DNA of 64,000 bases from assembly GCF_900187985.1 (NCBI RefSeq), contig NZ_FZOA01000001.1, positions 248,001-312,000 on the forward strand. Direction: 5' to 3'. The notes beneath the pieces are model-generated. The model was not told where the DNA came from, did no database searches, and worked only from the letters and a program-made list of their open reading frames with translations. The stretch comes from Methylobacillus rhizosphaerae. GTDB lineage: Bacteria > Pseudomonadota > Gammaproteobacteria > Burkholderiales > Methylophilaceae. Shown one piece after another: positions 1-64,000 of the stretch; the stretch's first letter is position 1, and every line of letters begins with the position of its first letter. The position numbers and the translations under genes are program-made.

Positions 1-1
1 A

Positions 2-1714
2 AGTGGCGCTTTCGACGGTCGCGGCTCTGCTGGAGGTAGTATCAATGTGGTCACCAAGCGCGCCAAGGCAGGTAATTTCACTTCTGGTTCTATCGGTATC
101 GGTACGGATAGCTATCGCCGCGCCACTTTCGATGGCAACTATATGATCGGTGACGATGCTGCCATCCGCTTGGTAGGTGTGGTACACGATGCTGATACTC
201 CAGGCCGCGATGGCGTGGATGTGAAGCGCTGGGGCTTTATGCCGTCGCTGACGATTGGTTTGAACGGCCCGACATCTGCAACTGTAAGCTGGTATCACTT
301 TGAGACTGATGATATGCCTGACCGCGGCCTGATGTACCGTGACAACTCAGGCAATACAAAGAGTCGTCCCATGGGCGTCAGCAAGGATAACTTCTACGGG
401 CTGAAGGATCGTGATTACCACGAAACAACCGCTGATATCGGCACATTTGAATTCAAGCATGCTTTCAGTGACGACGTGACATTGCGCAATACCATGCGTT
501 ATGGCGAAACCAGGAATGAATATGTCGCAACACGCTCCCTGCCTAATGCAGCGAATGTGGCAGCTGATATTGCGCCTCGTAGCGGTCAGGCACGTAAAAC
601 CAAAACCACTTCCCTGATGAACCTGACAGACCTTTCTGTTGCTTTTGAGACAGGCTCCATCAAGCATACAGTGAATACCGGTTTTGAGATCAGCCGTGAA
701 GAAACCGATAGCTATACTGCGACCTGGTTCGGTGATGGTGCAACTGGTCCAGATACCAGTCTCTCGAATCCAAATCCCAATGATCCGTGGAATGGTTATG
801 TCTCATTCAGTAATGCGCCGAATAATACCTGGACCAGTCGCAGCAAGTCTGCCTATGTATTTGACAGCATTGAGTTGAATGACAAATGGCTGGTCAATGC
901 TGGAGTGCGTTACGACCGCTTCGAGGTGGAAAATAATACTGCCAGGTCAGACCATAGTTTCTGGAATTACCAGTTGGGCGCTGTCTACAAGGTGCAGCCA
1001 AATGGCAGCATCTATGCTTCATATGGCACATCAAGTACACCTGTGGGGCTGGGGAATGGTGATGCGAACCATGAGAATGGTAACAACGGGATTGCGGATG
1101 ATTTGAGCCCGGAACGTACCAAGAACTTTGAAGTGGGTACAAAATGGGATGTTCTTGATGGCTTGTCATTGACTGCTGCGGCATTTTATACGCAAAAATC
1201 CAATGCTCGCGTGCTGATGGCAACTGGTGCGTATGCCAATGCTGGTGAGTTTGACGTCAAGGGCATTGAGCTTGGTGCTGCTGGCAAGATTACAGACAAG
1301 TGGGATGTATTTGCGGGCTATACCCATTTAGATAGTGAGCAATCCAAAACTGGCGATGCATTTGGCGGCCATCGTGATCTGGGAGGTGCTGCGAATAAGG
1401 GTAAAGATATGCCGGGCGTAGCAAAAAACAGCGCGAGTGTATGGACTACCTACAAGGTATTGCCACAATTGACGGTCGGCGGTGGTGCATTCTATATGGA
1501 TAAAGTGTATGCCGATCCAGGCAATATGCTTTATGTGCCTTCCTATGTCCGCTGGGATGCCATGGCGAATTACAAAATTGATGATCGCATCAGTTTGCAA
1601 CTTAACTTGCAGAACCTGACAGACAAGCGTTACTTCAACCAGACCTACACGCGCCATTTTGCTACTGTGGCTCCAGGAAGACTGGCATTTGTGTCCTTGA
1701 ATTTCAAGTTCTAG
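2..1714 (+). CDS. TonB-dependent siderophore receptor, 5' end outside window
   Basis: Outer-membrane beta-barrel receptor that imports a ferric siderophore (or similar metal complex) using TonB energy. The frame is open from base 2, which encodes the end of the plug domain (GAFDGRGSAGGSIN, matching the same stretch of the next gene), so the gene is cut by the window edge and is not truncated in nature. The rest is barrel strands, ending in the usual terminal Phe (LNFKF). It is a close paralog of the gene at 2038: the first barrel region (DADTPGRDGVDVKRWGF) is almost identical while the predicted loops (about 300-900) differ. A rho-independent terminator follows. Substrate unknown; iron-catecholate is the best guess from the similarity to the Fiu group. 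Confidence 0.9.
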   Translation, partial: SGAFDGRGSAGGSINVVTKRAKAGNFTSGSIGIGTDSYRRATFDGNYMIGDDAAIRLVGVVHDADTPGRDGVDVKRWGFMPSLTIGLNGPTSATVSWYHFETDDMPDRGLMYRDNSGNTKSRPMGVSKDNFYGLKDRDYHETTADIGTFEFKHAFSDDVTLRNTMRYGETRNEYVATRSLPNAANVAADIAPRSGQARKTKTTSLMNLTDLSVAFETGSIKHTVNTGFEISREETDSYTATWFGDGATGPDTSLSNPNPNDPWNGYVSFSNAPNNTWTSRSKSAYVFDSIELNDKWLVNAGVRYDRFEVENNTARSDHSFWNYQLGAVYKVQPNGSIYASYGTSSTPVGLGNGDANHENGNNGIADDLSPERTKNFEVGTKWDVLDGLSLTAAAFYTQKSNARVLMATGAYANAGEFDVKGIELGAAGKITDKWDVFAGYTHLDSEQSKTGDAFGGHRDLGGAANKGKDMPGVAKNSASVWTTYKVLPQLTVGGGAFYMDKVYADPGNMLYVPSYVRWDAMANYKIDDRISLQLNLQNLTDKRYFNQTYTRHFATVAPGRLAFVSLNFKF

Positions 1715-1796
1715 CATCTACTTTTGTAAGTCGGCTCTGCGGAATGACAAGATTTTGCAGAGCGATGGTACAAAATACTTTCAATGTTTGAAAAGT

Positions 1797-1833
1797 AACC
1801 CATGCCAGAGTGATCTGGCATGGGTTTTTTATT
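1797..1833 (+). terminator. Rho-independent terminator after first receptor
   Basis: Thirteen-base stem AACCCATGCCAGA, loop GTGA, TCTGGCATGGGTT, followed by a T-rich tail. It lies about 80 bases after the receptor stop codon. Confidence 0.85.
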
Positions 1834-1906
1834 TTAATACAATGCATTGCGTATGTTTTTATGATCGATCGACCGTATTGTTTGTTGAGACTTCTTAATT
1901 GGATGC

Positions 1907-1924
1907 TGTTGTATCTATACAACA
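1907..1924. promoter_or_regulatory. Perfect palindrome, candidate operator
   Basis: TGTTGTAT-CT-ATACAACA is a perfect 8-base inverted repeat with a 2-base centre, about 115 bases upstream of the second receptor. The TTGTAT/ATACAA half-sites resemble operators of GntR-type regulators. The link is inference; no such regulator is encoded nearby. Confidence 0.4.
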
Positions 1925-1968
1925 CTATGCGGCTATTGATACAAAATAGAAACAATTTTTATTTGTAT

Positions 1969-1983
1969 TAATAACATTTCTCA
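1969..1983. promoter_or_regulatory. Weak Fur-box-like site
   Basis: TAATAACATTTCTCA matches 10 of 14 defined positions of the 7-1-7 Fur consensus TGATAATnATTATCA. Its place between the palindrome and the receptor start fits iron control, but the background is AT-rich, so chance is possible. Confidence 0.25.
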
Positions 1984-2037
1984 TTTACATTCGCGTTCTT
2001 GGAACTTTGTGAGTTTAAGTAAAGGGGAATGTGCAAA

Positions 2038-4191
2038 ATGAAAATAAGAAACTACGATGCTGCGATGAAGCCTGTGGCGACAGCAGTTGCCATGTTGTTT
2101 GCCGGATCTGCATATGCGGCAGATGAGGCAGTAACGTTACCTGAGCTGCAGATTCAATCGCAGAAGGAAAATCCTTATAAGGTTGAGAAATCTGCCAATC
2201 AGAAATTTACAGCACCACTGAAGGACACACCGAAAACCGTGACGGTGATTACAGAGGATGTGATCAAGGATAGTGGTTCGCTGACATTGCAGGACGCATT
2301 GCGAACAACACCTGGTATTACATTCGGGGTGGGTGAGGGAGGCTCTGGTGGTGCCATGTCTGATCGTCCATTTATCCGCGGATATGATGCGCAGGCTTCT
2401 ATTTTTGTAGATGGTTTCCGTGATCTAGCTACGCAGAATCGTGAAGTATTTGCTATTGAGCGCGTTGAAGTCATCAAGGGGCCGGGTGGCGCATTTGATG
2501 GGCAGGGTTCTGCAGGTGGTAGCATCAATATCGTTACCAAAAAAGCCAAGGCAGATAATTTTACTGCCGGCTCTGTGGGTATCGGGACAGATAACTATCG
2601 ACGTGTGACGTTTGATGGCAACTATATGTTAGGCGATGACGCAGCTATCCGCCTGGTCGGGATGACCCATGATGCCGATACTCCGGGGCGTGATGGCGTG
2701 GATGTCAAACGCTGGGGATTCATGCCATCGCTGACATTGGGGTTGAATGGACCTACCACTGCGACAATGAGTTGGTATCACATGGAGTCGGATGATACTC
2801 CGGACCGTGGTTTTCCATTCATGAACGGCAAGCCCATTCCTGCCAGCAAGGATCATTTCTTTGGATATACCAATCGCGATTATCAAGAGACCACAACAGA
2901 TATTGGAACGCTTGAGCTGAAGCATACTTTTGATAACGATGTGACATTGAGGAATATCAGTCGCTATGGCATATCGGATAATGAATATGTCATGAGTTCG
3001 CCCAGGGTGACAACTTATCCAATGCTGTCTCGCACCAATCATGCGCGCAAAGTGAAAACGACCAGTGTGGCGAATACGACAGATGTTTCATTTGGTTTCG
3101 AAACGGCTGAAATCAAACACACTATGAATGTTGGTGTGACCATCAGCCGGGACGTGACATATCAATACAGGAATGTTGCGGTAGCCGGTGTGAACCCGGA
3201 AGTGGATGCCAATAATCCGAACAATACAGCACCGGCCGGCGTGGCAACGGTTAGTTTCCCGGACCACGATGCCAATAATAGGAGTACCAGCTTTAATCGC
3301 TCTATCTATGCGTTTGATACGATTGAGTTCAATGACCAATGGTTGTTGAATGCCGGCATACGCTATGACAAATTCGAAGCCAGGAGACATGTCAATATTG
3401 TAGATGGTGTAGAAGGTGTTGGAGAGTCAGATAATGGCTCCTTCAATTATCAGCTGGGGTTGGTGTACAAGGTGCAGCCTAATGGCAGTATTTATGCAAC
3501 CTATGCTACTTCAACAGTTCCTATGGGCATTAGCAATGGTGCTGTTGGTCCAGATAACGGGTCAGATATCTCTGTAGCTACTCAGGATCTTGATCCAGAA
3601 CGTGTCAAGAGCTTTGAAGTTGGTACCAAGTGGGATGTGTTGGATGGACTGGCATTGAACGCGGCTGTGTTCCATATCAAGCGTACCGATAGCCGGGTAA
3701 CCAATGTCGACACCGGGCTTCTGGATAATATCGGTGAAACCAAGGTTCAAGGTCTTGAGCTTGGTGCTGCTGGTCGTTTGACAGACAAGTGGAATGTATT
3801 TGCTGGTTATACCTATCTGGATAGTGAGCAGGTAAAGACAGCCACTAATGCGACCGGACTAGCGGGCAAGGGTAAGTCATTGCCGACGGTGGCACGAAAC
3901 AGCGCCAGCGTGTGGACTACGTATGAGTTGTTGCCTAAATTGACTGTAGGGGGCGGTGCATTCTATACGGATGAAATGTACGTGAATACGGCCAATACTC
4001 TGAAGGTGCCGTCTTATGTCCGTCTGGATGCGATGGCAACTTACAAGTTTGATGAGCGTATTAACTTGCAGCTGAATGTGCAGAACCTGACAGACAAGCG
4101 CTACTTCAGCAACGCAGGCTCTTCACATGGCGGTCTCGCGACAGTGGCAGCTGGCAGGTTTGCGTTCCTGTCATTGAACTTCAAGTTCTAA
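2038..4191 (+). CDS. TonB-dependent siderophore receptor (Fiu-like)
   Basis: Complete 717-residue outer-membrane receptor. It has an N-terminal signal peptide ending near GSAYA-AD, a TonB box region (VTLPELQI), a plug domain (DTPKTVTVITEDVI ... RPFIRGYDAQASIFVDGFRD ... VEVIKGPGGAFDG) and a 22-strand-type barrel ending in Phe. The plug resembles catecholate receptors of the Fiu group. The start at 2038 is chosen because AAAGGGGA (2021-2028) lies 9 bases ahead; an in-frame ATG at 2029 lies too close to it. It is a tandem paralog of the preceding gene, and a YbiX/PiuC oxygenase gene follows, as in E. coli fiu-ybiX. A lanthanide-chelate role cannot be excluded given the xox genes 3 kb away. Confidence 0.93.
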   Translation: MKIRNYDAAMKPVATAVAMLFAGSAYAADEAVTLPELQIQSQKENPYKVEKSANQKFTAPLKDTPKTVTVITEDVIKDSGSLTLQDALRTTPGITFGVGEGGSGGAMSDRPFIRGYDAQASIFVDGFRDLATQNREVFAIERVEVIKGPGGAFDGQGSAGGSINIVTKKAKADNFTAGSVGIGTDNYRRVTFDGNYMLGDDAAIRLVGMTHDADTPGRDGVDVKRWGFMPSLTLGLNGPTTATMSWYHMESDDTPDRGFPFMNGKPIPASKDHFFGYTNRDYQETTTDIGTLELKHTFDNDVTLRNISRYGISDNEYVMSSPRVTTYPMLSRTNHARKVKTTSVANTTDVSFGFETAEIKHTMNVGVTISRDVTYQYRNVAVAGVNPEVDANNPNNTAPAGVATVSFPDHDANNRSTSFNRSIYAFDTIEFNDQWLLNAGIRYDKFEARRHVNIVDGVEGVGESDNGSFNYQLGLVYKVQPNGSIYATYATSTVPMGISNGAVGPDNGSDISVATQDLDPERVKSFEVGTKWDVLDGLALNAAVFHIKRTDSRVTNVDTGLLDNIGETKVQGLELGAAGRLTDKWNVFAGYTYLDSEQVKTATNATGLAGKGKSLPTVARNSASVWTTYELLPKLTVGGGAFYTDEMYVNTANTLKVPSYVRLDAMATYKFDERINLQLNVQNLTDKRYFSNAGSSHGGLATVAAGRFAFLSLNFKF

Positions 4192-4227
4192 ATTTCGTGT
4201 TGTAGTGTATATATCTTAATGCTTTAG

Positions 4228-4262
4228 CCCTATGGAGGTGTTAACCTCTATAGGGTTTTTTT
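4228..4262 (+). terminator. Rho-independent terminator after second receptor
   Basis: CCCTATGGAGG, loop TGTTAA, CCTCTATAGGG, then seven T. It lies between the receptor and ybiX, so ybiX is either read through or has its own promoter. Confidence 0.85.
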
Positions 4263-4287
4263 ACGTGTGGGCAGATAGGTAAGCGAG

Positions 4288-4971
4288 ATGCTGATTGAAA
4301 TTCCAAAAGTATTGACCAAAGAACAAGTGGCGCAGTGCCGGCAGTTGATGGATGCTGCGGAGTGGGTGGATGGAAATGTGACCTCGGGTAGCCAGTCCGC
4401 CCTGGCAAAAAATAATATGCAGTTGCCTGAGAACTCTGAGGTGGCGCGCCAGGTAGGAGACCTGATCCAGGATGCATTGGGCATGAGCCCGTTGTTTATT
4501 TCTGCAGCGTTGCCGCTCAAAGTGTTCCCTCCCTTGTTCAACCGGTATGAAGGGGGGCAGGCATTTGGTACGCATGTGGATAATGCGATCCGCCAGTTGC
4601 GCGGTACCAATTTCCGCATCCGCAGTGATTTATCGGCCACCCTGTTTTTTTCCGAGCCAGAAGAGTATGACGGTGGTGTGCTGACTATCGAGGATACGTT
4701 CGGCAAACAGGAAGTCAAACTGCCGGCAGGGCATATGGTGCTTTATCCTTCCAGCAGTCTGCATCATGTGACGCCTGTGACGCGAGGCGCACGCGTGTCT
4801 TCGTTCTTCTGGATGCAAAGCATGGTGCGCGATGATGCGCAGCGTACTTTGCTGTTCCAGCTGGATAACAGCATCCAGGCTATTGGAGCAGAGCGGGGTG
4901 GTAAGGACTCAGAAGTGATCCGACTAACTGGGGTATACCATAACCTGCTGCGGATGTGGGCGGACAGCTAG
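4288..4971 (+). CDS. ybiX: Fe(II)/2-oxoglutarate PKHD-type hydroxylase YbiX/PiuC
   Basis: 227 residues, the usual length of the YbiX/PiuC family. These are cytosolic non-haem iron oxygenases found beside catecholate siderophore receptors; the physiological substrate is not established. The iron-binding HxD is visible in GTHVDNAIR, and the distal His and the 2-oxoglutarate Arg in [15 protein letters not shown]. The start codon follows the short purine-rich stretch GGTAAGCGAG. The gene lies 97 bases after the receptor, with a terminator between them. Placement next to Fiu-like receptors supports a role in iron-siderophore use. Confidence 0.9.
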
Positions 4972-5023
4972 CGAGGGAAATATGATGAGTGAGCACTTAG
5001 TGGTGTGAGTGCTTGCTAGGCTA

Positions 5024-6310
5024 TCAGGCGGTGCCATGCACATGATTGTGCAGCAAGCGGGTTGCCATTTGCTGGAGGAATTTCCTGGCGATTTGTGGCT
5101 CACTCATCAGCAGGGTTTCAATATTCTCGGCATTGATCACCACCACGCGTGCTTCATCCGATACCACCATTGCATCGGCTACCCTTGCCGTCTGCGTCAG
5201 TAACGCCATTTCCCCGAAATAGTCCCCGCCTTGCAGCTCACGCATGGCTTTACCGTGCAATACCAGCTGCACCTGACCTGAAACCAGATAGTACAGGTCG
5301 TGGCAATTGTCATCTGTCCTGAATACATATTCCCCTCGCTGGAAGGTTTTGCCATAACGCTCCATCAATTCTTCCAGGTAAATCGCCTTGTCATCTGGCA
5401 TTTGATGAAACAAGCCACGCAGCAACAGCACATCCTTTTTACGCAGGATGGCAATCAAGGTGGTACCCAGCATGAATACAACAAAGGTGTAATACAGCCA
5501 GGCGATGGAAATGAACAAGTTCTTCATGCCGCCGAACACAGCCCCATAGGCGGGATTGATCGATAGGAACAGGCTGAAGGCTGGCCGCATCGCAAGCCAG
5601 AGGATGGCAGTGACAACTGCGCCTGTCACGATATGGGAAGGTTGCAGGCGCACCGGGAAGTAAACGCGGTAAAAAATGGCTGTCAGCAGCGTAGTGAGGA
5701 CGATAGAAGTTGCCGAGTTGATATATCTTGCATGTGTCACATGTGGTTCCAGCACATGGATGACTTTTTCTATGCCCAGCCCCAGGATGGTGAACAGGAA
5801 AAACATGAGCAGGATGCCGAGTACCCCGAGAATATCCTTGAGCTGTCTGCGCATGAATGATGGCGTTTCCTTGATGCTCGCCATGGTGTAGAACGCTGAG
5901 CGCAAGGCTCCGGCAAGCGGGATTGCCAGCCAGAACATGGCAATAAAGCCGAAAACCCCCCATGCGGCCTTATGCTGTGATGCGTTGTAAACCTCGACCA
6001 TAATGCGGTTGCTGAGGTTGGGCACCAGGTTGCTGACCAGGATGGCGAGTTTGACCGTGGCATAGTTGGAGGACACCACCAGATGGCTCAGGAGAAAAAA
6101 CATGAGCACAATCAGCGGAATCAGGGCAAACATGGCATAGAACGACAGGGATGCGGATATGCCAAAGCCATTCTGGGCCTGGAAATTGCTGAGGGTCTCG
6201 CGCAGCACGAAAAAAGGCGTGCTGTAGCGTTGTCGCGCATAAACACGACGTGGTTTGCTGAGCGCCGGGTGGCTACCCAGGCGCTTGACCCTGGAAAAAT
6301 TGATTGCCAA
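5024..6310 (-). CDS. YihY/BrkB-family membrane protein fused to a cyclic-nucleotide-binding domain
   Basis: 428 residues from the chosen TTG start. The N-terminal two thirds is a six-helix YihY/BrkB domain (hydrophobic blocks from SLSFYAMFALIPLIVLMFF to LYYTFVVFMLGTTLIAIL). The last 110 residues form a Crp-like cyclic-nucleotide-binding domain (GEYVFRTDDNCHDLYYLVSG; cassette YFGEMALLTQTARVAD with the conserved Glu and Arg). TTG at 6310 is preferred because CAGGAG lies 6-7 bases upstream in the 16-base gap after pip. An ATG at 6373 would overlap pip by 47 bases and lacks a clear binding site. It is probably cotranscribed with pip. Function unknown: YihY/BrkB proteins were once thought to be RNase BN, which is not supported. 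Confidence 0.85.
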   Translation of the reverse strand: MAINFSRVKRLGSHPALSKPRRVYARQRYSTPFFVLRETLSNFQAQNGFGISASLSFYAMFALIPLIVLMFFLLSHLVVSSNYATVKLAILVSNLVPNLSNRIMVEVYNASQHKAAWGVFGFIAMFWLAIPLAGALRSAFYTMASIKETPSFMRRQLKDILGVLGILLMFFLFTILGLGIEKVIHVLEPHVTHARYINSATSIVLTTLLTAIFYRVYFPVRLQPSHIVTGAVVTAILWLAMRPAFSLFLSINPAYGAVFGGMKNLFISIAWLYYTFVVFMLGTTLIAILRKKDVLLLRGLFHQMPDDKAIYLEELMERYGKTFQRGEYVFRTDDNCHDLYYLVSGQVQLVLHGKAMRELQGGDYFGEMALLTQTARVADAMVVSDEARVVVINAENIETLLMSEPQIARKFLQQMATRLLHNHVHGTA

Positions 6311-6326
6311 GAATGACTCCTGCAGT

Positions 6327-7286
6327 TTATTTCCTGATTTTATCAGAGTGCTTGAATTTTTCCGTGGCAGCAATCAGTGCGGAGCGAGTACCTGGCTCCA
6401 TGCCGGAGTGGCCTGCATCAGGAATCATATGGAATTCTGCATGTGGCAGCGCAGCATGTAATTGATACGCTGTCAGTGGCGGGCATACCATGTCATAGCG
6501 GCCCTGCACAATGACCGTGGGAATATCTTGCAGGAGCCGGGATGCGGCGGCGAGCAAGTCACGATCTCCGACAAAACATTGGTGTTGTATATAGTGAATC
6601 TGCACTCTGGCGCGCGCCAGCTCAACTTTGGGATTGATTGATTGCTCGCTGACTGGCCCTGGCAGGAGTGTCATGATGCCTGATTCAAAGGCATTCCAGT
6701 GAATGGCTGCAGGTTCGCTGATGGCGGCATCATTAGAGAAGACGCGCTTGGCAAATGCATTGAGGGGATCGTGACGTTCAGACTCCGGCAGGTAGGCTAG
6801 CAGCGTCGCCCAGTTCTCCGGGAAGAAATGTTCTATATCCCGCAGGAACCAGTCCAGTTCACTGGTACGGCTCAGGAAAATGCCACGCAATATCATGCCA
6901 GTAACATGCTGCGGGTATGCCAGCGTGTAATTCAGTGCCAGTGTACTGCCCCATGAGCCACCAAACACCAGCCAGCGGTCGATGCCCAGATGGGTGCGCA
7001 AGCTATCCAGATCCTTGATCAGATGGTCAATGGTATTTTCCTGGATTTCACCCTGGGGCGTACTGCGGCCACAGCCGCGTTGATCCAGCAGGACAATGCG
7101 GTAATGTGCAGGGTCAAAAAAGCGGCGCTGTGCAGGATTGCAACCGCTTCCAGGCCCGCCGTGCAGGAATACGACAGGCTCGCCGTCGGGGTTGCCTGAT
7201 TGTTCATAATAGATCGAATGAATGGGGGATACATTCAGCCAGTTCTGTTCATAAGGCTGGATTTCAGGAAAAAGCGTATGGGTCAT
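6327..7286 (-). CDS. pip: Proline iminopeptidase
   Basis: 319-residue alpha/beta hydrolase (peptidase family S33) that removes N-terminal proline from peptides in the cytosol. The oxyanion region HGGPGSG, the nucleophile elbow GGSWGS, the acid in GRYDMVCPP and the catalytic His in DAGHSG are all present. It is the first gene of a minus-strand pair with the BrkB-like gene, 16 bases apart. It is divergent from xoxF, sharing a 275-base upstream region. Confidence 0.93.
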   Translation of the reverse strand: MTHTLFPEIQPYEQNWLNVSPIHSIYYEQSGNPDGEPVVFLHGGPGSGCNPAQRRFFDPAHYRIVLLDQRGCGRSTPQGEIQENTIDHLIKDLDSLRTHLGIDRWLVFGGSWGSTLALNYTLAYPQHVTGMILRGIFLSRTSELDWFLRDIEHFFPENWATLLAYLPESERHDPLNAFAKRVFSNDAAISEPAAIHWNAFESGIMTLLPGPVSEQSINPKVELARARVQIHYIQHQCFVGDRDLLAAASRLLQDIPTVIVQGRYDMVCPPLTAYQLHAALPHAEFHMIPDAGHSGMEPGTRSALIAATEKFKHSDKIRK

Positions 7287-7391
7287 GAGTGGATTTCTCT
7301 GTTGGTTTCGGGAATCAAGATGGTTGTCTATGGGAATTTATCTAATTAAGTTTAGGAATAATTAAATTGTAAGTAAAATGTAAATGGAGTA

Positions 7392-7420
7392 TTGCAAAAC
7401 ATTTTTTCCTGAACTAATAT
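7392..7420 (+). promoter_or_regulatory. Predicted sigma-70 promoter of xoxF
   Basis: TTGCAA (7392-7397), a 17-base spacer and TATAAT-like TAATAT (7415-7420), each matching 4 of 6 consensus bases. Transcription would begin near 7427, at the foot of the first inverted repeat of the leader. Confidence 0.45.
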
Positions 7421-7426
7421 GCAGTC

Positions 7427-7561
7427 TACTCGCTTTGGAAGTGAGTAAGAGACAAAGTCTCAACGGTGCTGCAGAACCCCATAATTATAAATGGGAGGTG
7501 GTGTACGTGGGGCTGGGTCTTGATTAAACCCTTAGTAGTATCACTATGGAGATTTATAAAA
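7427..7561 (+). promoter_or_regulatory. Structured 5' leader of xoxF
   Basis: About 135 bases carrying four successive short inverted repeats: TACTCGC/GTGAGTA (7427-7447), GAGAC/GTCTC (7449-7461), CCCAT/ATGGG (7478-7495) and GGGT/ACCC (7515-7531). The first two share bases: AGAC (7450-7453) can pair with upstream GTCT (7424-7427) or with the downstream GTCTC. Alternative folds are therefore possible. Regulatory function is inference. Confidence 0.35.
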
Positions 7562-9439
7562 ATGGAGATGAGCAAAATCAAGCTGGCGCTTGGTGTAGCA
7601 TTCGGTATGTCCTTGGCTCTGCCAATGGTTGCATCTGCTGCTGCTGACCAAGAAGCTGCGATGAAGGATGCAAACAACTGGGTGCACCCACGTGGTCAAC
7701 ATAACAATCAGGGTTACAGCACTCTGAGCCAAATCAACAAGAGCAATGTCAAGAACGTTAAGGCTGCTTGGCAATTCGCTACTGGTGTGAACCGTGGTCA
7801 TGAAGGTTCTCCAGTTGTTGTTGGTAACATGATGTATGTACATACAGCATTCCCTAACAACGTTTACGCTCTTGACCTCAACAACAACCAGAAGATTGTT
7901 TGGGCATATTTCCCTAAGCAAGACCCATCTGTACAAGCTGTTCTGTGCTGCGATAACGTTAGCCGCGGTCTGGGTTATGGCGATGGCAAGATCTTCCTGC
8001 AACAGAACGACGGTACTTTGGTTGCTCTGGATGCGAAGACTGGTGCCAAGGTTTGGGACGTTAAGGTTAACGATCCTAAGGTTGGCGCAACCAACACCAA
8101 CGCTCCTCACGTGATCAAGGACAAAGTCCTGACAGGTTGTTCTGGTGCTGAGTTCGGTGTACGTTGCTTCCTGGCTGCCTACAGCCTGAAGGATGGTGCA
8201 CTGGTATGGAAAGCATACAGCACAGGTCCTGACAGCGAAGTATTGATCGGCGCTGACTTCAACAAGGACAACCCACACTACAGCTCACTGTCTGTTTATG
8301 AAGACGTGAACGGTGGTAACAAAGAAGGCGGTTCCTTCAAGGCTCTGCCTAAGGACAAGCTGAAGTTCCCTGAAAAAGACCTGGGTGTGAAGACATGGTT
8401 GAAGCCACAAGCTGTTAAAGACGGCTGGCAACACGGCGGTGGCTCCACATGGGGTTGGTGGCCATATGACCAGAAGACTAATCTGGTTTACTACGGCACT
8501 GGTAACCCATCTGTTTGGAACCCAGACGTACGTCCAGGTGACAACAAGTGGTCCATGACAATCTTCGCTCGTGATCTGGATACTGGTATCGCCAAGTGGG
8601 GCTACCAAATGACTCCTCACGATGAGTGGGATTATGATGGGATTAACGAAGTGATCTTGTTCGAGAACAAGGGTAAGACCTACGCATGGCACCATGACCG
8701 CAACGGTTTTGCTTATACTTTTGACGCAAGCAATGGTTCTATCATCGCTGCAGAGAAGGTTCATCCATTCGTTAACTGGGCAACTGGTATTGATAAAACT
8801 ACTGGTATTCCTTTGAAGGATGGTAAGTACTCTACTCACCAAGACTACAACGCCAAGGGTATCTGCCCTGCTGCGCTGGGTACCAAGGATCAACAGCCTG
8901 CTGCTTACTCCCCACGTACCGGTCTGGTCTACTCCCCACTTAACCACGTATGTATGACTTACGAGCCAGTTGAGTCCAAGTACATCGCTGGTCAACCATG
9001 GGTTGGTTCTACTCTGACCATGTTTGCTGGTCCTGATGGCGTAATGGGTGGCTTTGCTGCTTATGATCCAATGACCAACAAGAGCAAGTGGTACAACAAG
9101 GAGAAATTCTCTGCTTGGGGTGGTGTACTGGCTACAGCTTCTGACCTAGTGTTCTACGGTACTTTGGATCGTTGGTTCAAGGCTTTGGACGCACAAAGTG
9201 GTAAAGAACTGTGGAAGTTCCAAGTTGGTTCTGGTGTGATTGGTAATGCATTCACATACAGCCACAAGGGTAAGCAATATGTTGGCGTACTGTCCGGTAT
9301 CGGTGGTTGGGCTGGCGTTGCGATGAACCTTGGCCTTGATAACGATACAGATGCACTGGGTGCAGCTGGTGGTTACAAGGAACTGAAAGAGTGGAACGCT
9401 GCTCCTGGCGGCGGTGCACTGAACATATTCAGCCTGTAA
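7562..9439 (+). CDS. xoxF: Lanthanide-dependent methanol dehydrogenase XoxF
   Basis: Periplasmic PQQ enzyme oxidising methanol (and often formaldehyde), 625 residues. A signal peptide ends near MVASAA. The eight-bladed propeller shows the vicinal disulfide C129-C130 (VLCCDN) and metal ligands E197 (SGAEFG) and N315 (GTGNPSVWN). The catalytic Asp is D357, with the extra lanthanide-ligating D359 in DEWDYDG, the mark that separates XoxF from calcium-type MxaF. An insertion of about 30 residues (around 241-280) relative to my recollection of XoxF5 proteins suggests the XoxF4 clade of Methylophilaceae. The start at 7562 is set by GGAG at 7548-7551; reading upstream from 7466 has no stop but no signal peptide logic. 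Codons are strongly biased (AAC, AAG, GGT), as expected for a very highly expressed gene. Confidence 0.97.
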   Translation: MEMSKIKLALGVAFGMSLALPMVASAAADQEAAMKDANNWVHPRGQHNNQGYSTLSQINKSNVKNVKAAWQFATGVNRGHEGSPVVVGNMMYVHTAFPNNVYALDLNNNQKIVWAYFPKQDPSVQAVLCCDNVSRGLGYGDGKIFLQQNDGTLVALDAKTGAKVWDVKVNDPKVGATNTNAPHVIKDKVLTGCSGAEFGVRCFLAAYSLKDGALVWKAYSTGPDSEVLIGADFNKDNPHYSSLSVYEDVNGGNKEGGSFKALPKDKLKFPEKDLGVKTWLKPQAVKDGWQHGGGSTWGWWPYDQKTNLVYYGTGNPSVWNPDVRPGDNKWSMTIFARDLDTGIAKWGYQMTPHDEWDYDGINEVILFENKGKTYAWHHDRNGFAYTFDASNGSIIAAEKVHPFVNWATGIDKTTGIPLKDGKYSTHQDYNAKGICPAALGTKDQQPAAYSPRTGLVYSPLNHVCMTYEPVESKYIAGQPWVGSTLTMFAGPDGVMGGFAAYDPMTNKSKWYNKEKFSAWGGVLATASDLVFYGTLDRWFKALDAQSGKELWKFQVGSGVIGNAFTYSHKGKQYVGVLSGIGGWAGVAMNLGLDNDTDALGAAGGYKELKEWNAAPGGGALNIFSL

Positions 9440-9489
9440 TCGACTGTTAATACGGAAGATGCAAAGCTGACATTAAGTTAGTGCTCTCA

Positions 9490-9519
9490 AGCACCCTGCC
9501 TCAAGGCGGGGTGCTTTTT
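9490..9519 (+). terminator. Rho-independent terminator after xoxF
   Basis: AGCACCC-T-GCC, loop TCAA, GGC-G-GGGTGCT, then five T. It separates the highly expressed xoxF from xoxJ and xoxG. Confidence 0.85.
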
Positions 9520-9523
9520 GTAT

Positions 9524-9554
9524 TTGATAAGTAAATAGTTTGAAGGCTTATCAA
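9524..9554. promoter_or_regulatory. Inverted repeat upstream of xoxJ
   Basis: TTGATAAG (9524-9531) and CTTATCAA (9547-9554) form a perfect 8-base dyad with 15 bases between, centre to centre 23 bases (about two helix turns). It ends just ahead of the xoxJ ribosome binding site AAGGAAG. It could be an operator or a hairpin. Confidence 0.35.
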
Positions 9555-9572
9555 TTTGGAAGGAAGTAGGCA

Positions 9573-10490
9573 ATGTTGAAAACACTGAAAAAGGTTTCAC
9601 TAGTGCTAACGCTGGTGGGTATCAGCCAGCTGGCTGTTGCAGAAACTGCGACCAATACCTTAGAGGTTGATAGTGAGATAGGCCGTGGCGGTTTGCCGGT
9701 ACGTGAAGACAACCCCAATGAATTAAAAGTCTGTGCAGATTTTGATAACTTGCCTTATTCCAATGGCAAGCAAGAAGGATTTGAGAACAAAATTGCCGAG
9801 TTGATTGCCAAGGATCTTGGCAAAACCCTGTCCTACCAGTTCTGGTATGACCGTATGGGGTTCATCAGAAATACATTGAATGCACGTCGTTGTGACGTGA
9901 TTATTGGCACCGTTTCAGGTTATGACATGATGCTGACTTCCAAGCCTTATTACCGCTCTGGTTATGTATTTGTCTATCGCAAGGATAGCGGATATGACAT
10001 TAAGGACTGGGATTCCCCGGATTTGCGTAAAGGTATTATTGGTGTGATTGGGCAGGCACCTCCATCACGTCCATTGAGTGACAAGGGCTTGCTGGGTAAC
10101 TCCCGCCCTTATCGGATGCAGCGCGACCTGAATTTATCGCCAGGTTTCGTGATTGATGATCTGGTCAAAGGTGACATTGATGTTGCTATTCTGTGGGGGC
10201 CGATTGCAGGCTATTACGCCAAGAAAGCACCGATTCCACTAGTAGTCGTGCCTGCACCGGAGTATGAGCAGGAAAATGTACATGGCAAGGAATATTGGAA
10301 TATTTCAGTGGGTGTACGCAAGCGCGACAAAGAGCGTATGGCAATGCTGCAAGAGGTGCTGGATCGACGTCATGATGACATCATAAAAATTCTTGATGAG
10401 TACGGTATTCCTCATGTGCCGGTTGTTCCCGATGATAATATCGAGAAAAAATCCAAAAACAGGGGTGATGCAATTCCCAAATTTGAATAG
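9573..10490 (+). CDS. xoxJ: XoxJ/MxaJ-like periplasmic solute-binding protein
   Basis: 305 residues with a signal peptide ending near QLAVA-ET. The mature part is a two-lobed periplasmic binding fold of the MxaJ/XoxJ family (starting NELKVCADFDNLPYSN; DRMGFIRNTLNARRCDVIIG). XoxJ is needed with XoxF and is thought to help activate or mature it, although the exact role is unsettled. AAGGAAG lies 6 bases before the ATG. It sits between xoxF and xoxG, in the usual order for Methylophilaceae. A terminator precedes it, so it is read by read-through from xoxF or by its own promoter. Confidence 0.92.
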   Translation: MLKTLKKVSLVLTLVGISQLAVAETATNTLEVDSEIGRGGLPVREDNPNELKVCADFDNLPYSNGKQEGFENKIAELIAKDLGKTLSYQFWYDRMGFIRNTLNARRCDVIIGTVSGYDMMLTSKPYYRSGYVFVYRKDSGYDIKDWDSPDLRKGIIGVIGQAPPSRPLSDKGLLGNSRPYRMQRDLNLSPGFVIDDLVKGDIDVAILWGPIAGYYAKKAPIPLVVVPAPEYEQENVHGKEYWNISVGVRKRDKERMAMLQEVLDRRHDDIIKILDEYGIPHVPVVPDDNIEKKSKNRGDAIPKFE

Positions 10491-10503
10491 TAATTTTCAT
10501 GTT

Positions 10504-10532
10504 ACGAGTCAACGGTTCTATTGTTGACTCGT
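10504..10532 (+). repeat. Ten-base-pair stem-loop between xoxJ and xoxG
   Basis: ACGAGTCAAC (10504-10513), 9-base loop, GTTGACTCGT (10523-10532), perfect. No T-tract follows, so it is not a standard terminator. Possible RNA processing or stabilising element, or a protein-binding dyad. Confidence 0.5.
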
Positions 10533-10609
10533 TAACGGAAGTACAGACTGACAAGTTTGTAAAAACGCAGTCGAAGTTTAAGTGGTTATATATAAAGCAA
10601 GGAGAAAGT

Positions 10610-11140
10610 ATGTTGAATCATGGAGTGTTCAAAGCAACCCTGGCAGCTTCTGTGTTGGCTTTGGCTGGCCTGGCAATGCCAATACAGGCAAATGCAGCCT
10701 GTAATCTGGTTTCTACCAAGGACAATAGTCCGTTAAACATCAAGGTTGCAGATGACGATACCCCGGAAGCCAAGCAGTTCCTGGAAACTTGTGTAAATCC
10801 GTATACCAAGATTTACGCTGCAGATCCGGAAAAGGCTAAAGCTGGTAAGAAGAAGTTTGGTCTGTATTCCTGCACTACCTGCCACGGCCCTAATGGCGAT
10901 GGTCAAGTAGCGGTGCCTATTACCGATGATCGCTGGCAATATGCTAAGCACATCACTGACAAGGGTATGTTTGAAACCATTGCTGGTGGTTCCAATGGCG
11001 GTATGGCCACTTGGCACAAACAAGTCGCTGGTAATCCAGATCTGGTTTCTACTGATGAAATCCTGAAGATTATCGGTTTCCTGCGCAGCCAGTACAAGGG
11101 TGGTGGCGACAAGCCATGGTTGGATGAAAAGCCACAATAA
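10610..11140 (+). CDS. xoxG: XoxG, cytochrome c electron acceptor of XoxF
   Basis: 176-residue periplasmic monohaem cytochrome c (cL type), which takes electrons from XoxF. A signal peptide ends near IQANA-AC; the haem-binding CTTCH is present, and a Met in SNGGMATWH is the likely sixth ligand. The start at 10610 is chosen because AAGGAG lies 5-6 bases upstream and a signal peptide follows directly; an in-frame ATG at 10499 would put a non-secretory stretch ahead and cross the stem-loop. A terminator follows, closing the xox group. Confidence 0.94.
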   Translation: MLNHGVFKATLAASVLALAGLAMPIQANAACNLVSTKDNSPLNIKVADDDTPEAKQFLETCVNPYTKIYAADPEKAKAGKKKFGLYSCTTCHGPNGDGQVAVPITDDRWQYAKHITDKGMFETIAGGSNGGMATWHKQVAGNPDLVSTDEILKIIGFLRSQYKGGGDKPWLDEKPQ

Positions 11141-11200
11141 TGGCTTACAGCAAAGTGATACCGTGAGGTAGTCTCGAAATATTGCTGTAGATATAAAAAG

Positions 11201-11232
11201 ACGGTCATTGTTTAGGCAATGACCGTTTTTTT
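11201..11232 (+). terminator. Rho-independent terminator after xoxG
   Basis: ACGGTCATTG, loop TTTAGG, CAATGACCGT, then a run of T. Perfect 10-base stem. Confidence 0.9.
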
Positions 11233-11395
11233 ATGCGCTAAGTCATGTCTTTAGAGGTAAAATTGGAGTATTACTTTCGTGCAATGCATCGGCTGCTTGT
11301 TCACATTCTGTCAGGAAGCTGGTTTTTTATACTGGCAAGCTGCATTTGGTGTTGTGCGTACTGGTTTACATTGATTAGTCCCGGAAAGTGAAGTG

Positions 11396-12730
11396 ATGCA
11401 ATTGGAAACACAAACAAACTCGGATTTGCATAGAGTCGTTATTGTCGGTGGTGGTGCAGGCGGGTTGGAGCTGGCTACCCGACTGGGGAAAAGCATGGGG
11501 CGCAAGAAGAAAGCCCATATCACCCTGATTGATTCTTCACGTACTCATGTCTGGAAGCCTTTGCTGCATGAAATTGCGGCTGGCAGTATGAATCCCGATA
11601 AGCATGAGCTGGAATATATTGCTCAGGCGCACTGGAACCACTTTCATTTCCGTCTGGGGCGTATGGATGGCATGAACCGCGATAAGAAAGAAGTATATGT
11701 CGCGCCATACTTTGATGAGGATATAGAAGTTATACCGCGTCGTACGTTTAAATATGACACGCTGATTATTGCTGTAGGCAGCACGACCAATGATTTTGGT
11801 ATTTCTGGCGCGCGTGAGCATTGTATTGCGCTGGATACACAATCCCAGGCAGAACGTTTCCACAAGCAGCTGACCAATGCGCTGATTCGTGCGCAGACTC
11901 AGGTCGAGCCTATTCAGGCAGGTCAGTTGGAAGTTGTCATTGTCGGGGCTGGTGCAACGGGCGTTGAACTTGCTGCGGAGTTACATAATACGACGCGCGA
12001 GCTGGCTTCTTTTGGCCTGGATAAAATTGATCCTGACAAGGATATCAAGATTTCCATTATCGAAGCCAGTGACCGCGTACTGCCTGCTTTGCCACCCAAG
12101 CTATCCATGGCTGTGGATGTCGAGTTACGTAAATTGCGTGTGCATGTTTATGCCGGCGAACGCGTGACGGAAGTGACAAATAAGGGTGTATACACACACA
12201 GTGGGCGTTTTATTCCATCTGCACTGGTAGTGTGGGCTGCCGGTATCAAGGCGCCGGATTTCCTGAAGGAGCTAGATGGTCTAGAGGTCAACCGTATTAA
12301 CCAATTGGTTGTGAAACGCACGCTGCAGACAAGCAATGATGAAAATGTCTTTGCGTTTGGCGATTGCGCTGCCTGCCCATGGCCGGGTCACGATGAAAAT
12401 GTGCCACCACGTGCGCAATCTGCGCATCAGCAGGCATCCATGCTGGTGAAGACCGTCAAGGCACGCGTTGCTGGCAAGGATAAATTGCCCGAATATACGT
12501 ACCGTGACTATGGTTCACTGGTCAATCTTGGCCGTTATTCCACTGTCGGTAGCCTGATGGGGGCGATTGCAGGTGGCAGTATGTATATTGAAGGCTTGTT
12601 TGCCCGCCTGATGTATCAATCACTGTACCAGATGCACTTGATGGCATTGCACGGCTTTTTTGCCGTGATGCTGCAGATACTGGCGCGCCTGATAACACGC
12701 AGGACGGAAGCCAGGGTTAAATTACACTGA
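11396..12730 (+). CDS. ndh: Type II NADH dehydrogenase
   Basis: 444-residue single-subunit, non-proton-pumping NADH:quinone oxidoreductase on the inner face of the membrane. It has the FAD-binding dinucleotide fold at about residues 13-30 (RVVIVGGGAGGLELA), the NADH-binding fold near residue 178 (EVVIVGAGATGVELAAEL), the FAD motif NVFAFGDCAAC, the family signature PPRAQSAHQQA and a hydrophobic C-terminal region. ATG at 11396 with GGAAAG 8-9 bases upstream is preferred over the adjacent GTG at 11393. It is transcribed alone, between two terminators. Confidence 0.93.
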   Translation: MQLETQTNSDLHRVVIVGGGAGGLELATRLGKSMGRKKKAHITLIDSSRTHVWKPLLHEIAAGSMNPDKHELEYIAQAHWNHFHFRLGRMDGMNRDKKEVYVAPYFDEDIEVIPRRTFKYDTLIIAVGSTTNDFGISGAREHCIALDTQSQAERFHKQLTNALIRAQTQVEPIQAGQLEVVIVGAGATGVELAAELHNTTRELASFGLDKIDPDKDIKISIIEASDRVLPALPPKLSMAVDVELRKLRVHVYAGERVTEVTNKGVYTHSGRFIPSALVVWAAGIKAPDFLKELDGLEVNRINQLVVKRTLQTSNDENVFAFGDCAACPWPGHDENVPPRAQSAHQQASMLVKTVKARVAGKDKLPEYTYRDYGSLVNLGRYSTVGSLMGAIAGGSMYIEGLFARLMYQSLYQMHLMALHGFFAVMLQILARLITRRTEARVKLH

Positions 12731-12752
12731 TAAAGCTTGTAGTTGCCGGAAT

Positions 12753-12784
12753 AAAAAAAGCCCAGAGTTTTCTGGGCTTTTTTT
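12753..12784. terminator. Bidirectional terminator between ndh and lplT
   Basis: Perfect 14-base stem AAAAAAAGCCCAGA, loop GTTT, TCTGGGCTTTTTTT. It has a T-tract on both strands and lies between convergent genes. Confidence 0.92.
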
Positions 12785-12816
12785 ATTATCCAATGGTTGA
12801 GCAGGAGCTACTGAGA

Positions 12817-13995
12817 TTAGGATTTTGGCTGCTTGGCGTTCTGTATCTGGTATAGCTTGTAAATGATTCCCATACTGAAGCTCACAAACAGGCCAAAGGC
12901 GATAATGATGAGATTGATGTGAATATCTGCCTTGATCATTAGTGTATAGAGGCTGATCAGGGCGGCGATACCAAGGTTTTCATTGAAGTTCTGTACGGCG
13001 ATGGAATGTCCGGCACCGATCAGCAAGTGACCACGATGCTGCAATAACGCATTGAGCGGCACAATCAGGTAGCCACTTAATGCCCCAATTAGCAGCAGCA
13101 GAATGCAGGCAATATACCAGTTGGAAACTACAGACATGCTGATAACCAGCAGGCCGACGACGATGCCTACAGGGATGACACGTGCTGAATGCTCCAGTTT
13201 AATCATGCGTGCGGCAAAGATGGAGCCGATGGCAATACCAATGGCAACGACTACCATCAGGTAAGTAGATTGCTCCTGATTGAAGTTAAGCGCAAAACCT
13301 GCCCAGGCTAATACTACGAAGCGCAGGGTAGCCGCGACACCCCAGAACAAAGTGGTGACTGCCAGGGAAACCTGGCCTTGGGCGTCCTTCCATAAGGCTT
13401 TGGTTGCATGCCAGAAATCCTTGATCAGGAAGATAGGGGTTTTTTTTCGCGGTTTGTGATCCACCGGGACTTTGGGAATGTAAATATTAAAAATCGCGGC
13501 CGACAGATAGAGTATCGTGATGATGATCATGGCAAGCTGGATATCAATGCTGGGCAGGATCGCTCCAATGACAGTGCCCAGCACGATTGCCATGACGGTT
13601 GAACCTTCCATCCAGCCATTGGCTTTAACCAGCATATTGGGCGGCAGGTATTCGGTCAGGATACCGTATTTAGCCGGGGAGTAGGCGGCAGCACCAATCC
13701 CAACGATACCATAGGCATAAAGTGGTGGCATGCCGAATACCATGGCAGTACTGCCAATAAATTTGATGGCGTTGGAAACAAACATCACCCTGCCTTTGGG
13801 GAAGGCGTCTGCAAAGGCACCGACAAAAGGGGCAAGAATGATGTACGAAATGACGAAAAACCACTGAAGTAATGGATCATGCCAACTGGGAGCGGACATC
13901 TCTCGCAGCAGGGCAATCGCCGTGAACAACAATGCATTGTCAGCTAGCGCAGAGAGGAACTGCGCTAGCAGTATGATATAAAAACCCCAGTTCAT
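12817..13995 (-). CDS. lplT: Lysophospholipid transporter LplT-like (MFS)
   Basis: 392 residues, about 12 transmembrane helices. LplT flips lysophospholipids across the inner membrane for re-acylation. The family stretch AQFLSALADNALLFTAIALL near the N terminus and the YSPAKYGILTEYLPP signature are present. ATG at 13995 is preferred, with AGGAAG upstream (13 bases); a TTG at 14019 has no binding site. The partner acyltransferase Aas is not fused or adjacent here. It lies 88 bases after phoH on the same strand. Confidence 0.88.
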   Translation of the reverse strand: MNWGFYIILLAQFLSALADNALLFTAIALLREMSAPSWHDPLLQWFFVISYIILAPFVGAFADAFPKGRVMFVSNAIKFIGSTAMVFGMPPLYAYGIVGIGAAAYSPAKYGILTEYLPPNMLVKANGWMEGSTVMAIVLGTVIGAILPSIDIQLAMIIITILYLSAAIFNIYIPKVPVDHKPRKKTPIFLIKDFWHATKALWKDAQGQVSLAVTTLFWGVAATLRFVVLAWAGFALNFNQEQSTYLMVVVAIGIAIGSIFAARMIKLEHSARVIPVGIVVGLLVISMSVVSNWYIACILLLLIGALSGYLIVPLNALLQHRGHLLIGAGHSIAVQNFNENLGIAALISLYTLMIKADIHINLIIIAFGLFVSFSMGIIYKLYQIQNAKQPKS

Positions 13996-14083
13996 CGTTG
14001 TTGTATTGCTTCCTGACAAGAGGGTTGGTTGCTGCTGTCTTTAGGGCTGGTCATGCCAGTGGAACCATTCTAATGATTAATTA

Positions 14084-15481
14084 TTACAAAATGTCGGCGG
14101 CAAAATCTGCCAGTCTGGAACGTTCACCGCGTACCAGAGTGACATGCCCATTGTGGGTCCAGCCTTTGAATCTATCCACTACATAGGTCAGGCCTGAGCT
14201 GCCTTCTGTGAGATAGGGCGTATCAATTTGCGCAATATTACCTAAACAAACGACTTTAGTCCCGGGGCCAGCGCGTGTAATGAGGGTTTTCATTTGTTTT
14301 GGCGTCAGGTTCTGGGCTTCGTCGATGATGAGGAACTTGTGTAGGAAAGTGCGTCCGCGCATGAAGTTCAATGATTTTACCTTGATGCGAGTACGGATGA
14401 GATCCTGTGTTGCCGCACGCCCCCACTCACCAGTGTCATCGTCCGATTTGTTGAGTACATCCAGATTATCTTCCAGTGCGCCCATCCAGGGGGCCATTTT
14501 CTCCTCTTCCGATCCCGGCAGGAAGCCAATATCTTCACCTACCGGTACGGTGACACGGGTCATGATGATTTCACTGTAGATTTTCTTGTCCAGGGTCTGG
14601 GTCAGCGCAGAAGCCAGGGTCAATAACGTTTTACCGGTACCGGCCTGGCCCAACAGCGTGACAAAATCAATATCCGGGTCCATCAGCAGGTTGAGCGCCA
14701 GGTTTTGTTCCCGGTTGCGGGCCGTGATGCCCCACACGCTGTGTTTGGGCTGGGTATAGTCCTTGACGATCTCCAGGACGGCGCTATTGCCTTCAACCGA
14801 GCGCACAATGGCATGGAAGGGTTTTTCGTATTCGTAATACACAAACTCATTGATGATGAAGCTTTTACACAGCGGGCCGGTGATACGGTAAAACATGCGT
14901 CCGGCATCCTGCCAGGACTCCATGGCCTTGCTGTGCTTTTCCCAGAAGTCTGCGGGCAACTCCTTCATTCCGGTATAGAGCAGGTCAGTATCTTCAAGGA
15001 CTTTATCGTTGAAGTAATCTTCCGCCATGACACCGATCGCCCTGGCCTTGATGCGGATATTGATATCCTTACTGACCAGGATGACATCACGACCCGGCTG
15101 GGAGTTCTGCAGCGCAAGTACCACGCTCAAGATTTGATTGTCAGCTTTACTGCCCGCCAGCATGGGCAGTTCCAGTGACACCGCCTCTGTTTGCAGGAAA
15201 AGCTTACCAGTCGCAAGTTTGTTGCCATTGATGGAAAGAGGGCTGCCTTGTTCCAGTTTGGTCAGGTTGCTGCCGACAATTTCTTCCAGATTGCGGCTGG
15301 TCTGGCGCGCATTGCGTGCAACCTCTGTCATGCCTTTCTTGTTATTGTCCAGTTCTTCCAGCGTGACCATGGGCAGGTAAATGTCATGTTCCTCAAAACG
15401 GAACAAGCTCGACGGGTCGTGCATCAGGACGTTGGTGTCAAGGACGAACAGTTTTGTGCTTGCGGTACGCTTTTTGATCAT
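14084..15481 (-). CDS. PhoH-family protein with N-terminal PIN domain
   Basis: 465 residues. A PIN nuclease domain (residues 10-150; acidic residues in VLDTNVLMHDP, TLEELD, SKADNQIL, VSKDI) is followed by a PhoH ATPase/helicase-like domain with Walker A GQAGTGKT at 278-285 and Walker B FLIIDEAQ at 383-390. This PhoH2/YlaK architecture is linked to RNA unwinding and cleavage. The gene begins 4 bases after the bcp stop codon, so the two are probably cotranscribed. Confidence 0.92.
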   Translation of the reverse strand: MIKKRTASTKLFVLDTNVLMHDPSSLFRFEEHDIYLPMVTLEELDNNKKGMTEVARNARQTSRNLEEIVGSNLTKLEQGSPLSINGNKLATGKLFLQTEAVSLELPMLAGSKADNQILSVVLALQNSQPGRDVILVSKDINIRIKARAIGVMAEDYFNDKVLEDTDLLYTGMKELPADFWEKHSKAMESWQDAGRMFYRITGPLCKSFIINEFVYYEYEKPFHAIVRSVEGNSAVLEIVKDYTQPKHSVWGITARNREQNLALNLLMDPDIDFVTLLGQAGTGKTLLTLASALTQTLDKKIYSEIIMTRVTVPVGEDIGFLPGSEEEKMAPWMGALEDNLDVLNKSDDDTGEWGRAATQDLIRTRIKVKSLNFMRGRTFLHKFLIIDEAQNLTPKQMKTLITRAGPGTKVVCLGNIAQIDTPYLTEGSSGLTYVVDRFKGWTHNGHVTLVRGERSRLADFAADIL

Positions 15482-15485
15482 CTGG

Positions 15486-15947
15486 CTACCTTTGAAGGGA
15501 TTGAATGAAAGTGAGCACTTGCTGGGCGTGGCCGTCTACTTTGATCTTGCGCCATTCATGAATCAATACACCGTGTTCATCAATGACGAAAGCACTGCGT
15601 TCTATGCCACGTACTTCTTTACCGTACAGTTTCTTCATTTTGATGACGTCGAATAAGGCACATGCCTTTTCCTCAGTATCAGAGAGCAGTTCGAAAGGCA
15701 GGCTGAATTTAGCCTTGAAATTTTCGTGTGATTTCAATCCATCCCGGGAGATGCCGACAATCTCGGTGTTACAGGCCTGGAACTCCGGATAGAGGTCGCG
15801 CAGATCCTTGCTTTGGTTGGTACAGCCGGGAGTATTGTCCTTGGGATAAAAATAAATGATCAGTTTTTTACCAGCATAATCGGAAAGTCTGAAAATTTTT
15901 CCGCTGGTGGAGGGAAGCTCAAAATCAGGAAGCGCTTGGTTTAACAT
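15486..15947 (-). CDS. bcp: Peroxiredoxin, Bcp/PrxQ family
   Basis: 153-residue thiol peroxidase that reduces hydrogen peroxide and organic hydroperoxides with thioredoxin. The peroxidatic cysteine is C42 in NTPGCT. The resolving cysteine usual in E. coli Bcp, five residues later, is replaced by Lys47. C59 and C96 are the remaining cysteines, and C96 could serve as resolver as in other PrxQ subtypes. It is first in an apparent bcp-phoH operon. Confidence 0.92.
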   Translation of the reverse strand: MLNQALPDFELPSTSGKIFRLSDYAGKKLIIYFYPKDNTPGCTNQSKDLRDLYPEFQACNTEIVGISRDGLKSHENFKAKFSLPFELLSDTEEKACALFDVIKMKKLYGKEVRGIERSAFVIDEHGVLIHEWRKIKVDGHAQQVLTFIQSLQR

Positions 15948-16032
15948 GGTGGAAACTAAACTCTAGACCTTCCCATTGTTGATAAAAACTACTGAGAAGG
16001 CAAGCAGCTTGTGGCAAGAAATGCATAGAAAC

Positions 16033-17505
16033 TTACAATGAGTGGTGTTTGCGGGGCAGTGTGATCTCAATGACAGTACCGCCTGCAGCTGCATTGGTGA
16101 AATGAATATCCCCGGAAAGAACCTCCATGACTTTGAACGCAAACGGGATGCCAAGGCCGGTACCAAAGCGTTTGGTCGTAGGGCCTGGGCTGATCGCATG
16201 CGGGTCTGGTGTGAATGGCATGCCGGCTCCCTGGTCACTGATACTGATGCGCAGGCTGGCATGATTGACAATATCACAACGGATGGCAATTTTTCCTGCC
16301 AGGGGTGAAGCTTCGACAGCATTGAGCAATAGATTATAGATTGCTTGCTCTAGCAGGCTTTCATCAGTGAACAACTGATCATTGACTGCTTCCCAGTCTG
16401 GAAACAATATCATGAGCTGCTTTTCATGAATTTTCTGTTGTAGGGGCGTCAGTGCTCCATGTAATACCTGGCGTACGGTAGTGAGGCTGGCATGTGGTTT
16501 CAGCGGGTGCAGGTATGCCAGCAATGCCCGCGTCCAGCGATCAAGGCGATCCACAGTACTGATGATAGCGGCGAGGGATTCGCGGGTTTCCCTATCCAGG
16601 TGGTTGCCATCCACGACCTGGGCAGTCGCGCGGATGCTGGCCAGGGGGTTGCGGATATTATGTGCCAGCATAGGGGCCAGTAGACCAAGTGCCGCCTGTT
16701 TTTCCGAGCGCACAAGTGCTTCCTGGCTGCGGCGTAGTTCATGTGCCATGGTGTTGATGGCATGTGAAAGTGTGGCAAGCTCGGCTACACCTTCTTCTGG
16801 AACAGTATGGGAAAGATTGCCGGCACTGATTTCCGTGGAGGCATGCAATACGTTGCGGATAGGTCGCACAATAGCGCGCTTCAGGAATATGTGCGAGAAC
16901 AGCAGCAGCAGCAGTGCCAGGCCAACCGGGATCAACATGAGCGTGAAAGTGGTGTGTTTGACATCGCGCAGGCGTGAGGACAATTCCTGATGTTTCAGGA
17001 ACAATAGTCCCTCGGTACGGGCAGAGATGATTTCATAGCGATGGAAAATGCTGGATTCCAGGTGGGTATTCAGCGCTTTTTCCAGCTCTGCACGGCTATA
17101 GTCATTTGCCAGTGCAAAGATATGTTCTGTTTCACGCAGTAAATCCTGATAGCTGTCATGCAACTCTGTAATGGCAGCTTTTTCCTGGTCATCAACCGTC
17201 AGCGCCAGCATTTTGCGGAAATGCACGCCGATGGAGCGGGTGTAAACGTTGTATTCTTCTTGTGCCTGGGGATCTTTCAGGAAGTGCAGGTCAAACAGTT
17301 CTTTCATCTGGCGATACAGGTCACCGCGCGTCTGTTGAATCTCCTGAACCATCAGGTGAATACGCTGTGACTCCTGAGAGGATTGATCCCATATCCGTAT
17401 GCCAATGACGCCTGCGGCTCCTGCCAGAATAACCAGCAGGAAAAAGGCCAGCTCATGCACCAGCAGCATATCCTTGAGTGATTTGATCTGTTGAGGCTGG
17501 CTCAT
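16033..17505 (-). CDS. Membrane sensor histidine kinase, orphan
   Basis: 490 residues: transmembrane helix 17-37, periplasmic helical sensor of about 145 residues, second helix 187-207, HAMP linker, dimerisation domain with phospho-acceptor H282 (LAHNIRNPL), and a HATPase domain (N box NLLLNAVEAS, G1 DQGAGMPF, G2 GTGLGIP). The H box reads HNIRNPL instead of the common HEIRNPL. It overlaps the tonB stop by 4 bases (ATGA), so it is translationally coupled to tonB. No response regulator gene is adjacent; the signal is unknown. Confidence 0.9.
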   Translation of the reverse strand: MSQPQQIKSLKDMLLVHELAFFLLVILAGAAGVIGIRIWDQSSQESQRIHLMVQEIQQTRGDLYRQMKELFDLHFLKDPQAQEEYNVYTRSIGVHFRKMLALTVDDQEKAAITELHDSYQDLLRETEHIFALANDYSRAELEKALNTHLESSIFHRYEIISARTEGLLFLKHQELSSRLRDVKHTTFTLMLIPVGLALLLLLFSHIFLKRAIVRPIRNVLHASTEISAGNLSHTVPEEGVAELATLSHAINTMAHELRRSQEALVRSEKQAALGLLAPMLAHNIRNPLASIRATAQVVDGNHLDRETRESLAAIISTVDRLDRWTRALLAYLHPLKPHASLTTVRQVLHGALTPLQQKIHEKQLMILFPDWEAVNDQLFTDESLLEQAIYNLLLNAVEASPLAGKIAIRCDIVNHASLRISISDQGAGMPFTPDPHAISPGPTTKRFGTGLGIPFAFKVMEVLSGDIHFTNAAAGGTVIEITLPRKHHSL

Positions 17506-18332
17506 GGCGCTTCCAGCGTGAAAGGAACTGGCACGAGAATGACCAGATGCTTGTTATTACGCAATATCTCGGGCGGCTGGGGCAGGGGCGAGGCTTTGTT
17601 TACCATGGTCATGGCCTGTTCATCTAGTACCTTGTGGCCACTGGATTGTTTTACCTGGATAGACATGACCTGCCCTTGTTCATCGCAATGTACCTCCAGG
17701 ATGACTTCACCTGTCCAGCCGCGCATCTGGGCGATCTTGGGATATTGCTTGTATTTCGCAATGGCACGTGACAACAGGCCACTGTAGCGGTTGCGTGCTG
17801 CATCAATGTCCTCCTGGCTAGGTCCGGTATTGGCTGGCGGAGGTTCGGGTGCCGGTGTATGTACAGGCGCCACTGGGGCCGGGATGGGTGTTGTTACCGG
17901 CGCAGTGGTTGTCATGACTTCTGGTGTCGCTACTTCTTCTGAAGGCACTGCTTCAGGTACCGGTGCGGGCTCTTGTGTCTGCGGGGGGCTGGGAGCTGGA
18001 GGCTCAGGTGTTTTCGGCGCTGGCTTGGGTTTAGGGGGCAGTGGTTTTTTAGGTATAGGGGGTGGTTCCGGTGTATGTGGCGGCTCTGGTTCTGCCGGTT
18101 TGACGGGTTCCGGCGCAGGTATGGCGACATTGGCTTGTACTGGACTGGGCTGCGGAGCCAATGCCACTTGCAGCGTAAGTGGCTCTTGTTGCGCTTCCGG
18201 TGTGAAGTCGAACCTGGGAAACTGCAACATGAGTACGAGATGCAATGCCAATGACGCCAGAACAGGCCAATAGAGACTGTGGTTGTTGGCTGACAGTAAT
18301 ATGGGGCGAGCAACGGCAGTCAAGATATACAA
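17502..18332 (-). CDS. tonB: TonB energy transducer
   Basis: 276 residues: membrane anchor at about 21-37, a long Pro-rich periplasmic span (about 55-175, PEPP/PKPKP repeats), and a TonB C-terminal domain (KYKQYPKIAQMRGWTGEVILEV). It carries proton-motive energy from an ExbBD complex to outer-membrane receptors; exbBD is not in the window. The start is uncertain: TTG at 18332 gives the full anchor but has no clear binding site. Downstream it is coupled to a sensor kinase. Plausible clients in this window are the receptors at 2, 2038 and 22109. Confidence 0.88.
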   Translation of the reverse strand: MYILTAVARPILLSANNHSLYWPVLASLALHLVLMLQFPRFDFTPEAQQEPLTLQVALAPQPSPVQANVAIPAPEPVKPAEPEPPHTPEPPPIPKKPLPPKPKPAPKTPEPPAPSPPQTQEPAPVPEAVPSEEVATPEVMTTTAPVTTPIPAPVAPVHTPAPEPPPANTGPSQEDIDAARNRYSGLLSRAIAKYKQYPKIAQMRGWTGEVILEVHCDEQGQVMSIQVKQSSGHKVLDEQAMTMVNKASPLPQPPEILRNNKHLVILVPVPFTLEAP

Positions 18333-18402
18333 TACGCTAGCAGGTGAGTTAACAGGAAAGAATGACTAAATTATAGACCGGACATCATGATCCGCCAGGG
18401 AT

Positions 18403-19335
18403 TTATTCCCACTCCAGTACTGGGTAGATCAGATTGATATTGCGGCGGTTGACGGCGTTAAACAATTGCCAGTGAGACGCTTCGCTGGCAGCAGCACTAT
18501 CCATCGCTTGTTCCATGGTTTTTCCTGCCTTGATGGCGCTACGGACATCATTCAACAATACGGAAAGATATCGCTCCTCGTGGTTCAGGGCGGCTTTCAG
18601 GTCTTGAGAGACAGGGCCATGCCCGGGTACCACATGTTGAATGTCCGATAGCTGCTGCAGTTGATGAATGGCGGATAGCCAGCCCTTGATATCTCCATCA
18701 ATGGAAGGAGTACGTTCAATGAACAGCAGGTCTCCTGTCCACAAAGTGCCAGTTTTCTCATCCAGGACGGTGAGGTCAGTATTGGTGTGGGCATTGGGGA
18801 AGGCTGTCAACAGCAGCTTTCTATCTCCCAGGTCCAGCTCCTTGCGGTCTGCCACCAACACGGATGGCTGGATGACTTCACTGCCGGAAAACTTATCACC
18901 CAGTAAATCATGTCCCTGTTTCAGGTAGGCATCTTTACGCAATGTCATGGAGCTTGCAAGTTTCGCATGCCCGATAAAAACAGGATGTTCCTGTGCGAAT
19001 GCGGCATTACCGAAAATATGGTCAGGGTGGATATGGGTGTTGATGACATAAAGCACAGGCAGTGCAGTCAGTGTGCGAAGGGAGGCTAACAGCGCCTGCC
19101 CTGTGGCTTTGCTGCCGCCGGTATCAATAACAGCCACTCCCTTGCTGCCGATAATAAAGCCAATATTGCTGATATCCCCTTGATAACCGTCATCAAGGTC
19201 CTCATGCGCACCTTGATGCATATATACGCCATTGGCGACTTCCTGCATTGTCAGTGGCTGGGTCATGCCCGTTACGGGCAGTAGCAGGAGCAGGCAAGAC
19301 AGATAGAAGGCGCATTTGATGGATAGGCTGGTCAT
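18403..19335 (-). CDS. MBL-fold zinc hydrolase, SoxH-like (quinoprotein relay type)
   Basis: 310 residues with a signal peptide (residues 1 to about 25), so periplasmic. It has the metallo-beta-lactamase fold with zinc ligands H101, H103, D105, H106 (THIHPDHIFGN), H183, D202 and H239 (PGHG). It resembles the SoxH-related 'quinoprotein relay system zinc metallohydrolase' families, which occur with PQQ dehydrogenases and fused SoxYZ-like carriers; one such carrier is encoded at 21182. It is divergent from the beta-propeller gene. The substrate is unknown; hydrolysis of a thioester or similar bond on the carrier is a guess. Confidence 0.82.
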   Translation of the reverse strand: MTSLSIKCAFYLSCLLLLLPVTGMTQPLTMQEVANGVYMHQGAHEDLDDGYQGDISNIGFIIGSKGVAVIDTGGSKATGQALLASLRTLTALPVLYVINTHIHPDHIFGNAAFAQEHPVFIGHAKLASSMTLRKDAYLKQGHDLLGDKFSGSEVIQPSVLVADRKELDLGDRKLLLTAFPNAHTNTDLTVLDEKTGTLWTGDLLFIERTPSIDGDIKGWLSAIHQLQQLSDIQHVVPGHGPVSQDLKAALNHEERYLSVLLNDVRSAIKAGKTMEQAMDSAAASEASHWQLFNAVNRRNINLIYPVLEWE

Positions 19336-19478
19336 GATCAGTTAATTTCATCGTGGAAGCTGCATGTTAAATGCCTATATACAACTCTGTAAATACAAGA
19401 TTGAACTTGAGAAGTATTGTGGCGTCTGAAACAATGTAGTTACAAGATAAAAATTCGAAACACTATTGGAGAATGTAT

Positions 19479-20432
19479 ATGCAATGCAAATTTGAGTTAA
19501 AGCTCATTGCGGCTTCAGCGGCAATGATGTTTTCCGGCGCTTTGTTCGCAGCCCCTTTTGCTTATTCCACGAATGAGAAGTCAGGGACGATTTCCGTCAT
19601 AGACACACAGACCGATACGGTCGTGAATACGTTTGATGCTGGTAAGAAGCCACGTGGCGCTGCCATTACCAAGGATGGAAAATATATTTTTGTCAGCGAC
19701 CAGAAGCAGAATTCTCTGCTGGTGATTGATCTTGCCAAGAAAACCGTGACTGACAAGATCAAGCTGGAAGAGTCTCCAGAAGGGGTGGGTATTTCCCATG
19801 ATGGCAGATGGATTTCCGCAGCGAACGAGGAAGATAACACGGTGGCCGTTATTGATACCCAGACACATAAAGTCAGCTACATTGTGAACGTACAAGGCAA
19901 AAATCCGGAACATGCGGAATTCAGCCCTGATGGCAAGTGGATGTATGTCAGCGCGGAAGAAGCGAAATATGTGGATGTCGTCGATGTAGCCAAGCGCGCC
20001 TCCATCAAGCTGGTGGAAGTGGGTGAGCGTCCACGTGGTATCGGCTTCCTGCCTGACAGTTCACGTGCCTATGTCGCCAATGAAGCTGCTGGTACCGTGT
20101 CGGTTTTTGACACCAGTAAGCATGAAGTCATTGCGACCATCCCGGTAGGACAGCGTTCCAACGGAGTACAAGTGCTGCCTGACGGAAAAAAAGTGTATAT
20201 CTCTAACGGTGGTGACGGCAGCTTGTCCGTGATTGATACCGCGACCAACAAAGTGACGACGACTATTCCTGTAGGCAAGCGTCCCTGGAATATGTCTGTT
20301 ACTCCAGATGGCAAGAAGCTCTACGTCGCCAATGGTAAATCCAACTCTGTGACGGTGATCGATACCGAGCATGATAAGGCGTTGAAGGAAATCCCTGTCG
20401 GTGATACACCATGGGGTGTGTTTGTCCACTAA
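19479..20432 (+). CDS. Secreted YVTN beta-propeller protein (PQQ-associated)
   Basis: 317 residues with a signal peptide ending near GALFA-AP. The rest is about seven repeats of 40-43 residues with the pattern G-x-(I/V)-SVIDT ... V-x-x-IPVG-x-(R/K)P-x-x-(M/I)-x-x-(T/P)DGK-x-(V/L)Y(V/I)(A/S)N. This matches the propeller family found with PQQ-dependent catabolic dehydrogenases. ATG at 19479 is chosen, since GGAG (19468-19471) is 7 bases ahead; ATG at 19473 is too close. The cytochrome b561 gene follows 71 bases downstream. Function unknown. Confidence 0.85.
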   Translation: MQCKFELKLIAASAAMMFSGALFAAPFAYSTNEKSGTISVIDTQTDTVVNTFDAGKKPRGAAITKDGKYIFVSDQKQNSLLVIDLAKKTVTDKIKLEESPEGVGISHDGRWISAANEEDNTVAVIDTQTHKVSYIVNVQGKNPEHAEFSPDGKWMYVSAEEAKYVDVVDVAKRASIKLVEVGERPRGIGFLPDSSRAYVANEAAGTVSVFDTSKHEVIATIPVGQRSNGVQVLPDGKKVYISNGGDGSLSVIDTATNKVTTTIPVGKRPWNMSVTPDGKKLYVANGKSNSVTVIDTEHDKALKEIPVGDTPWGVFVH

Positions 20433-20503
20433 ATGCAATTGAATGAGTGGACCGGCTATCCTGCGCAGGTGGGATAGCCAGCGCTGCCTGAGCTGGGATG
20501 ATC

Positions 20504-21103
20504 ATGAATCACACTGTTAGATACACCAAAGTAGCTGTCATACTGCATTGGTTGATTGCGCTTGGCATTCTTTTTCTGCTTGCACTGGGCTGGTATATGA
20601 ATGAACTGCCCAAAGGCGGGGACAAGTTGGCAAGCGTTGATTTGTTCGACCTGGGGTTGTATACCCTGCAATTGACCGAGGCGGTGTCACTGCGTACCTT
20701 CTATTTCAACCTGCACAAGTCCATTGGCTTGACGATCCTGTTTCTGATTGCTGTGCGTTTGTACTGGCGCTTGTTGCATAAGGCCCCGGAACTTTCTGAC
20801 TCCCTGAAGCGCTGGGAGAAAGTGCTGGCACATGGTACGCATCACCTGTTGTACTTGATGATGCTTGTCATGCCTGTCACGGGTTTGTTGACGACGCTTT
20901 ATAGCAAATACGGATTGCACTGGTTTTCTATACCGGTATTGCCTGGCCTGGATAATCCGGGGTTACGCGATTTTTTCGTGGTGGCCCATGAGTTCTCGGC
21001 AATTGTACTGGCAACTTTGGTTGGGCTGCATATTGCGGCTGCCTTGAAGCACCAGTTTATGGACCGGGATAACATCATGAAGCGGATGTCGTTATTTGAT
21101 TAA
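20504..21103 (+). CDS. Cytochrome b561-type membrane protein
   Basis: 199 residues, four transmembrane helices, with haem-ligand candidates in HWLIAL, NLHKSIG, HHLLYL and GLHIAAALKHQF. Such proteins pass electrons between the periplasm and membrane quinone. The start is ATG at 20504 or 20498; GGGA upstream suits 20504 better. It probably forms an operon with the propeller gene, suggesting that electrons from a periplasmic quinoprotein-linked reaction enter the membrane here. A strong terminator follows. Confidence 0.87.
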   Translation: MNHTVRYTKVAVILHWLIALGILFLLALGWYMNELPKGGDKLASVDLFDLGLYTLQLTEAVSLRTFYFNLHKSIGLTILFLIAVRLYWRLLHKAPELSDSLKRWEKVLAHGTHHLLYLMMLVMPVTGLLTTLYSKYGLHWFSIPVLPGLDNPGLRDFFVVAHEFSAIVLATLVGLHIAAALKHQFMDRDNIMKRMSLFD

Positions 21104-21138
21104 CCAATGAAAATGGTGAGTGCACATCAGTGACAGAT

Positions 21139-21170
21139 AAAAAAGCCCAGCAGATTCTGCTGGGCTTTTT
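21139..21170. terminator. Bidirectional terminator between cytochrome b561 and SoxYZ-like genes
   Basis: A-rich arm plus AGCCCAGCAG, loop ATT, CTGCTGGGCT and T5. It serves both convergent genes. Confidence 0.9.
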
Positions 21171-21181
21171 GTTGAGGGTGT

Positions 21182-21982
21182 TTACTGCACGGACAGCGAG
21201 TGCGAGAACTGGCCTTCTTCCGTATCTGTTGCATGAACTTCCAGGACGCCAGCTTCTGGAGGGATAAAGTTGAAACGCAGGTAAGGGTCTTCGCTGGTGC
21301 CGACGCCAAAATCTGCTATCAGCACAGGTCTGCCATTATAGGTGAAACGGGCCTGATTGATGTAGAACGCTGGTCGAAAGCCTTGTGAGACCAGATCACG
21401 CTGCAGGCCGGTGAACATGGGATGTTTGATGTTGAAAGTCGTCACAGTGGGATGATTGAATGACACTGGCGTTTCCACATTGAGCTTGATCTTGCCGGCA
21501 TCGGCCAACAGGATTGTTTCATCTTCTCCTAGCGTGCCGCCACAGCCACCAGAGGCGCGAATGGTGATGGCTGTCATGTAAAGTCTGCCATCGGCAGTTT
21601 CACCAATGGCATGGATGTAAGAATCAGTTTCCAGCCGGATGCGCGTGGAAAGCTCCAGCGTGCCGAGCAATTCTGACAGGTGATAAGTGGCGGCCAGTGG
21701 AATGGGGTTGGCATCGACGATGATGTAGACGGACTTGATGGCATCCGGCGCAGATTGCGGCCTGTCAATTGTCAACGTAATAGGCACTTGGGCACCGCTT
21801 TCAGCGCGCCTGGGGCCTGATAGCTTGATGAAATCGGCCTCTTCAATCTGGCGCTTTGGGAAAAAGCCTTCCTTGAGCGCAGGCCAGAGCGTGGCTGAGG
21901 CTTCGGCATAGGCCGGGTGACTACTGCCAAGTGTCAGCATAGCCAGCATGCCTGATATAACGATGTAATGATGCATCCGCAT
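21182..21982 (-). CDS. Fused SoxYZ-like carrier, quinoprotein-associated
   Basis: 266-residue periplasmic protein (signal peptide ending near PAYA-EA). The first half (to about 149) is SoxY-like and ends in RASGGCGG, with C147 in the position of the SoxY swinging-arm cysteine that carries covalent intermediates. The second half is SoxZ-like (KHPMFTGLQRD ... FNFIPPEAGVLEVHATDTEEG). This matches the 'quinoprotein dehydrogenase-associated SoxYZ-like carrier' family. GGAGGA lies 8 bases before the ATG at 21982. No soxA, X, B or CD is nearby, so ordinary thiosulfate oxidation is not implied. Cargo unknown. Confidence 0.87.
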   Translation of the reverse strand: MRMHHYIVISGMLAMLTLGSSHPAYAEASATLWPALKEGFFPKRQIEEADFIKLSGPRRAESGAQVPITLTIDRPQSAPDAIKSVYIIVDANPIPLAATYHLSELLGTLELSTRIRLETDSYIHAIGETADGRLYMTAITIRASGGCGGTLGEDETILLADAGKIKLNVETPVSFNHPTVTTFNIKHPMFTGLQRDLVSQGFRPAFYINQARFTYNGRPVLIADFGVGTSEDPYLRFNFIPPEAGVLEVHATDTEEGQFSHSLSVQ

Positions 21983-22028
21983 GTGTGTTCTCCTCCATAG
22001 CCCGATAATTATTATTTTTCTCCTAGCA

Positions 22029-22078
22029 TACAATAAAACAAAGGGGATGCTGTGTAGTATTCGCTACACAGCATCCCC
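22029..22078 (-). terminator. Strong terminator after the PqqU-like receptor gene
   Basis: Perfect 15-base stem (22043-22057 with 22064-22078), 6-base loop. On the minus strand it is followed by the T-rich TTTGTTTTATT. It separates the receptor gene from the SoxYZ-like gene. Confidence 0.85.
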
Positions 22079-22108
22079 CAGGGATTTGAAGTTGATGATG
22101 CGACGAGG

Positions 22109-24232
22109 TTACTGGAACATATAGGTCGCGTTCAGGCCAAGTAGCCAGTTGCGGCCTGCGGCAGGTTCGTAGAAGCGACTATTACCATCGTTGACACGGA
22201 CGGAGCCGATATAGTCTTTGTCAAAGATGTTCTCGACGCGTACAAACTCGCTGAAGCGCCAGTTTTGCAATTTTTGTTGCAGGCCGGCACGAATATTGAA
22301 AATAGTGTACGAACCTGCTGTCTCGCTATTGGTGTCGTTGACATACACTTTGCTGTTATGACGTGCCTCAAATGCTGTGCTGAAACCACTGGCCTGGTGT
22401 TTCCAGGCAATTTCGCCATAAATCTGGGTTTTGTAAGTACCGGGGATGTAGTCGCCGGACTTGATGGTATTACCCAGTGCATTGGTATAGTCGGAATCAA
22501 ACTTTGCATTCAGCAGAGTATAGGAGCCGAACAATGAAATATTGTTGGCAAACCTGGACTCAATGGAAAGTTCTGCACCATGGCGTTTTGTTTTTCCCGC
22601 ATTGGTATAGGAAGAGCGTCCGCTCAATGTATCGCTGACGACAATCTCATCATCGGTCAGGGATTTGAACAGAGTCAGGTTGGCTGAAGTATTGTCCCCA
22701 AGAATGGCTTTGGTGCCGATTTCGAAGTTACGGCTCTCACTGGGTTTCAATGACAGATTGGGAGTGCTGTTGGCTGCCGTGGAGGCATAGGCAGCCTCAA
22801 TAAAGGTGGGTGTCTCAAAACCTTTACCGTAGTTGGCATAGAAATTCAGGGTGGGTGTTGCTTTCCATACTGCACCAATAACAGGGGTGGTCTTCTCATA
22901 AGTGACACGGCCACTGTTGTCGCCATTGGAATTGGCACCGCTGGTGAAGTTGTCATCTACTTCCAGTGTTACCTTGGTGCGGCGTGCGCCCACATGCAGA
23001 TCCAGGTTATCCAGCAATGCCCACTGTGCTTGGATATACTGGTCAGAGTTGGTGGCAATGTTTTCCTCATCACGGTTAAGTGCGCCGGTTTTTACGCCAT
23101 TGACTGCGGCGATATCTGTGCGGCCATCATTCATTTTGCCGTAAGTCAGCCCTGCGCTCAGTGAGTACGGGCGGCTTAACAATTCTCCAGTATGTGTCCA
23201 GCGCAGATCCGTACCCCAGAATTCACGGTCGATCAGGCTGGCACGGCCATTGCCATTCACCGGGCTGATGGATAAGTATTGTTCATTCTTGCGGTTGCCT
23301 ACATAGGAAATCAGGTTGATCGTGTTGTTTTCATTGACCTTGTGCTCAAGGTTGAAGCCAACCTGCGTCTGGCTGCGAGATACCCTGGTGTCGGCTCTAT
23401 AGGCGCTGGCGGTAGCCTGTTTGCGGTCTGCGCGCACTTCAGCACGAGTCAGGCCCAATGGGTCATTGGCTTCCTGGTCAAACCAGTTGATAAGGGTGGT
23501 GAGTTTGGTATCTTCATTCAGGTTGAAGCGGAACTTGGCTGTACCTTGTTCTTTCTTGTTGCTGCTGTGGTCGCGATAACCATCTGAAGAGTAGTTGCTG
23601 TAGTTGATCATGTATTCAAGGCCATCCGCAGTGCCTGCTGCACGGACATTCTCACGGCGGGTGCCATAACTGCCAAACAGCACACCGGCAGAGAGTTCAT
23701 GACCTTGCGGTGCATTTTCAGTCAGTAATTGAATAACGCCGCCGGAAGAGTTGCCGTACAGGGCTGAGAACGGCCCACGCATGACTTCAATGCCTTGGAG
23801 CGTACCAAGGTCTACATTGCCAGGTTGACCGCTGCCATCAGGGTAAGTCAAGGGAATACCATCAACATACAGGCGAACGCCGCGTACACCGAATGAGGAA
23901 CGTGCGCCAAAGCCGCGCGTGGAGATCTGGGGGTCCTGTGACATTTGTGTGCGGTTCTGCGCGGTGATGCCTGGGACGCGGATCAGGCTTTCCGACAACG
24001 TCATCTGTGCTTGGCCATCTTGGATGTTTTCCTTGCTGACGACATCAATGGCAACAGGCAGGTCGAAGCTTGTTTGTGCTGCACGGGTTGCCGTTACCAC
24101 GATGGGGGAGACAACTTGGGCGCCCGCTTGGTTTTCGCTCGTGGCACTGACTTCTTCTGCCAGCGCGTTATTACCCCAAATACCCAATACAGCCAATGGA
24201 ATGAGTTTGAGATGAAATCTGGAATGGCGCAT
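22109..24232 (-). CDS. TonB-dependent receptor, YncD/PqqU-like (candidate PQQ importer)
   Basis: 707-residue outer-membrane receptor with a signal peptide ending at NALA-EE, a TonB-box region (SPIVVTATR), a plug and a barrel. It shares long recognisable stretches with E. coli YncD (PqqU), the PQQ uptake receptor: RGFG(A/S)RS-x-(F/Y)G-(V/I)-RG, RLYVDGIP, RGPFSALYGN-x-SGGV, GYRDHS, TDDEIVV, YKNAGKT/YTNAGKT, and near the C terminus GSV-x-VN-x-x-x-x-R-(F/Y)-YEP-x-x-GRN. GGGGAG precedes the ATG by 5 bases. It is followed by a strong terminator and then the SoxYZ-like carrier. The location among PQQ-linked genes supports PQQ as substrate, but this is inference by homology. Confidence 0.88.
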   Translation of the reverse strand: MRHSRFHLKLIPLAVLGIWGNNALAEEVSATSENQAGAQVVSPIVVTATRAAQTSFDLPVAIDVVSKENIQDGQAQMTLSESLIRVPGITAQNRTQMSQDPQISTRGFGARSSFGVRGVRLYVDGIPLTYPDGSGQPGNVDLGTLQGIEVMRGPFSALYGNSSGGVIQLLTENAPQGHELSAGVLFGSYGTRRENVRAAGTADGLEYMINYSNYSSDGYRDHSSNKKEQGTAKFRFNLNEDTKLTTLINWFDQEANDPLGLTRAEVRADRKQATASAYRADTRVSRSQTQVGFNLEHKVNENNTINLISYVGNRKNEQYLSISPVNGNGRASLIDREFWGTDLRWTHTGELLSRPYSLSAGLTYGKMNDGRTDIAAVNGVKTGALNRDEENIATNSDQYIQAQWALLDNLDLHVGARRTKVTLEVDDNFTSGANSNGDNSGRVTYEKTTPVIGAVWKATPTLNFYANYGKGFETPTFIEAAYASTAANSTPNLSLKPSESRNFEIGTKAILGDNTSANLTLFKSLTDDEIVVSDTLSGRSSYTNAGKTKRHGAELSIESRFANNISLFGSYTLLNAKFDSDYTNALGNTIKSGDYIPGTYKTQIYGEIAWKHQASGFSTAFEARHNSKVYVNDTNSETAGSYTIFNIRAGLQQKLQNWRFSEFVRVENIFDKDYIGSVRVNDGNSRFYEPAAGRNWLLGLNATYMFQ

Positions 24233-24347
24233 GTGTACTCCCCAATAATGCTTTTAATAATTGAATGTGCCGAGCTTAGGTCAAGTCAACGGAATTGACC
24301 ATCAAGATAATCATGAATTTGGCATGTAAGGATATCCCGCGTAGAAG

Positions 24348-25610
24348 TTACAGGATGCCCTCCATCACTTGTACCTGGACTTCGGAGCCTGCCGGCAGGT
24401 TGCCGATAGCATCGCCCAGTACAATGAAGCAGTTGGCTTCCGACATGGAACGCAGGATGCCTGATCCCTGATTGCCGGTGGGCCGTACTTTCCATGTTCC
24501 ATCCCGGTCTGCAAACAGGATGCCACGCTGGAACTCAGTCCTGCCTGCCAGTTTACGAATAGGCTCCGTACAGCTTGCCTGGAGCAGGGGCAGGTCCGGT
24601 ACCGGGTTCTGGCCGGCCAGGTAGAGTATGGCTTCACGGACAAACTGATAAAAGGTGACCATGACAGATACCGGGTTGCCAGGCAGACCGAAATAATGGG
24701 CTGTGCCTACTTTACCGTAAGCGAGGGGGCGGCCGGGTTTCATGGCAATTTTCCAGAATACGACTTGTCCCAGCTTTTCCAGCAATTGTTTCATGAAATC
24801 TGCCTCACCCACGGAGACGCCACCGCTGGTCAAGACGACATCTGCCTGCTGGGTGGCCTGGATGAGGGTTTGCTCGAGTGCGAGCGGATCATCATGCACT
24901 ACGCCTAAGTCCAGAATTTCCACTCCCAGCTTTGCCAGCATGCCGTGCAATGTATAGCGATTGCTGTCGTAAATCTGTCCTGCACCCAGTGTCTGGCCAA
25001 TGCTGACCAGTTCATCCCCGGTGGAAAAAAAGGCCACCCGGAGCTTGCGATAGACAGTGACTTCTCCTATGCCTAGTGATGCGATCAGCCCAAGGTCTGC
25101 GGCACGTAATTGGCGTCCGGCTTCCAGCACTGCCTGCCCTTTTTTTAGGTCTTCACCAGCATAGCGCACATTGGCATGTGGTTTGGGAATCTCCGTCATG
25201 CGCATAAAGTCGCCTGTGACTTCAGTACGTTCCTGCATGATGACAGTATCTGCACCAGAAGGGATGATGGCGCCTGTCATGATGCGGATGCATTCACCAC
25301 GTTGCAGTGTGGTGGTGTATGGCCTACCTGCAAATGCAGTTCCGGCTATGCGGAAGGACTCCAGGCCGCTATCTTGACTGTGGAAGGCAAAGCCATCCAT
25401 TGCAGAATTGTCGTGGCTGGGAACATTGAGCGGGGAAATGACATTGCTGGCCAGGACACGACCCAGCGCCGCCTTGAGCGGTAACGTTTCCGTGGCGGTG
25501 ACCGGATCCAGAAAAGTGCGGATAAACTGCCTGGCCTGTGCGACGGGCATGGAGTCAGGATCGTAGTCATCCTGGCAGCTGAGTAGCTGATTAAGCGAAG
25601 GTTTTGTCAT
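24348..25610 (-). CDS. moeA: Molybdopterin molybdenumtransferase MoeA
   Basis: 420-residue cytosolic enzyme that inserts molybdate into adenylylated molybdopterin. Family stretches visible: SHDNSAMDGFAF, IRIMTGAIIPSGADTVI, FFSTGDELV, VLTSGGVSVGEADF, PGRPLAYGK and FGLPGNPVSV. Its start overlaps the end of mobB by 20 bases. It is the last gene of the moaA-mobA-mobB-moeA block, all on the minus strand. Confidence 0.95.
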   Translation of the reverse strand: MTKPSLNQLLSCQDDYDPDSMPVAQARQFIRTFLDPVTATETLPLKAALGRVLASNVISPLNVPSHDNSAMDGFAFHSQDSGLESFRIAGTAFAGRPYTTTLQRGECIRIMTGAIIPSGADTVIMQERTEVTGDFMRMTEIPKPHANVRYAGEDLKKGQAVLEAGRQLRAADLGLIASLGIGEVTVYRKLRVAFFSTGDELVSIGQTLGAGQIYDSNRYTLHGMLAKLGVEILDLGVVHDDPLALEQTLIQATQQADVVLTSGGVSVGEADFMKQLLEKLGQVVFWKIAMKPGRPLAYGKVGTAHYFGLPGNPVSVMVTFYQFVREAILYLAGQNPVPDLPLLQASCTEPIRKLAGRTEFQRGILFADRDGTWKVRPTGNQGSGILRSMSEANCFIVLGDAIGNLPAGSEVQVQVMEGIL

Positions 25611-26157
25611 AGTGAGAGGTTGCTTTCATCCACTCCACGATGAAGTCGGCAATTGATTCAGCATCATTCAGATCCAGAGCAGGTATTGTAAGCTGCGGGA
25701 GCGCTGCGTCAGTGGCAACGGCAATAATATTGTGGTCAGTCGGGGCCAGCAGGGGGTAGTTCAGGCTGGGGCGGTGTATCTCGATCTTACTGATATTGGC
25801 CTGTTTGAAGCCTTCTACCAGGACGATATCGATGGCATCAGGATCAAGGTGCGGCAATAGTTCGTCCAGGCTGACGGAGTTTGCCTGCTCTTGCGGCATG
25901 CGTTGCCGTTCTGTCATCAGCGCCCAGCGCAGATCTGATGCGACCAGGGTCTGGATTGCGCCAGCTTCACGCAAGCGGAAACTATCCTTGCCTGGTTTGT
26001 CCACATCGAATTTGTGATGGGCATGTTTGATGACGGAAATACGCAAACCGCGCTTCATCAGCACCGGGATCAGGCTGGTCAGTAACGTGGTTTTCCCTGA
26101 TCCGCTGCCGTAGGCGCAGAAACCGAGAACAGGGCGCGGGAATGGAGGCTGGTTCAA
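25591..26157 (-). CDS. mobB: Molybdopterin-guanine dinucleotide adapter protein MobB
   Basis: 188-residue P-loop GTPase that assists MobA in making the guanine dinucleotide form of the cofactor. Walker A AYGSGSGKTTLL; family stretches IKHAHHKFDVDKPGKDS and RWALMTE. The start is taken as TTG at 26157, whose last two bases overlap the mobA stop (TTGA, 4-base overlap). Upstream frame is open but shows no MobB similarity, and it overlaps mobA. It overlaps moeA at its end. Confidence 0.9.
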   Translation of the reverse strand: MNQPPFPRPVLGFCAYGSGSGKTTLLTSLIPVLMKRGLRISVIKHAHHKFDVDKPGKDSFRLREAGAIQTLVASDLRWALMTERQRMPQEQANSVSLDELLPHLDPDAIDIVLVEGFKQANISKIEIHRPSLNYPLLAPTDHNIIAVATDAALPQLTIPALDLNDAESIADFIVEWMKATSHYDKTFA

Positions 26158-26732
26158 GCAGTGTGTTCCAGTTTGTGCAACTCTTCGTGGGTGTTGATAT
26201 TGGCAAACGCCTGTGCCTGGTCGGTAAAGGAGACTTCTGCAGTGTCCAGCTGGGAAACCCAGTCTGCCATCTTCCGGTTGCCCTGTTGCAGGAACTGCTC
26301 CAGGCTGGGAAGAAGTGAGCGGCGGCACAGGCAGAATACTGGATGAGCCTGGGTGCCGGTTTTGGCGATGGCAATGTCTGCGTCGCGCTCTATCAGCGCA
26401 TTCAGCAGCCGCTTGACCAGAGTGGGCGGCAACAAGGGAGAGTCGCAGGGGGCTGTCAGGATGTAAGGGTGCCGTGCCTGTTGCATGCCGGCATGTAATC
26501 CTGCCAATGGGCCGGCAAAGCCGCTGATCTGATCCTGGACGATAGGATGGCCGAACTGTGCATAACGCTCGGTTTCATGATTGGCATTCACCAGCAGCTC
26601 ATCCACTTGAGGAGCCAGGCGCTGCAACACATGGGCTACCATGGGCTGGCCGTTGAATTCAACAAGCCCCTTGTTAATGCCGCCCATACGCTTGCCCTGG
26701 CCTCCGGCAAGCACGATACCTGTGATACTCAT
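26154..26732 (-). CDS. mobA: Molybdenum cofactor guanylyltransferase MobA
   Basis: 192-residue nucleotidyltransferase that links GMP to molybdopterin. The N-terminal GTP-binding motif GIVLAGGQGKRMGGINKG is intact, and the metal-binding segment reads APCDSPLLP. The gene needs the bis-MGD form of the cofactor in the cell, for example in a formate dehydrogenase (not in this window). It is coupled to mobB by a TTGA overlap. Confidence 0.94.
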   Translation of the reverse strand: MSITGIVLAGGQGKRMGGINKGLVEFNGQPMVAHVLQRLAPQVDELLVNANHETERYAQFGHPIVQDQISGFAGPLAGLHAGMQQARHPYILTAPCDSPLLPPTLVKRLLNALIERDADIAIAKTGTQAHPVFCLCRRSLLPSLEQFLQQGNRKMADWVSQLDTAEVSFTDQAQAFANINTHEELHKLEHTA

Positions 26733-26846
26733 ATGTAATTATCCGACTTGGGCCCGCATGCTGAACGCATGAGAACCCGATTGATTCCAAATACAAAATT
26801 TTACGGTATTTTTATACTGAACTACAGTGCAGGACTGTCTTGGCAT

Positions 26847-27854
26847 CTAGCCGCCGGTATGTGACATGAAACGCACGACTGCGGGAGCTGCGCGTCGCAG
26901 GTCGAAATCATGGCCTTTGGGCTTGATATGCATGGCAGAAAAAATAGCCTCTTTTACAGGGGTGTCGTCATGCGGGAATTCACGTAGCAATGGCATGAGG
27001 TCTACCTTGTTTTCCTGTCCCAGGCATAAATAGAGTTCGCCTTTGCAGGTTACCCGCACCCGGTTGCAGCTTTCGCAGAAGTTGTGGCTGTGCGGGGAGA
27101 TGAATCCAATGCGGGTATTGGTGTGAGCGACTCGCCAATAGCGAGCTGGGCCACCTGTGGTTTCTGTGCTGCTGACCAACGGGAAACGTGCTTGTAATTG
27201 CTTTAGTGTGGCCTGATTGCTGATATAGGTTGCACTGCGCTGGTGGTCGACTTCTCCCAATGGCATTTCCTCAATAAAGGCAATATCCAGGCCCCGGTCA
27301 ATGGCGAATGCCACCAGTGGTACTGCCTCATCGTCATTGAAGCCGTGCATCAGTACAGTGTTGAGCTTGATATTGGTGAAACCGGCTTGCTTTGCAGCCT
27401 CAATGCCGCGCAGTACTTTATTCAGGTCGCCGACACGGGTGATTTGGCGGAAACGTTCAGGATTCAGGCTGTCCACACTGACATTGATACGGTCAAGCCC
27501 TGCTTTTCTCAAGGCCTGGGCATGATGTTCAAGTTGTGAACCGTTGGTTGTCATGGTCAGCTCCTGCAGGCCTGGAAGCCGGCCGATATCCTCAAACAGG
27601 GATAGTGCATTTTTACGTACCAGGGGCTCTCCGCCCGTAATGCGCACTTTACTGACGCCCAGATTGACAAATACCCGGACCAGGCGTGCACATTCTTCGA
27701 GCGACAGCACTTCGTCGCGTGACAGGAATGTCATGTCCTCGCCCATGCAGTAGACACAGCGGAAATCGCAACGATCAGTGATGGATAGGCGTACATAATC
27801 CACACGTCGACCAAATTGATCGATCAGTTGGGGAGTGTGGATGCTAGAGGACAT
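26847..27854 (-). CDS. moaA: GTP 3',8-cyclase MoaA
   Basis: 335-residue radical SAM enzyme for the first step of molybdopterin synthesis. The radical SAM cysteines are C29, C33 and C36 (CDFRCVYC), the second cluster is in FCESCNRVRVTCKG, and the C-terminal Gly-Gly needed for activity is present (HTGG). A 114-base gap separates it from mobA. It is divergent from the ModE-like regulator gene, with 124 bases between. Confidence 0.96.
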   Translation of the reverse strand: MSSSIHTPQLIDQFGRRVDYVRLSITDRCDFRCVYCMGEDMTFLSRDEVLSLEECARLVRVFVNLGVSKVRITGGEPLVRKNALSLFEDIGRLPGLQELTMTTNGSQLEHHAQALRKAGLDRINVSVDSLNPERFRQITRVGDLNKVLRGIEAAKQAGFTNIKLNTVLMHGFNDDEAVPLVAFAIDRGLDIAFIEEMPLGEVDHQRSATYISNQATLKQLQARFPLVSSTETTGGPARYWRVAHTNTRIGFISPHSHNFCESCNRVRVTCKGELYLCLGQENKVDLMPLLREFPHDDTPVKEAIFSAMHIKPKGHDFDLRRAAPAVVRFMSHTGG

Positions 27855-27978
27855 TGAAGTTGCTGTTTGGGTCCGTGGATGGATGCGATAATATGTGCCA
27901 ATTGTAAGTCTTTAGCCGAATACAAACAATATTGCTGACTACGTACAGTATGACAGTATTGAGGGGTAAAAATTCCAC

Positions 27979-28326
27979 ATGAGTGCGCTCAGTATCAAGA
28001 TACGTTTGCCACACCGCCACTTGGTGGCTATTGGGCCTGGCAAGGCTGATTTGCTGGAGGCCATTGCACAGAGTGGCTCAATTTCCGCAGGTGCCCGCAC
28101 CATGAAGATGTCCTATAAACGTGCCTGGGACCTAGTGGATGCCATGAACAAGAGTTTCCGCGAGCCGCTGGTGGAAACAGCGACGGGTGGTAGCCATGGC
28201 GGAGGTGCCAAAGTCACTCCCTTTGGACAGGATGTGTTGCAGCGATACCGCGCGATGGAAAGCAAGGCCAGCCAGAGTATTGCTGATGATGCAGCATCAC
28301 TGGCCCTGCTGTTACAGCCGCTTTAA
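27979..28326 (+). CDS. ModE-type winged-helix regulator lacking the molybdate-binding domain
   Basis: 115 residues that correspond to the N-terminal DNA-binding domain of ModE (LLEAIAQSGSISAGARTMKMSYKRAWDLVDAMN). The C-terminal molbindin domains of E. coli ModE are absent, so molybdate sensing, if any, must occur otherwise. GAGGGG lies 13 bases before the ATG. It is divergent from moaA, suggesting it controls cofactor synthesis. Its stop codon overlaps the convergent glycosyltransferase gene by 4 bases. Confidence 0.85.
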   Translation: MSALSIKIRLPHRHLVAIGPGKADLLEAIAQSGSISAGARTMKMSYKRAWDLVDAMNKSFREPLVETATGGSHGGGAKVTPFGQDVLQRYRAMESKASQSIADDAASLALLLQPL

Positions 28327-30020
28327 CGCGGGATGGTCTCCTCATCTTCCTCGACCTGATCAGTCGTTTCGCCAGGTATGAACAAGCGGAAGCTTTCCCG
28401 CCTGTCCAGCGCGCGACTTCCTTCCCATAGTAATTGCCAGTGACTGCCTGGTGTCCGGTGTGGGTGGCTGCTGTACTCCTGAACCAGGAGTAAGTCGCAG
28501 GCCGGTTCGGTATGCAGTAAAGGCTGTGGCTGGACTGTGAATCCAGTGTAGTAATCCATCAACGCAATTTGTGCTGGCCCCATGCCGTAACTGCTGATAC
28601 AGGTGTGTTGTGCCGGCAGTGCAGCTTGGAGCTCAAGCATGACATGCTTGTAACTACGGGCGTTGTCTATCCATGGCAGCCAGAGTGTCATCAGCAGTCC
28701 CCATGCCATTGTCATGCCCACTGCCCAGTTTGTCAGGGCTCCGCGATTGGAGCGCTTGCTGTTGGCAATCACGAACAACCAGATAATGGTGACTGTGAGG
28801 GCTGCAGCCAGGGCGAAAATGTTGAGGTGGGCCTCGTTGGTGGCGGCGAGGAATTGCATACGTTCGGCAATTTTGGCAGGCTTGCCTGTCAGCATGGCAA
28901 ACCAGCCAAGCCAGATCAGGGCGCCCATGATGCCAAACATCAGCATGCCAAACCAATCCAGCGCACTTGCAGCACCACGCTTCAAGGTTTCTACACTGCC
29001 ACCGGCCAGTGCGGCCAATGGGAGCAATAGTGGCAAGAGGTGAATTTCCCGGCGTTCAAATGCCACGCCAATCACAATGAAGTTGACGATGAAAAAGACC
29101 AGTAGCAACTGCATCTTGGGTTTGTTCAGGAACACATTGCGATAACGCCATACTCCCCACGCCGCAATGGGCAATGCTGGCCAGGTGAACCAGAACAAGG
29201 TTTTCAGCATATAAAGGTAATTGATGCTGGATGGGTCAGGCAGGATATTGTGTATCCATGCAGTGAATTGTGCAGGATTGATCTGAAAGAGCAGGCTGGG
29301 CCAGATGACGAGCCACGGACTGGCTACCAGTAGGCTGAGCCCGCACACAATGGCAAAGCTTTTGCTGCGCCATGGTTGGAAGAAGATAGGGAGAATCAGC
29401 ATCGTCAATAATACGACGAGTGCGCTGGCCGGCCCTGTAGCGAGAAAACTGATACCTATGCCGGAGCCCAGCAGGGCTGCCGCACGCAAAGGGCGCCGCT
29501 TGGCAAGCGCCAGTGCGTAGAGCGACATGGAAAGGCCTGCCAGTGATGCGACTTGCGGCATCAGCATGTGCGCCGAGGCAATGAGGCCAATTGATGCAAT
29601 GAAGATGAAAGTGATCTGGCGTCCGGTACCGACCCCCCACAATTCGCGGCCCAGCATCCCTACCATGAGCAGTGTAATAGTCATCCAGATACTATTGATC
29701 AGCCGCGCTGCATCATGCAGCGGCAATACTGCTGATAACAGTTTGGCGCTACCAGCCGCACTCCAGTAATAGAGGGGAGGGTATTCTATCTGTTGCTGCC
29801 CGGCAGCAATGGGTGCCAGCAGCCCGTTGCCATATGTCATGTCCTTGATGATGCTGATGGTTTGCGCCTCATCGGGCTTCCATGGTTCATGCCCGATCAA
29901 GCCCATGAAAATCCACGTGATGCAAAGCAGGATCAGCAGGTGTGTCTTGGCGCGCTCGCCCACGCGTGCGCGCGGTGTCGCCAGGTGCGCCTGCCAGTCA
30001 TGTTCGATCTCGAATGCCAT
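28323..30020 (-). CDS. ArnT-like membrane glycosyltransferase (GT39/GT83)
   Basis: 565 residues with about 12 transmembrane helices and a periplasmic C-terminal part. The early loop motif EPWKPDEAQ carries the acidic pair (D50, E51) expected for the polyprenyl-phosphate-sugar transferase fold, with IEYPPLYYW following. Family members move a lipid-linked sugar onto lipid A or other acceptors in the periplasm. No arn operon accompanies it, so the donor and acceptor are unknown. It is convergent with the ModE-like gene. Confidence 0.82.
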   Translation of the reverse strand: MAFEIEHDWQAHLATPRARVGERAKTHLLILLCITWIFMGLIGHEPWKPDEAQTISIIKDMTYGNGLLAPIAAGQQQIEYPPLYYWSAAGSAKLLSAVLPLHDAARLINSIWMTITLLMVGMLGRELWGVGTGRQITFIFIASIGLIASAHMLMPQVASLAGLSMSLYALALAKRRPLRAAALLGSGIGISFLATGPASALVVLLTMLILPIFFQPWRSKSFAIVCGLSLLVASPWLVIWPSLLFQINPAQFTAWIHNILPDPSSINYLYMLKTLFWFTWPALPIAAWGVWRYRNVFLNKPKMQLLLVFFIVNFIVIGVAFERREIHLLPLLLPLAALAGGSVETLKRGAASALDWFGMLMFGIMGALIWLGWFAMLTGKPAKIAERMQFLAATNEAHLNIFALAAALTVTIIWLFVIANSKRSNRGALTNWAVGMTMAWGLLMTLWLPWIDNARSYKHVMLELQAALPAQHTCISSYGMGPAQIALMDYYTGFTVQPQPLLHTEPACDLLLVQEYSSHPHRTPGSHWQLLWEGSRALDRRESFRLFIPGETTDQVEEDEETIPR

Positions 30021-30085
30021 TGATATCCTTTGAGTGCCTGCTGAGAATCTCTGCCTATTTTAATCATCGGGCAGGATGGATGGGA

Positions 30086-30115
30086 AATAAAAAAGGCAGC
30101 CCAAGCTGCCTTTTT
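30086..30115 (-). terminator. Terminator after rpmE
   Basis: GGCAGC, loop, GCTGCC with an A/T extension on both sides; the minus-strand tail reads TTTTTTATTT. Confidence 0.85.
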
Positions 30116-30135
30116 GCAAATCCTGTAGACCAGGA

Positions 30136-30378
30136 TTACATGCCGTATTTCTGGCGGAATTTCTCAACACGACCAGCAGTATCAAGAATCTTCTGCTTAC
30201 CAGTGTAGAAAGGGTGAGATTGTGAAGATACTTCAATCTTGACCAATGGATATTCTTTGCCATCGGTCCACTTTACTGTTTCTTTGGCAGTAATGGTGGA
30301 GCGTGTCAGGAAGCTGAAGTCAGCGCCGATGTCATGAAATACAACTTCGCGATATTCTGGGTGAATGCCGGGTTTCAT
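30136..30378 (-). CDS. rpmE: Ribosomal protein bL31, type B
   Basis: 80-residue large-subunit protein. It lacks the CxxC zinc-binding cysteines of type A L31 and carries the longer type B form ([16 protein letters not shown] ... [24 protein letters not shown]), so it does not need zinc. It lies downstream of rho, the common betaproteobacterial order. Confidence 0.95.
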
Positions 30379-30488
30379 AATGTTTACCTTTGTGGTGCCG
30401 GTTTGTGCGGCTGATCAATAAATCCTGCCGGAGCAGGAAAAACGAAAATTATATTAAGCTTGCCAAGAAATTGCAAGACAAAGCGCGA

Positions 30489-31748
30489 TCAACCTCTGCG
30501 CATGGAGTCAAAGAAATCCGCATTGTTCTTGGTGGCCTTGAGCTTATCCAGCAGGAATTCCATGGCTTCCAGGTCATCCATGGGGTAGAGCAATTTGCGT
30601 AGCACCCAGATTTTCTGCAGTACATCTTTTTCAATCAGTAGTTCTTCCCGGCGAGTACCGGATTTATTTACGTTGATTGCAGGATAGATGCGTTTTTCAG
30701 CCATGCGACGGTCAAGGTGTAGCTCGGAATTGCCTGTACCCTTGAATTCTTCATAGATCACATCATCCATGCGTGAGCCGGTATCAACGAGGGCTGTGCC
30801 GATAATGGTGAGTGAACCGCCTTCTTCAATATTACGGGCAGCTCCAAAGAAGCGTTTAGGGCGCTGCAGGGCGTTGGCATCCACACCGCCCGTGAGCACT
30901 TTGCCAGAGGCTGGCACAACAGTATTGTAGGCGCGAGCCAGGCGGGTGATGGAGTCCAGCAGGATGACCACGTCTTTTTTATGTTCAACCAGGCGCTTGG
31001 CTTTTTCCAATACCATTTCAGCTACCTGGACGTGGCGGGTGGCTGGTTCATCAAATGTGGATGCGACAACTTCGCCTTTGACCGAGCGGGTCATTTCTGT
31101 GACTTCTTCCGGCCGTTCGTCAATCATCAGGACGATCAGGATGACATCCGGGTGATTAGCGGTAATGGCATGGGCAATATGCTGCATCATCACTGTCTTG
31201 CCGGATTTTGGCGGTGCAACCAGCAGTGCCCGTTGACCTTTGCCGATGGGGGCAATCATGTCGATGACGCGGCCGGTAATATTTTCTTCTCCGCGGATAT
31301 CGCGCTCCAATACCAGGGGTTTGGTCGGGAATAGCGGAGTCAGGTTTTCAAACAGAATCTTGTGTTTGCTGTTTTCCGGAGCCTCACCATTGACACTGTC
31401 GACTTTGACTAAGGCAAAGTAGCGCTCTCCATCCTTGGGCGTGCGGATTTCTCCTTGAATAGTGTCGCCGGTATGGAGATTGAAGCGTCGGATTTGTGAC
31501 GGGGAGACGTATATGTCATCAGGGCCTGCCAGGTATGAAGTGTCGGGCGAGCGCAGAAAACCAAAGCCATCTTGCAATACTTCCAGTGTGCCGTCACCAA
31601 AAATGCTGTCCCCTTTCTTCGCCTTGTTTTTCAGTATGGCAAAGATCAGATCCTGTTTGCGTATACGGCTTGCGCCTTCAATCTCATTGGCAATCGCCAT
31701 TTCGACAAGTTCGGTAACAGGTAAGTGTTTCAGGTCAGATAAATGCAT
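30489..31748 (-). CDS. rho: Transcription termination factor Rho
   Basis: 419-residue hexameric RNA helicase. It has an N-terminal RNA-binding domain with a cold-shock-like fold (residues 48-120, [12 protein letters not shown]), Walker A APPKSGKT at 178-185, a Q-loop/R-loop region and the C-terminal FFDSMRRG. A 123-base leader separates it from trxA and contains an 11-base inverted repeat (31811-31857). Confidence 0.97.
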
Positions 31749-31810
31749 GGTGAAAAGACTCTACGGGAATCAGAAGTATTGCGAAAGACGGGGATTGTTT
31801 GAAGAATTTG

Positions 31811-31857
31811 CGCCAGGTTTCCAGGCGATTGATACTTGGATTTACTGAAACCTGGCG
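31811..31857. repeat. Inverted repeat in the rho leader
   Basis: CGCCAGGTTTC (31811-31821) and GAAACCTGGCG (31847-31857), perfect 11-base arms, 25 bases apart, without a T-tract. Rho is known to autoregulate through its leader in E. coli; whether this element takes part is unknown. Confidence 0.5.
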
Positions 31858-31871
31858 TCAGAGTAGCGTGA

Positions 31872-32198
31872 TTAGATATTGCTGTCAATAAATGCGGTCA
31901 ACTGCGATTTGGAAAGTGCGCCGACCTTTTGTGCTTCAACATTGCCGTTCTTGAACAGCATTAGGGTTGGAATGCCGCGAACACCGTATTTCTGCGGAGT
32001 GACGGGATGGTCATCAATATTGATTTTTGCAATTTTCAGACGACCAGCATATTCCTGTGCGACTTCATCAAGAATGGGAGCGATCATTTTGCATGGACCG
32101 CACCACGGTGCCCAGTAGTCCAGCAGAACCGGTACCTGGGACTGTAATACTTCATGATCGAATGCGTCGTCGCTGATGTGAATAATATGATCGCTCAT
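31872..32198 (-). CDS. trxA: Thioredoxin 1
   Basis: 108-residue cytosolic disulfide reductase. The active site is WCGPC (C33, C36), and the cis-Pro segment GIPTLMLF is present. It lies upstream of rho on the same strand. It could reduce the nearby Bcp peroxiredoxin, among others. Confidence 0.97.
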
Positions 32199-32324
32199 GT
32201 GAACCTCTGGATAATGATATGGTTACGCCGGGTTGTTTATCTCTGGATAGTGATTGGAGGTAAAAGAACCAGACAATTTCGCTATCCTAGCGAAAAAAAT
32301 CCCGCAAGTGAAGTGTATTCCTGA

Positions 32325-32648
32325 TCAGTTTGGAGCAGCGATACTGTTGCCAGCTGCATCAAGAACGTTTAATTGGTTTTCTTCCACGAAGTGCATAAGC
32401 TGCTTGAATCCCTCCGGATTTGTGTCCTGGAGCTTGAGATCCACAGCCAGGCAACGTACGCCTTCTATCACGCGTGGCTTGAGGTAGGGCGAATAACGCA
32501 ACTTGCGGTCTGCGCCAAAACTTGCATAGGTACTGCACATCCTGTCTACCCAGTCACTTGGGCGGAATGGTTTGCCTGCGCGTGTCAGGCCTTGGATGAT
32601 GATTTCATTGATTCCGGATTTTTCTGCAGTGCTCATGCCGATAGCCAT
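32325..32648 (-). CDS. DUF3579-family protein
   Basis: 107 residues of the small betaproteobacterial DUF3579 family (GLTRAGKPFRPSDWVDRMCS is the recognisable core). No catalytic motif is seen; probably cytosolic. The start may be ATG at 32648 or the ATG four codons later; neither has a clear binding site. Function unknown. Confidence 0.8.
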   Translation of the reverse strand: MAIGMSTAEKSGINEIIIQGLTRAGKPFRPSDWVDRMCSTYASFGADRKLRYSPYLKPRVIEGVRCLAVDLKLQDTNPEGFKQLMHFVEENQLNVLDAAGNSIAAPN

Positions 32649-32714
32649 TAAATGTCATGCTGTTAATAATTTTAGCACTCAATCCACTGCTGGAGTGGAT
32701 TGAGTGCGGGTTGT

Positions 32715-33284
32715 TTAGTCAGTGTATTCGAAGACCTTGACTACCTTGCCGACACCGCTGGTGCTGCGTGCAATGTCGACAGCATCTGCTGCTTCCTGCT
32801 GCGACACAATACCCATCAGGAACACAGTGGTAGCTTCAGTGACGACCTTGACATAATTGGCTGGGAAGCGGTTTTCCTTCAGCATCCGTGCTTTGACCTT
32901 GGACGTGATGTAAGCGTCGTTGTTGCGCTCGCTGAATGTGCTCTTGGTGTCAATCACGATTTCGTTTGTGATGTTGACGACATTATCAACACCGCGTACG
33001 GCTTTCTCAGCGGCTTCTTTGCTGGCGGCATCAGCGGCCTCGCCTGTCAGCAATACGCTGCGGTTGAAGCTGGTGACGTTGATATGGTTCTTTTCACCGA
33101 GTTCCTGGGAAATCCGGTTTGAAGCCTTGAGCTCGATGTTCTCATCTTCAATATAAATGCCGGAAGTCCGACGGTCTGCTGCCATGGCGCCACCTGCAGC
33201 GGCGCCTCCGATCACGGCAGGGATGCAGGCCGCAAGCTGGCTGGACAATACCAAGGCTAGTAAAAGGGGGCTGATTGCACGCAT
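32715..33284 (-). CDS. BON-domain lipoprotein, DolP-like
   Basis: 189 residues with a lipoprotein signal ending in LAAC (C20), then a glycine-rich stretch and two BON domains. DolP/YraP is an outer-membrane lipoprotein concerned with envelope integrity. AGGAG lies 9 bases before the ATG. It begins one base after the diaA stop codon. The lpoA-yraN-diaA-dolP order is the same as in E. coli. Confidence 0.9.
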   Translation of the reverse strand: MRAISPLLLALVLSSQLAACIPAVIGGAAAGGAMAADRRTSGIYIEDENIELKASNRISQELGEKNHINVTSFNRSVLLTGEAADAASKEAAEKAVRGVDNVVNITNEIVIDTKSTFSERNNDAYITSKVKARMLKENRFPANYVKVVTEATTVFLMGIVSQQEAADAVDIARSTSGVGKVVKVFEYTD

Positions 33285-33285
33285 C

Positions 33286-33879
33286 TTAATTTACTCCTAG
33301 TAAAAGACAATCAATTGCATCGCAAAGGCAATGCAAAGTCAAAATATATACTTCCTGAATCCTGGCAGGATGCTCATGCGGCACTCCGATATGGATATCA
33401 TCATCCGTCAGAAGTTCCATCAGATCTCCACCATCGCCACCACTGAGTGCAATGACTTGCATGCCGCTATCCTTGGCAGCTGAGATGGCTTGCAGGATAT
33501 TGCTGGAGTTGCCGCTGGTACTCAGGGCCAGCAAGATATCGCCATGATGACCCAGTGCCGTGATCTGACGAGCGAATACTTGTTCAAAGTGGCTGTCATT
33601 GGCAATGGATGTCAGGGTGGATATGTCTGCTGGCAATGCGATGGCAGCCAAACCTGGCCGTTCGAGATCATAGCGATTCAGCATGCGGGAGGCAAAATAT
33701 TGGGCGCTGGAAGCGGAGCCGCCATTGCCACATGTGAGGATTTTTTTTTCGTTGAGCAGGGCTTGTACAATGATTTCTGCAGAGCTGGCGATGGGGGATG
33801 CTAGTAGCTCTGCCAGTGCCAGCTTGAGGCGTCCACTCTCTTCAAAATGAGCGGTAATACGGGTATTGAGGTCGGTCAT
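33286..33879 (-). CDS. diaA: SIS-domain protein DiaA (GmhA-like)
   Basis: 197-residue SIS-domain protein (LTCGNGGSASSAQYFASRML ... ALSTSGNSSNI). The sequence is close to both GmhA (heptose isomerase) and DiaA, the DnaA-binding initiation regulator. The lpoA-yraN-diaA-BON order favours DiaA. No clear ribosome binding site. Confidence 0.87.
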   Translation of the reverse strand: MTDLNTRITAHFEESGRLKLALAELLASPIASSAEIIVQALLNEKKILTCGNGGSASSAQYFASRMLNRYDLERPGLAAIALPADISTLTSIANDSHFEQVFARQITALGHHGDILLALSTSGNSSNILQAISAAKDSGMQVIALSGGDGGDLMELLTDDDIHIGVPHEHPARIQEVYILTLHCLCDAIDCLLLGVN

Positions 33880-33910
33880 ATCGGGTTTGAATAATTGTGA
33901 TGCATTACTG

Positions 33911-34252
33911 TCATGCGCTGAATGCGTTGGTGATCCACTCTATCTGATCAGTATCCAGCTTGTTCATCAGTATGGCATCAAAACGGCATGCTGTATTGCC
34001 ATGTTGTTGCAGAAAATGTTCGGCAGTACGGATGAGTTTCTGTTGTTTGCTCGGGGTAATGCTTGCCGCAGCACCGCCAAACTGCAGATGGCTTCGCATG
34101 CGGACCTCGATGAAGACAATGATATCTCCTTGTTGCATGATCAGGTCTATTTCGCCGAAGCGGCAGCGATAATTGCGATTGATCAGCCTTAAACCATGGG
34201 ACTCCAGATAGCGGCCGGCAATTATTTCTGCGTTGTCCCCAATCTGTTTCAA
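33911..34252 (-). CDS. yraN: UPF0102/YraN-family endonuclease-like protein
   Basis: 113 residues with the YraN core (GEIDLIMQQGDIIVFIEVRMR), a restriction-endonuclease-like fold. Its start is TTG at 34252, overlapping the lpoA stop as TTGA (4 bases), so translation is probably coupled. Function unproven. Confidence 0.88.
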   Translation of the reverse strand: MKQIGDNAEIIAGRYLESHGLRLINRNYRCRFGEIDLIMQQGDIIVFIEVRMRSHLQFGGAAASITPSKQQKLIRTAEHFLQQHGNTACRFDAILMNKLDTDQIEWITNAFSA

Positions 34253-35904
34253 GGCATGGTTTCCAGTATGACACCTTCTGTGCTGAATCGCCCTGTGGCA
34301 AGCGTGCGATGAATTCTACCATCGGTGCTGATCTCGATTTTTCCGGTCAGACCCTGGAAAGTGAGTGCTTGCTCAGGATTCCGGTTGAGGTGGTCCAGAA
34401 TGCGGTAAGCATCCGCTCCCAACGCAAACCATCGCTGCATTTCACCCGGGGGCAAGCCGGAAGCTGCCTCCTTGAACATGGAGAATTGCTTGGCATCCGG
34501 TTGTAGCAGCCAAGGCATATCCAGAAAACGTATGGCATTGAGTGCTGAGTTGTCAGGGTCTTGCGCCATGCCAGAGTAAATATGGGATATGGAAAATGTG
34601 GGGGTCGCAGTATCCAGGTGAGGACGAATTCTGCTGGCTTCTTCGCTGTTGGCTGCCAGAAAGATCATGTCGGCAGGATTCGGGTTTGCCTGAGGCTGTG
34701 CATCGCTGGTTTCGCTGTCTGCGTTTTCATCTTCAGTCGGTGTTGGGGGTGTAATGGTGTGTCCACCTGCATCCTGCCACATGACGTTGAATAATTGTGC
34801 CATGCGTTCGGATAATGGGCTGTTACCGGCAACGATGGTTGCTGATTGCATCCCTAGCCGCTGAGCGGTGCTGATGATTTGTGCAATCTCTGTTTCCAGG
34901 GACTGACCGTACAGGTAAATATTCTGTTGTTGATCCGCTGTGTCGTCTGCCTGGTTGAGTGCCAGAACAGGGAAGGAAGGCGGGGATTGCTGGCTCAGGT
35001 GTGAGATTTCATCGCGTGTCAAAGGGCCTAGCATCATGTCTACGTTATCGGCCTGTATCTGCTGGTAAAGGTCATTGATGCTTGCAGGGTCGTCTGTGCT
35101 GGCATATATCCTGAGTTCACGATGATCGCCAGCTTGTGCCTGGGCTGCAGAAAAACCTTGCATAATGGCATCTGAAACTGGGTAGTACATGTCTACGGAA
35201 AATGGCAGCAGGATAGCAATTGTGCCAGTCTGGGTAGTGGCTGTCGTGTTGTGCCCCGAGGGGGAGGTTGGACGTTGCGTGAGCAGCTCCTGGCTGAATC
35301 CATCGGCAGCCGGATGGCCTGGGTAGAAGTTCGGCCAGTTTTTCAAGGCATCGCCTTCTTGTTCCTTCGCGGCAAGTGCCAGGTCAATCCAGCCTTGTAC
35401 TACGGTATCCGGGCTTTCGCCACGGATGGTGACCAGCTCATCACGGGGCAGAGTCGATAGCTGGTGCCAGATGGCGGTATGGTGTTGGTGCAGTTGTTCG
35501 TCGGACTGCAGGAAGCGCTCTGCGGCAGTGCGTTGTTCAAGCGCGCGCAATGTATCTGCCTGGTTGTCGTAGGCGATAGCCAGGCTTGAGTGTAAAATTG
35601 CAGCTGCTTCATCATGAAGCGTTGTGCTGGAGTGCAGAGGCAGCAGCAGACTGAAGGCAGTATCAAAATCCTGTTCGCTGACTGCAATTGCACCGGCGAG
35701 TACCTTGGCGTAGGCTGATTGGCTGGGAATCTTGTTCAGTGCCAGCCTGGCGCATGCGGCATCCTGGTTTTGCAGACAGGTAACGCCCGAACGGAATTGG
35801 GCCTCTGGCGCGGTATGCGTGTCAGCCGGGGCCGCTGTGGCGTGGGTTGTGAGCACGAGCAACAGCCATGATAAACAAAGAAGGGTTAGCAGTCGTTGAG
35901 TCAT
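34249..35904 (-). CDS. lpoA: Penicillin-binding protein activator LpoA-like
   Basis: 551 residues: signal peptide, N-terminal helical repeat region, then a type I periplasmic-binding-like domain (TGTIAILLPFSVDMYYPVSDAIMQGF). LpoA activates PBP1A in E. coli. Here the signal peptide (ending THATAAPA) has no lipobox cysteine, so the protein may be soluble or anchored differently. Its start codon overlaps the divergent rsmI start by 9 bases. Confidence 0.88.
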   Translation of the reverse strand: MTQRLLTLLCLSWLLLVLTTHATAAPADTHTAPEAQFRSGVTCLQNQDAACARLALNKIPSQSAYAKVLAGAIAVSEQDFDTAFSLLLPLHSSTTLHDEAAAILHSSLAIAYDNQADTLRALEQRTAAERFLQSDEQLHQHHTAIWHQLSTLPRDELVTIRGESPDTVVQGWIDLALAAKEQEGDALKNWPNFYPGHPAADGFSQELLTQRPTSPSGHNTTATTQTGTIAILLPFSVDMYYPVSDAIMQGFSAAQAQAGDHRELRIYASTDDPASINDLYQQIQADNVDMMLGPLTRDEISHLSQQSPPSFPVLALNQADDTADQQQNIYLYGQSLETEIAQIISTAQRLGMQSATIVAGNSPLSERMAQLFNVMWQDAGGHTITPPTPTEDENADSETSDAQPQANPNPADMIFLAANSEEASRIRPHLDTATPTFSISHIYSGMAQDPDNSALNAIRFLDMPWLLQPDAKQFSMFKEAASGLPPGEMQRWFALGADAYRILDHLNRNPEQALTFQGLTGKIEISTDGRIHRTLATGRFSTEGVILETMP

Positions 35905-36750
35905 AGTGGAACATTATATGTGGTTGCGACACCGATTGGGAACCTGCAGGATATTACCCTGCGGGCACTGGATGTACTCAAGGCTGTGGATGTGGTGGCA
36001 GCAGAGGATACCCGGCATACATCAGGTTTGCTATCGCATTTTGCCATCCAGAAAAAGCTGCTGGCCGTGCACGAACACAATGAACGCAAGGCAGGTGAGC
36101 AGCTGATTCAGCGGCTTCAGGCCGGAGAATCCGTGGCATTGGTCAGCGATGCAGGAACGCCGGGGATCAGTGATCCGGGTGCCGTGCTGGTTTCTATGGC
36201 GCATGAAGTCGGAATCAAGGTGGTGCCTGTTCCGGGGGCGTCTGCGGTGATTGCTGCATTGTCGGCGGCAGGTATTGTGCGACCCGGATTTCATTTTCAT
36301 GGTTTTCTGCCAGCCAGCGGCGGTCAGCGGCGAGCTGTATTGCAGGGGCTGGAAGAGGCACGTGTGACCGTTGTATTCTACGAAGCTCCGCACCGCGTGG
36401 TGGCCAGTATTGCTGATATGGCGACTGTGTTTGGCGGAGAGCGCATGCTGACAATTGCACGCGAGCTGACCAAGACCTTCGAAACCATACACAGCTTGCC
36501 GCTGGCGGATGCCGGAGATTGGCTTGCCGCCGATGCCAATCGGCAGCGGGGTGAGTTTGTCCTGTTGCTTGAGCCGGCGGTGGCTCAAGACGATGGCTTG
36601 CTTGATGCTGAATCTGAAAAGGTGTTGAGATTGCTGCTTGCTGAGCTGCCATTGAAGCAAGCAGTCAAGCTTGCCACTGAAATTACAGGCAGTAAGAAGA
36701 ATATGCTGTATGAACTGGCCTTGAGAATCAAGCAGTCAGAATTGCATTAA
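35896..36750 (+). CDS. rsmI: 16S rRNA (cytidine1402-2'-O)-methyltransferase RsmI
   Basis: 284 residues, tetrapyrrole-methylase fold. Motifs: [36 protein letters not shown] and the YEAPHRV segment. TTG at 35896 is the start because the conserved LYVVATPIG strand begins seven codons later; AAGAAGGG lies about 11 bases upstream. It is divergent from lpoA with overlapping start codons, so each promoter must lie in the other gene. Confidence 0.93.
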
Positions 36751-36772
36751 TACAATTAAATCAGAGAATTTC

Positions 36773-37807
36773 ATGAGTAAAGTAATCACGATCACACGCC
36801 CGGATGACTGGCATTTGCATTTACGGGATGGTGCGGCCTTGTCTGCTGTGCTGCCTGATACGGTACAGCGGTTCGGGCGGGCCATTGTCATGCCTAACCT
36901 TCGTCCTCCTGTCACTAATGTTGAGCTGGCGGCAGCATACCGCGAGCGTATTGTCCGGGTGTTGCCCGCGGGGGGCAGCTTTGATCCGTTGATGACGCTC
37001 TATCTGACAGACCGGACTAGCGCCGAGGATATTGTCCGCGCCAAGGAAAGTGGGATTGTGCATGGCGTCAAACTCTATCCTGCAGGAGCAACCACCAATT
37101 CGGATTCCGGGGTGACCAATCTGGGGCACTGTGTCAAGGCGCTGGAAGCAATGGAAAAACATGGCATACCTTTGTTGGTGCATGCTGAGGTGACTGATGC
37201 GGATATTGATGTGTTTGATCGCGAAAAAGTGTTCATTGATCGCAATATGGTGCCATTGCTGGAGCGCTTCCAAGGGTTGAGAGTAGTGTTTGAGCATATC
37301 ACGACCAAGGACGCTGCCGACTTTGTGACGCAGGCGCCCGGGCGTGTGGCTGCCACTATTACGGCGCATCATTTGTTGATGAATCGCAATGCCATGTTTG
37401 CGGGTGGCATGCGCCCCCATCATTACTGCCTCCCTGTTCTCAAGCGTGAAGAGCACAGGGAGTCATTGGTAGCGGCTGCAATATCTGGCAGCCCGAAGTT
37501 CTTTCTTGGGACTGACAGCGCGCCACATCCGAAATCAGCTAAGGAAGCAGCGTGCGGCTGTGCCGGCATGTACACCGCACATGCGGGAATTGAGCTGTAT
37601 GCAGAAGCATTTGATGCTGTCGGGGCGCTGGATAAGCTGGAAGGCTTCTCCAGTTTTTATGGGGCGGATTTTTATGGCCTGCCGCGAAATGCTGACCAGA
37701 TCACCCTGGAAAAGGTGGAGTGGAATGTACCGGAAAGTTTGCCTTTTGCTGGGGATGAGCTGATCCCATTGCGGGCAGGGGGCGTTATTAGCTGGCGTTT
37801 GAAATAA
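36773..37807 (+). CDS. pyrC: Dihydroorotase PyrC
   Basis: 344 residues, class II dihydroorotase of pyrimidine synthesis. Zinc ligands in [10 protein letters not shown], the carbamylated Lys in [18 protein letters not shown], and the later HAEV, FEHIT and GTDSAPH segments are all present. It starts 22 bases after rsmI and may be read with it. Confidence 0.96.
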
Positions 37808-37835
37808 CTCCAGCGGGTTTCCTGTATTGATCTTG

Positions 37836-37854
37836 CTGATGATTGGATCATCAG
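37836..37854 (+). repeat. Short inverted repeat after pyrC
   Basis: CTGATGAT-TGG-ATCATCAG, perfect 8-base arms, no T-tract. It may end or protect the pyrC message. Confidence 0.4.
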
Positions 37855-37893
37855 CCCTGCGGTGAGGAGGTTGTCTATGGTAAACTTGCCGCA

Positions 37894-38194
37894 GAAGTTG
37901 GCCAGGCAGCCGCCGCTTGCGCAAGCAAGGGGAGGAAAGTCCGGGCTCCATAGAGCGGGATGACGGCTAACGGCCGTACGCCGTGAGGCGAGGAATAGGG
38001 CCACAGAGACGAGTAAACCGTAAGGTGGATGTGAAACGCGGTAACCTCCATCCGGAGCAAGACCAAATAGGGTAGCAATGGCGTGGCTCGCGCTGCTACC
38101 GGGTAGGTTGCTTGAATCCTGGGGCAACCCAGGATCTAGATGAATGGCTGCCGCCTGCATTGTAGGTACAAAACCCGGCTTATCGGCCAACTTC
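37894..38194 (+). ncRNA. rnpB: RNase P RNA, bacterial type A
   Basis: Catalytic RNA that trims tRNA 5' ends. P1 forms from GAAGTTGGCC (37894-37903) and GGCCAACTTC (38185-38194). The conserved GAGGAAAGTCCGGGCTCC, the ACAGAGACGAGTAAACC segment, GATGAATGGCTGCC and ACAAAACCCGGCTTATCGG near the 3' end are in the right order. About 301 bases, somewhat shorter than E. coli M1 RNA. A pyrimidine-rich tail (TTCTTTTCT) follows. Confidence 0.96.
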
Positions 38195-38393
38195 TTTTCT
38201 CTACTTAAAAATTGAATATCTATAGTTTCCTTCCACTGCAATAATCCATATACCAAGATTCAGTCACCTCTCGGCCTTTTCTCACGCATAACTTTCAGTT
38301 CATTTTCTATCTCCTTATTTATTAAGGGAAAATTTTTCTCAAGCAAAATAAGCTAAGTCATTGTCCTGTAAAGGAAAATCCTTAAAAAAGCCC
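38195..38393. other. AT-rich spacer between rnpB and the mraZ promoter
   Basis: About 200 bases rich in A and T, with no gene. It contains weak repeats (AAGGA-AAA-TCCTT near 38371). Together with the mraZ promoter and leader it makes a gene-free stretch of 386 bases to 38580. Confidence 0.6.
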
Positions 38394-38422
38394 TTGCATA
38401 GCGGTTTTTTTTTATCTATAGT
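38394..38422 (+). promoter_or_regulatory. Predicted promoter of the division cluster (mraZ)
   Basis: TTGCAT (38394-38399), 17-base spacer containing a run of T, and TATAGT (38417-38422, 5 of 6 consensus). The -10 box runs into the first MraZ repeat. Confidence 0.7.
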
Positions 38423-38455
38423 GGGTGCTAGTGGAGAAAAGTGGGGTTTTGTGGG
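38421..38455 (+). promoter_or_regulatory. Four MraZ-binding repeats
   Basis: GTGGG at 38421, GTGGA at 38431, GTGGG at 38441 and GTGGG at 38451: four copies at exact 10-base spacing. This matches the known MraZ operator form (TGGGN units separated by 5 bases; three in E. coli). The first copy overlaps the -10 box, so bound MraZ should repress. Confidence 0.85.
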
Positions 38456-38580
38456 TATTGCCAGCTGAAAGTTGATTGCTCATCTCCAGATCAGCTGGCG
38501 TTTCCTTAGAGCTGCATTTTCTTTCAATGGAATTGCCGATGCCTTTGCGAGGTGGTGTCGGGATGATGAAAAGGACCCTC

Positions 38581-39027
38581 ATGTTTCGCGGTGCGACATC
38601 TTTGAATATGGATGCCAAAGGCAGGCTGGCTGTGCCAGCTAAGCACCGTGTCGCCCTGCACGCTCAAAGTGAGGGACATCTGGTTCTGACGGCGCATCTT
38701 CACCGCTGCTTGCTTCTGTATCCCCAGCCCGCCTGGGAGCCAATTCAGGCCAAGATCATGGCCTTGTCTAGTTTTGATCGGCAATCCAGTGCGTTACAGC
38801 GGTTGTTGGTGGGTTTTGCGGAAGATGTTGATCTGGATGGCGCTGGCCGCTTGCTGGTTTCGCCTGTATTGCGCGAGTTTGCGGGGCTGGAAAAGCAGGT
38901 CATGCTGGTCGGGCAGGGTAGTCACTTCGAGCTCTGGAGTGCAGAGGCATGGCAGCAGCAATTGCAACAGGTCATGATGGATGGGGCGATGGAGTTGCCC
39001 GTCGAGCTCGGAGGGTTCTCGCTGTGA
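38581..39027 (+). CDS. mraZ: Transcriptional regulator MraZ
   Basis: 148-residue DNA-binding protein with two SpoVT/AbrB-like half-domains ([19 protein letters not shown] ... [14 protein letters not shown]). It represses the division and cell wall operon from its own promoter. ATG at 38581 with AAGGA 6 bases upstream is chosen; earlier ATGs in frame lack the family N terminus. The stop overlaps the rsmH GTG start. Confidence 0.95.
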
Positions 39028-39983
39028 GTGTCAGTCGTGAGTCTGCTGTGCAAACTTCTCCTCATGTCACGGTTTTGTTGGACGAGGCAGTGGATGGATT
39101 GGCGATCAAGCCGCATGGAACCTATGTGGATGGTACTTTTGGGCGTGGAGGCCATAGCCGCAGGGTACTTGAGCACTTGGGGGCTGATGGACGTTTGATT
39201 GCACTGGATCGAGATATGGCGGCCATTAGGGCCGCTGATAGTATCAGGGATGCCAGGTTCACAATTGTTCACAGTCATTTTGCTGCGATGGCAGATGTAC
39301 TGGCAGATATGCACATTCAAAAAGTGGATGGGGTATTGCTTGATCTGGGGATTTCATCTCCGCAGATTGATGAAGGTGAGCGTGGATTTAGTTTCAGGTT
39401 TGATGGTCCGCTCGATATGCGCATGGATCAGAGTCGTGGACAGACTGCGGCCGAGTTCATTGCATCAACAACAGAGCAGGAACTGATGGGGGTGATAAAG
39501 GAATATGGTGAAGAACGGTTTGCTAAGCAGATTGCAAGGGCGATTATTGCGCAGCGCGCAGGAGGGGTGGTCATCTCCACTACCGGACAACTTGCCAAGA
39601 TCGTGGCAGGGGCGGTCCCCAAAGTCGAGCCTGGCCAAGATCCGGCGACGCGCACCTTTCAGGCTTTACGGATTTTCCTCAATCAGGAGCTTGAGGAATT
39701 ATCGCTGATATTGCCGCAATGTATGTCAGTGCTTGCTCCGCAAGGAAGGCTTGCAGTGATCAGTTTTCATTCGCTCGAGGATCGTATTGTGAAGCGATTC
39801 ATCCGTGCCGAGCAGGATAGGGATGATTTGCCTGCAAATTTCCCGGTGCTGGCAAAGGACTTGCCTCAACCCAGATTGAAAATGGTGGGTAAGGCAATTC
39901 GTCCTGGAGAGGCTGAGATCAAGCGTAACCCGCGTTCGCGCAGTGCGGTATTGCGAGTGGCAGAGCGGACGGCAATACAATGA
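39024..39983 (+). CDS. rsmH: 16S rRNA (cytosine1402-N4)-methyltransferase RsmH
   Basis: 319 residues. SAM-binding motif [13 protein letters not shown], then [20 protein letters not shown] and [11 protein letters not shown]. The start is GTG at 39024, overlapping the mraZ stop by 4 bases (GTGA) with GGAGGG 8 bases upstream. It modifies the same nucleotide as RsmI, encoded 3 kb upstream. Confidence 0.96.
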
Positions 39984-40243
39984 TGACCAAGCTGAACTTG
40001 ATCCTGTTTTTTGTCTTGATAGTGACCGCACTGGGAGTGATTACGTCCCAGCATAAGGCGCGCAAGCTTTATATAGAGCTGCAGCAGCAAGAAGACAATG
40101 CTAAACAGTATGAGATTGAGTGGGGGCAATTGCAGCTGGAACAGAGTACCTGGGCGATGCATTCCCGTATCGAGCGGATTGCAGAGAAGCGTCTTAATAT
40201 GCAGGTGCCTGACGCCAAACGGATACAGGTGGTTGCACCATGA
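39980..40243 (+). CDS. ftsL: Cell division protein FtsL
   Basis: 87 residues: one transmembrane helix (about 6-23) and a periplasmic coiled coil ([20 protein letters not shown]). Part of the FtsQLB complex at the septum. ATGA overlap with rsmH and again with ftsI. FtsB is not in the window. Confidence 0.92.
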
Positions 40244-41991
40244 TGCATTCCATGCGCATGCACCATGGCTCAAAACCGCGTGCGATAGTCCGGCTGCCTG
40301 TCTGGCGTCGACGTTTTCTGTTGGGATGCGTGTTGCTGGGATTTGGTATCCTGCTGGGACGCAGCGTCTACCTGCAAAGTGTCCATAAGTCCTTTCTGCA
40401 GCAGAAAGGCGATGCACGCTATAGTCGAGTGCTGGTATTACCTGCCCATAGAGGCAAAATTACTGACCGGCATGGTGAGCCACTTGCCATCAGCACGCCA
40501 GTAGAGTCTATCTGGGCAAGTCCGCCAGATGTCAAAGTGCTGCCTGAGCAGTTGGCGAAGCTTGCTTCCATCCTCAAGGTCAAACCTAATGTAATCAAAT
40601 CTAAGTTTGATAATACACAGCGTGAGTTTGTTTACCTCAAGCGTCGTTTGTCGCCAGAAACAGCGGCTAAGGTGATGAGTATCGGCATTCCGGGGGTATT
40701 CATGCAGCGCGAGTATCGACGCTACTATCCGGCTGGGGATGTAACGGCTCACTTGGTCGGGTTTACTGGAATTGATGACAATGGGCAGGAAGGATTTGAG
40801 CTGCATTCCCAGGCTTGGTTGTCCGGGAAGGCTGGCAGTCGACGTGTAATCAAGGATAGGCAGGGCAGAATTGTCGAGGATCTCGAAGCTGTCAAAGTGC
40901 CTCAGGATGGCCGTGATCTCACGCTTTCCATCGACAGAAGAATCCAGTATCTGGCATATCGTGAACTGGCCGCTGCAGTGGAAGAGCATAAAGCCAAGGC
41001 TGGTTCTGCCGTTGTGTTGGATGCGAAAACGGGTGAAGTTCTGGCCATGGCCAATTTGCCAAGCTACAACCCGAATAACCCAGTGAATCTGACCGGTGGA
41101 CGCTCGCGTAACCGTGCCATTGTGGATACGTTTGAGCCTGGTTCCACCATGAAGCCATTTACAGCAGCGGCTGCTATGGACAGTGGGCGCTACAGGGCCG
41201 ATACCGTGATCGATACAGCACCCGGCTCCATGCGTATCGGGCGGGCGACAATTCGTGATGCGCACGCTCAAGGTTTGCTGACAGTGGCGCAGGTCATACA
41301 AAAGTCCTCCAATATCGGTTCGGCCAAAATGGCATTGAGCCTGGAGCCGCAATATCTTTGGGGTGTATTCAACCAGCTGGGCTTTGGCACACCTACCCGG
41401 GTAGGATTCCCCGGGGAGGCATCAGGGAGGTTACGTAATTACAAGACATGGCGCCCGATTGAGCAGGCTACCATGTCTTATGGCCATGGGTTGAGTATGA
41501 CCCTGCTACAACTGGCACGTGCTTATACAGTATTTACCAATGATGGTGTGTTGTTGCCCGTCTCCTTGCTGAAGCTCAAGGAATCCCCGGTCGGTCATAA
41601 AGTATATACCCCTGCCACAGCCAATAGCCTCAAAGCCATGATGGAAACAGTAGTTCAGCCTGGTGGAACGGCATTGCGGGCACAGGTGCTGGGATATCGT
41701 GTGGGAGGCAAGACAGGCACTGCGCATAAGCCGGGCGTCGGCGGCTACCAGGCCAATCATTATGTATCGTCATTTGTGGGGTTCGCACCCGCCTCTAATC
41801 CGCGCTTGATCATTGCCGTGATGATTGATGACCCCAGTGGTGGTAAATATTACGGTGGCACCGTGGCCGCACCTGTGTTCAGCAAAGTCATGGCGGGTGC
41901 GTTGCGCATGTTGGCAGTGCCGCAGGATGCGCCAAACAATAATATCGTGATTCCGGCGGATGATCTGCCTGAAGTCAAGGAGATGGTATGA
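40240..41991 (+). CDS. ftsI: Septal peptidoglycan transpeptidase FtsI (PBP3)
   Basis: 583 residues: short cytosolic tail, one transmembrane helix (about 25-45), dimerisation domain and transpeptidase domain. Active-site motifs: SxxK in PGSTMKPF, SxN in QKSSNIGS, KTGT in GGKTGTAHKPG. It crosslinks septal wall with FtsW. Overlaps ftsL and murE by 4 bases each. Confidence 0.97.
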   Translation: MMHSMRMHHGSKPRAIVRLPVWRRRFLLGCVLLGFGILLGRSVYLQSVHKSFLQQKGDARYSRVLVLPAHRGKITDRHGEPLAISTPVESIWASPPDVKVLPEQLAKLASILKVKPNVIKSKFDNTQREFVYLKRRLSPETAAKVMSIGIPGVFMQREYRRYYPAGDVTAHLVGFTGIDDNGQEGFELHSQAWLSGKAGSRRVIKDRQGRIVEDLEAVKVPQDGRDLTLSIDRRIQYLAYRELAAAVEEHKAKAGSAVVLDAKTGEVLAMANLPSYNPNNPVNLTGGRSRNRAIVDTFEPGSTMKPFTAAAAMDSGRYRADTVIDTAPGSMRIGRATIRDAHAQGLLTVAQVIQKSSNIGSAKMALSLEPQYLWGVFNQLGFGTPTRVGFPGEASGRLRNYKTWRPIEQATMSYGHGLSMTLLQLARAYTVFTNDGVLLPVSLLKLKESPVGHKVYTPATANSLKAMMETVVQPGGTALRAQVLGYRVGGKTGTAHKPGVGGYQANHYVSSFVGFAPASNPRLIIAVMIDDPSGGKYYGGTVAAPVFSKVMAGALRMLAVPQDAPNNNIVIPADDLPEVKEMV

Positions 41992-43412
41992 GCCAGGCTA
42001 GCCTTGATTTCAGCAAGTTCACACACATGACCACTGACAGCCGTCAGGTTGTTGCAGGAAGTTTGTTCCTGGCCTATCCCGGAGAGCGGGTGGATGGCCG
42101 CCAGTTCATCGGCCAGGCAATTGCAGATGGGGCTTCTGGCGTGCTGTGGGAGCAAGAGGGGTTTGAATGGAACCCTGCCTGGAATATTGAAAATCAGCCT
42201 GTTGCAGCATTGCGTCAGCAGGCCAGTGTGTTGGCTGGGGAGTTTTATGGCCATCCTTCACGTCGACTCTGGGCGATCGGCGTGACAGGTACCAATGGCA
42301 AAACCTCATGCAGCCATTGGCTGGCGCAATCATTCAATGCCTTGCAGCGCAAGGCCGTCATGATTGGAACCCTGGGTAATGGATTTCCCGGCGCATTATC
42401 TGCTGCTGTTAACACGACGCCAGATCCTGTGCAGTTGCAGCGCATATTGTCTGAATATGTGGACAGTGGCGCTGAAGTAGTGGCAATGGAAGTTTCATCG
42501 CATGGCTTGGACCAGGGGCGTGTCAGCGGCATTGCTTTCAAGGTTGCCTTGTTGACCAATCTTTCGCGTGATCATCTTGATTACCACGGCGATATGGCCA
42601 GCTATGCTGCTGCCAAGCGTCAGTTGTTCAATTTTTCCAGCCTGGAATTTGCCATTCTCAATCATGATGATGTGTTTGGCCGGGAAGTGCTGAATGAGCT
42701 CAAGGCTGAAGGTCGTCCGGTTCTCAGTTATGGGCTGAATGGCGGTGATGTGCACGGCCATGATGTATGTTTTGATGATGACGGAATGAGCATGCAGGTG
42801 CGGACGCCACAAGGTGCAGCGACTGTGCATGCCAAGCTGGTTGGCAGGTTCAATGCCAGCAATCTGCTGGCTGTGTTGGCAACCTTGCTTGTCTCTGGCG
42901 TGGCGCTGGAAGATGCCGTGCGTGTATTGGCGGATATGACGCCAGCGCCCGGGCGCATGCAGCAGCTGGGTGGTGGCCATCAACCTCTGGTAGTCGTCGA
43001 TTACGCTCATACACCTGATGCTCTGGAAAAAGCCTTGTTGAGTTTGCGAGAGCAGGTTAAAGGCCGTTTGGTCTGCGTATTTGGATGTGGCGGAAATCGG
43101 GATAAAGGTAAGCGCCCACTTATGGCAGAAGTGGCATCGAGACTGGCAGATAAAGTGATTGTGACTTCTGATAACCCACGCGATGAGGATCCGGCAACCA
43201 TCGTTGCCAATGTGGTTGCAGGCTTGCACCGACCAGCGCAGGTGGAGCTTGATCGCGAGAATGCCATTCTTCAGGCAGTTATGTCGGCAGATGCCGGGGA
43301 TGTGGTGTTGATTGCCGGTAAGGGGCATGAGGATTATCAGGAAATTGCTGGGGTTCGGCATCCGTTTAATGATGCTGCCGTGGCAGCCAGGGTATTGGGA
43401 GCTGCGGCATGA
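41988..43412 (+). CDS. murE: UDP-MurNAc-tripeptide ligase MurE (meso-diaminopimelate adding)
   Basis: 474 residues. ATP motif GVTGTNGKTS; the DNPRDE motif near the C terminus indicates meso-diaminopimelate as the amino acid. Cytosolic. 4-base overlap with murF. Confidence 0.97.
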   Translation: MSQASLDFSKFTHMTTDSRQVVAGSLFLAYPGERVDGRQFIGQAIADGASGVLWEQEGFEWNPAWNIENQPVAALRQQASVLAGEFYGHPSRRLWAIGVTGTNGKTSCSHWLAQSFNALQRKAVMIGTLGNGFPGALSAAVNTTPDPVQLQRILSEYVDSGAEVVAMEVSSHGLDQGRVSGIAFKVALLTNLSRDHLDYHGDMASYAAAKRQLFNFSSLEFAILNHDDVFGREVLNELKAEGRPVLSYGLNGGDVHGHDVCFDDDGMSMQVRTPQGAATVHAKLVGRFNASNLLAVLATLLVSGVALEDAVRVLADMTPAPGRMQQLGGGHQPLVVVDYAHTPDALEKALLSLREQVKGRLVCVFGCGGNRDKGKRPLMAEVASRLADKVIVTSDNPRDEDPATIVANVVAGLHRPAQVELDRENAILQAVMSADAGDVVLIAGKGHEDYQEIAGVRHPFNDAAVAARVLGAAA

Positions 43413-44776
43413 TGACCATGTCAGAAATTGCCCAGGCTTCCGGCGGCACCCTGATCGGGGAGGACGTGCTGGTGCAATCTGTCGGGACCGACAGCCGTAG
43501 GCTGGAGGCTGGCCAATTGTTTGTCGCGATCAAGGGCGAGCATTTTGACGGACATGATTATGCCAGGGGCGTATTGCGCCAGGGCGCAGCAGCTGTGCTG
43601 ATATCTGATGCCATTGGGGTGGGGCCTGCGGTGTTGGTCGAGGATACCCGTCTTGCATTGGGCAAACTGGCCGCTCACTGGCGTGAAAAATTCAATATTC
43701 CTGTGGCCGCTGTTACCGGCAGCAATGGCAAGACCAGCGTCAAGGAAATGCTGGCCTCCATTCTGCGAGTCGCCGCAGGTTCGGAGAGTGCTGTGCTCGC
43801 GACACAAGGTAATCTCAACAATGACCTTGGCCTGCCGCTGACATTGTTGCGCTTGCGTGCGCAGCATCGCTATGCCGTGGTGGAAATGGGGATGAACCAT
43901 GCTGGCGAAATCCGTTATCTCACTCATATCGGCCACCCGGATGTAGCGTTGGTCAACAATGCGACATCCGCGCACTTGGGTGGCCTGGGATCTGTTGAAG
44001 GGGTGGCCAAGGCGAAAGGCGAGATATTTGAAGGCCTGGCCGCAGGGGGAACTGCTGTCATCAATGCAGATGATGCATTTTCCGGCTTGTGGCAATCCCT
44101 GGCGCAGCAGCACCGTATTGTGCGTTTTGGCCTCAATGCCGAAGCTGAGGTGACAGCGCAATATGTCCTGCATCCTGAGGGAAGTGACTTGCAATTGCAT
44201 ACGCCAGAGGGTGAGCGGTCACTACGATTGCATGTGGCTGGTTTACATAATGTCAGGAACGCTTTGGCAGCGTGTGCTGTTGCTCTATCCATGCAGGTGT
44301 CGCTGGATGCTGTTGTCACGGGACTTGCCAGTTTCGGTGGAGTGAAGGGCCGATTGCAGCGCCGGTACGGAAAACAAGGGGCATTGGTGATTGACGATAC
44401 CTACAACGCCAATCCGGCTTCCATGCGGGCAGCGATTGATGTACTGGCTAGCCAGTCTGGCAAGCGCTTATTGGTCATGGGTGACATGGGTGAGCTTGGT
44501 GCAGATGAATCAGCCCTGCATGCTGAGCTTGGCGTATATGCCAAAGCGGCTGGATTGGACGGGTTGTATACGCTGGGTACCCTGACTCCTGAGACTGTTC
44601 GGGCCTATGGCGATGGCGCCAGCCATTATGAGAGTGTGGAGGATTTGGTCATAGCATTGCTGCCAGTATTGGACGCGAATACCAGTGTGCTGGTCAAAGG
44701 GTCGCGTTTCATGCGTATGGAGCGTGTCGTGGAGCAGCTGCAAGATAATAACAAGGAGAAATCATATGTTGCTTGA
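43409..44776 (+). CDS. murF: UDP-MurNAc-pentapeptide ligase MurF
   Basis: 455 residues. It adds D-Ala-D-Ala to the tripeptide precursor. ATP motif [25 protein letters not shown] is the family signature. It starts with two successive ATG codons (43409, 43412), and the first overlaps the murE stop. Its end overlaps mraY by 11 bases. Confidence 0.97.
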
Positions 44777-45851
44777 ACTTGCTGGCTGGCTGGCCCAGGA
44801 TATCCGCGGTTTCAATGTGTTCAACTATATTACGCTGCGTGCTGTCATGGCCACGCTGACGGCGCTGGCCATTTCATTTCTGGTTGGCCCGGCGTTGATC
44901 CGCAAGCTGACTGAATGCAAAGTAGGGCAGGCTGTGCGTGACGATGGTCCGCAGACCCACTTGGTCAAGGCCGGTACACCGACCATGGGCGGGGCGTTGA
45001 TCCTGATTGCGATTGCCGTATCGACATTGCTCTGGGCTGATCTCTCCAATCGATTTATCTGGGTGGTATTGATCACCACCCTTGGATTCGGCGTGATCGG
45101 CCTGATAGATGACTGGCGCAAAGTGGTGTACCGCAATCCCAAGGGTTTGTCAGCACGGGCCAAGTATTTCTGGCAATCACTGATCGGCGCCGGTGTCGCC
45201 ATATACCTGTTCCAGACGGCTACTACACCTGCTGAGACCCAATTGATCGTGCCTTTCTTCAAGCACCTGATGCTGCCATTGGGCGTGGTCAGTTTTGTTG
45301 TGCTGACCTATTTCGTGATTGTCGGTACCAGTAATGCAGTCAACCTGACAGATGGCCTGGATGGCCTGGCCATCATGCCTACTGTCATGGTGGCGAGTGC
45401 CCTGGCTGTATTCGCCTATGTGGCAGGCCATTTGTACTTTTCCAAATATCTCGGGGTGCCCTATGTGCCTGGCGCCGGGGAGCTGGCTGTGTTTTGTGCG
45501 GCGATTGGCGGAGCCGGGCTGGGTTTCCTCTGGTTCAATGCGTATCCGGCAGAAGTATTCATGGGTGATGTCGGGGCACTGGCCCTTGGCGCCGCCTTGG
45601 GAACGGTTGCCGTGATCGTGCGGCAGGAAATTGTGCTGTTTATCATGGGTGGTGTGTTCGTCATGGAGACAATTTCGGTGATGTTGCAGGTTGCGTCATT
45701 CAAGCTGACCGGCAAACGGATTTTCCGCATGGCGCCCTTGCACCACCATTACGAGCTCAAGGGATGGAAAGAAACACAAGTGGTGGTGAGGTTCTGGATC
45801 ATCACCATGATGCTGGTGCTGGTCGGCCTGTCCACTTTGAAACTGAGATAA
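44766..45851 (+). CDS. mraY: Phospho-MurNAc-pentapeptide transferase MraY
   Basis: 361 residues, ten transmembrane helices. It makes lipid I. The motifs [29 protein letters not shown] and the HHHYELKG loop are present. ATG at 44766 is set by AAGGAG 6 bases upstream, inside the end of murF. Confidence 0.97.
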
Positions 45852-45869
45852 GTAATACCGGGTAAAAAG

Positions 45870-47228
45870 ATGCTGCAATTAAAAGACAAACAAGTGCTGG
45901 TGCTGGGGCTGGGTGATACCGGTCTTTCGGCATTGCGCTGGCTCAAGCGCCAGGGTGCACACTTGTCTGCCGCAGATACACGCAAATCCCCAGCAGGGCT
46001 GGAGATCATGCAACAGGAGTTGCCAGAGGTGCGTGTGCATCTGGGGCCTCTGGATGCAGCAATATTCCAGAACATTGAATTGGTTGTGATCAGTCCGGGC
46101 GTACCGCTTGCCGAACCTGAAATACAGGCGGCAATACAGCGCGGTATCCCAGTGGTGGGTGATGTCGAGTTGTTTGCACAGGCACGACCGGAGACGGCCA
46201 AGGTCATTGCCATTACTGGCGCCAATGGCAAAAGCACTGTCACTACCCTGGTTGGGGAGATCTGCAAGGCTGCCGGACTCAGGACTGTGGTCGCAGGCAA
46301 TATCGGCTTGCCAGTGCTGGATGCTCTGGATAGTGCCGTAGATGTCTATGTGCTTGAGTTGTCCAGTTTTCAGCTGGAAACCACGCATAGCCTGGTGGCA
46401 GATGCTGCCACGGTGTTGAATATCAGTGAAGATCATATGGATCGTTATACCGGTATGCAGGCATACGCTGATGCCAAGGCGCGTATTTTCTCTCATGCCA
46501 AGTTACAGGTTATCAATGTCGACGATACCTGGAGCCGGAGTATGGCAATTCCTGGTGTCGAACATATAAATTTCGGCCTGGGAATGCCCGATGCTGAACA
46601 GGATTTCGGTCTGGCACATGAAGTTGGTGAGTACTGGCTGACAAAAGGAAAACGCAGGCTGATGCCTGTGGCTGAACTACGTATTGCTGGGTTGCATAAT
46701 GCAGCCAATGCGTTGGCTGCGTTGGCATTGTGTAGTGCCCTCAAGATTGATGAAAATGTGGCGCTGCAGGCTTTACGGGATTTCAAGGGCTTGCCGCATC
46801 GTGTGCAATGGGTGGCTGAAGTGGCTGGAGTGCCATTCTATGATGATTCCAAAGGCACTAATGTCGGTGCTACGTGTGCTGCCCTGACAGGGTTGTCGCG
46901 CCGGGTGGTGCTGATTGCCGGTGGTGATGGCAAGGGGCAGGATTTCACGCCTTTGCAGGCACCAGTGGCCGAGCATGCGCGCGCGGTGGTGTTGATTGGG
47001 CGGGATGCAGCCCTGATCGCTGAGGCGCTCAAGAATACCGATGTGAGGCTGGAGCATGCCCAAAACCTGGAAAGTGCAGTTGGCATGGCATTTGAGCTGG
47101 CTGAGGCTGGGGATGCAGTATTGCTTTCTCCCGCATGTGCCAGTCTGGATATGTTCCGTCATTACGTGCACCGTGCAGAGGTATTCGTACAGTCCGTACA
47201 GCAATTGCAGGCGGAGGTGCAGCCATGA
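45870..47228 (+). CDS. murD: UDP-MurNAc-L-Ala D-Glu ligase MurD
   Basis: 452 residues. ATP motif [23 protein letters not shown] and [11 protein letters not shown] are typical MurD segments. Starts 18 bases after mraY. The stop overlaps the ftsW start (ATGA). Confidence 0.97.
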
Positions 47229-48397
47229 ATATGATGTACAGGTTGAGTGGCCGTGAACGTTTGATATCGACATCCACTTATGACCAGGCATTGGTCTGGG
47301 TGACATTGATCTTGCTGGGTATTGGCCTGGTCATGGTGTATTCCGCCTCTATCGCATTGGCAGAGGCAGACAAGATGACAGGGCACCAGCCAACATATTT
47401 CCTGATCCGTCACGCCATATTCCTTGTGATCAGTTTGACGGCTGGCTTTGTGGCATTCCAGGTGCCAACACATCTCTGGCAGAAAATAGCGCCTCATTTA
47501 TTCATGCTGGGCTTGTTCATGCTGGTGTTGGTGCTGATTCCCGGTGTCGGGCGCAACGTGAATGGCAGCCAGCGCTGGTTGTCATTATTTGTGATCAATC
47601 TCCAGCCTTCTGAGTTCATGAAGCTGTTTGCGGCCATTTATGTGGCGGACTACACCATTCGCAAGGCAGAGGTGATGGATAGCATCAAGCGTGGTTTTCT
47701 ACCCATGGTACTGGTCATGGTGCTGGTTGGCTGGCTGTTGCTGCGTGAGCCAGACTTTGGCGCATTCAGTGTGATTGTGGCTATTTCCATGGCAATCCTC
47801 TGGCTGGGTGGGATCAATGGACGCATTTTTGGTGGCCTGGTGGCTTTATTGCCGGTAGCGGTCATTGGCCTGATCTGGAGTTCGCCTTATCGCTTGCAAC
47901 GCGTGATCGGCTTCATGGATCCATGGGCCGACCCATACGGTAAAGGCTACCAGCTGTCTCACGCCCTGATCGCGTTTGGCCGAGGGGAGTGGCTGGGCGT
48001 CGGCTTGGGAGCCAGTGTGGAAAAACTGCTTTACCTGCCTGAAGCACATACCGATTTCCTGATGGCTGTGATTGCTGAAGAGCTGGGATTCATAGGGGTC
48101 ATGGTCGTGATCGGCCTGTTTGCCTGGCTGGTGATCCGGGCTTTCCGTATTGGCAAGGAAGCCATGAGTAGCGAACGTTATTTCTCTGCCTTGCTGGCAC
48201 AAGGAATAGGTGTCTGGATTGGCGTGCAGAGCATGATCAATATCGGTGTGAACATGGGCGTCCTGCCTACCAAGGGGCTAACACTGCCATTGTTGTCATT
48301 TGGTGGCAGCGGCATTCTGGCTAACTGCGTTGCCTTGGCGATCCTGCTCAGGATCGATTGGGAAAATCGCCGGCTTCAAAAAGGGCTGCCAGCATGA
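47225..48397 (+). CDS. ftsW: Septal peptidoglycan glycosyltransferase FtsW
   Basis: 390 residues, SEDS family with about ten transmembrane helices. Signature segments: [60 protein letters not shown] and [13 protein letters not shown] at 47225 overlaps the murD stop. It polymerises septal glycan together with FtsI. Confidence 0.96.
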
Positions 48398-49500
48398 GTA
48401 AGACCTTACTTATCATGGCAGCTGGCACAGGCGGGCATGTCATGCCCGGGCTGGCGATTGCTGAAACCATGCGGGCGCGTGGTTGGGATGTTCACTGGCT
48501 GGGTACAGCACATGGGATGGAAAATCGCCTGGTGCCACCTCATGGCTTCCAGATGACCCAGCTCCAATTTTCCGGATTGCGTGGCAAGGGCTGGAAGCAT
48601 TCAGTCGCTGGAGTGTTCCGCCTGGTGACGGCTACTTTCAGTGCCTGGCGCCTAATGGGCAGGCTGAAGCCACAAATCGTATTGGGTATGGGTGGCTATG
48701 TCACTGTGCCGGGCGGATGGGCAGCCCGGGTGCGCGGATTGCCTCTGGCACTGGTCAATGCGGATGCGGCCTTGCTGATGTCCAACCAGGCCTTGGTTCA
48801 ACATGCCAAGCGGATATTGTTCGGTTTTGAAGGTGGTATGGATGCGTTGGGGAAACTGGCATTCAAGGCACGCGTCACAGGCAACCCTGTGCGAGAGGAG
48901 ATTGTCAGGGTTGCGGCCCCTGAGCAACGCTTCGCCGGACGTACAGGGACATTGCATTTGCTTGTGGTTGGCGGGAGTCTGGGAGCGCAGGTGTTGAACG
49001 CCATGCTGCCTAAGGCGTTGGCCCTGTTGCCAGCCGAAGATAGACCTGTCGTCACCCACCAGTCCGGGGCGCAGCATATTGAAGCATTACGGCAGGCGTA
49101 TGTGGATGCCGGCGTGCAGGCAGATGTTGTGCCTTTTATTGATGACATGGCAGATGCCTATGCGCGGGCGGATGTCCTGGTGTGCCGTGCCGGGGCGATC
49201 ACGGTGAGTGAGCTGGCAGCAGCGGGCGTGGCTAGTATCCTGGTTCCGCTGGTGGTGTCGACTACATCACACCAACGTGACAATGCGCGCTGGATGGCTG
49301 AACACAATGCGGCAATTCATTTGCCACAACAGGAAATGACACCGCAAGTGTTGGCCAGCTTGTTGCAAGAGCTGACACGTAACCGCCTGCTCGCCATGGC
49401 GCATGCGGCGCGGGAGTTGGGGCGGCCCAGGGCAACAGAGATTATTGCGAACGAACTGGAAAGTATTGCCCTGCCGGCGCGGGGAGGTAGTTACTCATGA
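48394..49500 (+). CDS. murG: GlcNAc transferase MurG
   Basis: 368 residues. Makes lipid II at the inner face of the membrane. [11 protein letters not shown] at the N terminus, [10 protein letters not shown] in the middle, and [22 protein letters not shown] in the UDP-GlcNAc site. ATG at 48394 overlaps the ftsW stop by 4 bases, and the end overlaps murC. Confidence 0.97.
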
Positions 49501-50891
49501 AGCATAAAGTAAAACACGTACATTTTGTCGGCATCGGCGGTTCTGGTATGAGTGGTATTGCCGAGGTATTGCTGAACCTCGGGTTTAGCGTCAGTGGCTC
49601 CGATCTTGCTGACAATGCAACCACACGTCGTCTGGCTGGGTTTGGTGCCAGGCTGTATCAAGGCCATGCTGCAGAAAATCTTGGGCCAGCAGATGTCGTG
49701 GTGATTTCCAGCGCGGTCAAGGATGATAATCCGGAAGTCATGGCCGCGCGTGAGCGGAGTATTCCTATCGTGCCGCGTGCCTTGATGCTGGCAGAACTGA
49801 TGCGCTTCCGCCAGGGTATTGCCGTGGCTGGTACTCATGGCAAGACCACCACGACGAGCCTGATTGCAAGCATCCTGGCTGAAGCCGGCATGGATCCTAC
49901 GTTTGTGATCGGTGGGCGGTTGGAAGCTTCAGGTAGTAATGCACGCCTGGGTACGGGTGAATATATCGTGGCCGAGGCAGATGAATCGGATGCCTCCTTC
50001 TTGCATCTCACGCCTATCCTCGCCGTGATCACCAACATTGATGCTGATCATATGGATACCTATGGGCATGATTTTGAAAGGCTGAAAGGTGCATTTGTCG
50101 AATTCCTGCAGCGCCTGCCGTTTTATGGCATGGCTGTGGTCTGCATCGATGACCCGAATGTGCGCGCCATTCTGCCTCAGGTTTCAAAGCCAGTCATGCC
50201 ATATGGTTTTTCGGAAGAAGCCCGCATCCGCGCTAGTAATGTGCGCGCAGAGGCTGGGCGCATGCATTTCACCGTCAGCCGGATCAATGGGGTAACGACA
50301 ACATTTGATGTCACCCTGAACCTGCCTGGCAAGCATTATGTGCTCAATGCATTGGCAGCCATTGCAGTGGCCAGCGAATTGAATGTGCCGGACGAAGCCA
50401 TCATCAAGGCACTTGCGGAGTTCAAAGGCGTAGGGCGCCGTTTTGAACGTTATGGCGAAGTGCCTGCCAAGGGTGGTGGCCATTTCACCCTGATCGATGA
50501 TTACGGACATCATCCGGTCGAAATGAATGCCGTCATCGCAGCAGCACGCGATGCTTTCCCTGCACGTCGATTGGTATTGGCTTTCCAGCCGCATAGGTAT
50601 ACCCGAACCCGGGATTGCTTTGAGGATTTCGTCAAAGTGTTGTCCAGTGCAGATGTTGTGTTGTTGACAGAAGTGTATTCGGCTGGCGAAGCGCCTATCG
50701 TGGCTGCCGATGGCCGTTCGCTGGTACGTGCGATCCGGGTGGCCGGCAAAGTGGAACCCTTATTTGTGGAAACGCCACAGGAATTGCCGCAGAGCATTAT
50801 TGATATGGCCCAGGCGGATGATGTCGTGATCGTGATGGGAGCAGGCTCCATCGGACAGGTGGCTGCCAATACCAGGGAGATGGCGCAGTGA
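49497..50891 (+). CDS. murC: UDP-MurNAc L-Ala ligase MurC
   Basis: 464 residues. First amino-acid ligase of the pathway. N-terminal [20 protein letters not shown] motif [21 protein letters not shown] and [13 protein letters not shown] overlap with murG; GTGATG junction with murB. Confidence 0.97.
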
Positions 50892-51775
50892 TGGCCGCGC
50901 TTATGACAGGCAGCGTGTTGAAGCATGAGCCATTGGCTCGCTATACGAGCTGGCGTGTCGGCGGAGCTGCAGATCAGCTTTATATTCCAGCTGGTCTTGA
51001 GGACCTGCAGCATTTTCTTGCCGGTTTGCCACAGGACGAAGCGCTGCATTTCATTGGACTGGGCTCCAACCTGCTGGTGCGCGATGGTGGTGTCAGAGGC
51101 ACTGTGGTCCTGATGCATGGCGCATTGACCACATTAGCTGCAGAACATGGGTTTATCTATGCCGAAGCAGGTGTGACATGTGCCAAGTTGGCAAAATTTG
51201 CGGCACGGCAACATCAGCATGGCGCAGAGTTCATGGCCGGCATTCCTGGAACCGTGGGTGGTGCACTTGCCATGAATGCTGGCTGCCATGGCGGTGAAAC
51301 CTGGGAAATCGTGGATCGGGTGTTGACGATAGACCGCCAGGGCAAGGTGCATGAGCGCAATTGCCAGGCCTTTGCGACTGCCTATCGTCATGTGGAAATG
51401 CCAGTCGCGGATGAATGGTTTATTGCCGCCTGGTTCCGGTTGGAGCATGGCGATGCCGGTAGTGCCGAAGCAAAAATCAAGCAATTGCTGGCCAGGCGCC
51501 TGGAGACGCAGCCGTTGAACCTGCCGAATGCCGGATCGGTATTCCGTAATCCTGCAGGTGACCATGCAGCAAGGCTGATCGAAGCCAGCGGGCTCAAGGG
51601 ATATCGCATGGGCGGTGCCCAAGTGTCGGAGAAGCATGCCAACTTCATCGTCAATACAGGCGATGCTACTGCTGCCGATATCGAGCAGCTGATTGCCTAT
51701 GTACGCCAGACGGTCAAGCGTGAGCAAAAAGTGGAGTTGCAGCAGGAAGTAAGGATTATTGGAGAGTATGCATGA
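50888..51775 (+). CDS. murB: UDP-N-acetylenolpyruvoylglucosamine reductase MurB
   Basis: 295-residue FAD enzyme making UDP-MurNAc. NTSWRVGG is here [37 protein letters not shown], and NAGSVFRNP with the catalytic Ser follow. The start is GTG at 50888 (4-base overlap with murC) or the next codon, ATG at 50891. AGGGAGA lies upstream. Confidence 0.95.
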
Positions 51776-52680
51776 GTAGCAGGTTTGGCAAGGTGGCAGT
51801 GTTATTAGGCGGTACCTCTGGTGAGCGCAAAGTGTCGCTCAACAGTGGCGCCGCAGTCCTGGCTGCCTTGCAAAAAAGTGGTGTGGATGCGCATGCATTT
51901 GATACCGCAGAACGCGCGCTGGATGAACTGGCAGGTTTTGACCGTGTATTTATCGCTTTGCACGGGCGCCATGGTGAGGACGGTACGATTCAAGGGGCAC
52001 TTGAATTGATGGGAATTCCTTATACCGGCAGTGGCGTCATGGCTTCCAGTGTGGGTATGGATAAATGGCGCACCAAATTGTTATGGCGTGCCGCCGGCGT
52101 GGCAACGCCGGATTTTGCGCTGGTGACAGCGGATAGTGATTTTTCTGCAATAGAGCAGCAATTAGGGTTGCCGCTGTTCGTGAAGCCCGCCAATGAAGGT
52201 TCCAGCATCGGTATCAGTAAGGTGAAGGAGGCTGGTGGCCTGAAGGCGGCCTATGAGTTGGCGGCACAGTCGGATCCATTGGTGATTGCAGAGCAGTTTA
52301 TCGGGGGCGGAGAGTATACCGTTGGGATTCTAGGTGAAGAAGCCTTGCCTGTGATCCGTATCGTGCCTGCAAACGAGTTTTATGACTATGAGGCCAAGTA
52401 CCTGCGTGATGATACCCAGTATCTCTGCCCGTGTGGATTGAACGCGGAGCTGGAAGAGCGGATACAGGCAGAGGCACTGCAGGCTTTCCGTGTTGTAGGC
52501 GGACAGGGCTGGGGGCGAGTGGACTTTCTCATGGATGAATCCGGGCAGCATTATTTCCTTGAAGTGAATACTTCTCCCGGTATGACGGATCACAGTCTGG
52601 TGCCTATGGGAGCCAAGGCGATTGGGCTGAGTTTTGATGAGTTGGTGCTCAAAGTGCTGGAGTCCGCGCATGTGGGATAA
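51772..52680 (+). CDS. ddl: D-alanine-D-alanine ligase Ddl
   Basis: 302-residue ATP-grasp enzyme making the D-Ala-D-Ala used by Mur[17 protein letters not shown] at the N terminus, [28 protein letters not shown], and [17 protein letters not shown] near the end. It overlaps murB by 4 and ftsQ by 11 bases. Confidence 0.97.
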
Positions 52681-53401
52681 GCCGCGCGTCCTCAACTGGA
52701 TTGCGAATTTTCTCAATGCGCTGGCGGCAGTGATTTTTTTGTATGGCCTGGTGTATGTAGTTGTACATCTGCCGATTTTCCCGCTCAGGGAAGTACGAGT
52801 GGATGGGCAGCTGGAGCATGTGACCCGTGAGCAGATCAAGCTGATTGCGGAGCGGCATCTTCAGGGAAACTTCTTCACTGTGGATGTATTGAAGGCCAGG
52901 GATGCCTTCCAGAAGTTGCCATGGGCCCGTAAAGTCAGCGTGCGCAAACGCTGGCCGGACAGGCTGGAAGTGGTGATCGAGGAACAGCATGAGTTGGCGC
53001 GCTGGGGGAATATTGCATTGGTGAATACTTATGGTGAGTTGTTCCATGCTGCTTCAGACAGTGATTTGCCAGTGTTTTACGGGCCGGGTGATGCAGTGGC
53101 GGAAGTAGCTAAGCAATACGGTGTGTATAGCCAGATACTGGCAGGTGGAACCGGGTCACACATTACCCAGCTTGCATTGACCTCGAGGCGGGCGTGGCAG
53201 ATAAAAACGGATAAAGGTCTGGTGATTGAACTGGGACGGGAGCAAGTAGAAGAGCGTCTGCGGAAATTTGCAAATGCATATAGTCATACATTGGGTGGAG
53301 TGAAAGTGGCGATTACTTACGTTGATTTGCGCTACCCCAATGGCTTTGCCGTGCGCAAGCCCGAGGTTACAACATCCAAACGCAAGACAGGAGCAGCCTG
53401 A
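52670..53401 (+). CDS. ftsQ: Cell division protein FtsQ
   Basis: 243 residues: short cytosolic tail, one transmembrane helix (about 14-33), POTRA domain ([20 protein letters not shown]) and the periplasmic beta domain. It bridges early and late division proteins. ATG at 52670, with GGAG 7 bases upstream, inside ddl. Confidence 0.93.
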
Positions 53402-53429
53402 GTAACATGAAAAATTTGGAGAAATATAA

Positions 53430-54668
53430 ATGAGCAGGGTCCGGGAAGATAAAAATCTGATTGTCGGGCTGGATATTGGGACATCCAAGATTGTAGCCAT
53501 TGTTGCGGAATTGCAGCTGGATGGGTCACTCAAGGTCATAGGCCTGGGGCAGAGCGCATCGCGCGGCCTGAAAAAGGGCGTGGTGGTCAATATCGACTCC
53601 ACGGTGCAGGCAATCCAGCGCGCGTTGGAAGAAGCGGAGTTGATGGCAGATTGCAAAATCAGCACCGTGTTGACCGGCATCGCTGGCAGCCATATCAAGA
53701 GCCTTAATTCACACGGCATGGTGAAAATCAAGGATGCCGAAGTGACCAAGATGGATGTGGACCGGGTGGTGGAAACGGCGCGTGCGATTGCCTTGCCGTC
53801 AGATCAGCAGATTCTGCATATCCTGACCCAGGAATTCATTATTGACGGACAGGAAGATGTACGTGAGCCATTGGGCATGAGCGGCATGAAGCTGGAGGTC
53901 AAGGTGCATATCGTTACTGGCGCCGTGTCTGCGGCCCAGAACATTGTCAAGTGCATCAAGCGTTGTGGTCTGGAAGTGATAGACCTCAGTCTGCAACCGT
54001 TGGCATCCAGCATGGCCGTATTGACCGAGGATGAGAAAGAGCTGGGTGTATGCCTGGTGGATATCGGTGGCGGAACCACTGATATCGCAGTATTCAAGCA
54101 AGGGGCAATTCGGCACACGGCTGTGATACCGATTGCAGGTGATCAGATGACCAATGACGTGGCGGTGGCGTTCCGTACGCCAACCCAGTCTGCTGAAGAG
54201 ATCAAGATTAAGCACGGTTGTGCATTGCGCCAGCTGGCTGATGCGCGCGAGGTGGTGGAAGTGCCGGGTGTGGATGGACGTGAGCCACGCCAGCTTTCAG
54301 TACAGACGCTGGCAGAGGTCATCGAGCCAAGAATTGTTGAGCTGTATGAATTTGTGCTTGCTGAATTGCGCCGTAGCGGTATGGAAGAAATGATTGCTTC
54401 CGGCATTGTTATTACAGGTGGCTCCTCACTCATGAAAGGGATGGTGGAGCTGGGTGAAGAAATTTTCCATATGCCGGTACGCCTTGGTATGCCGCGCAAT
54501 GTGGGAGGCTTGTCCGAAGTGGTAGGTAATCCGCGGTATGCCACTGGGGTGGGATTGGTATTGATGGGCAAGCAGCAGGTGGAACGTCAGTTCCAAGGGG
54601 AAATGGAGTCCAACTCATTGAGTCAGGTGTTTAGCCGGATGAAGAGCTGGATCCAGGGGAATTTTTAG
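53430..54668 (+). CDS. ftsA: Cell division protein FtsA
   Basis: 412 residues, actin-like ATPase that tethers FtsZ to the membrane. Phosphate-1 motif VGLDIGTSKIVAIV, phosphate-2 VDIGGGTTDIAVF, adenosine motif GIVITGGSS, and a C-terminal amphipathic helix (VFSRMKSWIQGNF) for membrane binding. TGGAG lies about 7-8 bases before the ATG. Confidence 0.97.
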   Translation: MSRVREDKNLIVGLDIGTSKIVAIVAELQLDGSLKVIGLGQSASRGLKKGVVVNIDSTVQAIQRALEEAELMADCKISTVLTGIAGSHIKSLNSHGMVKIKDAEVTKMDVDRVVETARAIALPSDQQILHILTQEFIIDGQEDVREPLGMSGMKLEVKVHIVTGAVSAAQNIVKCIKRCGLEVIDLSLQPLASSMAVLTEDEKELGVCLVDIGGGTTDIAVFKQGAIRHTAVIPIAGDQMTNDVAVAFRTPTQSAEEIKIKHGCALRQLADAREVVEVPGVDGREPRQLSVQTLAEVIEPRIVELYEFVLAELRRSGMEEMIASGIVITGGSSLMKGMVELGEEIFHMPVRLGMPRNVGGLSEVVGNPRYATGVGLVLMGKQQVERQFQGEMESNSLSQVFSRMKSWIQGNF

Positions 54669-54731
54669 AAGTACTCATTTGTTTTAATTGTTTTTTTCGC
54701 GTTCAGGCAGACGTAACTAAGGAGGAATGAC

Positions 54732-55880
54732 ATGTTTGAGATTATGGATAGGGACTCTCAAGAGGCCGTGATCAAGGTGATTGGTGTTGGTGGTTGTGGT
54801 GGTAATGCTGTAGCCCACATGATTGCCAAAGAAGTGGGTGGCGTAGAGTTTATTTGCGCCAATACGGATATCCAGGCCTTGAAAAAGAGCCAAGCCAAGA
54901 CAGTATTGCAGATTGGAACTGACATTACTAAAGGGCTGGGTGCTGGCGCACGTCCTGAAATCGGGCGTGAAGCAGCATTGGAAGATCGTGACCAGATTGC
55001 AGAAGTGATTGACGGTGCTGATATGCTGTTCATCACAGCCGGCATGGGCGGCGGTACAGGTACTGGTGCAGCGCCTATCATTGCTGAAGTGGCCAAGGAA
55101 ATGGGTATCCTGACCGTGGCAGTGGTGACCAAGCCATTTATATTTGAAGGCAAGCGCACCAAGGTAGCACAGGAAGGCCTGGAAGAACTTTCCAAGCACG
55201 TTGACTCTCTAATTGTCATCCCCAATGAAAAACTCATGCAGGTGCTGGGTGACGACGTATCTTTCCTGGAAGCATTCAAAGCATCCAATGATGTGCTGCA
55301 TAATGCGGTTTCCGGGATTGCGGAAATCATCAATTGCCCAGGCATGGTGAACGTTGACTTTGCTGACGTTCGTACTGTCATGTCAGAAATGGGAATGGCA
55401 ATGATGGGATCTGCAACTGCCAACGGTAGCGGTCGTGCCCGTATTGCTGCGGAACAGGCCGTGGCTAGTCCATTGCTGGAAGATGTCAATCTGGCGAATG
55501 CTCGCGGTGTACTGGTCAATATTACTGCCAGCACTTCTTTCAAGATGAAGGAATATTACGATGTGATGAATACCGTCAAGGAGTTCACTGCAGAAGATGC
55601 TACTGTGATTGTTGGTAATGTATTTGACGAGTCACTTGGTGATGAATTGCGTGTCACTGTGGTGGCTACAGGCCTGAATGGTGCGGTAGCACGTCGTCAG
55701 CAAAAGCCTGAGTTGCGTGTGATGACACGTGATGGTACAACCAACCAACCTATCTTTATGGATGATGACAGTCCTGCGGTATTCAGCTCCAATGGTCGTC
55801 GGGCACAAGTCGAAGCCATGAAGATGTCGGGCGTGGAGGAGTTGGATATTCCTGCATTCCTGCGTAAACAGGCAGACTAA
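54732..55880 (+). CDS. ftsZ: Cell division protein FtsZ
   Basis: 382-residue tubulin-like GTPase forming the division ring. T-loop motif GGGTGTGAAP; KPFIFEGKR follows. The C-terminal conserved peptide EELDIPAFLRKQAD binds FtsA and, in E. coli, SlmA; slmA is in this window (61475). The strong site TAAGGAGGA precedes the ATG, raising its translation above its neighbours. A 63-base T-rich gap separates it from ftsA. Confidence 0.98.
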   Translation: MFEIMDRDSQEAVIKVIGVGGCGGNAVAHMIAKEVGGVEFICANTDIQALKKSQAKTVLQIGTDITKGLGAGARPEIGREAALEDRDQIAEVIDGADMLFITAGMGGGTGTGAAPIIAEVAKEMGILTVAVVTKPFIFEGKRTKVAQEGLEELSKHVDSLIVIPNEKLMQVLGDDVSFLEAFKASNDVLHNAVSGIAEIINCPGMVNVDFADVRTVMSEMGMAMMGSATANGSGRARIAAEQAVASPLLEDVNLANARGVLVNITASTSFKMKEYYDVMNTVKEFTAEDATVIVGNVFDESLGDELRVTVVATGLNGAVARRQQKPELRVMTRDGTTNQPIFMDDDSPAVFSSNGRRAQVEAMKMSGVEELDIPAFLRKQAD

Positions 55881-55947
55881 CTGACTGCGGGTTCGCCAGG
55901 CCTGAGTGCGTGAGACGTGTGCCTGCTCCGGCAGGTGCAGTATCACA

Positions 55948-55956
55948 TGCTATAAT
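55948..55956 (+). promoter_or_regulatory. Extended -10 promoter of lpxC
   Basis: TGCTATAAT is a perfect extended -10 element without a good -35. A small hairpin (CCTGC-TCCG-GCAGG, 55922-55935) lies just upstream. Transcription would start near 55963, giving a leader of about 38 bases. Confidence 0.6.
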
Positions 55957-55980
55957 TTGGTAGATGAATATTGATGAGGA

Positions 55981-55992
55981 CTCTCGCGAGAG
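55981..55992 (+). promoter_or_regulatory. Palindrome over the lpxC ribosome binding site
   Basis: CTCTCGCGAGAG is a perfect 12-base palindrome that includes part of the GAGAGGGA binding site. As RNA it could form a small hairpin that hides the site. Regulation is inference. Confidence 0.35.
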
Positions 55993-56000
55993 GGACGACA

Positions 56001-56930
56001 GTGCTTAAACAAAGAACACTGAAAAAGCCGATTAGCGCTACTGGTGTGGGCTTGCATTCGGGTGATAAGGTTACCCTGACCTTGCGCCCAGCGCAGCCGG
56101 ATACCGGGATTGTTTTCCGCAGGATTGATCTGCCCGATACTGCGGAGTTTCGGGTTCAACCTCATCTTGTTACCGACACCAAATTGTGTTCCGCGCTGGA
56201 ATGCAATGGTGCGCGTGTTGCCACAATTGAGCATTTGATGTCTGCACTGGCTGGACTGGGCATAGATAACGTCCATGTCGAGCTCAATGCTGGTGAAGTA
56301 CCTATTATGGACGGTAGCGCCGGACCTTTTGTTTTCCTTCTGCAACAGGCTGGCGTTGTCGAACAACCTGCGATGAAGAAATTCATTCGCATCAAGAAAA
56401 CGGTTGAGTACCACGAAGGCGATAAATGGGTGAGATTTGACCCTTATTTTGGCTTCAGGCTCGACTTTACCATTGATTTTGACCATCCTGCCGTTGAGCA
56501 TACTGGGCAGCAGATCAGTATTGATTTCGCGGATAACTCCTATATCAAGGAAATCAGCCGTGCCCGCACTTTCGGCTTCATGCATGAGGTCGAGGCATTG
56601 CGATCCATGGGACTGGCGCGTGGCGGTAGTCTGGATAATGCCATTGTGCTGGATGAATATCGTGTGTTGAACAGCGACGGTTTGCGCTATGACGATGAGT
56701 TCGTCAAACACAAGATGCTGGATGCCATTGGCGACTTATATGTGCTGGGGCACCCTCTGATTGCTGCGTTCAGTGCCTACAAGGCTGGACACTACATGAA
56801 TAACCAGTTGCTGCGAACATTGTTGGCTGACAGTGATGCGTGGGAGTACGCGACTTTTGATAAGTTCGAAGAGGCGCCTGGAGCGTTCCAGACACCTATC
56901 GGCCTTCCTCCCGCATTACAGTATGTGTAG
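56001..56930 (+). CDS. lpxC: UDP-3-O-acyl-GlcNAc deacetylase LpxC
   Basis: 309-residue zinc enzyme, the committed step of lipid A synthesis. Zinc ligands lie in EHLMSAL and [12 protein letters not shown], the catalytic His in [11 protein letters not shown] at 56001 is chosen since [20 protein letters not shown] is the family N terminus and GAGAGGGA lies 5-6 bases ahead; ATGs at 55971-55974 are upstream of that site. Confidence 0.96.
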
Positions 56931-56939
56931 TTGCCATAC

Positions 56940-57122
56940 ATGGTGATATTGCGTGTTCTTCTGGTTCTGTGGCTGATTTCACTAGCCGTGTCTTTCGGCG
57001 TTTATCTTGTTTCGGGAGATAAGCGCTATCTCAAGTTCACCTGGCAACTTATCAAGTTCACTGTGGTTGCTCTGGCCGTGATCGCGCTGGTCATTGCCAT
57101 GGGCCGTATCATTCTTTTCTAG
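56940..57122 (+). CDS. Small hydrophobic membrane protein
   Basis: 60 residues with two predicted transmembrane helices (about 2-22 and 38-58), joined by a short basic loop (SGDKRYLKFTWQ). It lies 9 bases after lpxC. I do not recognise a named family. The pattern is that of a real small gene, but no ribosome binding site is obvious, and it may be translated by coupling to lpxC. Confidence 0.65.
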   Translation: MVILRVLLVLWLISLAVSFGVYLVSGDKRYLKFTWQLIKFTVVALAVIALVIAMGRIILF

Positions 57123-57181
57123 GTTGCTTGATTGCCGCCGCTATCTTGCGATGGCTATGCTATGCTTGATCAAGCTTTATC

Positions 57182-59209
57182 ATGGTTCGGGTACAACAAA
57201 TGTGGTCAGCAAAAAAAAACACTGATCTGGTAGCTAAACGGGGAAAACCAGGCGCAATTAGCAATCGTCATCTCAGTCGGGCTGTTGTGGGCTGGCTGTT
57301 GGCTGGGGTCATGATATACGGGCATTCCGCCCATGCAGATAACGCAGATGAATTGTTCCTGAGCGCTCGCGCCGCTTATAACGAGCGTAATAGCGCGGCA
57401 CTGGATGCTGCAGCGCAAAGTCTGCAATCCCAACACTATATTCTGGCGCCATACACGGAGTACTGGCGATTGTTGCTGGTGCTGAACCAGGCGGATAAAG
57501 AGACTGTACAGGGCTTCCTGGCTCAATATGATGCTTTCCCTTTTGCAGACAGGGCGCGTGGTGAATGGCTGAAAGCCTTGGCGCGTCGACAGGAATGGAA
57601 AACCTTCTTCGAGGAATATCCCAAATTCAAGCGTGATGATGTGGCGGTCAGCTGCTATGCCGCAGATGGCGGTATTCAACAAGGACAGGAAGCCGCAGTG
57701 CTGGATGGCAAGGCATTGTGGATGACAGGAACTGAGCTACCCGCAAACTGTGAAGCAGTTTTTGATCGCTTGCAGCAAGGTGGGGTGCTGCGGGCAGAAG
57801 ATATCTGGGCTCGTGTCAGGTTATTGTTGCAGGGGTCACGTATCACCGTGTCCAAAGGGGTATTGCAACGCCTGCCGGGTGTGGACAAGGCCAACCTCAA
57901 ATTGCTTGACCGCGTCTACCAGAATCCGCAGCAAGTGCTGGAAAAGCGTCAGATTAGTTTTGTGAGCAGGTTGGGAAAAGAGCTGAACCTATATGCCCTG
58001 GAACGTTTGAGTCGAAGTCAGCCTGCACTGGCATTGGATTTATGGGAAAAATTGCATGGCAACTTTGATGCCGCGGACCGGAATTATCTATGGGGGCGTT
58101 TTGCCCTGCATGCGGCGCGCAAGCATGACCCTGCGGCATTGACGTATTTCCAGCGGGCGGGCAATACACCACTGGATAAGGATCAACAGGAATGGAAGGC
58201 ACGGGCCGCCATGCGTATCGGCGACTGGAAGGCACTCGAATCCATCATTGCCGCCATGCCTGAAACCCAGCAGAGTGAACAGGTCTGGCAGTACTGGAAA
58301 GCCCGGGCATTCAAGGCACAACAGCAAGTGGCTGCTGCGAATGCAATCCTGGTGACCTTATCCAAAAATAACACCTATTACGGCATATTGGCGGAGGAGG
58401 AGCTTGGCGATGTCGTCACCGCCCTGCCAGCTGCTTACAAACCAGATGCTGAAGAAATACGCGTAGCCTTGAATAACCCGGGAATACAGCGGGGCCTGGC
58501 TTTGCGCAGGCTGGATATGAAATGGGAGGCGCGCGAAGAATGGCGCCTGGCCAGCCGTGATTTTGATGACAAGCAACTACTGGCCGCGGCAGAAGTGGCA
58601 TTCCGTGAGGGCTGGTATGATGTGGCCATTAATACAGCAGATCGTACCCAGGCTCTGCATGATTTTGCTCTGCGCTATCCCACTCCGTACCGCGATATGA
58701 TGCATGGATATGCGGCGGATAATGCATTGGATGAAGCCTGGGTATATGGCCTGATCCGGCAGGAGAGTCGTTTCGTCAGTTGGGCCAAATCCGTGGCAGG
58801 GGCTTCGGGATTGATGCAGATCATGCCAGATACTGCCAAATGGATTGCCAAGCGGATGGGGATGGGGGATTTCAAGCCTGCCATGATCAATCAGCTGGAT
58901 ACCAATCTCAAATTTGGCACGCATTACCTGCGCTATACCATGGATATGATGAACGAGCAGCCGCTGATGGCGACGGCAGCCTACAATGCCGGGCCAGGGC
59001 GTCCCAAGCGCTGGGCCTCTGACAAGCCATTGGAAGGTGCCGTATATGCCGAGACGATTCCATTCAGCGAGACGCGTGATTATGTGAAGAAGGTACTGGG
59101 GAATTCAATTTATTATTCCCAGCAACTGGGCTCCAAGCCGCAAACATTGAAGCAACGCCTAGGGGTAGTCCCGGGCATAGGTGCTCCAGTCAATCCAGAA
59201 CGAGATTAA
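57182..59209 (+). CDS. slt: Soluble lytic murein transglycosylase (Slt70-like)
   Basis: 675 residues: signal-anchor-like hydrophobic stretch at about 33-52 ending AHA-DN, a long superhelical domain, and a C-terminal family 1 transglycosylase domain (about 510-650) with catalytic Glu in IRQESRFVSWAKSVAGASGLMQIMP and AYNAGPGRPKRW. It cleaves glycan strands in the periplasm. The start is uncertain: ATG 57182 or 57200, neither with a clear binding site. Confidence 0.93.
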   Translation: MVRVQQMWSAKKNTDLVAKRGKPGAISNRHLSRAVVGWLLAGVMIYGHSAHADNADELFLSARAAYNERNSAALDAAAQSLQSQHYILAPYTEYWRLLLVLNQADKETVQGFLAQYDAFPFADRARGEWLKALARRQEWKTFFEEYPKFKRDDVAVSCYAADGGIQQGQEAAVLDGKALWMTGTELPANCEAVFDRLQQGGVLRAEDIWARVRLLLQGSRITVSKGVLQRLPGVDKANLKLLDRVYQNPQQVLEKRQISFVSRLGKELNLYALERLSRSQPALALDLWEKLHGNFDAADRNYLWGRFALHAARKHDPAALTYFQRAGNTPLDKDQQEWKARAAMRIGDWKALESIIAAMPETQQSEQVWQYWKARAFKAQQQVAAANAILVTLSKNNTYYGILAEEELGDVVTALPAAYKPDAEEIRVALNNPGIQRGLALRRLDMKWEAREEWRLASRDFDDKQLLAAAEVAFREGWYDVAINTADRTQALHDFALRYPTPYRDMMHGYAADNALDEAWVYGLIRQESRFVSWAKSVAGASGLMQIMPDTAKWIAKRMGMGDFKPAMINQLDTNLKFGTHYLRYTMDMMNEQPLMATAAYNAGPGRPKRWASDKPLEGAVYAETIPFSETRDYVKKVLGNSIYYSQQLGSKPQTLKQRLGVVPGIGAPVNPERD

Positions 59210-59241
59210 GCCAGTTATCTGGCATGCAGTAGAGGGAAGAC

Positions 59242-60207
59242 ATGCAACGTATCAGACAAGTATGTGTCATTGGTGGCTCCGGTTTTGTCGGTAGTGCCAT
59301 CGTGCAAAAACTCAGCACAGCGGGCTATGATGTCAAAGTGCTGACACGCAGGCGTGAAAGTAGCAAGCACCTGATTTTATTGCCGAATGTGCAGGTCGTG
59401 GAGTGCGATGTGTTTAATGATACCGCGCTGGCAGGCCAGATTCATGGACAAGATGCCGTGGTCAATTTGGTGGGTATCCTGAATGAAAGCAGACATGCAA
59501 GCTTTGAAGCATTGCATGTTGAGTTGCCGCGCCGTATTGCAGATATCTGCTGTAAACAGGGAGTGCGGAGGCTGTTGCATATGAGCGCACTCAAGGCGAG
59601 CAGCGATGCCAAGAGTGCATATCTGCGCTCCAAGGCGGCGGGAGAGCAGGCAGTGCTGGACCGTAGTAGCGAGTTGGATGTGACGATATTGCGTCCTTCG
59701 GTTATTTTTGGGCGCGGAGATCAGTTCCTGAGCTTGTTTGCCAGTGTGGTCAAAGTGTTGCCAGTAATCGCTGTTGCAAAACCTAACGCACGTTTCCAGC
59801 CGATCTGGGTGGAAGATGTGGCCCATGTATGTGTTGCTGCATTGGAAAATGTCAGCACCTATGGACGTAGCATGGAACTGGGTGGACCGCAGGTATATAC
59901 CCTACAGGCGCTCATCAGCTTCATTGCCTTCCTGCTGGGGAAAAAGCGCCGTATTATTGCCCTGAGTGACAAGCTCTCCTATTACCAGGCCTATGTGATG
60001 GAGAAGTTGCCGGTCAAGTTGATGACGCGCGACAACTTATTCAGCATGGAAGTGGACAGCGTTTGCGCCCAGCCGGTGAAAGAGTTATTTGGTGTGCCAA
60101 CCAGTGCGCTGGAGGCCATTGCTCCAGAATATATCGGTGGTGACACGCCGCGAAGTGCATATGACCGCTTCCGCAGCCTGGCTGGGCGGGCGATGGGCAA
60201 GCGCTGA
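59242..60207 (+). CDS. NAD(P)-binding epimerase-like protein (complex I NDUFA9 type)
   Basis: 321 residues, atypical extended short-chain dehydrogenase. Rossmann motif VIGGSGFVGSAIVQKL at the N terminus; no full YxxxK catalytic pair is obvious (HMSALKASSDAKSAYLRSKAAGE occupies that place). Bacterial relatives of NDUFA9 are common in betaproteobacteria next to cca. Function not established. Confidence 0.85.
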   Translation: MQRIRQVCVIGGSGFVGSAIVQKLSTAGYDVKVLTRRRESSKHLILLPNVQVVECDVFNDTALAGQIHGQDAVVNLVGILNESRHASFEALHVELPRRIADICCKQGVRRLLHMSALKASSDAKSAYLRSKAAGEQAVLDRSSELDVTILRPSVIFGRGDQFLSLFASVVKVLPVIAVAKPNARFQPIWVEDVAHVCVAALENVSTYGRSMELGGPQVYTLQALISFIAFLLGKKRRIIALSDKLSYYQAYVMEKLPVKLMTRDNLFSMEVDSVCAQPVKELFGVPTSALEAIAPEYIGGDTPRSAYDRFRSLAGRAMGKR

Positions 60208-60210
60208 GTC

Positions 60211-61431
60211 ATGCAAGTCTACCAGGTCGGTGGAGCGGTTCGTGACAAGATACTGGGGCTGCCGGTCAAGGATAGAGATTATGTCGTGGTTGGCACTACA
60301 CCAGAACAGATGGTGCAAGCCGGTTACCGCCCGGTAGGCAAGGATTTTCCCGTATTCCTGCATCCGGTCACTCATGAAGAATATGCCCTGGCGCGTACCG
60401 AGCGCAAGATCAGCAAGGGTTACAAGGGGTTTCATGTTTATGCGGACCCAGGTGTCACACTTGAGCAGGACCTTGCCCGCCGCGACCTGACTATCAATGC
60501 AATTGCCGAGAATGAACATGGTGAATTGATTGATCCCTTTGGGGGTGTGGCAGATATTCATACCAGGGTATTGCGCCATGTCAGCTCGGCCTTTAGTGAA
60601 GACCCGGTCCGCATCCTGCGTGCAGCACGATTTGCAGCCCGCTTTACTGGTTTTACCGTGGCGGATGAAACCATGAGCCTGATGCAGGAGATGGTGGAAA
60701 ATGGTGAAGTGGATGCGCTGGTGCCGGAGCGGGTCTGGCAGGAGTTGGCAAAAGGCCTGATGGAGACAAAACCCAGCCGCATGTTTGATGTGCTGCGCGC
60801 TTGTGGCGCGCTCAAACGCTTATTGCCGGAACTGGATCGCCTGTTTGGAGTACCGCAGGCCGCCAGGTACCACCCGGAAATTGATACCGGCATCCATGTG
60901 ATGATGGTGATTGATTATGCGGCAGGGCAGGGGTTTTCCCTGCCTATCCGCTTTGCAGCGTTGACGCATGATCTGGGGAAAGGCACCACTCCTGCAGAGA
61001 TGTTACCGCGCCATATCGGCCATGAAGACCGCAGTGTGGGTTTACTCAAGGAGCTTGCCACGCGCCTGCGCGTGCCGAATGATTGCAGGGAGCTGGCGCA
61101 GGTCGTCGCGAAATTTCATGGCAAAGTACACCAGGTCAGTGAAATGCGCCCTGATACGATATTACGTTTTTTACTTGATGTTGATGCTGTGCGTCAGCCG
61201 CAGCGTTTTCGGGATTTCCTTTCCGCGTGTGAGGCGGATGCGCGCGGGCGGACCTCTTTTGAGCAGCAGGAATTGCCACATTTCCAATTCCTGATTGATG
61301 TGTTGAATGTGGTGAGCCAGGTTGACGCAGGCGCCATTGCGGCAAGTCAGGAAAACCCAGCCAATATCAAGGATGCAGTATTTGCTGCGCGGGCGGAAGC
61401 GATCCGGCAGTATGTCTCTCATCCGCGTTAA
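60211..61431 (+). CDS. cca: Multifunctional CCA-adding tRNA nucleotidyltransferase
   Basis: 406 residues. It adds CCA to tRNA 3' ends. Nucleotidyltransferase motifs YQVGGAVRDKILG and DRDYVVVG, then RRDLTINAIA, and a C-terminal HD domain (ALTHDLGKGTTP) that gives phosphohydrolase activity in the long form. It starts 3 bases after the NDUFA9-like gene. Confidence 0.96.
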   Translation: MQVYQVGGAVRDKILGLPVKDRDYVVVGTTPEQMVQAGYRPVGKDFPVFLHPVTHEEYALARTERKISKGYKGFHVYADPGVTLEQDLARRDLTINAIAENEHGELIDPFGGVADIHTRVLRHVSSAFSEDPVRILRAARFAARFTGFTVADETMSLMQEMVENGEVDALVPERVWQELAKGLMETKPSRMFDVLRACGALKRLLPELDRLFGVPQAARYHPEIDTGIHVMMVIDYAAGQGFSLPIRFAALTHDLGKGTTPAEMLPRHIGHEDRSVGLLKELATRLRVPNDCRELAQVVAKFHGKVHQVSEMRPDTILRFLLDVDAVRQPQRFRDFLSACEADARGRTSFEQQELPHFQFLIDVLNVVSQVDAGAIAASQENPANIKDAVFAARAEAIRQYVSHPR

Positions 61432-61452
61432 GCCTCTGCAAGAGAGGCTTAA
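61428..61452. terminator. Hairpin between convergent cca and slmA
   Basis: TTAAGCCTCT, loop GCAAG, AGAGGCTTAA: a perfect 10-base stem that includes the cca stop codon. There is no T-run, so it is a weak or Rho-assisted terminator at best. Confidence 0.45.
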
Positions 61453-61474
61453 CGCCACTGGATGCAGCTAGCTT

Positions 61475-62053
61475 CTATTCTTCCAGACCGTATAGCAGCG
61501 TCAATTGTTGCTGCACAAATTCCATGGGTTTGCGCTTGAAGCCGCTCTTGGCAAACTGGTGCCAGCGGCCGATGACGAAACACAGCAGCAGGTTGGCCTG
61601 GGATTCTGGATCAAACTTGCGGCCGGTCTGGGTTTCGGCAATACGCAGGCTTTGCTTCAGGGTGGATTCGATACGGTCGAACAACTGGTTGACGCGGGCC
61701 TGCAGGTTCGCGTCTTCGTTCACGAGCGCATCACCGGTCAGTACACGGGTCATGCCATGGTTTTTTTCCGCAAACAGCAAGAGGATGGTCACGATGCGGC
61801 GTGCCTGACGCAGGCCTTCTTCTTCTTCTGATGTGATTTTATTGATCAGGCCGAATAGTGTGTGCTCAATGAATTCGATAAGACCATCGAACATTCTGGC
61901 CTTGCTGGGAAAGTGGCGGTACAGTGCGGCTTCACTGACTTCTAGCCTGGCGGCAAGAGAGGCTGTCGTGATTTTTTCGCGTTTGGGTGACTCCAGCATC
62001 TTGGCCAGGGTTTCCAGGATTTGTTGTTTGCGTTCACCGGGTTTTAATGCCAT
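61475..62053 (-). CDS. slmA: Nucleoid occlusion factor SlmA
   Basis: 192-residue TetR-family protein: N-terminal helix-turn-helix (ITTASLAARLEVSEAALYRHFPSKARMFDGLI) and a helical FtsZ-binding domain. In gammaproteobacteria SlmA bound to DNA blocks FtsZ assembly over the chromosome. The sequence is full length. It lies about 6 kb from ftsZ. Confidence 0.92.
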   Translation of the reverse strand: MALKPGERKQQILETLAKMLESPKREKITTASLAARLEVSEAALYRHFPSKARMFDGLIEFIEHTLFGLINKITSEEEEGLRQARRIVTILLLFAEKNHGMTRVLTGDALVNEDANLQARVNQLFDRIESTLKQSLRIAETQTGRKFDPESQANLLLCFVIGRWHQFAKSGFKRKPMEFVQQQLTLLYGLEE

Positions 62054-62094
62054 TTCTTTACCTCGTGATCAGGCGGAAAGCCAGGAGTAAGCTT

Positions 62095-62763
62095 TCAATC
62101 TGGCGCGCATTCCGCATTGTTGTATGTTTTATAAAGCCAAGTGTATGGCAATTCCAATACGCTGGAAATACGGGCATCCACATAGCTGGGGCGCTTTGGC
62201 CTGGATGAGACATGGATAGTCTTCATGCCCAGGCGTTTGGCGGTCATCAATGCCGGCAGGCTGTCTTCCAGCAGAATGCAGTTGCTGGCATTGACCTTGA
62301 GGGTTTGCAGTAAATGTTGAAAACCTCTCATGGCAGGTTTGGGGTGAAATCCCGAAGATTCCACACTGAAAACCTGATCGTACAAGTCGTCGATCGCAAG
62401 TAATTCTAACACTCTTTTTGCATAATTCATGGGCGCGTTAGTGAATACTACCTTACGTCCAGAAAGCTGTTGCAGCGTATGCCGCAATCGCTTGACAGTT
62501 CTCACCATGCGCGGAAGCTCATCCAGTGGGTGTGTCTGTTGCAGGAAATGGTGCGGGTGTACCTGGTGGTGGCGCATCAGGCCTTTGAGGGTGGCTCCGT
62601 AGAGGCGCCAGTAATGCTGCCGCAACAAGCAGGCTGCTTCTTCTTTCAAGCTGAGTTCGCTCATGATGTAGCGCGTCATGGCGATGTGCAGATGGGGAAA
62701 GATTTCCGCATCTGCATCATGCAACGTATTATCCAGATCGAAAATCCAGACCTTGCGAGACAT
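62095..62763 (-). CDS. HAD-type pyrimidine 5'-nucleotidase
   Basis: 222 residues, HAD hydrolase. Motif I FDLDNTLHDAD, motif II VFTNAP, motif III/IV LLEDSLPALMTAKRLGMKT. Resembles the SDT1-like pyrimidine 5'-nucleotidase group, which acts on UMP/CMP. It lies between argB and slmA on the same strand, with gaps of 21 and 41 bases. Confidence 0.86.
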   Translation of the reverse strand: MSRKVWIFDLDNTLHDADAEIFPHLHIAMTRYIMSELSLKEEAACLLRQHYWRLYGATLKGLMRHHQVHPHHFLQQTHPLDELPRMVRTVKRLRHTLQQLSGRKVVFTNAPMNYAKRVLELLAIDDLYDQVFSVESSGFHPKPAMRGFQHLLQTLKVNASNCILLEDSLPALMTAKRLGMKTIHVSSRPKRPSYVDARISSVLELPYTWLYKTYNNAECAPD

Positions 62764-62784
62764 AGGAAAGATGTCTGGATGTAA

Positions 62785-63708
<924 letters not shown>

Positions 63709-63843
63709 TTACCCTGATTGATATGAAAATCGTGCGTCAGCGTGACAAACTTGCTGTTAAAGCAGGGAGACGGCAGGTAGACTGCCATTATCTTTCGGCA
63801 TGATTTCTGCAATGTCGCCTTCAGGTTGCTAAAAGGATTTGGT

Positions 63844-64000
63844 ATGCCCAGTGATATAGAGATTGCCCAACAGGCAGAGTTGTTGAATATCAGGGAGGTT
63901 GCCCTCAAACTTGGGCTGCAGGAAGACTCCATCGAGCACTATGGTCGTTATAAGGCCAAGATAGATCTTGCGGCCAACCCGGAATTAAAGTCCAGGCCTG
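63844..64000 (+). CDS. fhs: Formate-tetrahydrofolate ligase, 3' end outside window
   Basis: Only the first 52 residues are in the window. They fit the N terminus of FTHFS ([25 protein letters not shown] then [11 protein letters not shown]). AAAAGGA lies 7 bases before the ATG. The enzyme makes 10-formyl-THF from formate, a C1-assimilation step in keeping with the methanol dehydrogenase genes. Confidence 0.9.

What the first reader, a model, noticed from the sequence alone, without database searches (positions are those of the whole stretch)
18403..24232. Uncharacterised quinoprotein-linked cluster: MBL hydrolase, beta-propeller, cytochrome b561, SoxYZ-like carrier and a PqqU-like receptor
Five envelope genes that are individually typed as quinoprotein-associated or PQQ-associated lie together, 7 kb from xoxFJG. 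Seen: periplasmic signals, full zinc ligands, C147 in GGCGG, haem histidines. Family knowledge: the SoxYZ-like, SoxH-like and propeller families co-occur with PQQ dehydrogenases. Inference: a periplasmic relay in which the carrier cysteine holds a product or sulfur species, the MBL enzyme releases it, and electrons go to cytochrome b561. No soxA, X, B or CD is near, so this is not standard sulfur oxidation. No experimentally defined pathway is known to me.
Basis: partly seen in the sequence, partly recalled or inferred. Interest (0 to 1): 0.82.

Follow-up and report, generated by a model that had tools for sequence, protein, structure and literature searches.

The report
Methanol-enzyme-linked sulfur-carrier gene locus
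Near the rare-earth methanol-oxidising enzyme of this bacterium lie genes for a one-cysteine carrier protein and a metal-dependent hydrolase of unknown job; in some other bacteria the same two genes form one unit with a sulfide-oxidising enzyme, which suggests that the carrier holds sulfur and makes an old guess testable.

Summary
The five genes are real. Two pass NCBIfam cut-offs for quinoprotein-linked families: the metallohydrolase (TIGR04559) and the fused SoxYZ-like carrier (TIGR04557). Propeller and receptor fall below theirs, but the receptor has the published three-residue PqqU signature. In 14 of 22 Methylophilaceae genera the hydrolase lies with xox genes; the divergent hydrolase/b561 pair is kept in 20 of 21; the propeller is there in 2 of 22. 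The carrier matches in 137 of 140 genomes; SoxB passes its cut-off in 1 of 140. In 240 class-level genomes, 26 of 27 with a fused carrier have a PQQ alcohol dehydrogenase, against 16 of 213 others. New clue: carrier, hydrolase and flavocytochrome c sulfide dehydrogenase (FCSD) genes form one unit in a Methylophilaceae genome, two Advenella and one Glaciimonas, and this genome has a second carrier beside FCSD. I favour a sulfur carrier unloaded by the hydrolase (SoxB's role), guarding the quinoprotein. This is unproven; the dehydrogenase association and the guard idea are in print. A streamlined genus keeps carrier and b561 but lacks the hydrolase, and FCSD-linked carriers are a clade of their own, so neither one obligatory five-gene relay nor a sulfur load at the window is shown.

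The parts
18403..19335 (-). MBL-fold metallohydrolase, 'quinoprotein relay system zinc metallohydrolase 2' family (SoxH-like)
   Evidence: TIGR04559 403.7 bits, cut-off 280; seven metal ligands invariant in 55 of 55 rows; AlphaFold pLDDT 95.4; nearest folds 8d2z and 6uxu, Z 32.4 and 31.7
19473..20432 (+). YVTN-repeat beta-propeller, YncE-like; lineage-restricted at this place
   Evidence: TIGR02276 repeats 251.6 bits; TIGR03866 235.6 below cut-off 287.3; YncE NF052280 99.1 below 400; at this place in 2 of 22 genera
20498..21103 (+). cytochrome b561, membrane dihaem protein; divergent partner of the MBL gene
   Evidence: PF01292 110.6 bits; five invariant histidines in 44 of 44; only solved relative 5oc0, 49 bits
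21182..21982 (-). fused SoxYZ-like carrier with C147 in GGCGG on a tethered arm
   Evidence: TIGR04557 228.9 bits, cut-off 140; arm cysteine in all 80 distinct carriers, the only cysteine of the mature part in all but one; model pLDDT 92.5, arm blocks 70-77; SoxY and SoxZ folds rank first
22109..24232 (-). TonB-dependent receptor with PqqU signature
   Evidence: E. coli YncD/PqqU 6v81 475.7 and 9c4o 475.1 bits; F99, R304, R365 (E. coli numbers) kept; NF041535 594.1 below cut-off 1200
17502..18332 (-). TonB-family protein, 70 bp from the MBL gene on the same strand
   Evidence: TIGR01352 68.7 bits; recurs beside the MBL gene in the xox-type loci of many genera
7466..11140 (+). xoxF, xoxJ, xoxG: XoxF-type methanol dehydrogenase, periplasmic partner, cytochrome c
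   Evidence: reading frames; TIGR03075 match 623 bits joined, over cut-off; xoxF has adjacent cysteines and the WDYD motif (the lanthanide reading of that motif is recalled)

Best explanation
The locus is the Methylophilaceae form of the known quinoprotein-associated SoxYZ/SoxH module. The fused carrier is an exported protein with one cysteine on a tethered, mobile arm. Most likely it takes up reactive sulfur (sulfide- or polysulfide-derived sulfur, thiosulfate or sulfite) on C147. The metallohydrolase then frees the end product by hydrolysis, the job that SoxB does in the standard pathway; no SoxB was found here. Electrons leave through a partner suited to the place: flavocytochrome c in the paralogous units, by inference cytochrome c or b561 at the xox locus. 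At the xox locus the use would be to keep sulfur nucleophiles off the PQQ of XoxF, while the PqqU-type receptor recovers PQQ. Shown: gene identity, arm cysteine, metal ligands, folds (predicted), association with PQQ dehydrogenases, units with sulfide dehydrogenase. Inferred: the sulfur load, the hydrolysis step, the electron path, the guarding role.
For: Carrier, MBL, cytochrome and FCSD flavoprotein genes lie in this order on one strand in L201 (G070, Methylophilaceae), L220 and L221 (Advenella) and L218 (Glaciimonas); flavoproteins pass FCSD_central and FCSD-flav_bind, MBLs and carriers pass TIGR04559 and TIGR04557. This genome's second carrier has FCSD beside it (L104). SoxB over cut-off in 1 of 140 Methylophilaceae genomes, so another hydrolase is needed if the carrier is unloaded that way. 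One cysteine per carrier; SoxY and SoxZ folds. 26 of 27 genomes with a fused carrier have a PQQ alcohol dehydrogenase. PMC11237559 (passages) says that SoxH could compensate for missing SoxB in Sulfurimonas CVO and suggests protection of methanol dehydrogenase from thiosulfate.
Against: FCSD-linked carriers form their own clade and FCSD-unit MBLs branch apart, weakly supported, so xox-linked members may hold another load. FCSD lies within 2 kb of a listed carrier in only 5 of 140 genomes, although 99 of 140 have an FCSD. I saw no sulfur enzyme beside the xox-locus copy. Thirteen genomes of genus g12 keep a carrier without the MBL. [quoted passage not shown] PMC12997753 reports minimal transposon phenotypes (without rare earths). 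The MBL fold does not name a substrate. b561 is no general partner outside Methylophilaceae.
Confidence: 0.45

Rival explanations
1. The carrier holds a carbon product: formaldehyde made by XoxF adds to C147, is oxidised to a formyl thioester, and the MBL, working like glyoxalase II, releases formate.
For: XoxF oxidises methanol (family knowledge) and the module tracks PQQ alcohol dehydrogenases; the MBL has the complete binuclear ligand set typical of glyoxalase II (resemblance recalled; GSH_gloB match 35.9 bits, far below cut-off); the xox-linked carriers sit with no sulfur enzyme that I saw; PMC11237559 leans to a role in carbon metabolism.
Against: The same carrier and MBL families form a unit with sulfide dehydrogenase; carriers keep the SoxY arm and fold.
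Confidence: 0.2
2. The module matures or redox-tunes the dehydrogenase, for example its adjacent-cysteine disulfide or its cofactor site.
For: Proposed in PMC12997753 section 15; the window's XoxF has adjacent cysteines.
Against: 79 of 80 distinct carriers have a single cysteine in the mature part, so the carrier is no dithiol oxidase by itself; 16 of 42 class-level genomes with a PQQ alcohol dehydrogenase have no fused carrier; units with FCSD.
Confidence: 0.12
3. The locus is chiefly a PQQ recovery locus: PqqU-type receptor, tonB and propeller are the working unit, and carrier, MBL and b561 are neighbours with separate tasks.
For: PqqU signature in 15 of 15 full-length receptors of this kind; tonB beside the MBL in many genera; E. 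coli yncD and yncE are neighbours (recalled).
Against: The genome has pqqC, 347.1 bits, so it likely makes PQQ; receptor and propeller vary between genera while carrier, MBL and b561 persist; carrier and MBL adjoin PQQ dehydrogenases elsewhere with no such receptor recognised beside them.
Confidence: 0.12
4. Inherited neighbourhood only: the genes stay together because the region is stable, and share no pathway.
For: The region also keeps unrelated genes (phoH, bcp, moeA-mobB-mobA-moaA); g12 dissociates MBL from carrier and b561; MBL and carrier are apart in several genera.
Against: MBL and carrier adjoin one another and PQQ dehydrogenases in unrelated families and FCSD in others; MBL/b561 stay together where the rest is gone.
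Confidence: 0.1

Closest known systems
Quinoprotein-associated SoxYZ-like carrier and SoxH-like hydrolase (TIGR04557 with TIGR04558/TIGR04559); P. [quoted passage not shown]
   Same: Same two families, beside or near a PQQ alcohol dehydrogenase or xoxF; arm cysteine and hydrolase ligands
   Different: Here about 7 kb from xoxFJG, with b561, tonB and a PqqU-type receptor; SoxB nearly absent from the family; paralogues with sulfide dehydrogenase
Canonical Sox system (SoxYZ, SoxB, SoxAX, SoxCD)
   Same: SoxY and SoxZ folds and the GGCGG arm
   Different: SoxY and SoxZ fused, so the arm is tethered at both ends; no SoxB found; SoxAX and SoxCD not searched for
Flavocytochrome c sulfide dehydrogenase (FccAB/SoxEF)
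   Same: Paralogous carrier in this genome and carrier plus MBL in four other genomes lie beside it
   Different: Not present at the window locus
PqqU (YncD) of E. coli
   Same: Closest solved relative over nearly the full length; Y/F99, R304, R365 signature kept
   Different: K274, Q310 and N477 replaced by V, L and I; below the NCBIfam cut-off; host has pqqC

Membership tests
TIGR04557 quinoprotein dehydrogenase-associated SoxYZ-like carrier | score over curated cut-off | tested here: met
   228.9 bits, cut-off 140
TIGR04557 quinoprotein dehydrogenase-associated SoxYZ-like carrier | arm cysteine | tested here: met
   C147 in GGCGG; cysteine in all 80 distinct carriers
TIGR04557 quinoprotein dehydrogenase-associated SoxYZ-like carrier | genomes encode PQQ alcohol dehydrogenase | tested here: met
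   26 of 27 at class level, the 27th with fragments only
TIGR04559 quinoprotein relay system zinc metallohydrolase 2 | score over curated cut-off | tested here: met
   403.7 bits, cut-off 280
TIGR04559 quinoprotein relay system zinc metallohydrolase 2 | full metal-ligand set | tested here: met
   seven ligands invariant in 55 of 55 rows
TIGR04559 quinoprotein relay system zinc metallohydrolase 2 | hydrolase activity | not testable with these tools
   needs purified protein
TIGR03866 PQQ-dependent catabolism-associated beta-propeller | score over curated cut-off | tested here: not met
   235.6 bits, cut-off 287.3
PqqU | score over NCBIfam NF041535 cut-off | tested here: not met
   594.1 bits, cut-off 1200
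PqqU | published signature Y/F/W99, R304, R365 (PMC12124388, passages) | tested here: met
   F, R, R by the alignment; two other TonB receptors of the window lack it
PqqU | PQQ binding and import | not testable with these tools
   needs binding or growth assay
Canonical Sox thiosulfate oxidation | SoxB present | tested here: not met
   no match in the genome
Canonical Sox thiosulfate oxidation | SoxAX and SoxCD present | not tested
   no search made
Canonical Sox thiosulfate oxidation | SoxY and SoxZ as separate subunits | tested here: not met
   one reading frame holds both domains
Carrier-MBL-FCSD unit | carrier, MBL and FCSD genes adjacent on one strand | tested here: not met
   met in L201, L218, L220, L221, not at the window locus; the genome's second carrier has FCSD but no MBL beside it (L104)

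The most novel reading that the evidence does not exclude
A minimal SoxB-less sulfur pathway: a fused one-cysteine carrier, an MBL-fold hydrolase in SoxB's place and flavocytochrome c form a four-gene periplasmic unit, and the same carrier and hydrolase serve beside lanthanide methanol dehydrogenase as a sulfur guard, with b561 as the local electron outlet in Methylophilaceae.
Probability: 0.25. Interest if true: 0.75.

Novelty: new variant of a known kind. Interest (0 to 1): 0.5.

Why it matters
The 'quinoprotein relay' families carry names without a function, yet 137 of 140 Methylophilaceae genomes examined, streamlined ones included, match the carrier family. The units with sulfide dehydrogenase give a concrete cargo to test and organisms to test it in. 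If right, it would explain why methanol oxidisers keep orphan Sox parts and how sulfur compounds and PQQ enzymes are kept apart.

Tried and rejected
Five genes as one obligatory pathway: rejected, because propeller, receptor, MBL and carrier come and go separately. b561 as a general partner of the MBL: not seen in 35 regions from other families; the only b561 match there was a weak one (29% identity) several genes away in L177. Neighbour enrichment by Pfam over 100 flanking proteins from those regions gave small counts only (best: Cytochrome_CBB3 4, SBP_bac_3 4, ABC_tran 3, rhodanese 2). Fold comparison of the MBL gave 8d2z, chlorothalonil dehalogenase, B1 lactamases and alkylsulfatases; it does not decide the substrate. 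PMC7391723 was searched for sox, propeller and three locus numbers without a hit.

In print or not: paper searches listed no paper whose title, abstract start or passages seen by me described the carrier-MBL-FCSD unit; one search listed 15 of 63 papers, 20 of 352, 12 of 248, and I read passages of a few only, so absence is not shown.

Counts with parts left out: carrier hits 152, full length 134, distinct 80; 60 rows went into the model alignment, 64 of 81 into the tree. MBL: 74 distinct, 55 rows aligned, 56 in the tree. One search gave 78 of 80 single-cysteine carriers because it mistook one signal-peptide GGC for the arm; one search corrects this to all but one. One search printed a wrong column for receptor residue 308; one search corrects it.
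Full report
What is there. Spacing suggests three transcription units: receptor then carrier on the minus strand (126 bp apart), propeller then b561 on the plus strand (65 bp), MBL then tonB on the minus strand (70 bp), with MBL and propeller diverging across 137 bp. The genus is most likely Methylobacillus (Methylophilaceae): a contig of G010, which one search puts in the same genus as the window's genome, has the length (839744) and place of Methylobacillus arboreus. This is inference from matching contig lengths.

Typing. NCBIfam: MBL passes TIGR04559 (403.7, cut-off 280); carrier passes TIGR04557 (228.9, 140); propeller fails TIGR03866 (235.6, 287.3); receptor fails PqqU NF041535 (594.1, 1200). 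b561 matches Pfam PF01292 and lies below the cut-off of NCBIfam cytochrome b561 (49.9 of 170); its one solved relative is 5oc0 (49 bits), recalled as a superoxide oxidase. The receptor's closest solved chains are E. coli YncD/PqqU 6v81 and 9c4o, 475 bits. Passages of PMC12124388 use Y/F/W99, R304 and R365 as the signature of PqqU. The window's receptor has F, R and R, and also Q84, Q308, Y481 and R536, but V, L and I for K274, Q310 and N477 (read from the alignment). Among receptors picked for similarity to it (over 200 bits, at least 550 aa) 15 of 15 full-length ones, the window's included, have the signature; a truncated one shows the two residues it covers; R536 is kept in only 7 of the 15; two other TonB receptors of the window lack the signature.

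Locus conservation. Forty regions covering 22 Methylophilaceae genera, the window's among them, were laid out. The order xoxF-J-G, ndh, a transporter, phoH, bcp, a histidine kinase (not always), tonB, MBL, b561, carrier, receptor, moeA-mobB-mobA-moaA recurs. The MBL lies with xox genes in 14 of 22 genera (in one the xoxF place comes; in one only xoxG and ndh are on the contig); in 6 it lies elsewhere; in g8 the contig ends about 1 kb past it; g12 has none. MBL and b561 are divergent neighbours in 20 of the 21 genera with an MBL, the propeller standing between them in 2 (g1, g15). The carrier is next to b561 in 13 of 22. In two congeners of the window (L064, L095) the carrier is missing from this spot.

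Distribution. In 140 Methylophilaceae genomes: carrier family in 137, 117 over cut-off; MBL in 125, 122 over cut-off; PQQ alcohol dehydrogenase in 139, 115 over cut-off; SoxB over cut-off in 1, with weak matches in 5 more. The 15 genomes without an MBL match are all 13 of g12 (1.1-1.4 Mb) and two less complete ones (G087, G133). All 13 of g12 keep a diverged carrier match, under the cut-off in the 12 rows listed; the three I read have the arm cysteine (L079, L098, L099). b561 is found in 12 of 13 at 49-59% identity. In two g14 loci (L082, L213) a gene of 135-136 aa stands before MBL and b561; in three g12 loci a gene of 141-142 aa stands directly beside b561 within the same flank, and the one tested is DoxX, so the MBL seems to have been lost from that spot.

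Class level, 240 genomes (260 asked for): 39 have a carrier match over cut-off; 12 of these are read with stop codons inside and look like separate soxY and soxZ joined by the tool, leaving 27 fused carriers (this sorting is mine). PQQ alcohol dehydrogenase is over cut-off in 42: 26 of the 27, the 27th (G193) having two fragments only, and 16 of the other 213. Fisher p is 9e-23 by genome, and 7e-16 by family label (20 of 21 against 12 of 133, counted by hand, 154 being the highest label seen); relatedness is not fully removed. TIGR04559 is over cut-off in 22, all within the 27. In 35 regions from these genomes carrier, MBL and xoxF-like genes are often direct neighbours; b561 is not.

The sulfur clue. 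This genome has a second fused carrier on another contig with a c-type cytochrome and a flavoprotein behind it (L104); the flavoprotein passes Pfam FCSD_central (149 bits) and FCSD-flav_bind (82.7), that is flavocytochrome c sulfide dehydrogenase. The small cytochrome subunits are recognised by a CxxCH motif, mutual similarity and place, hardly or not at all by Pfam. By the listed rows, FCSD lies within 2 kb of a carrier in 5 of 140 genomes (G000, G010, G040, G050, G070), while 99 of 140 have an FCSD somewhere. In G070 the order is carrier, MBL, cytochrome, flavoprotein on one strand with gaps or overlaps of at most 10 bp (L201). A scan of named genomes with FCSD-clade carriers gave 21 loci. 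The same four genes in the same order are in Advenella incenata (L220) and Advenella kashmirensis W13003 (L221), the first three overlapping and the flavoprotein 91 and 98 bp on, and in Glaciimonas sp. KJS.1 (L218), with a 399 bp gap before the cytochrome. That is four genomes in three families (G070's family). Their MBLs and carriers pass the family cut-offs. Against this, several FCSD-type carrier loci have a cytochrome only (L215) or neither recognised gene (L214, L219, L230) beside them, and the rest of the 21 are xox-type or Rhodobacteraceae loci. Six carriers, five with FCSD and one (L209) with a cytochrome only, form one clade (SH-aLRT 99, quick tree without bootstrap). The FCSD-unit MBLs branch outside the other TIGR04559 rows with weak support (83).

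Carrier and hydrolase anatomy. All 80 distinct full-length carriers have the arm cysteine, and it is the only cysteine of the mature part in all but one (L166). The model is confident (pLDDT 92.5) except around the signal peptide end and the arm, a loop tying the SoxY to the SoxZ domain; SoxY and SoxZ of Paracoccus rank first in the fold search. So the arm is held at both ends, unlike the free C-terminus of SoxY. The MBL model is confident (pLDDT 95.4); nearest are 8d2z (Z 32.4, rmsd 2.2, 273 aligned) and chlorothalonil dehalogenase 6uxu (Z 31.7, rmsd 2.4, 276 aligned), then B1 lactamases (about 218 aligned) and alkylsulfatases (267-274 aligned) near Z 25. This supports a hydrolase fold and does not name the substrate.

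The propeller. It is below the TIGR03866 cut-off and restricted at this place, but YVTN propellers adjoin carriers in other PQQ clusters: L091 and L207 in Methylophilaceae, L182, and three Rhodobacteraceae loci where propeller and carrier overlap or abut beside xoxJ and xoxF. Those tested are also below that cut-off.

Literature. PMC12997753 (section 15 and passages) describes carrier, SoxH-like hydrolase and a rhodanese as conserved with PQQ dehydrogenases, reports minimal transposon phenotypes without rare earths, and proposes maturation, or protection of PQQ from sulfur nucleophiles. PMC11237559 (passages; [quoted passage not shown] The soxB objection does not hold for Methylophilaceae. PMC11582611 (passages; [quoted passage not shown] PMC6548844 (passages) reports two soxYZ fusions in Methylophaga thiooxydans and cites thiosulfate oxidation by an Advenella kashmirensis XoxF; I did not see that work. 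PMC5934484 (passages) shows soxH near xoxF5. PMC12172469 (passages) lists a soxYZ fusion among highly transcribed genes of lucinid symbionts. PMC4611497 (passages) gave only FCSD abundance in dimethylsulfide enrichments.

Judgement. I commit to a sulfur carrier with an MBL-fold hydrolase in SoxB's role at 0.45. The carbon-adduct rival stays alive, because xox-linked carriers are a separate clade and sit with no sulfur enzyme that I saw.

Noticed in passing
L221 11125-14538; L220 11132-14517: Behind the Advenella carrier-MBL-FCSD unit lie an FAD oxidoreductase-like protein and substrate-binding proteins; the one tested (L221 13432-14538) has OpuAC and NMT1 domains, perhaps for uptake of an organic sulfur or nitrogen compound.
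   Followed up: partly
window 16033-17505: A histidine kinase stands between bcp and tonB in many xox-type loci, with no response regulator recognised beside it; it may report on this locus.
   Followed up: no
window 47-1714, 2029-4191, 4288-4971: Two related TonB siderophore-type receptors in tandem, followed by a PiuC-like hydroxylase frame (name recalled), upstream of xoxF; possible metal or lanthanophore uptake.
   Followed up: no
G000 C14:53704-53982 (L003): A third SoxY-type protein of about 143-147 aa without the GGCGG arm, beside a peptidase-like protein (by eye).
   Followed up: no
L210, L211, L212 (g12) and L082, L213 (g14): A small DoxX-type membrane protein (tested in L212) neighbours b561 or MBL/b561 in the streamlined genera; DoxX is linked to thiol redox systems elsewhere (recalled).
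   Followed up: partly
L204, L205, L201 (G070): One genome carries a b561/MBL pair, a carrier near aspS, and the carrier-MBL-FCSD unit at three places, a good strain to separate their roles.
   Followed up: partly
L091, L106, L207: A second type of PQQ dehydrogenase cluster in Methylophilaceae (xoxF-like 38-48% identity) with two YVTN propellers and its own fused carrier (L091, L207).
   Followed up: no
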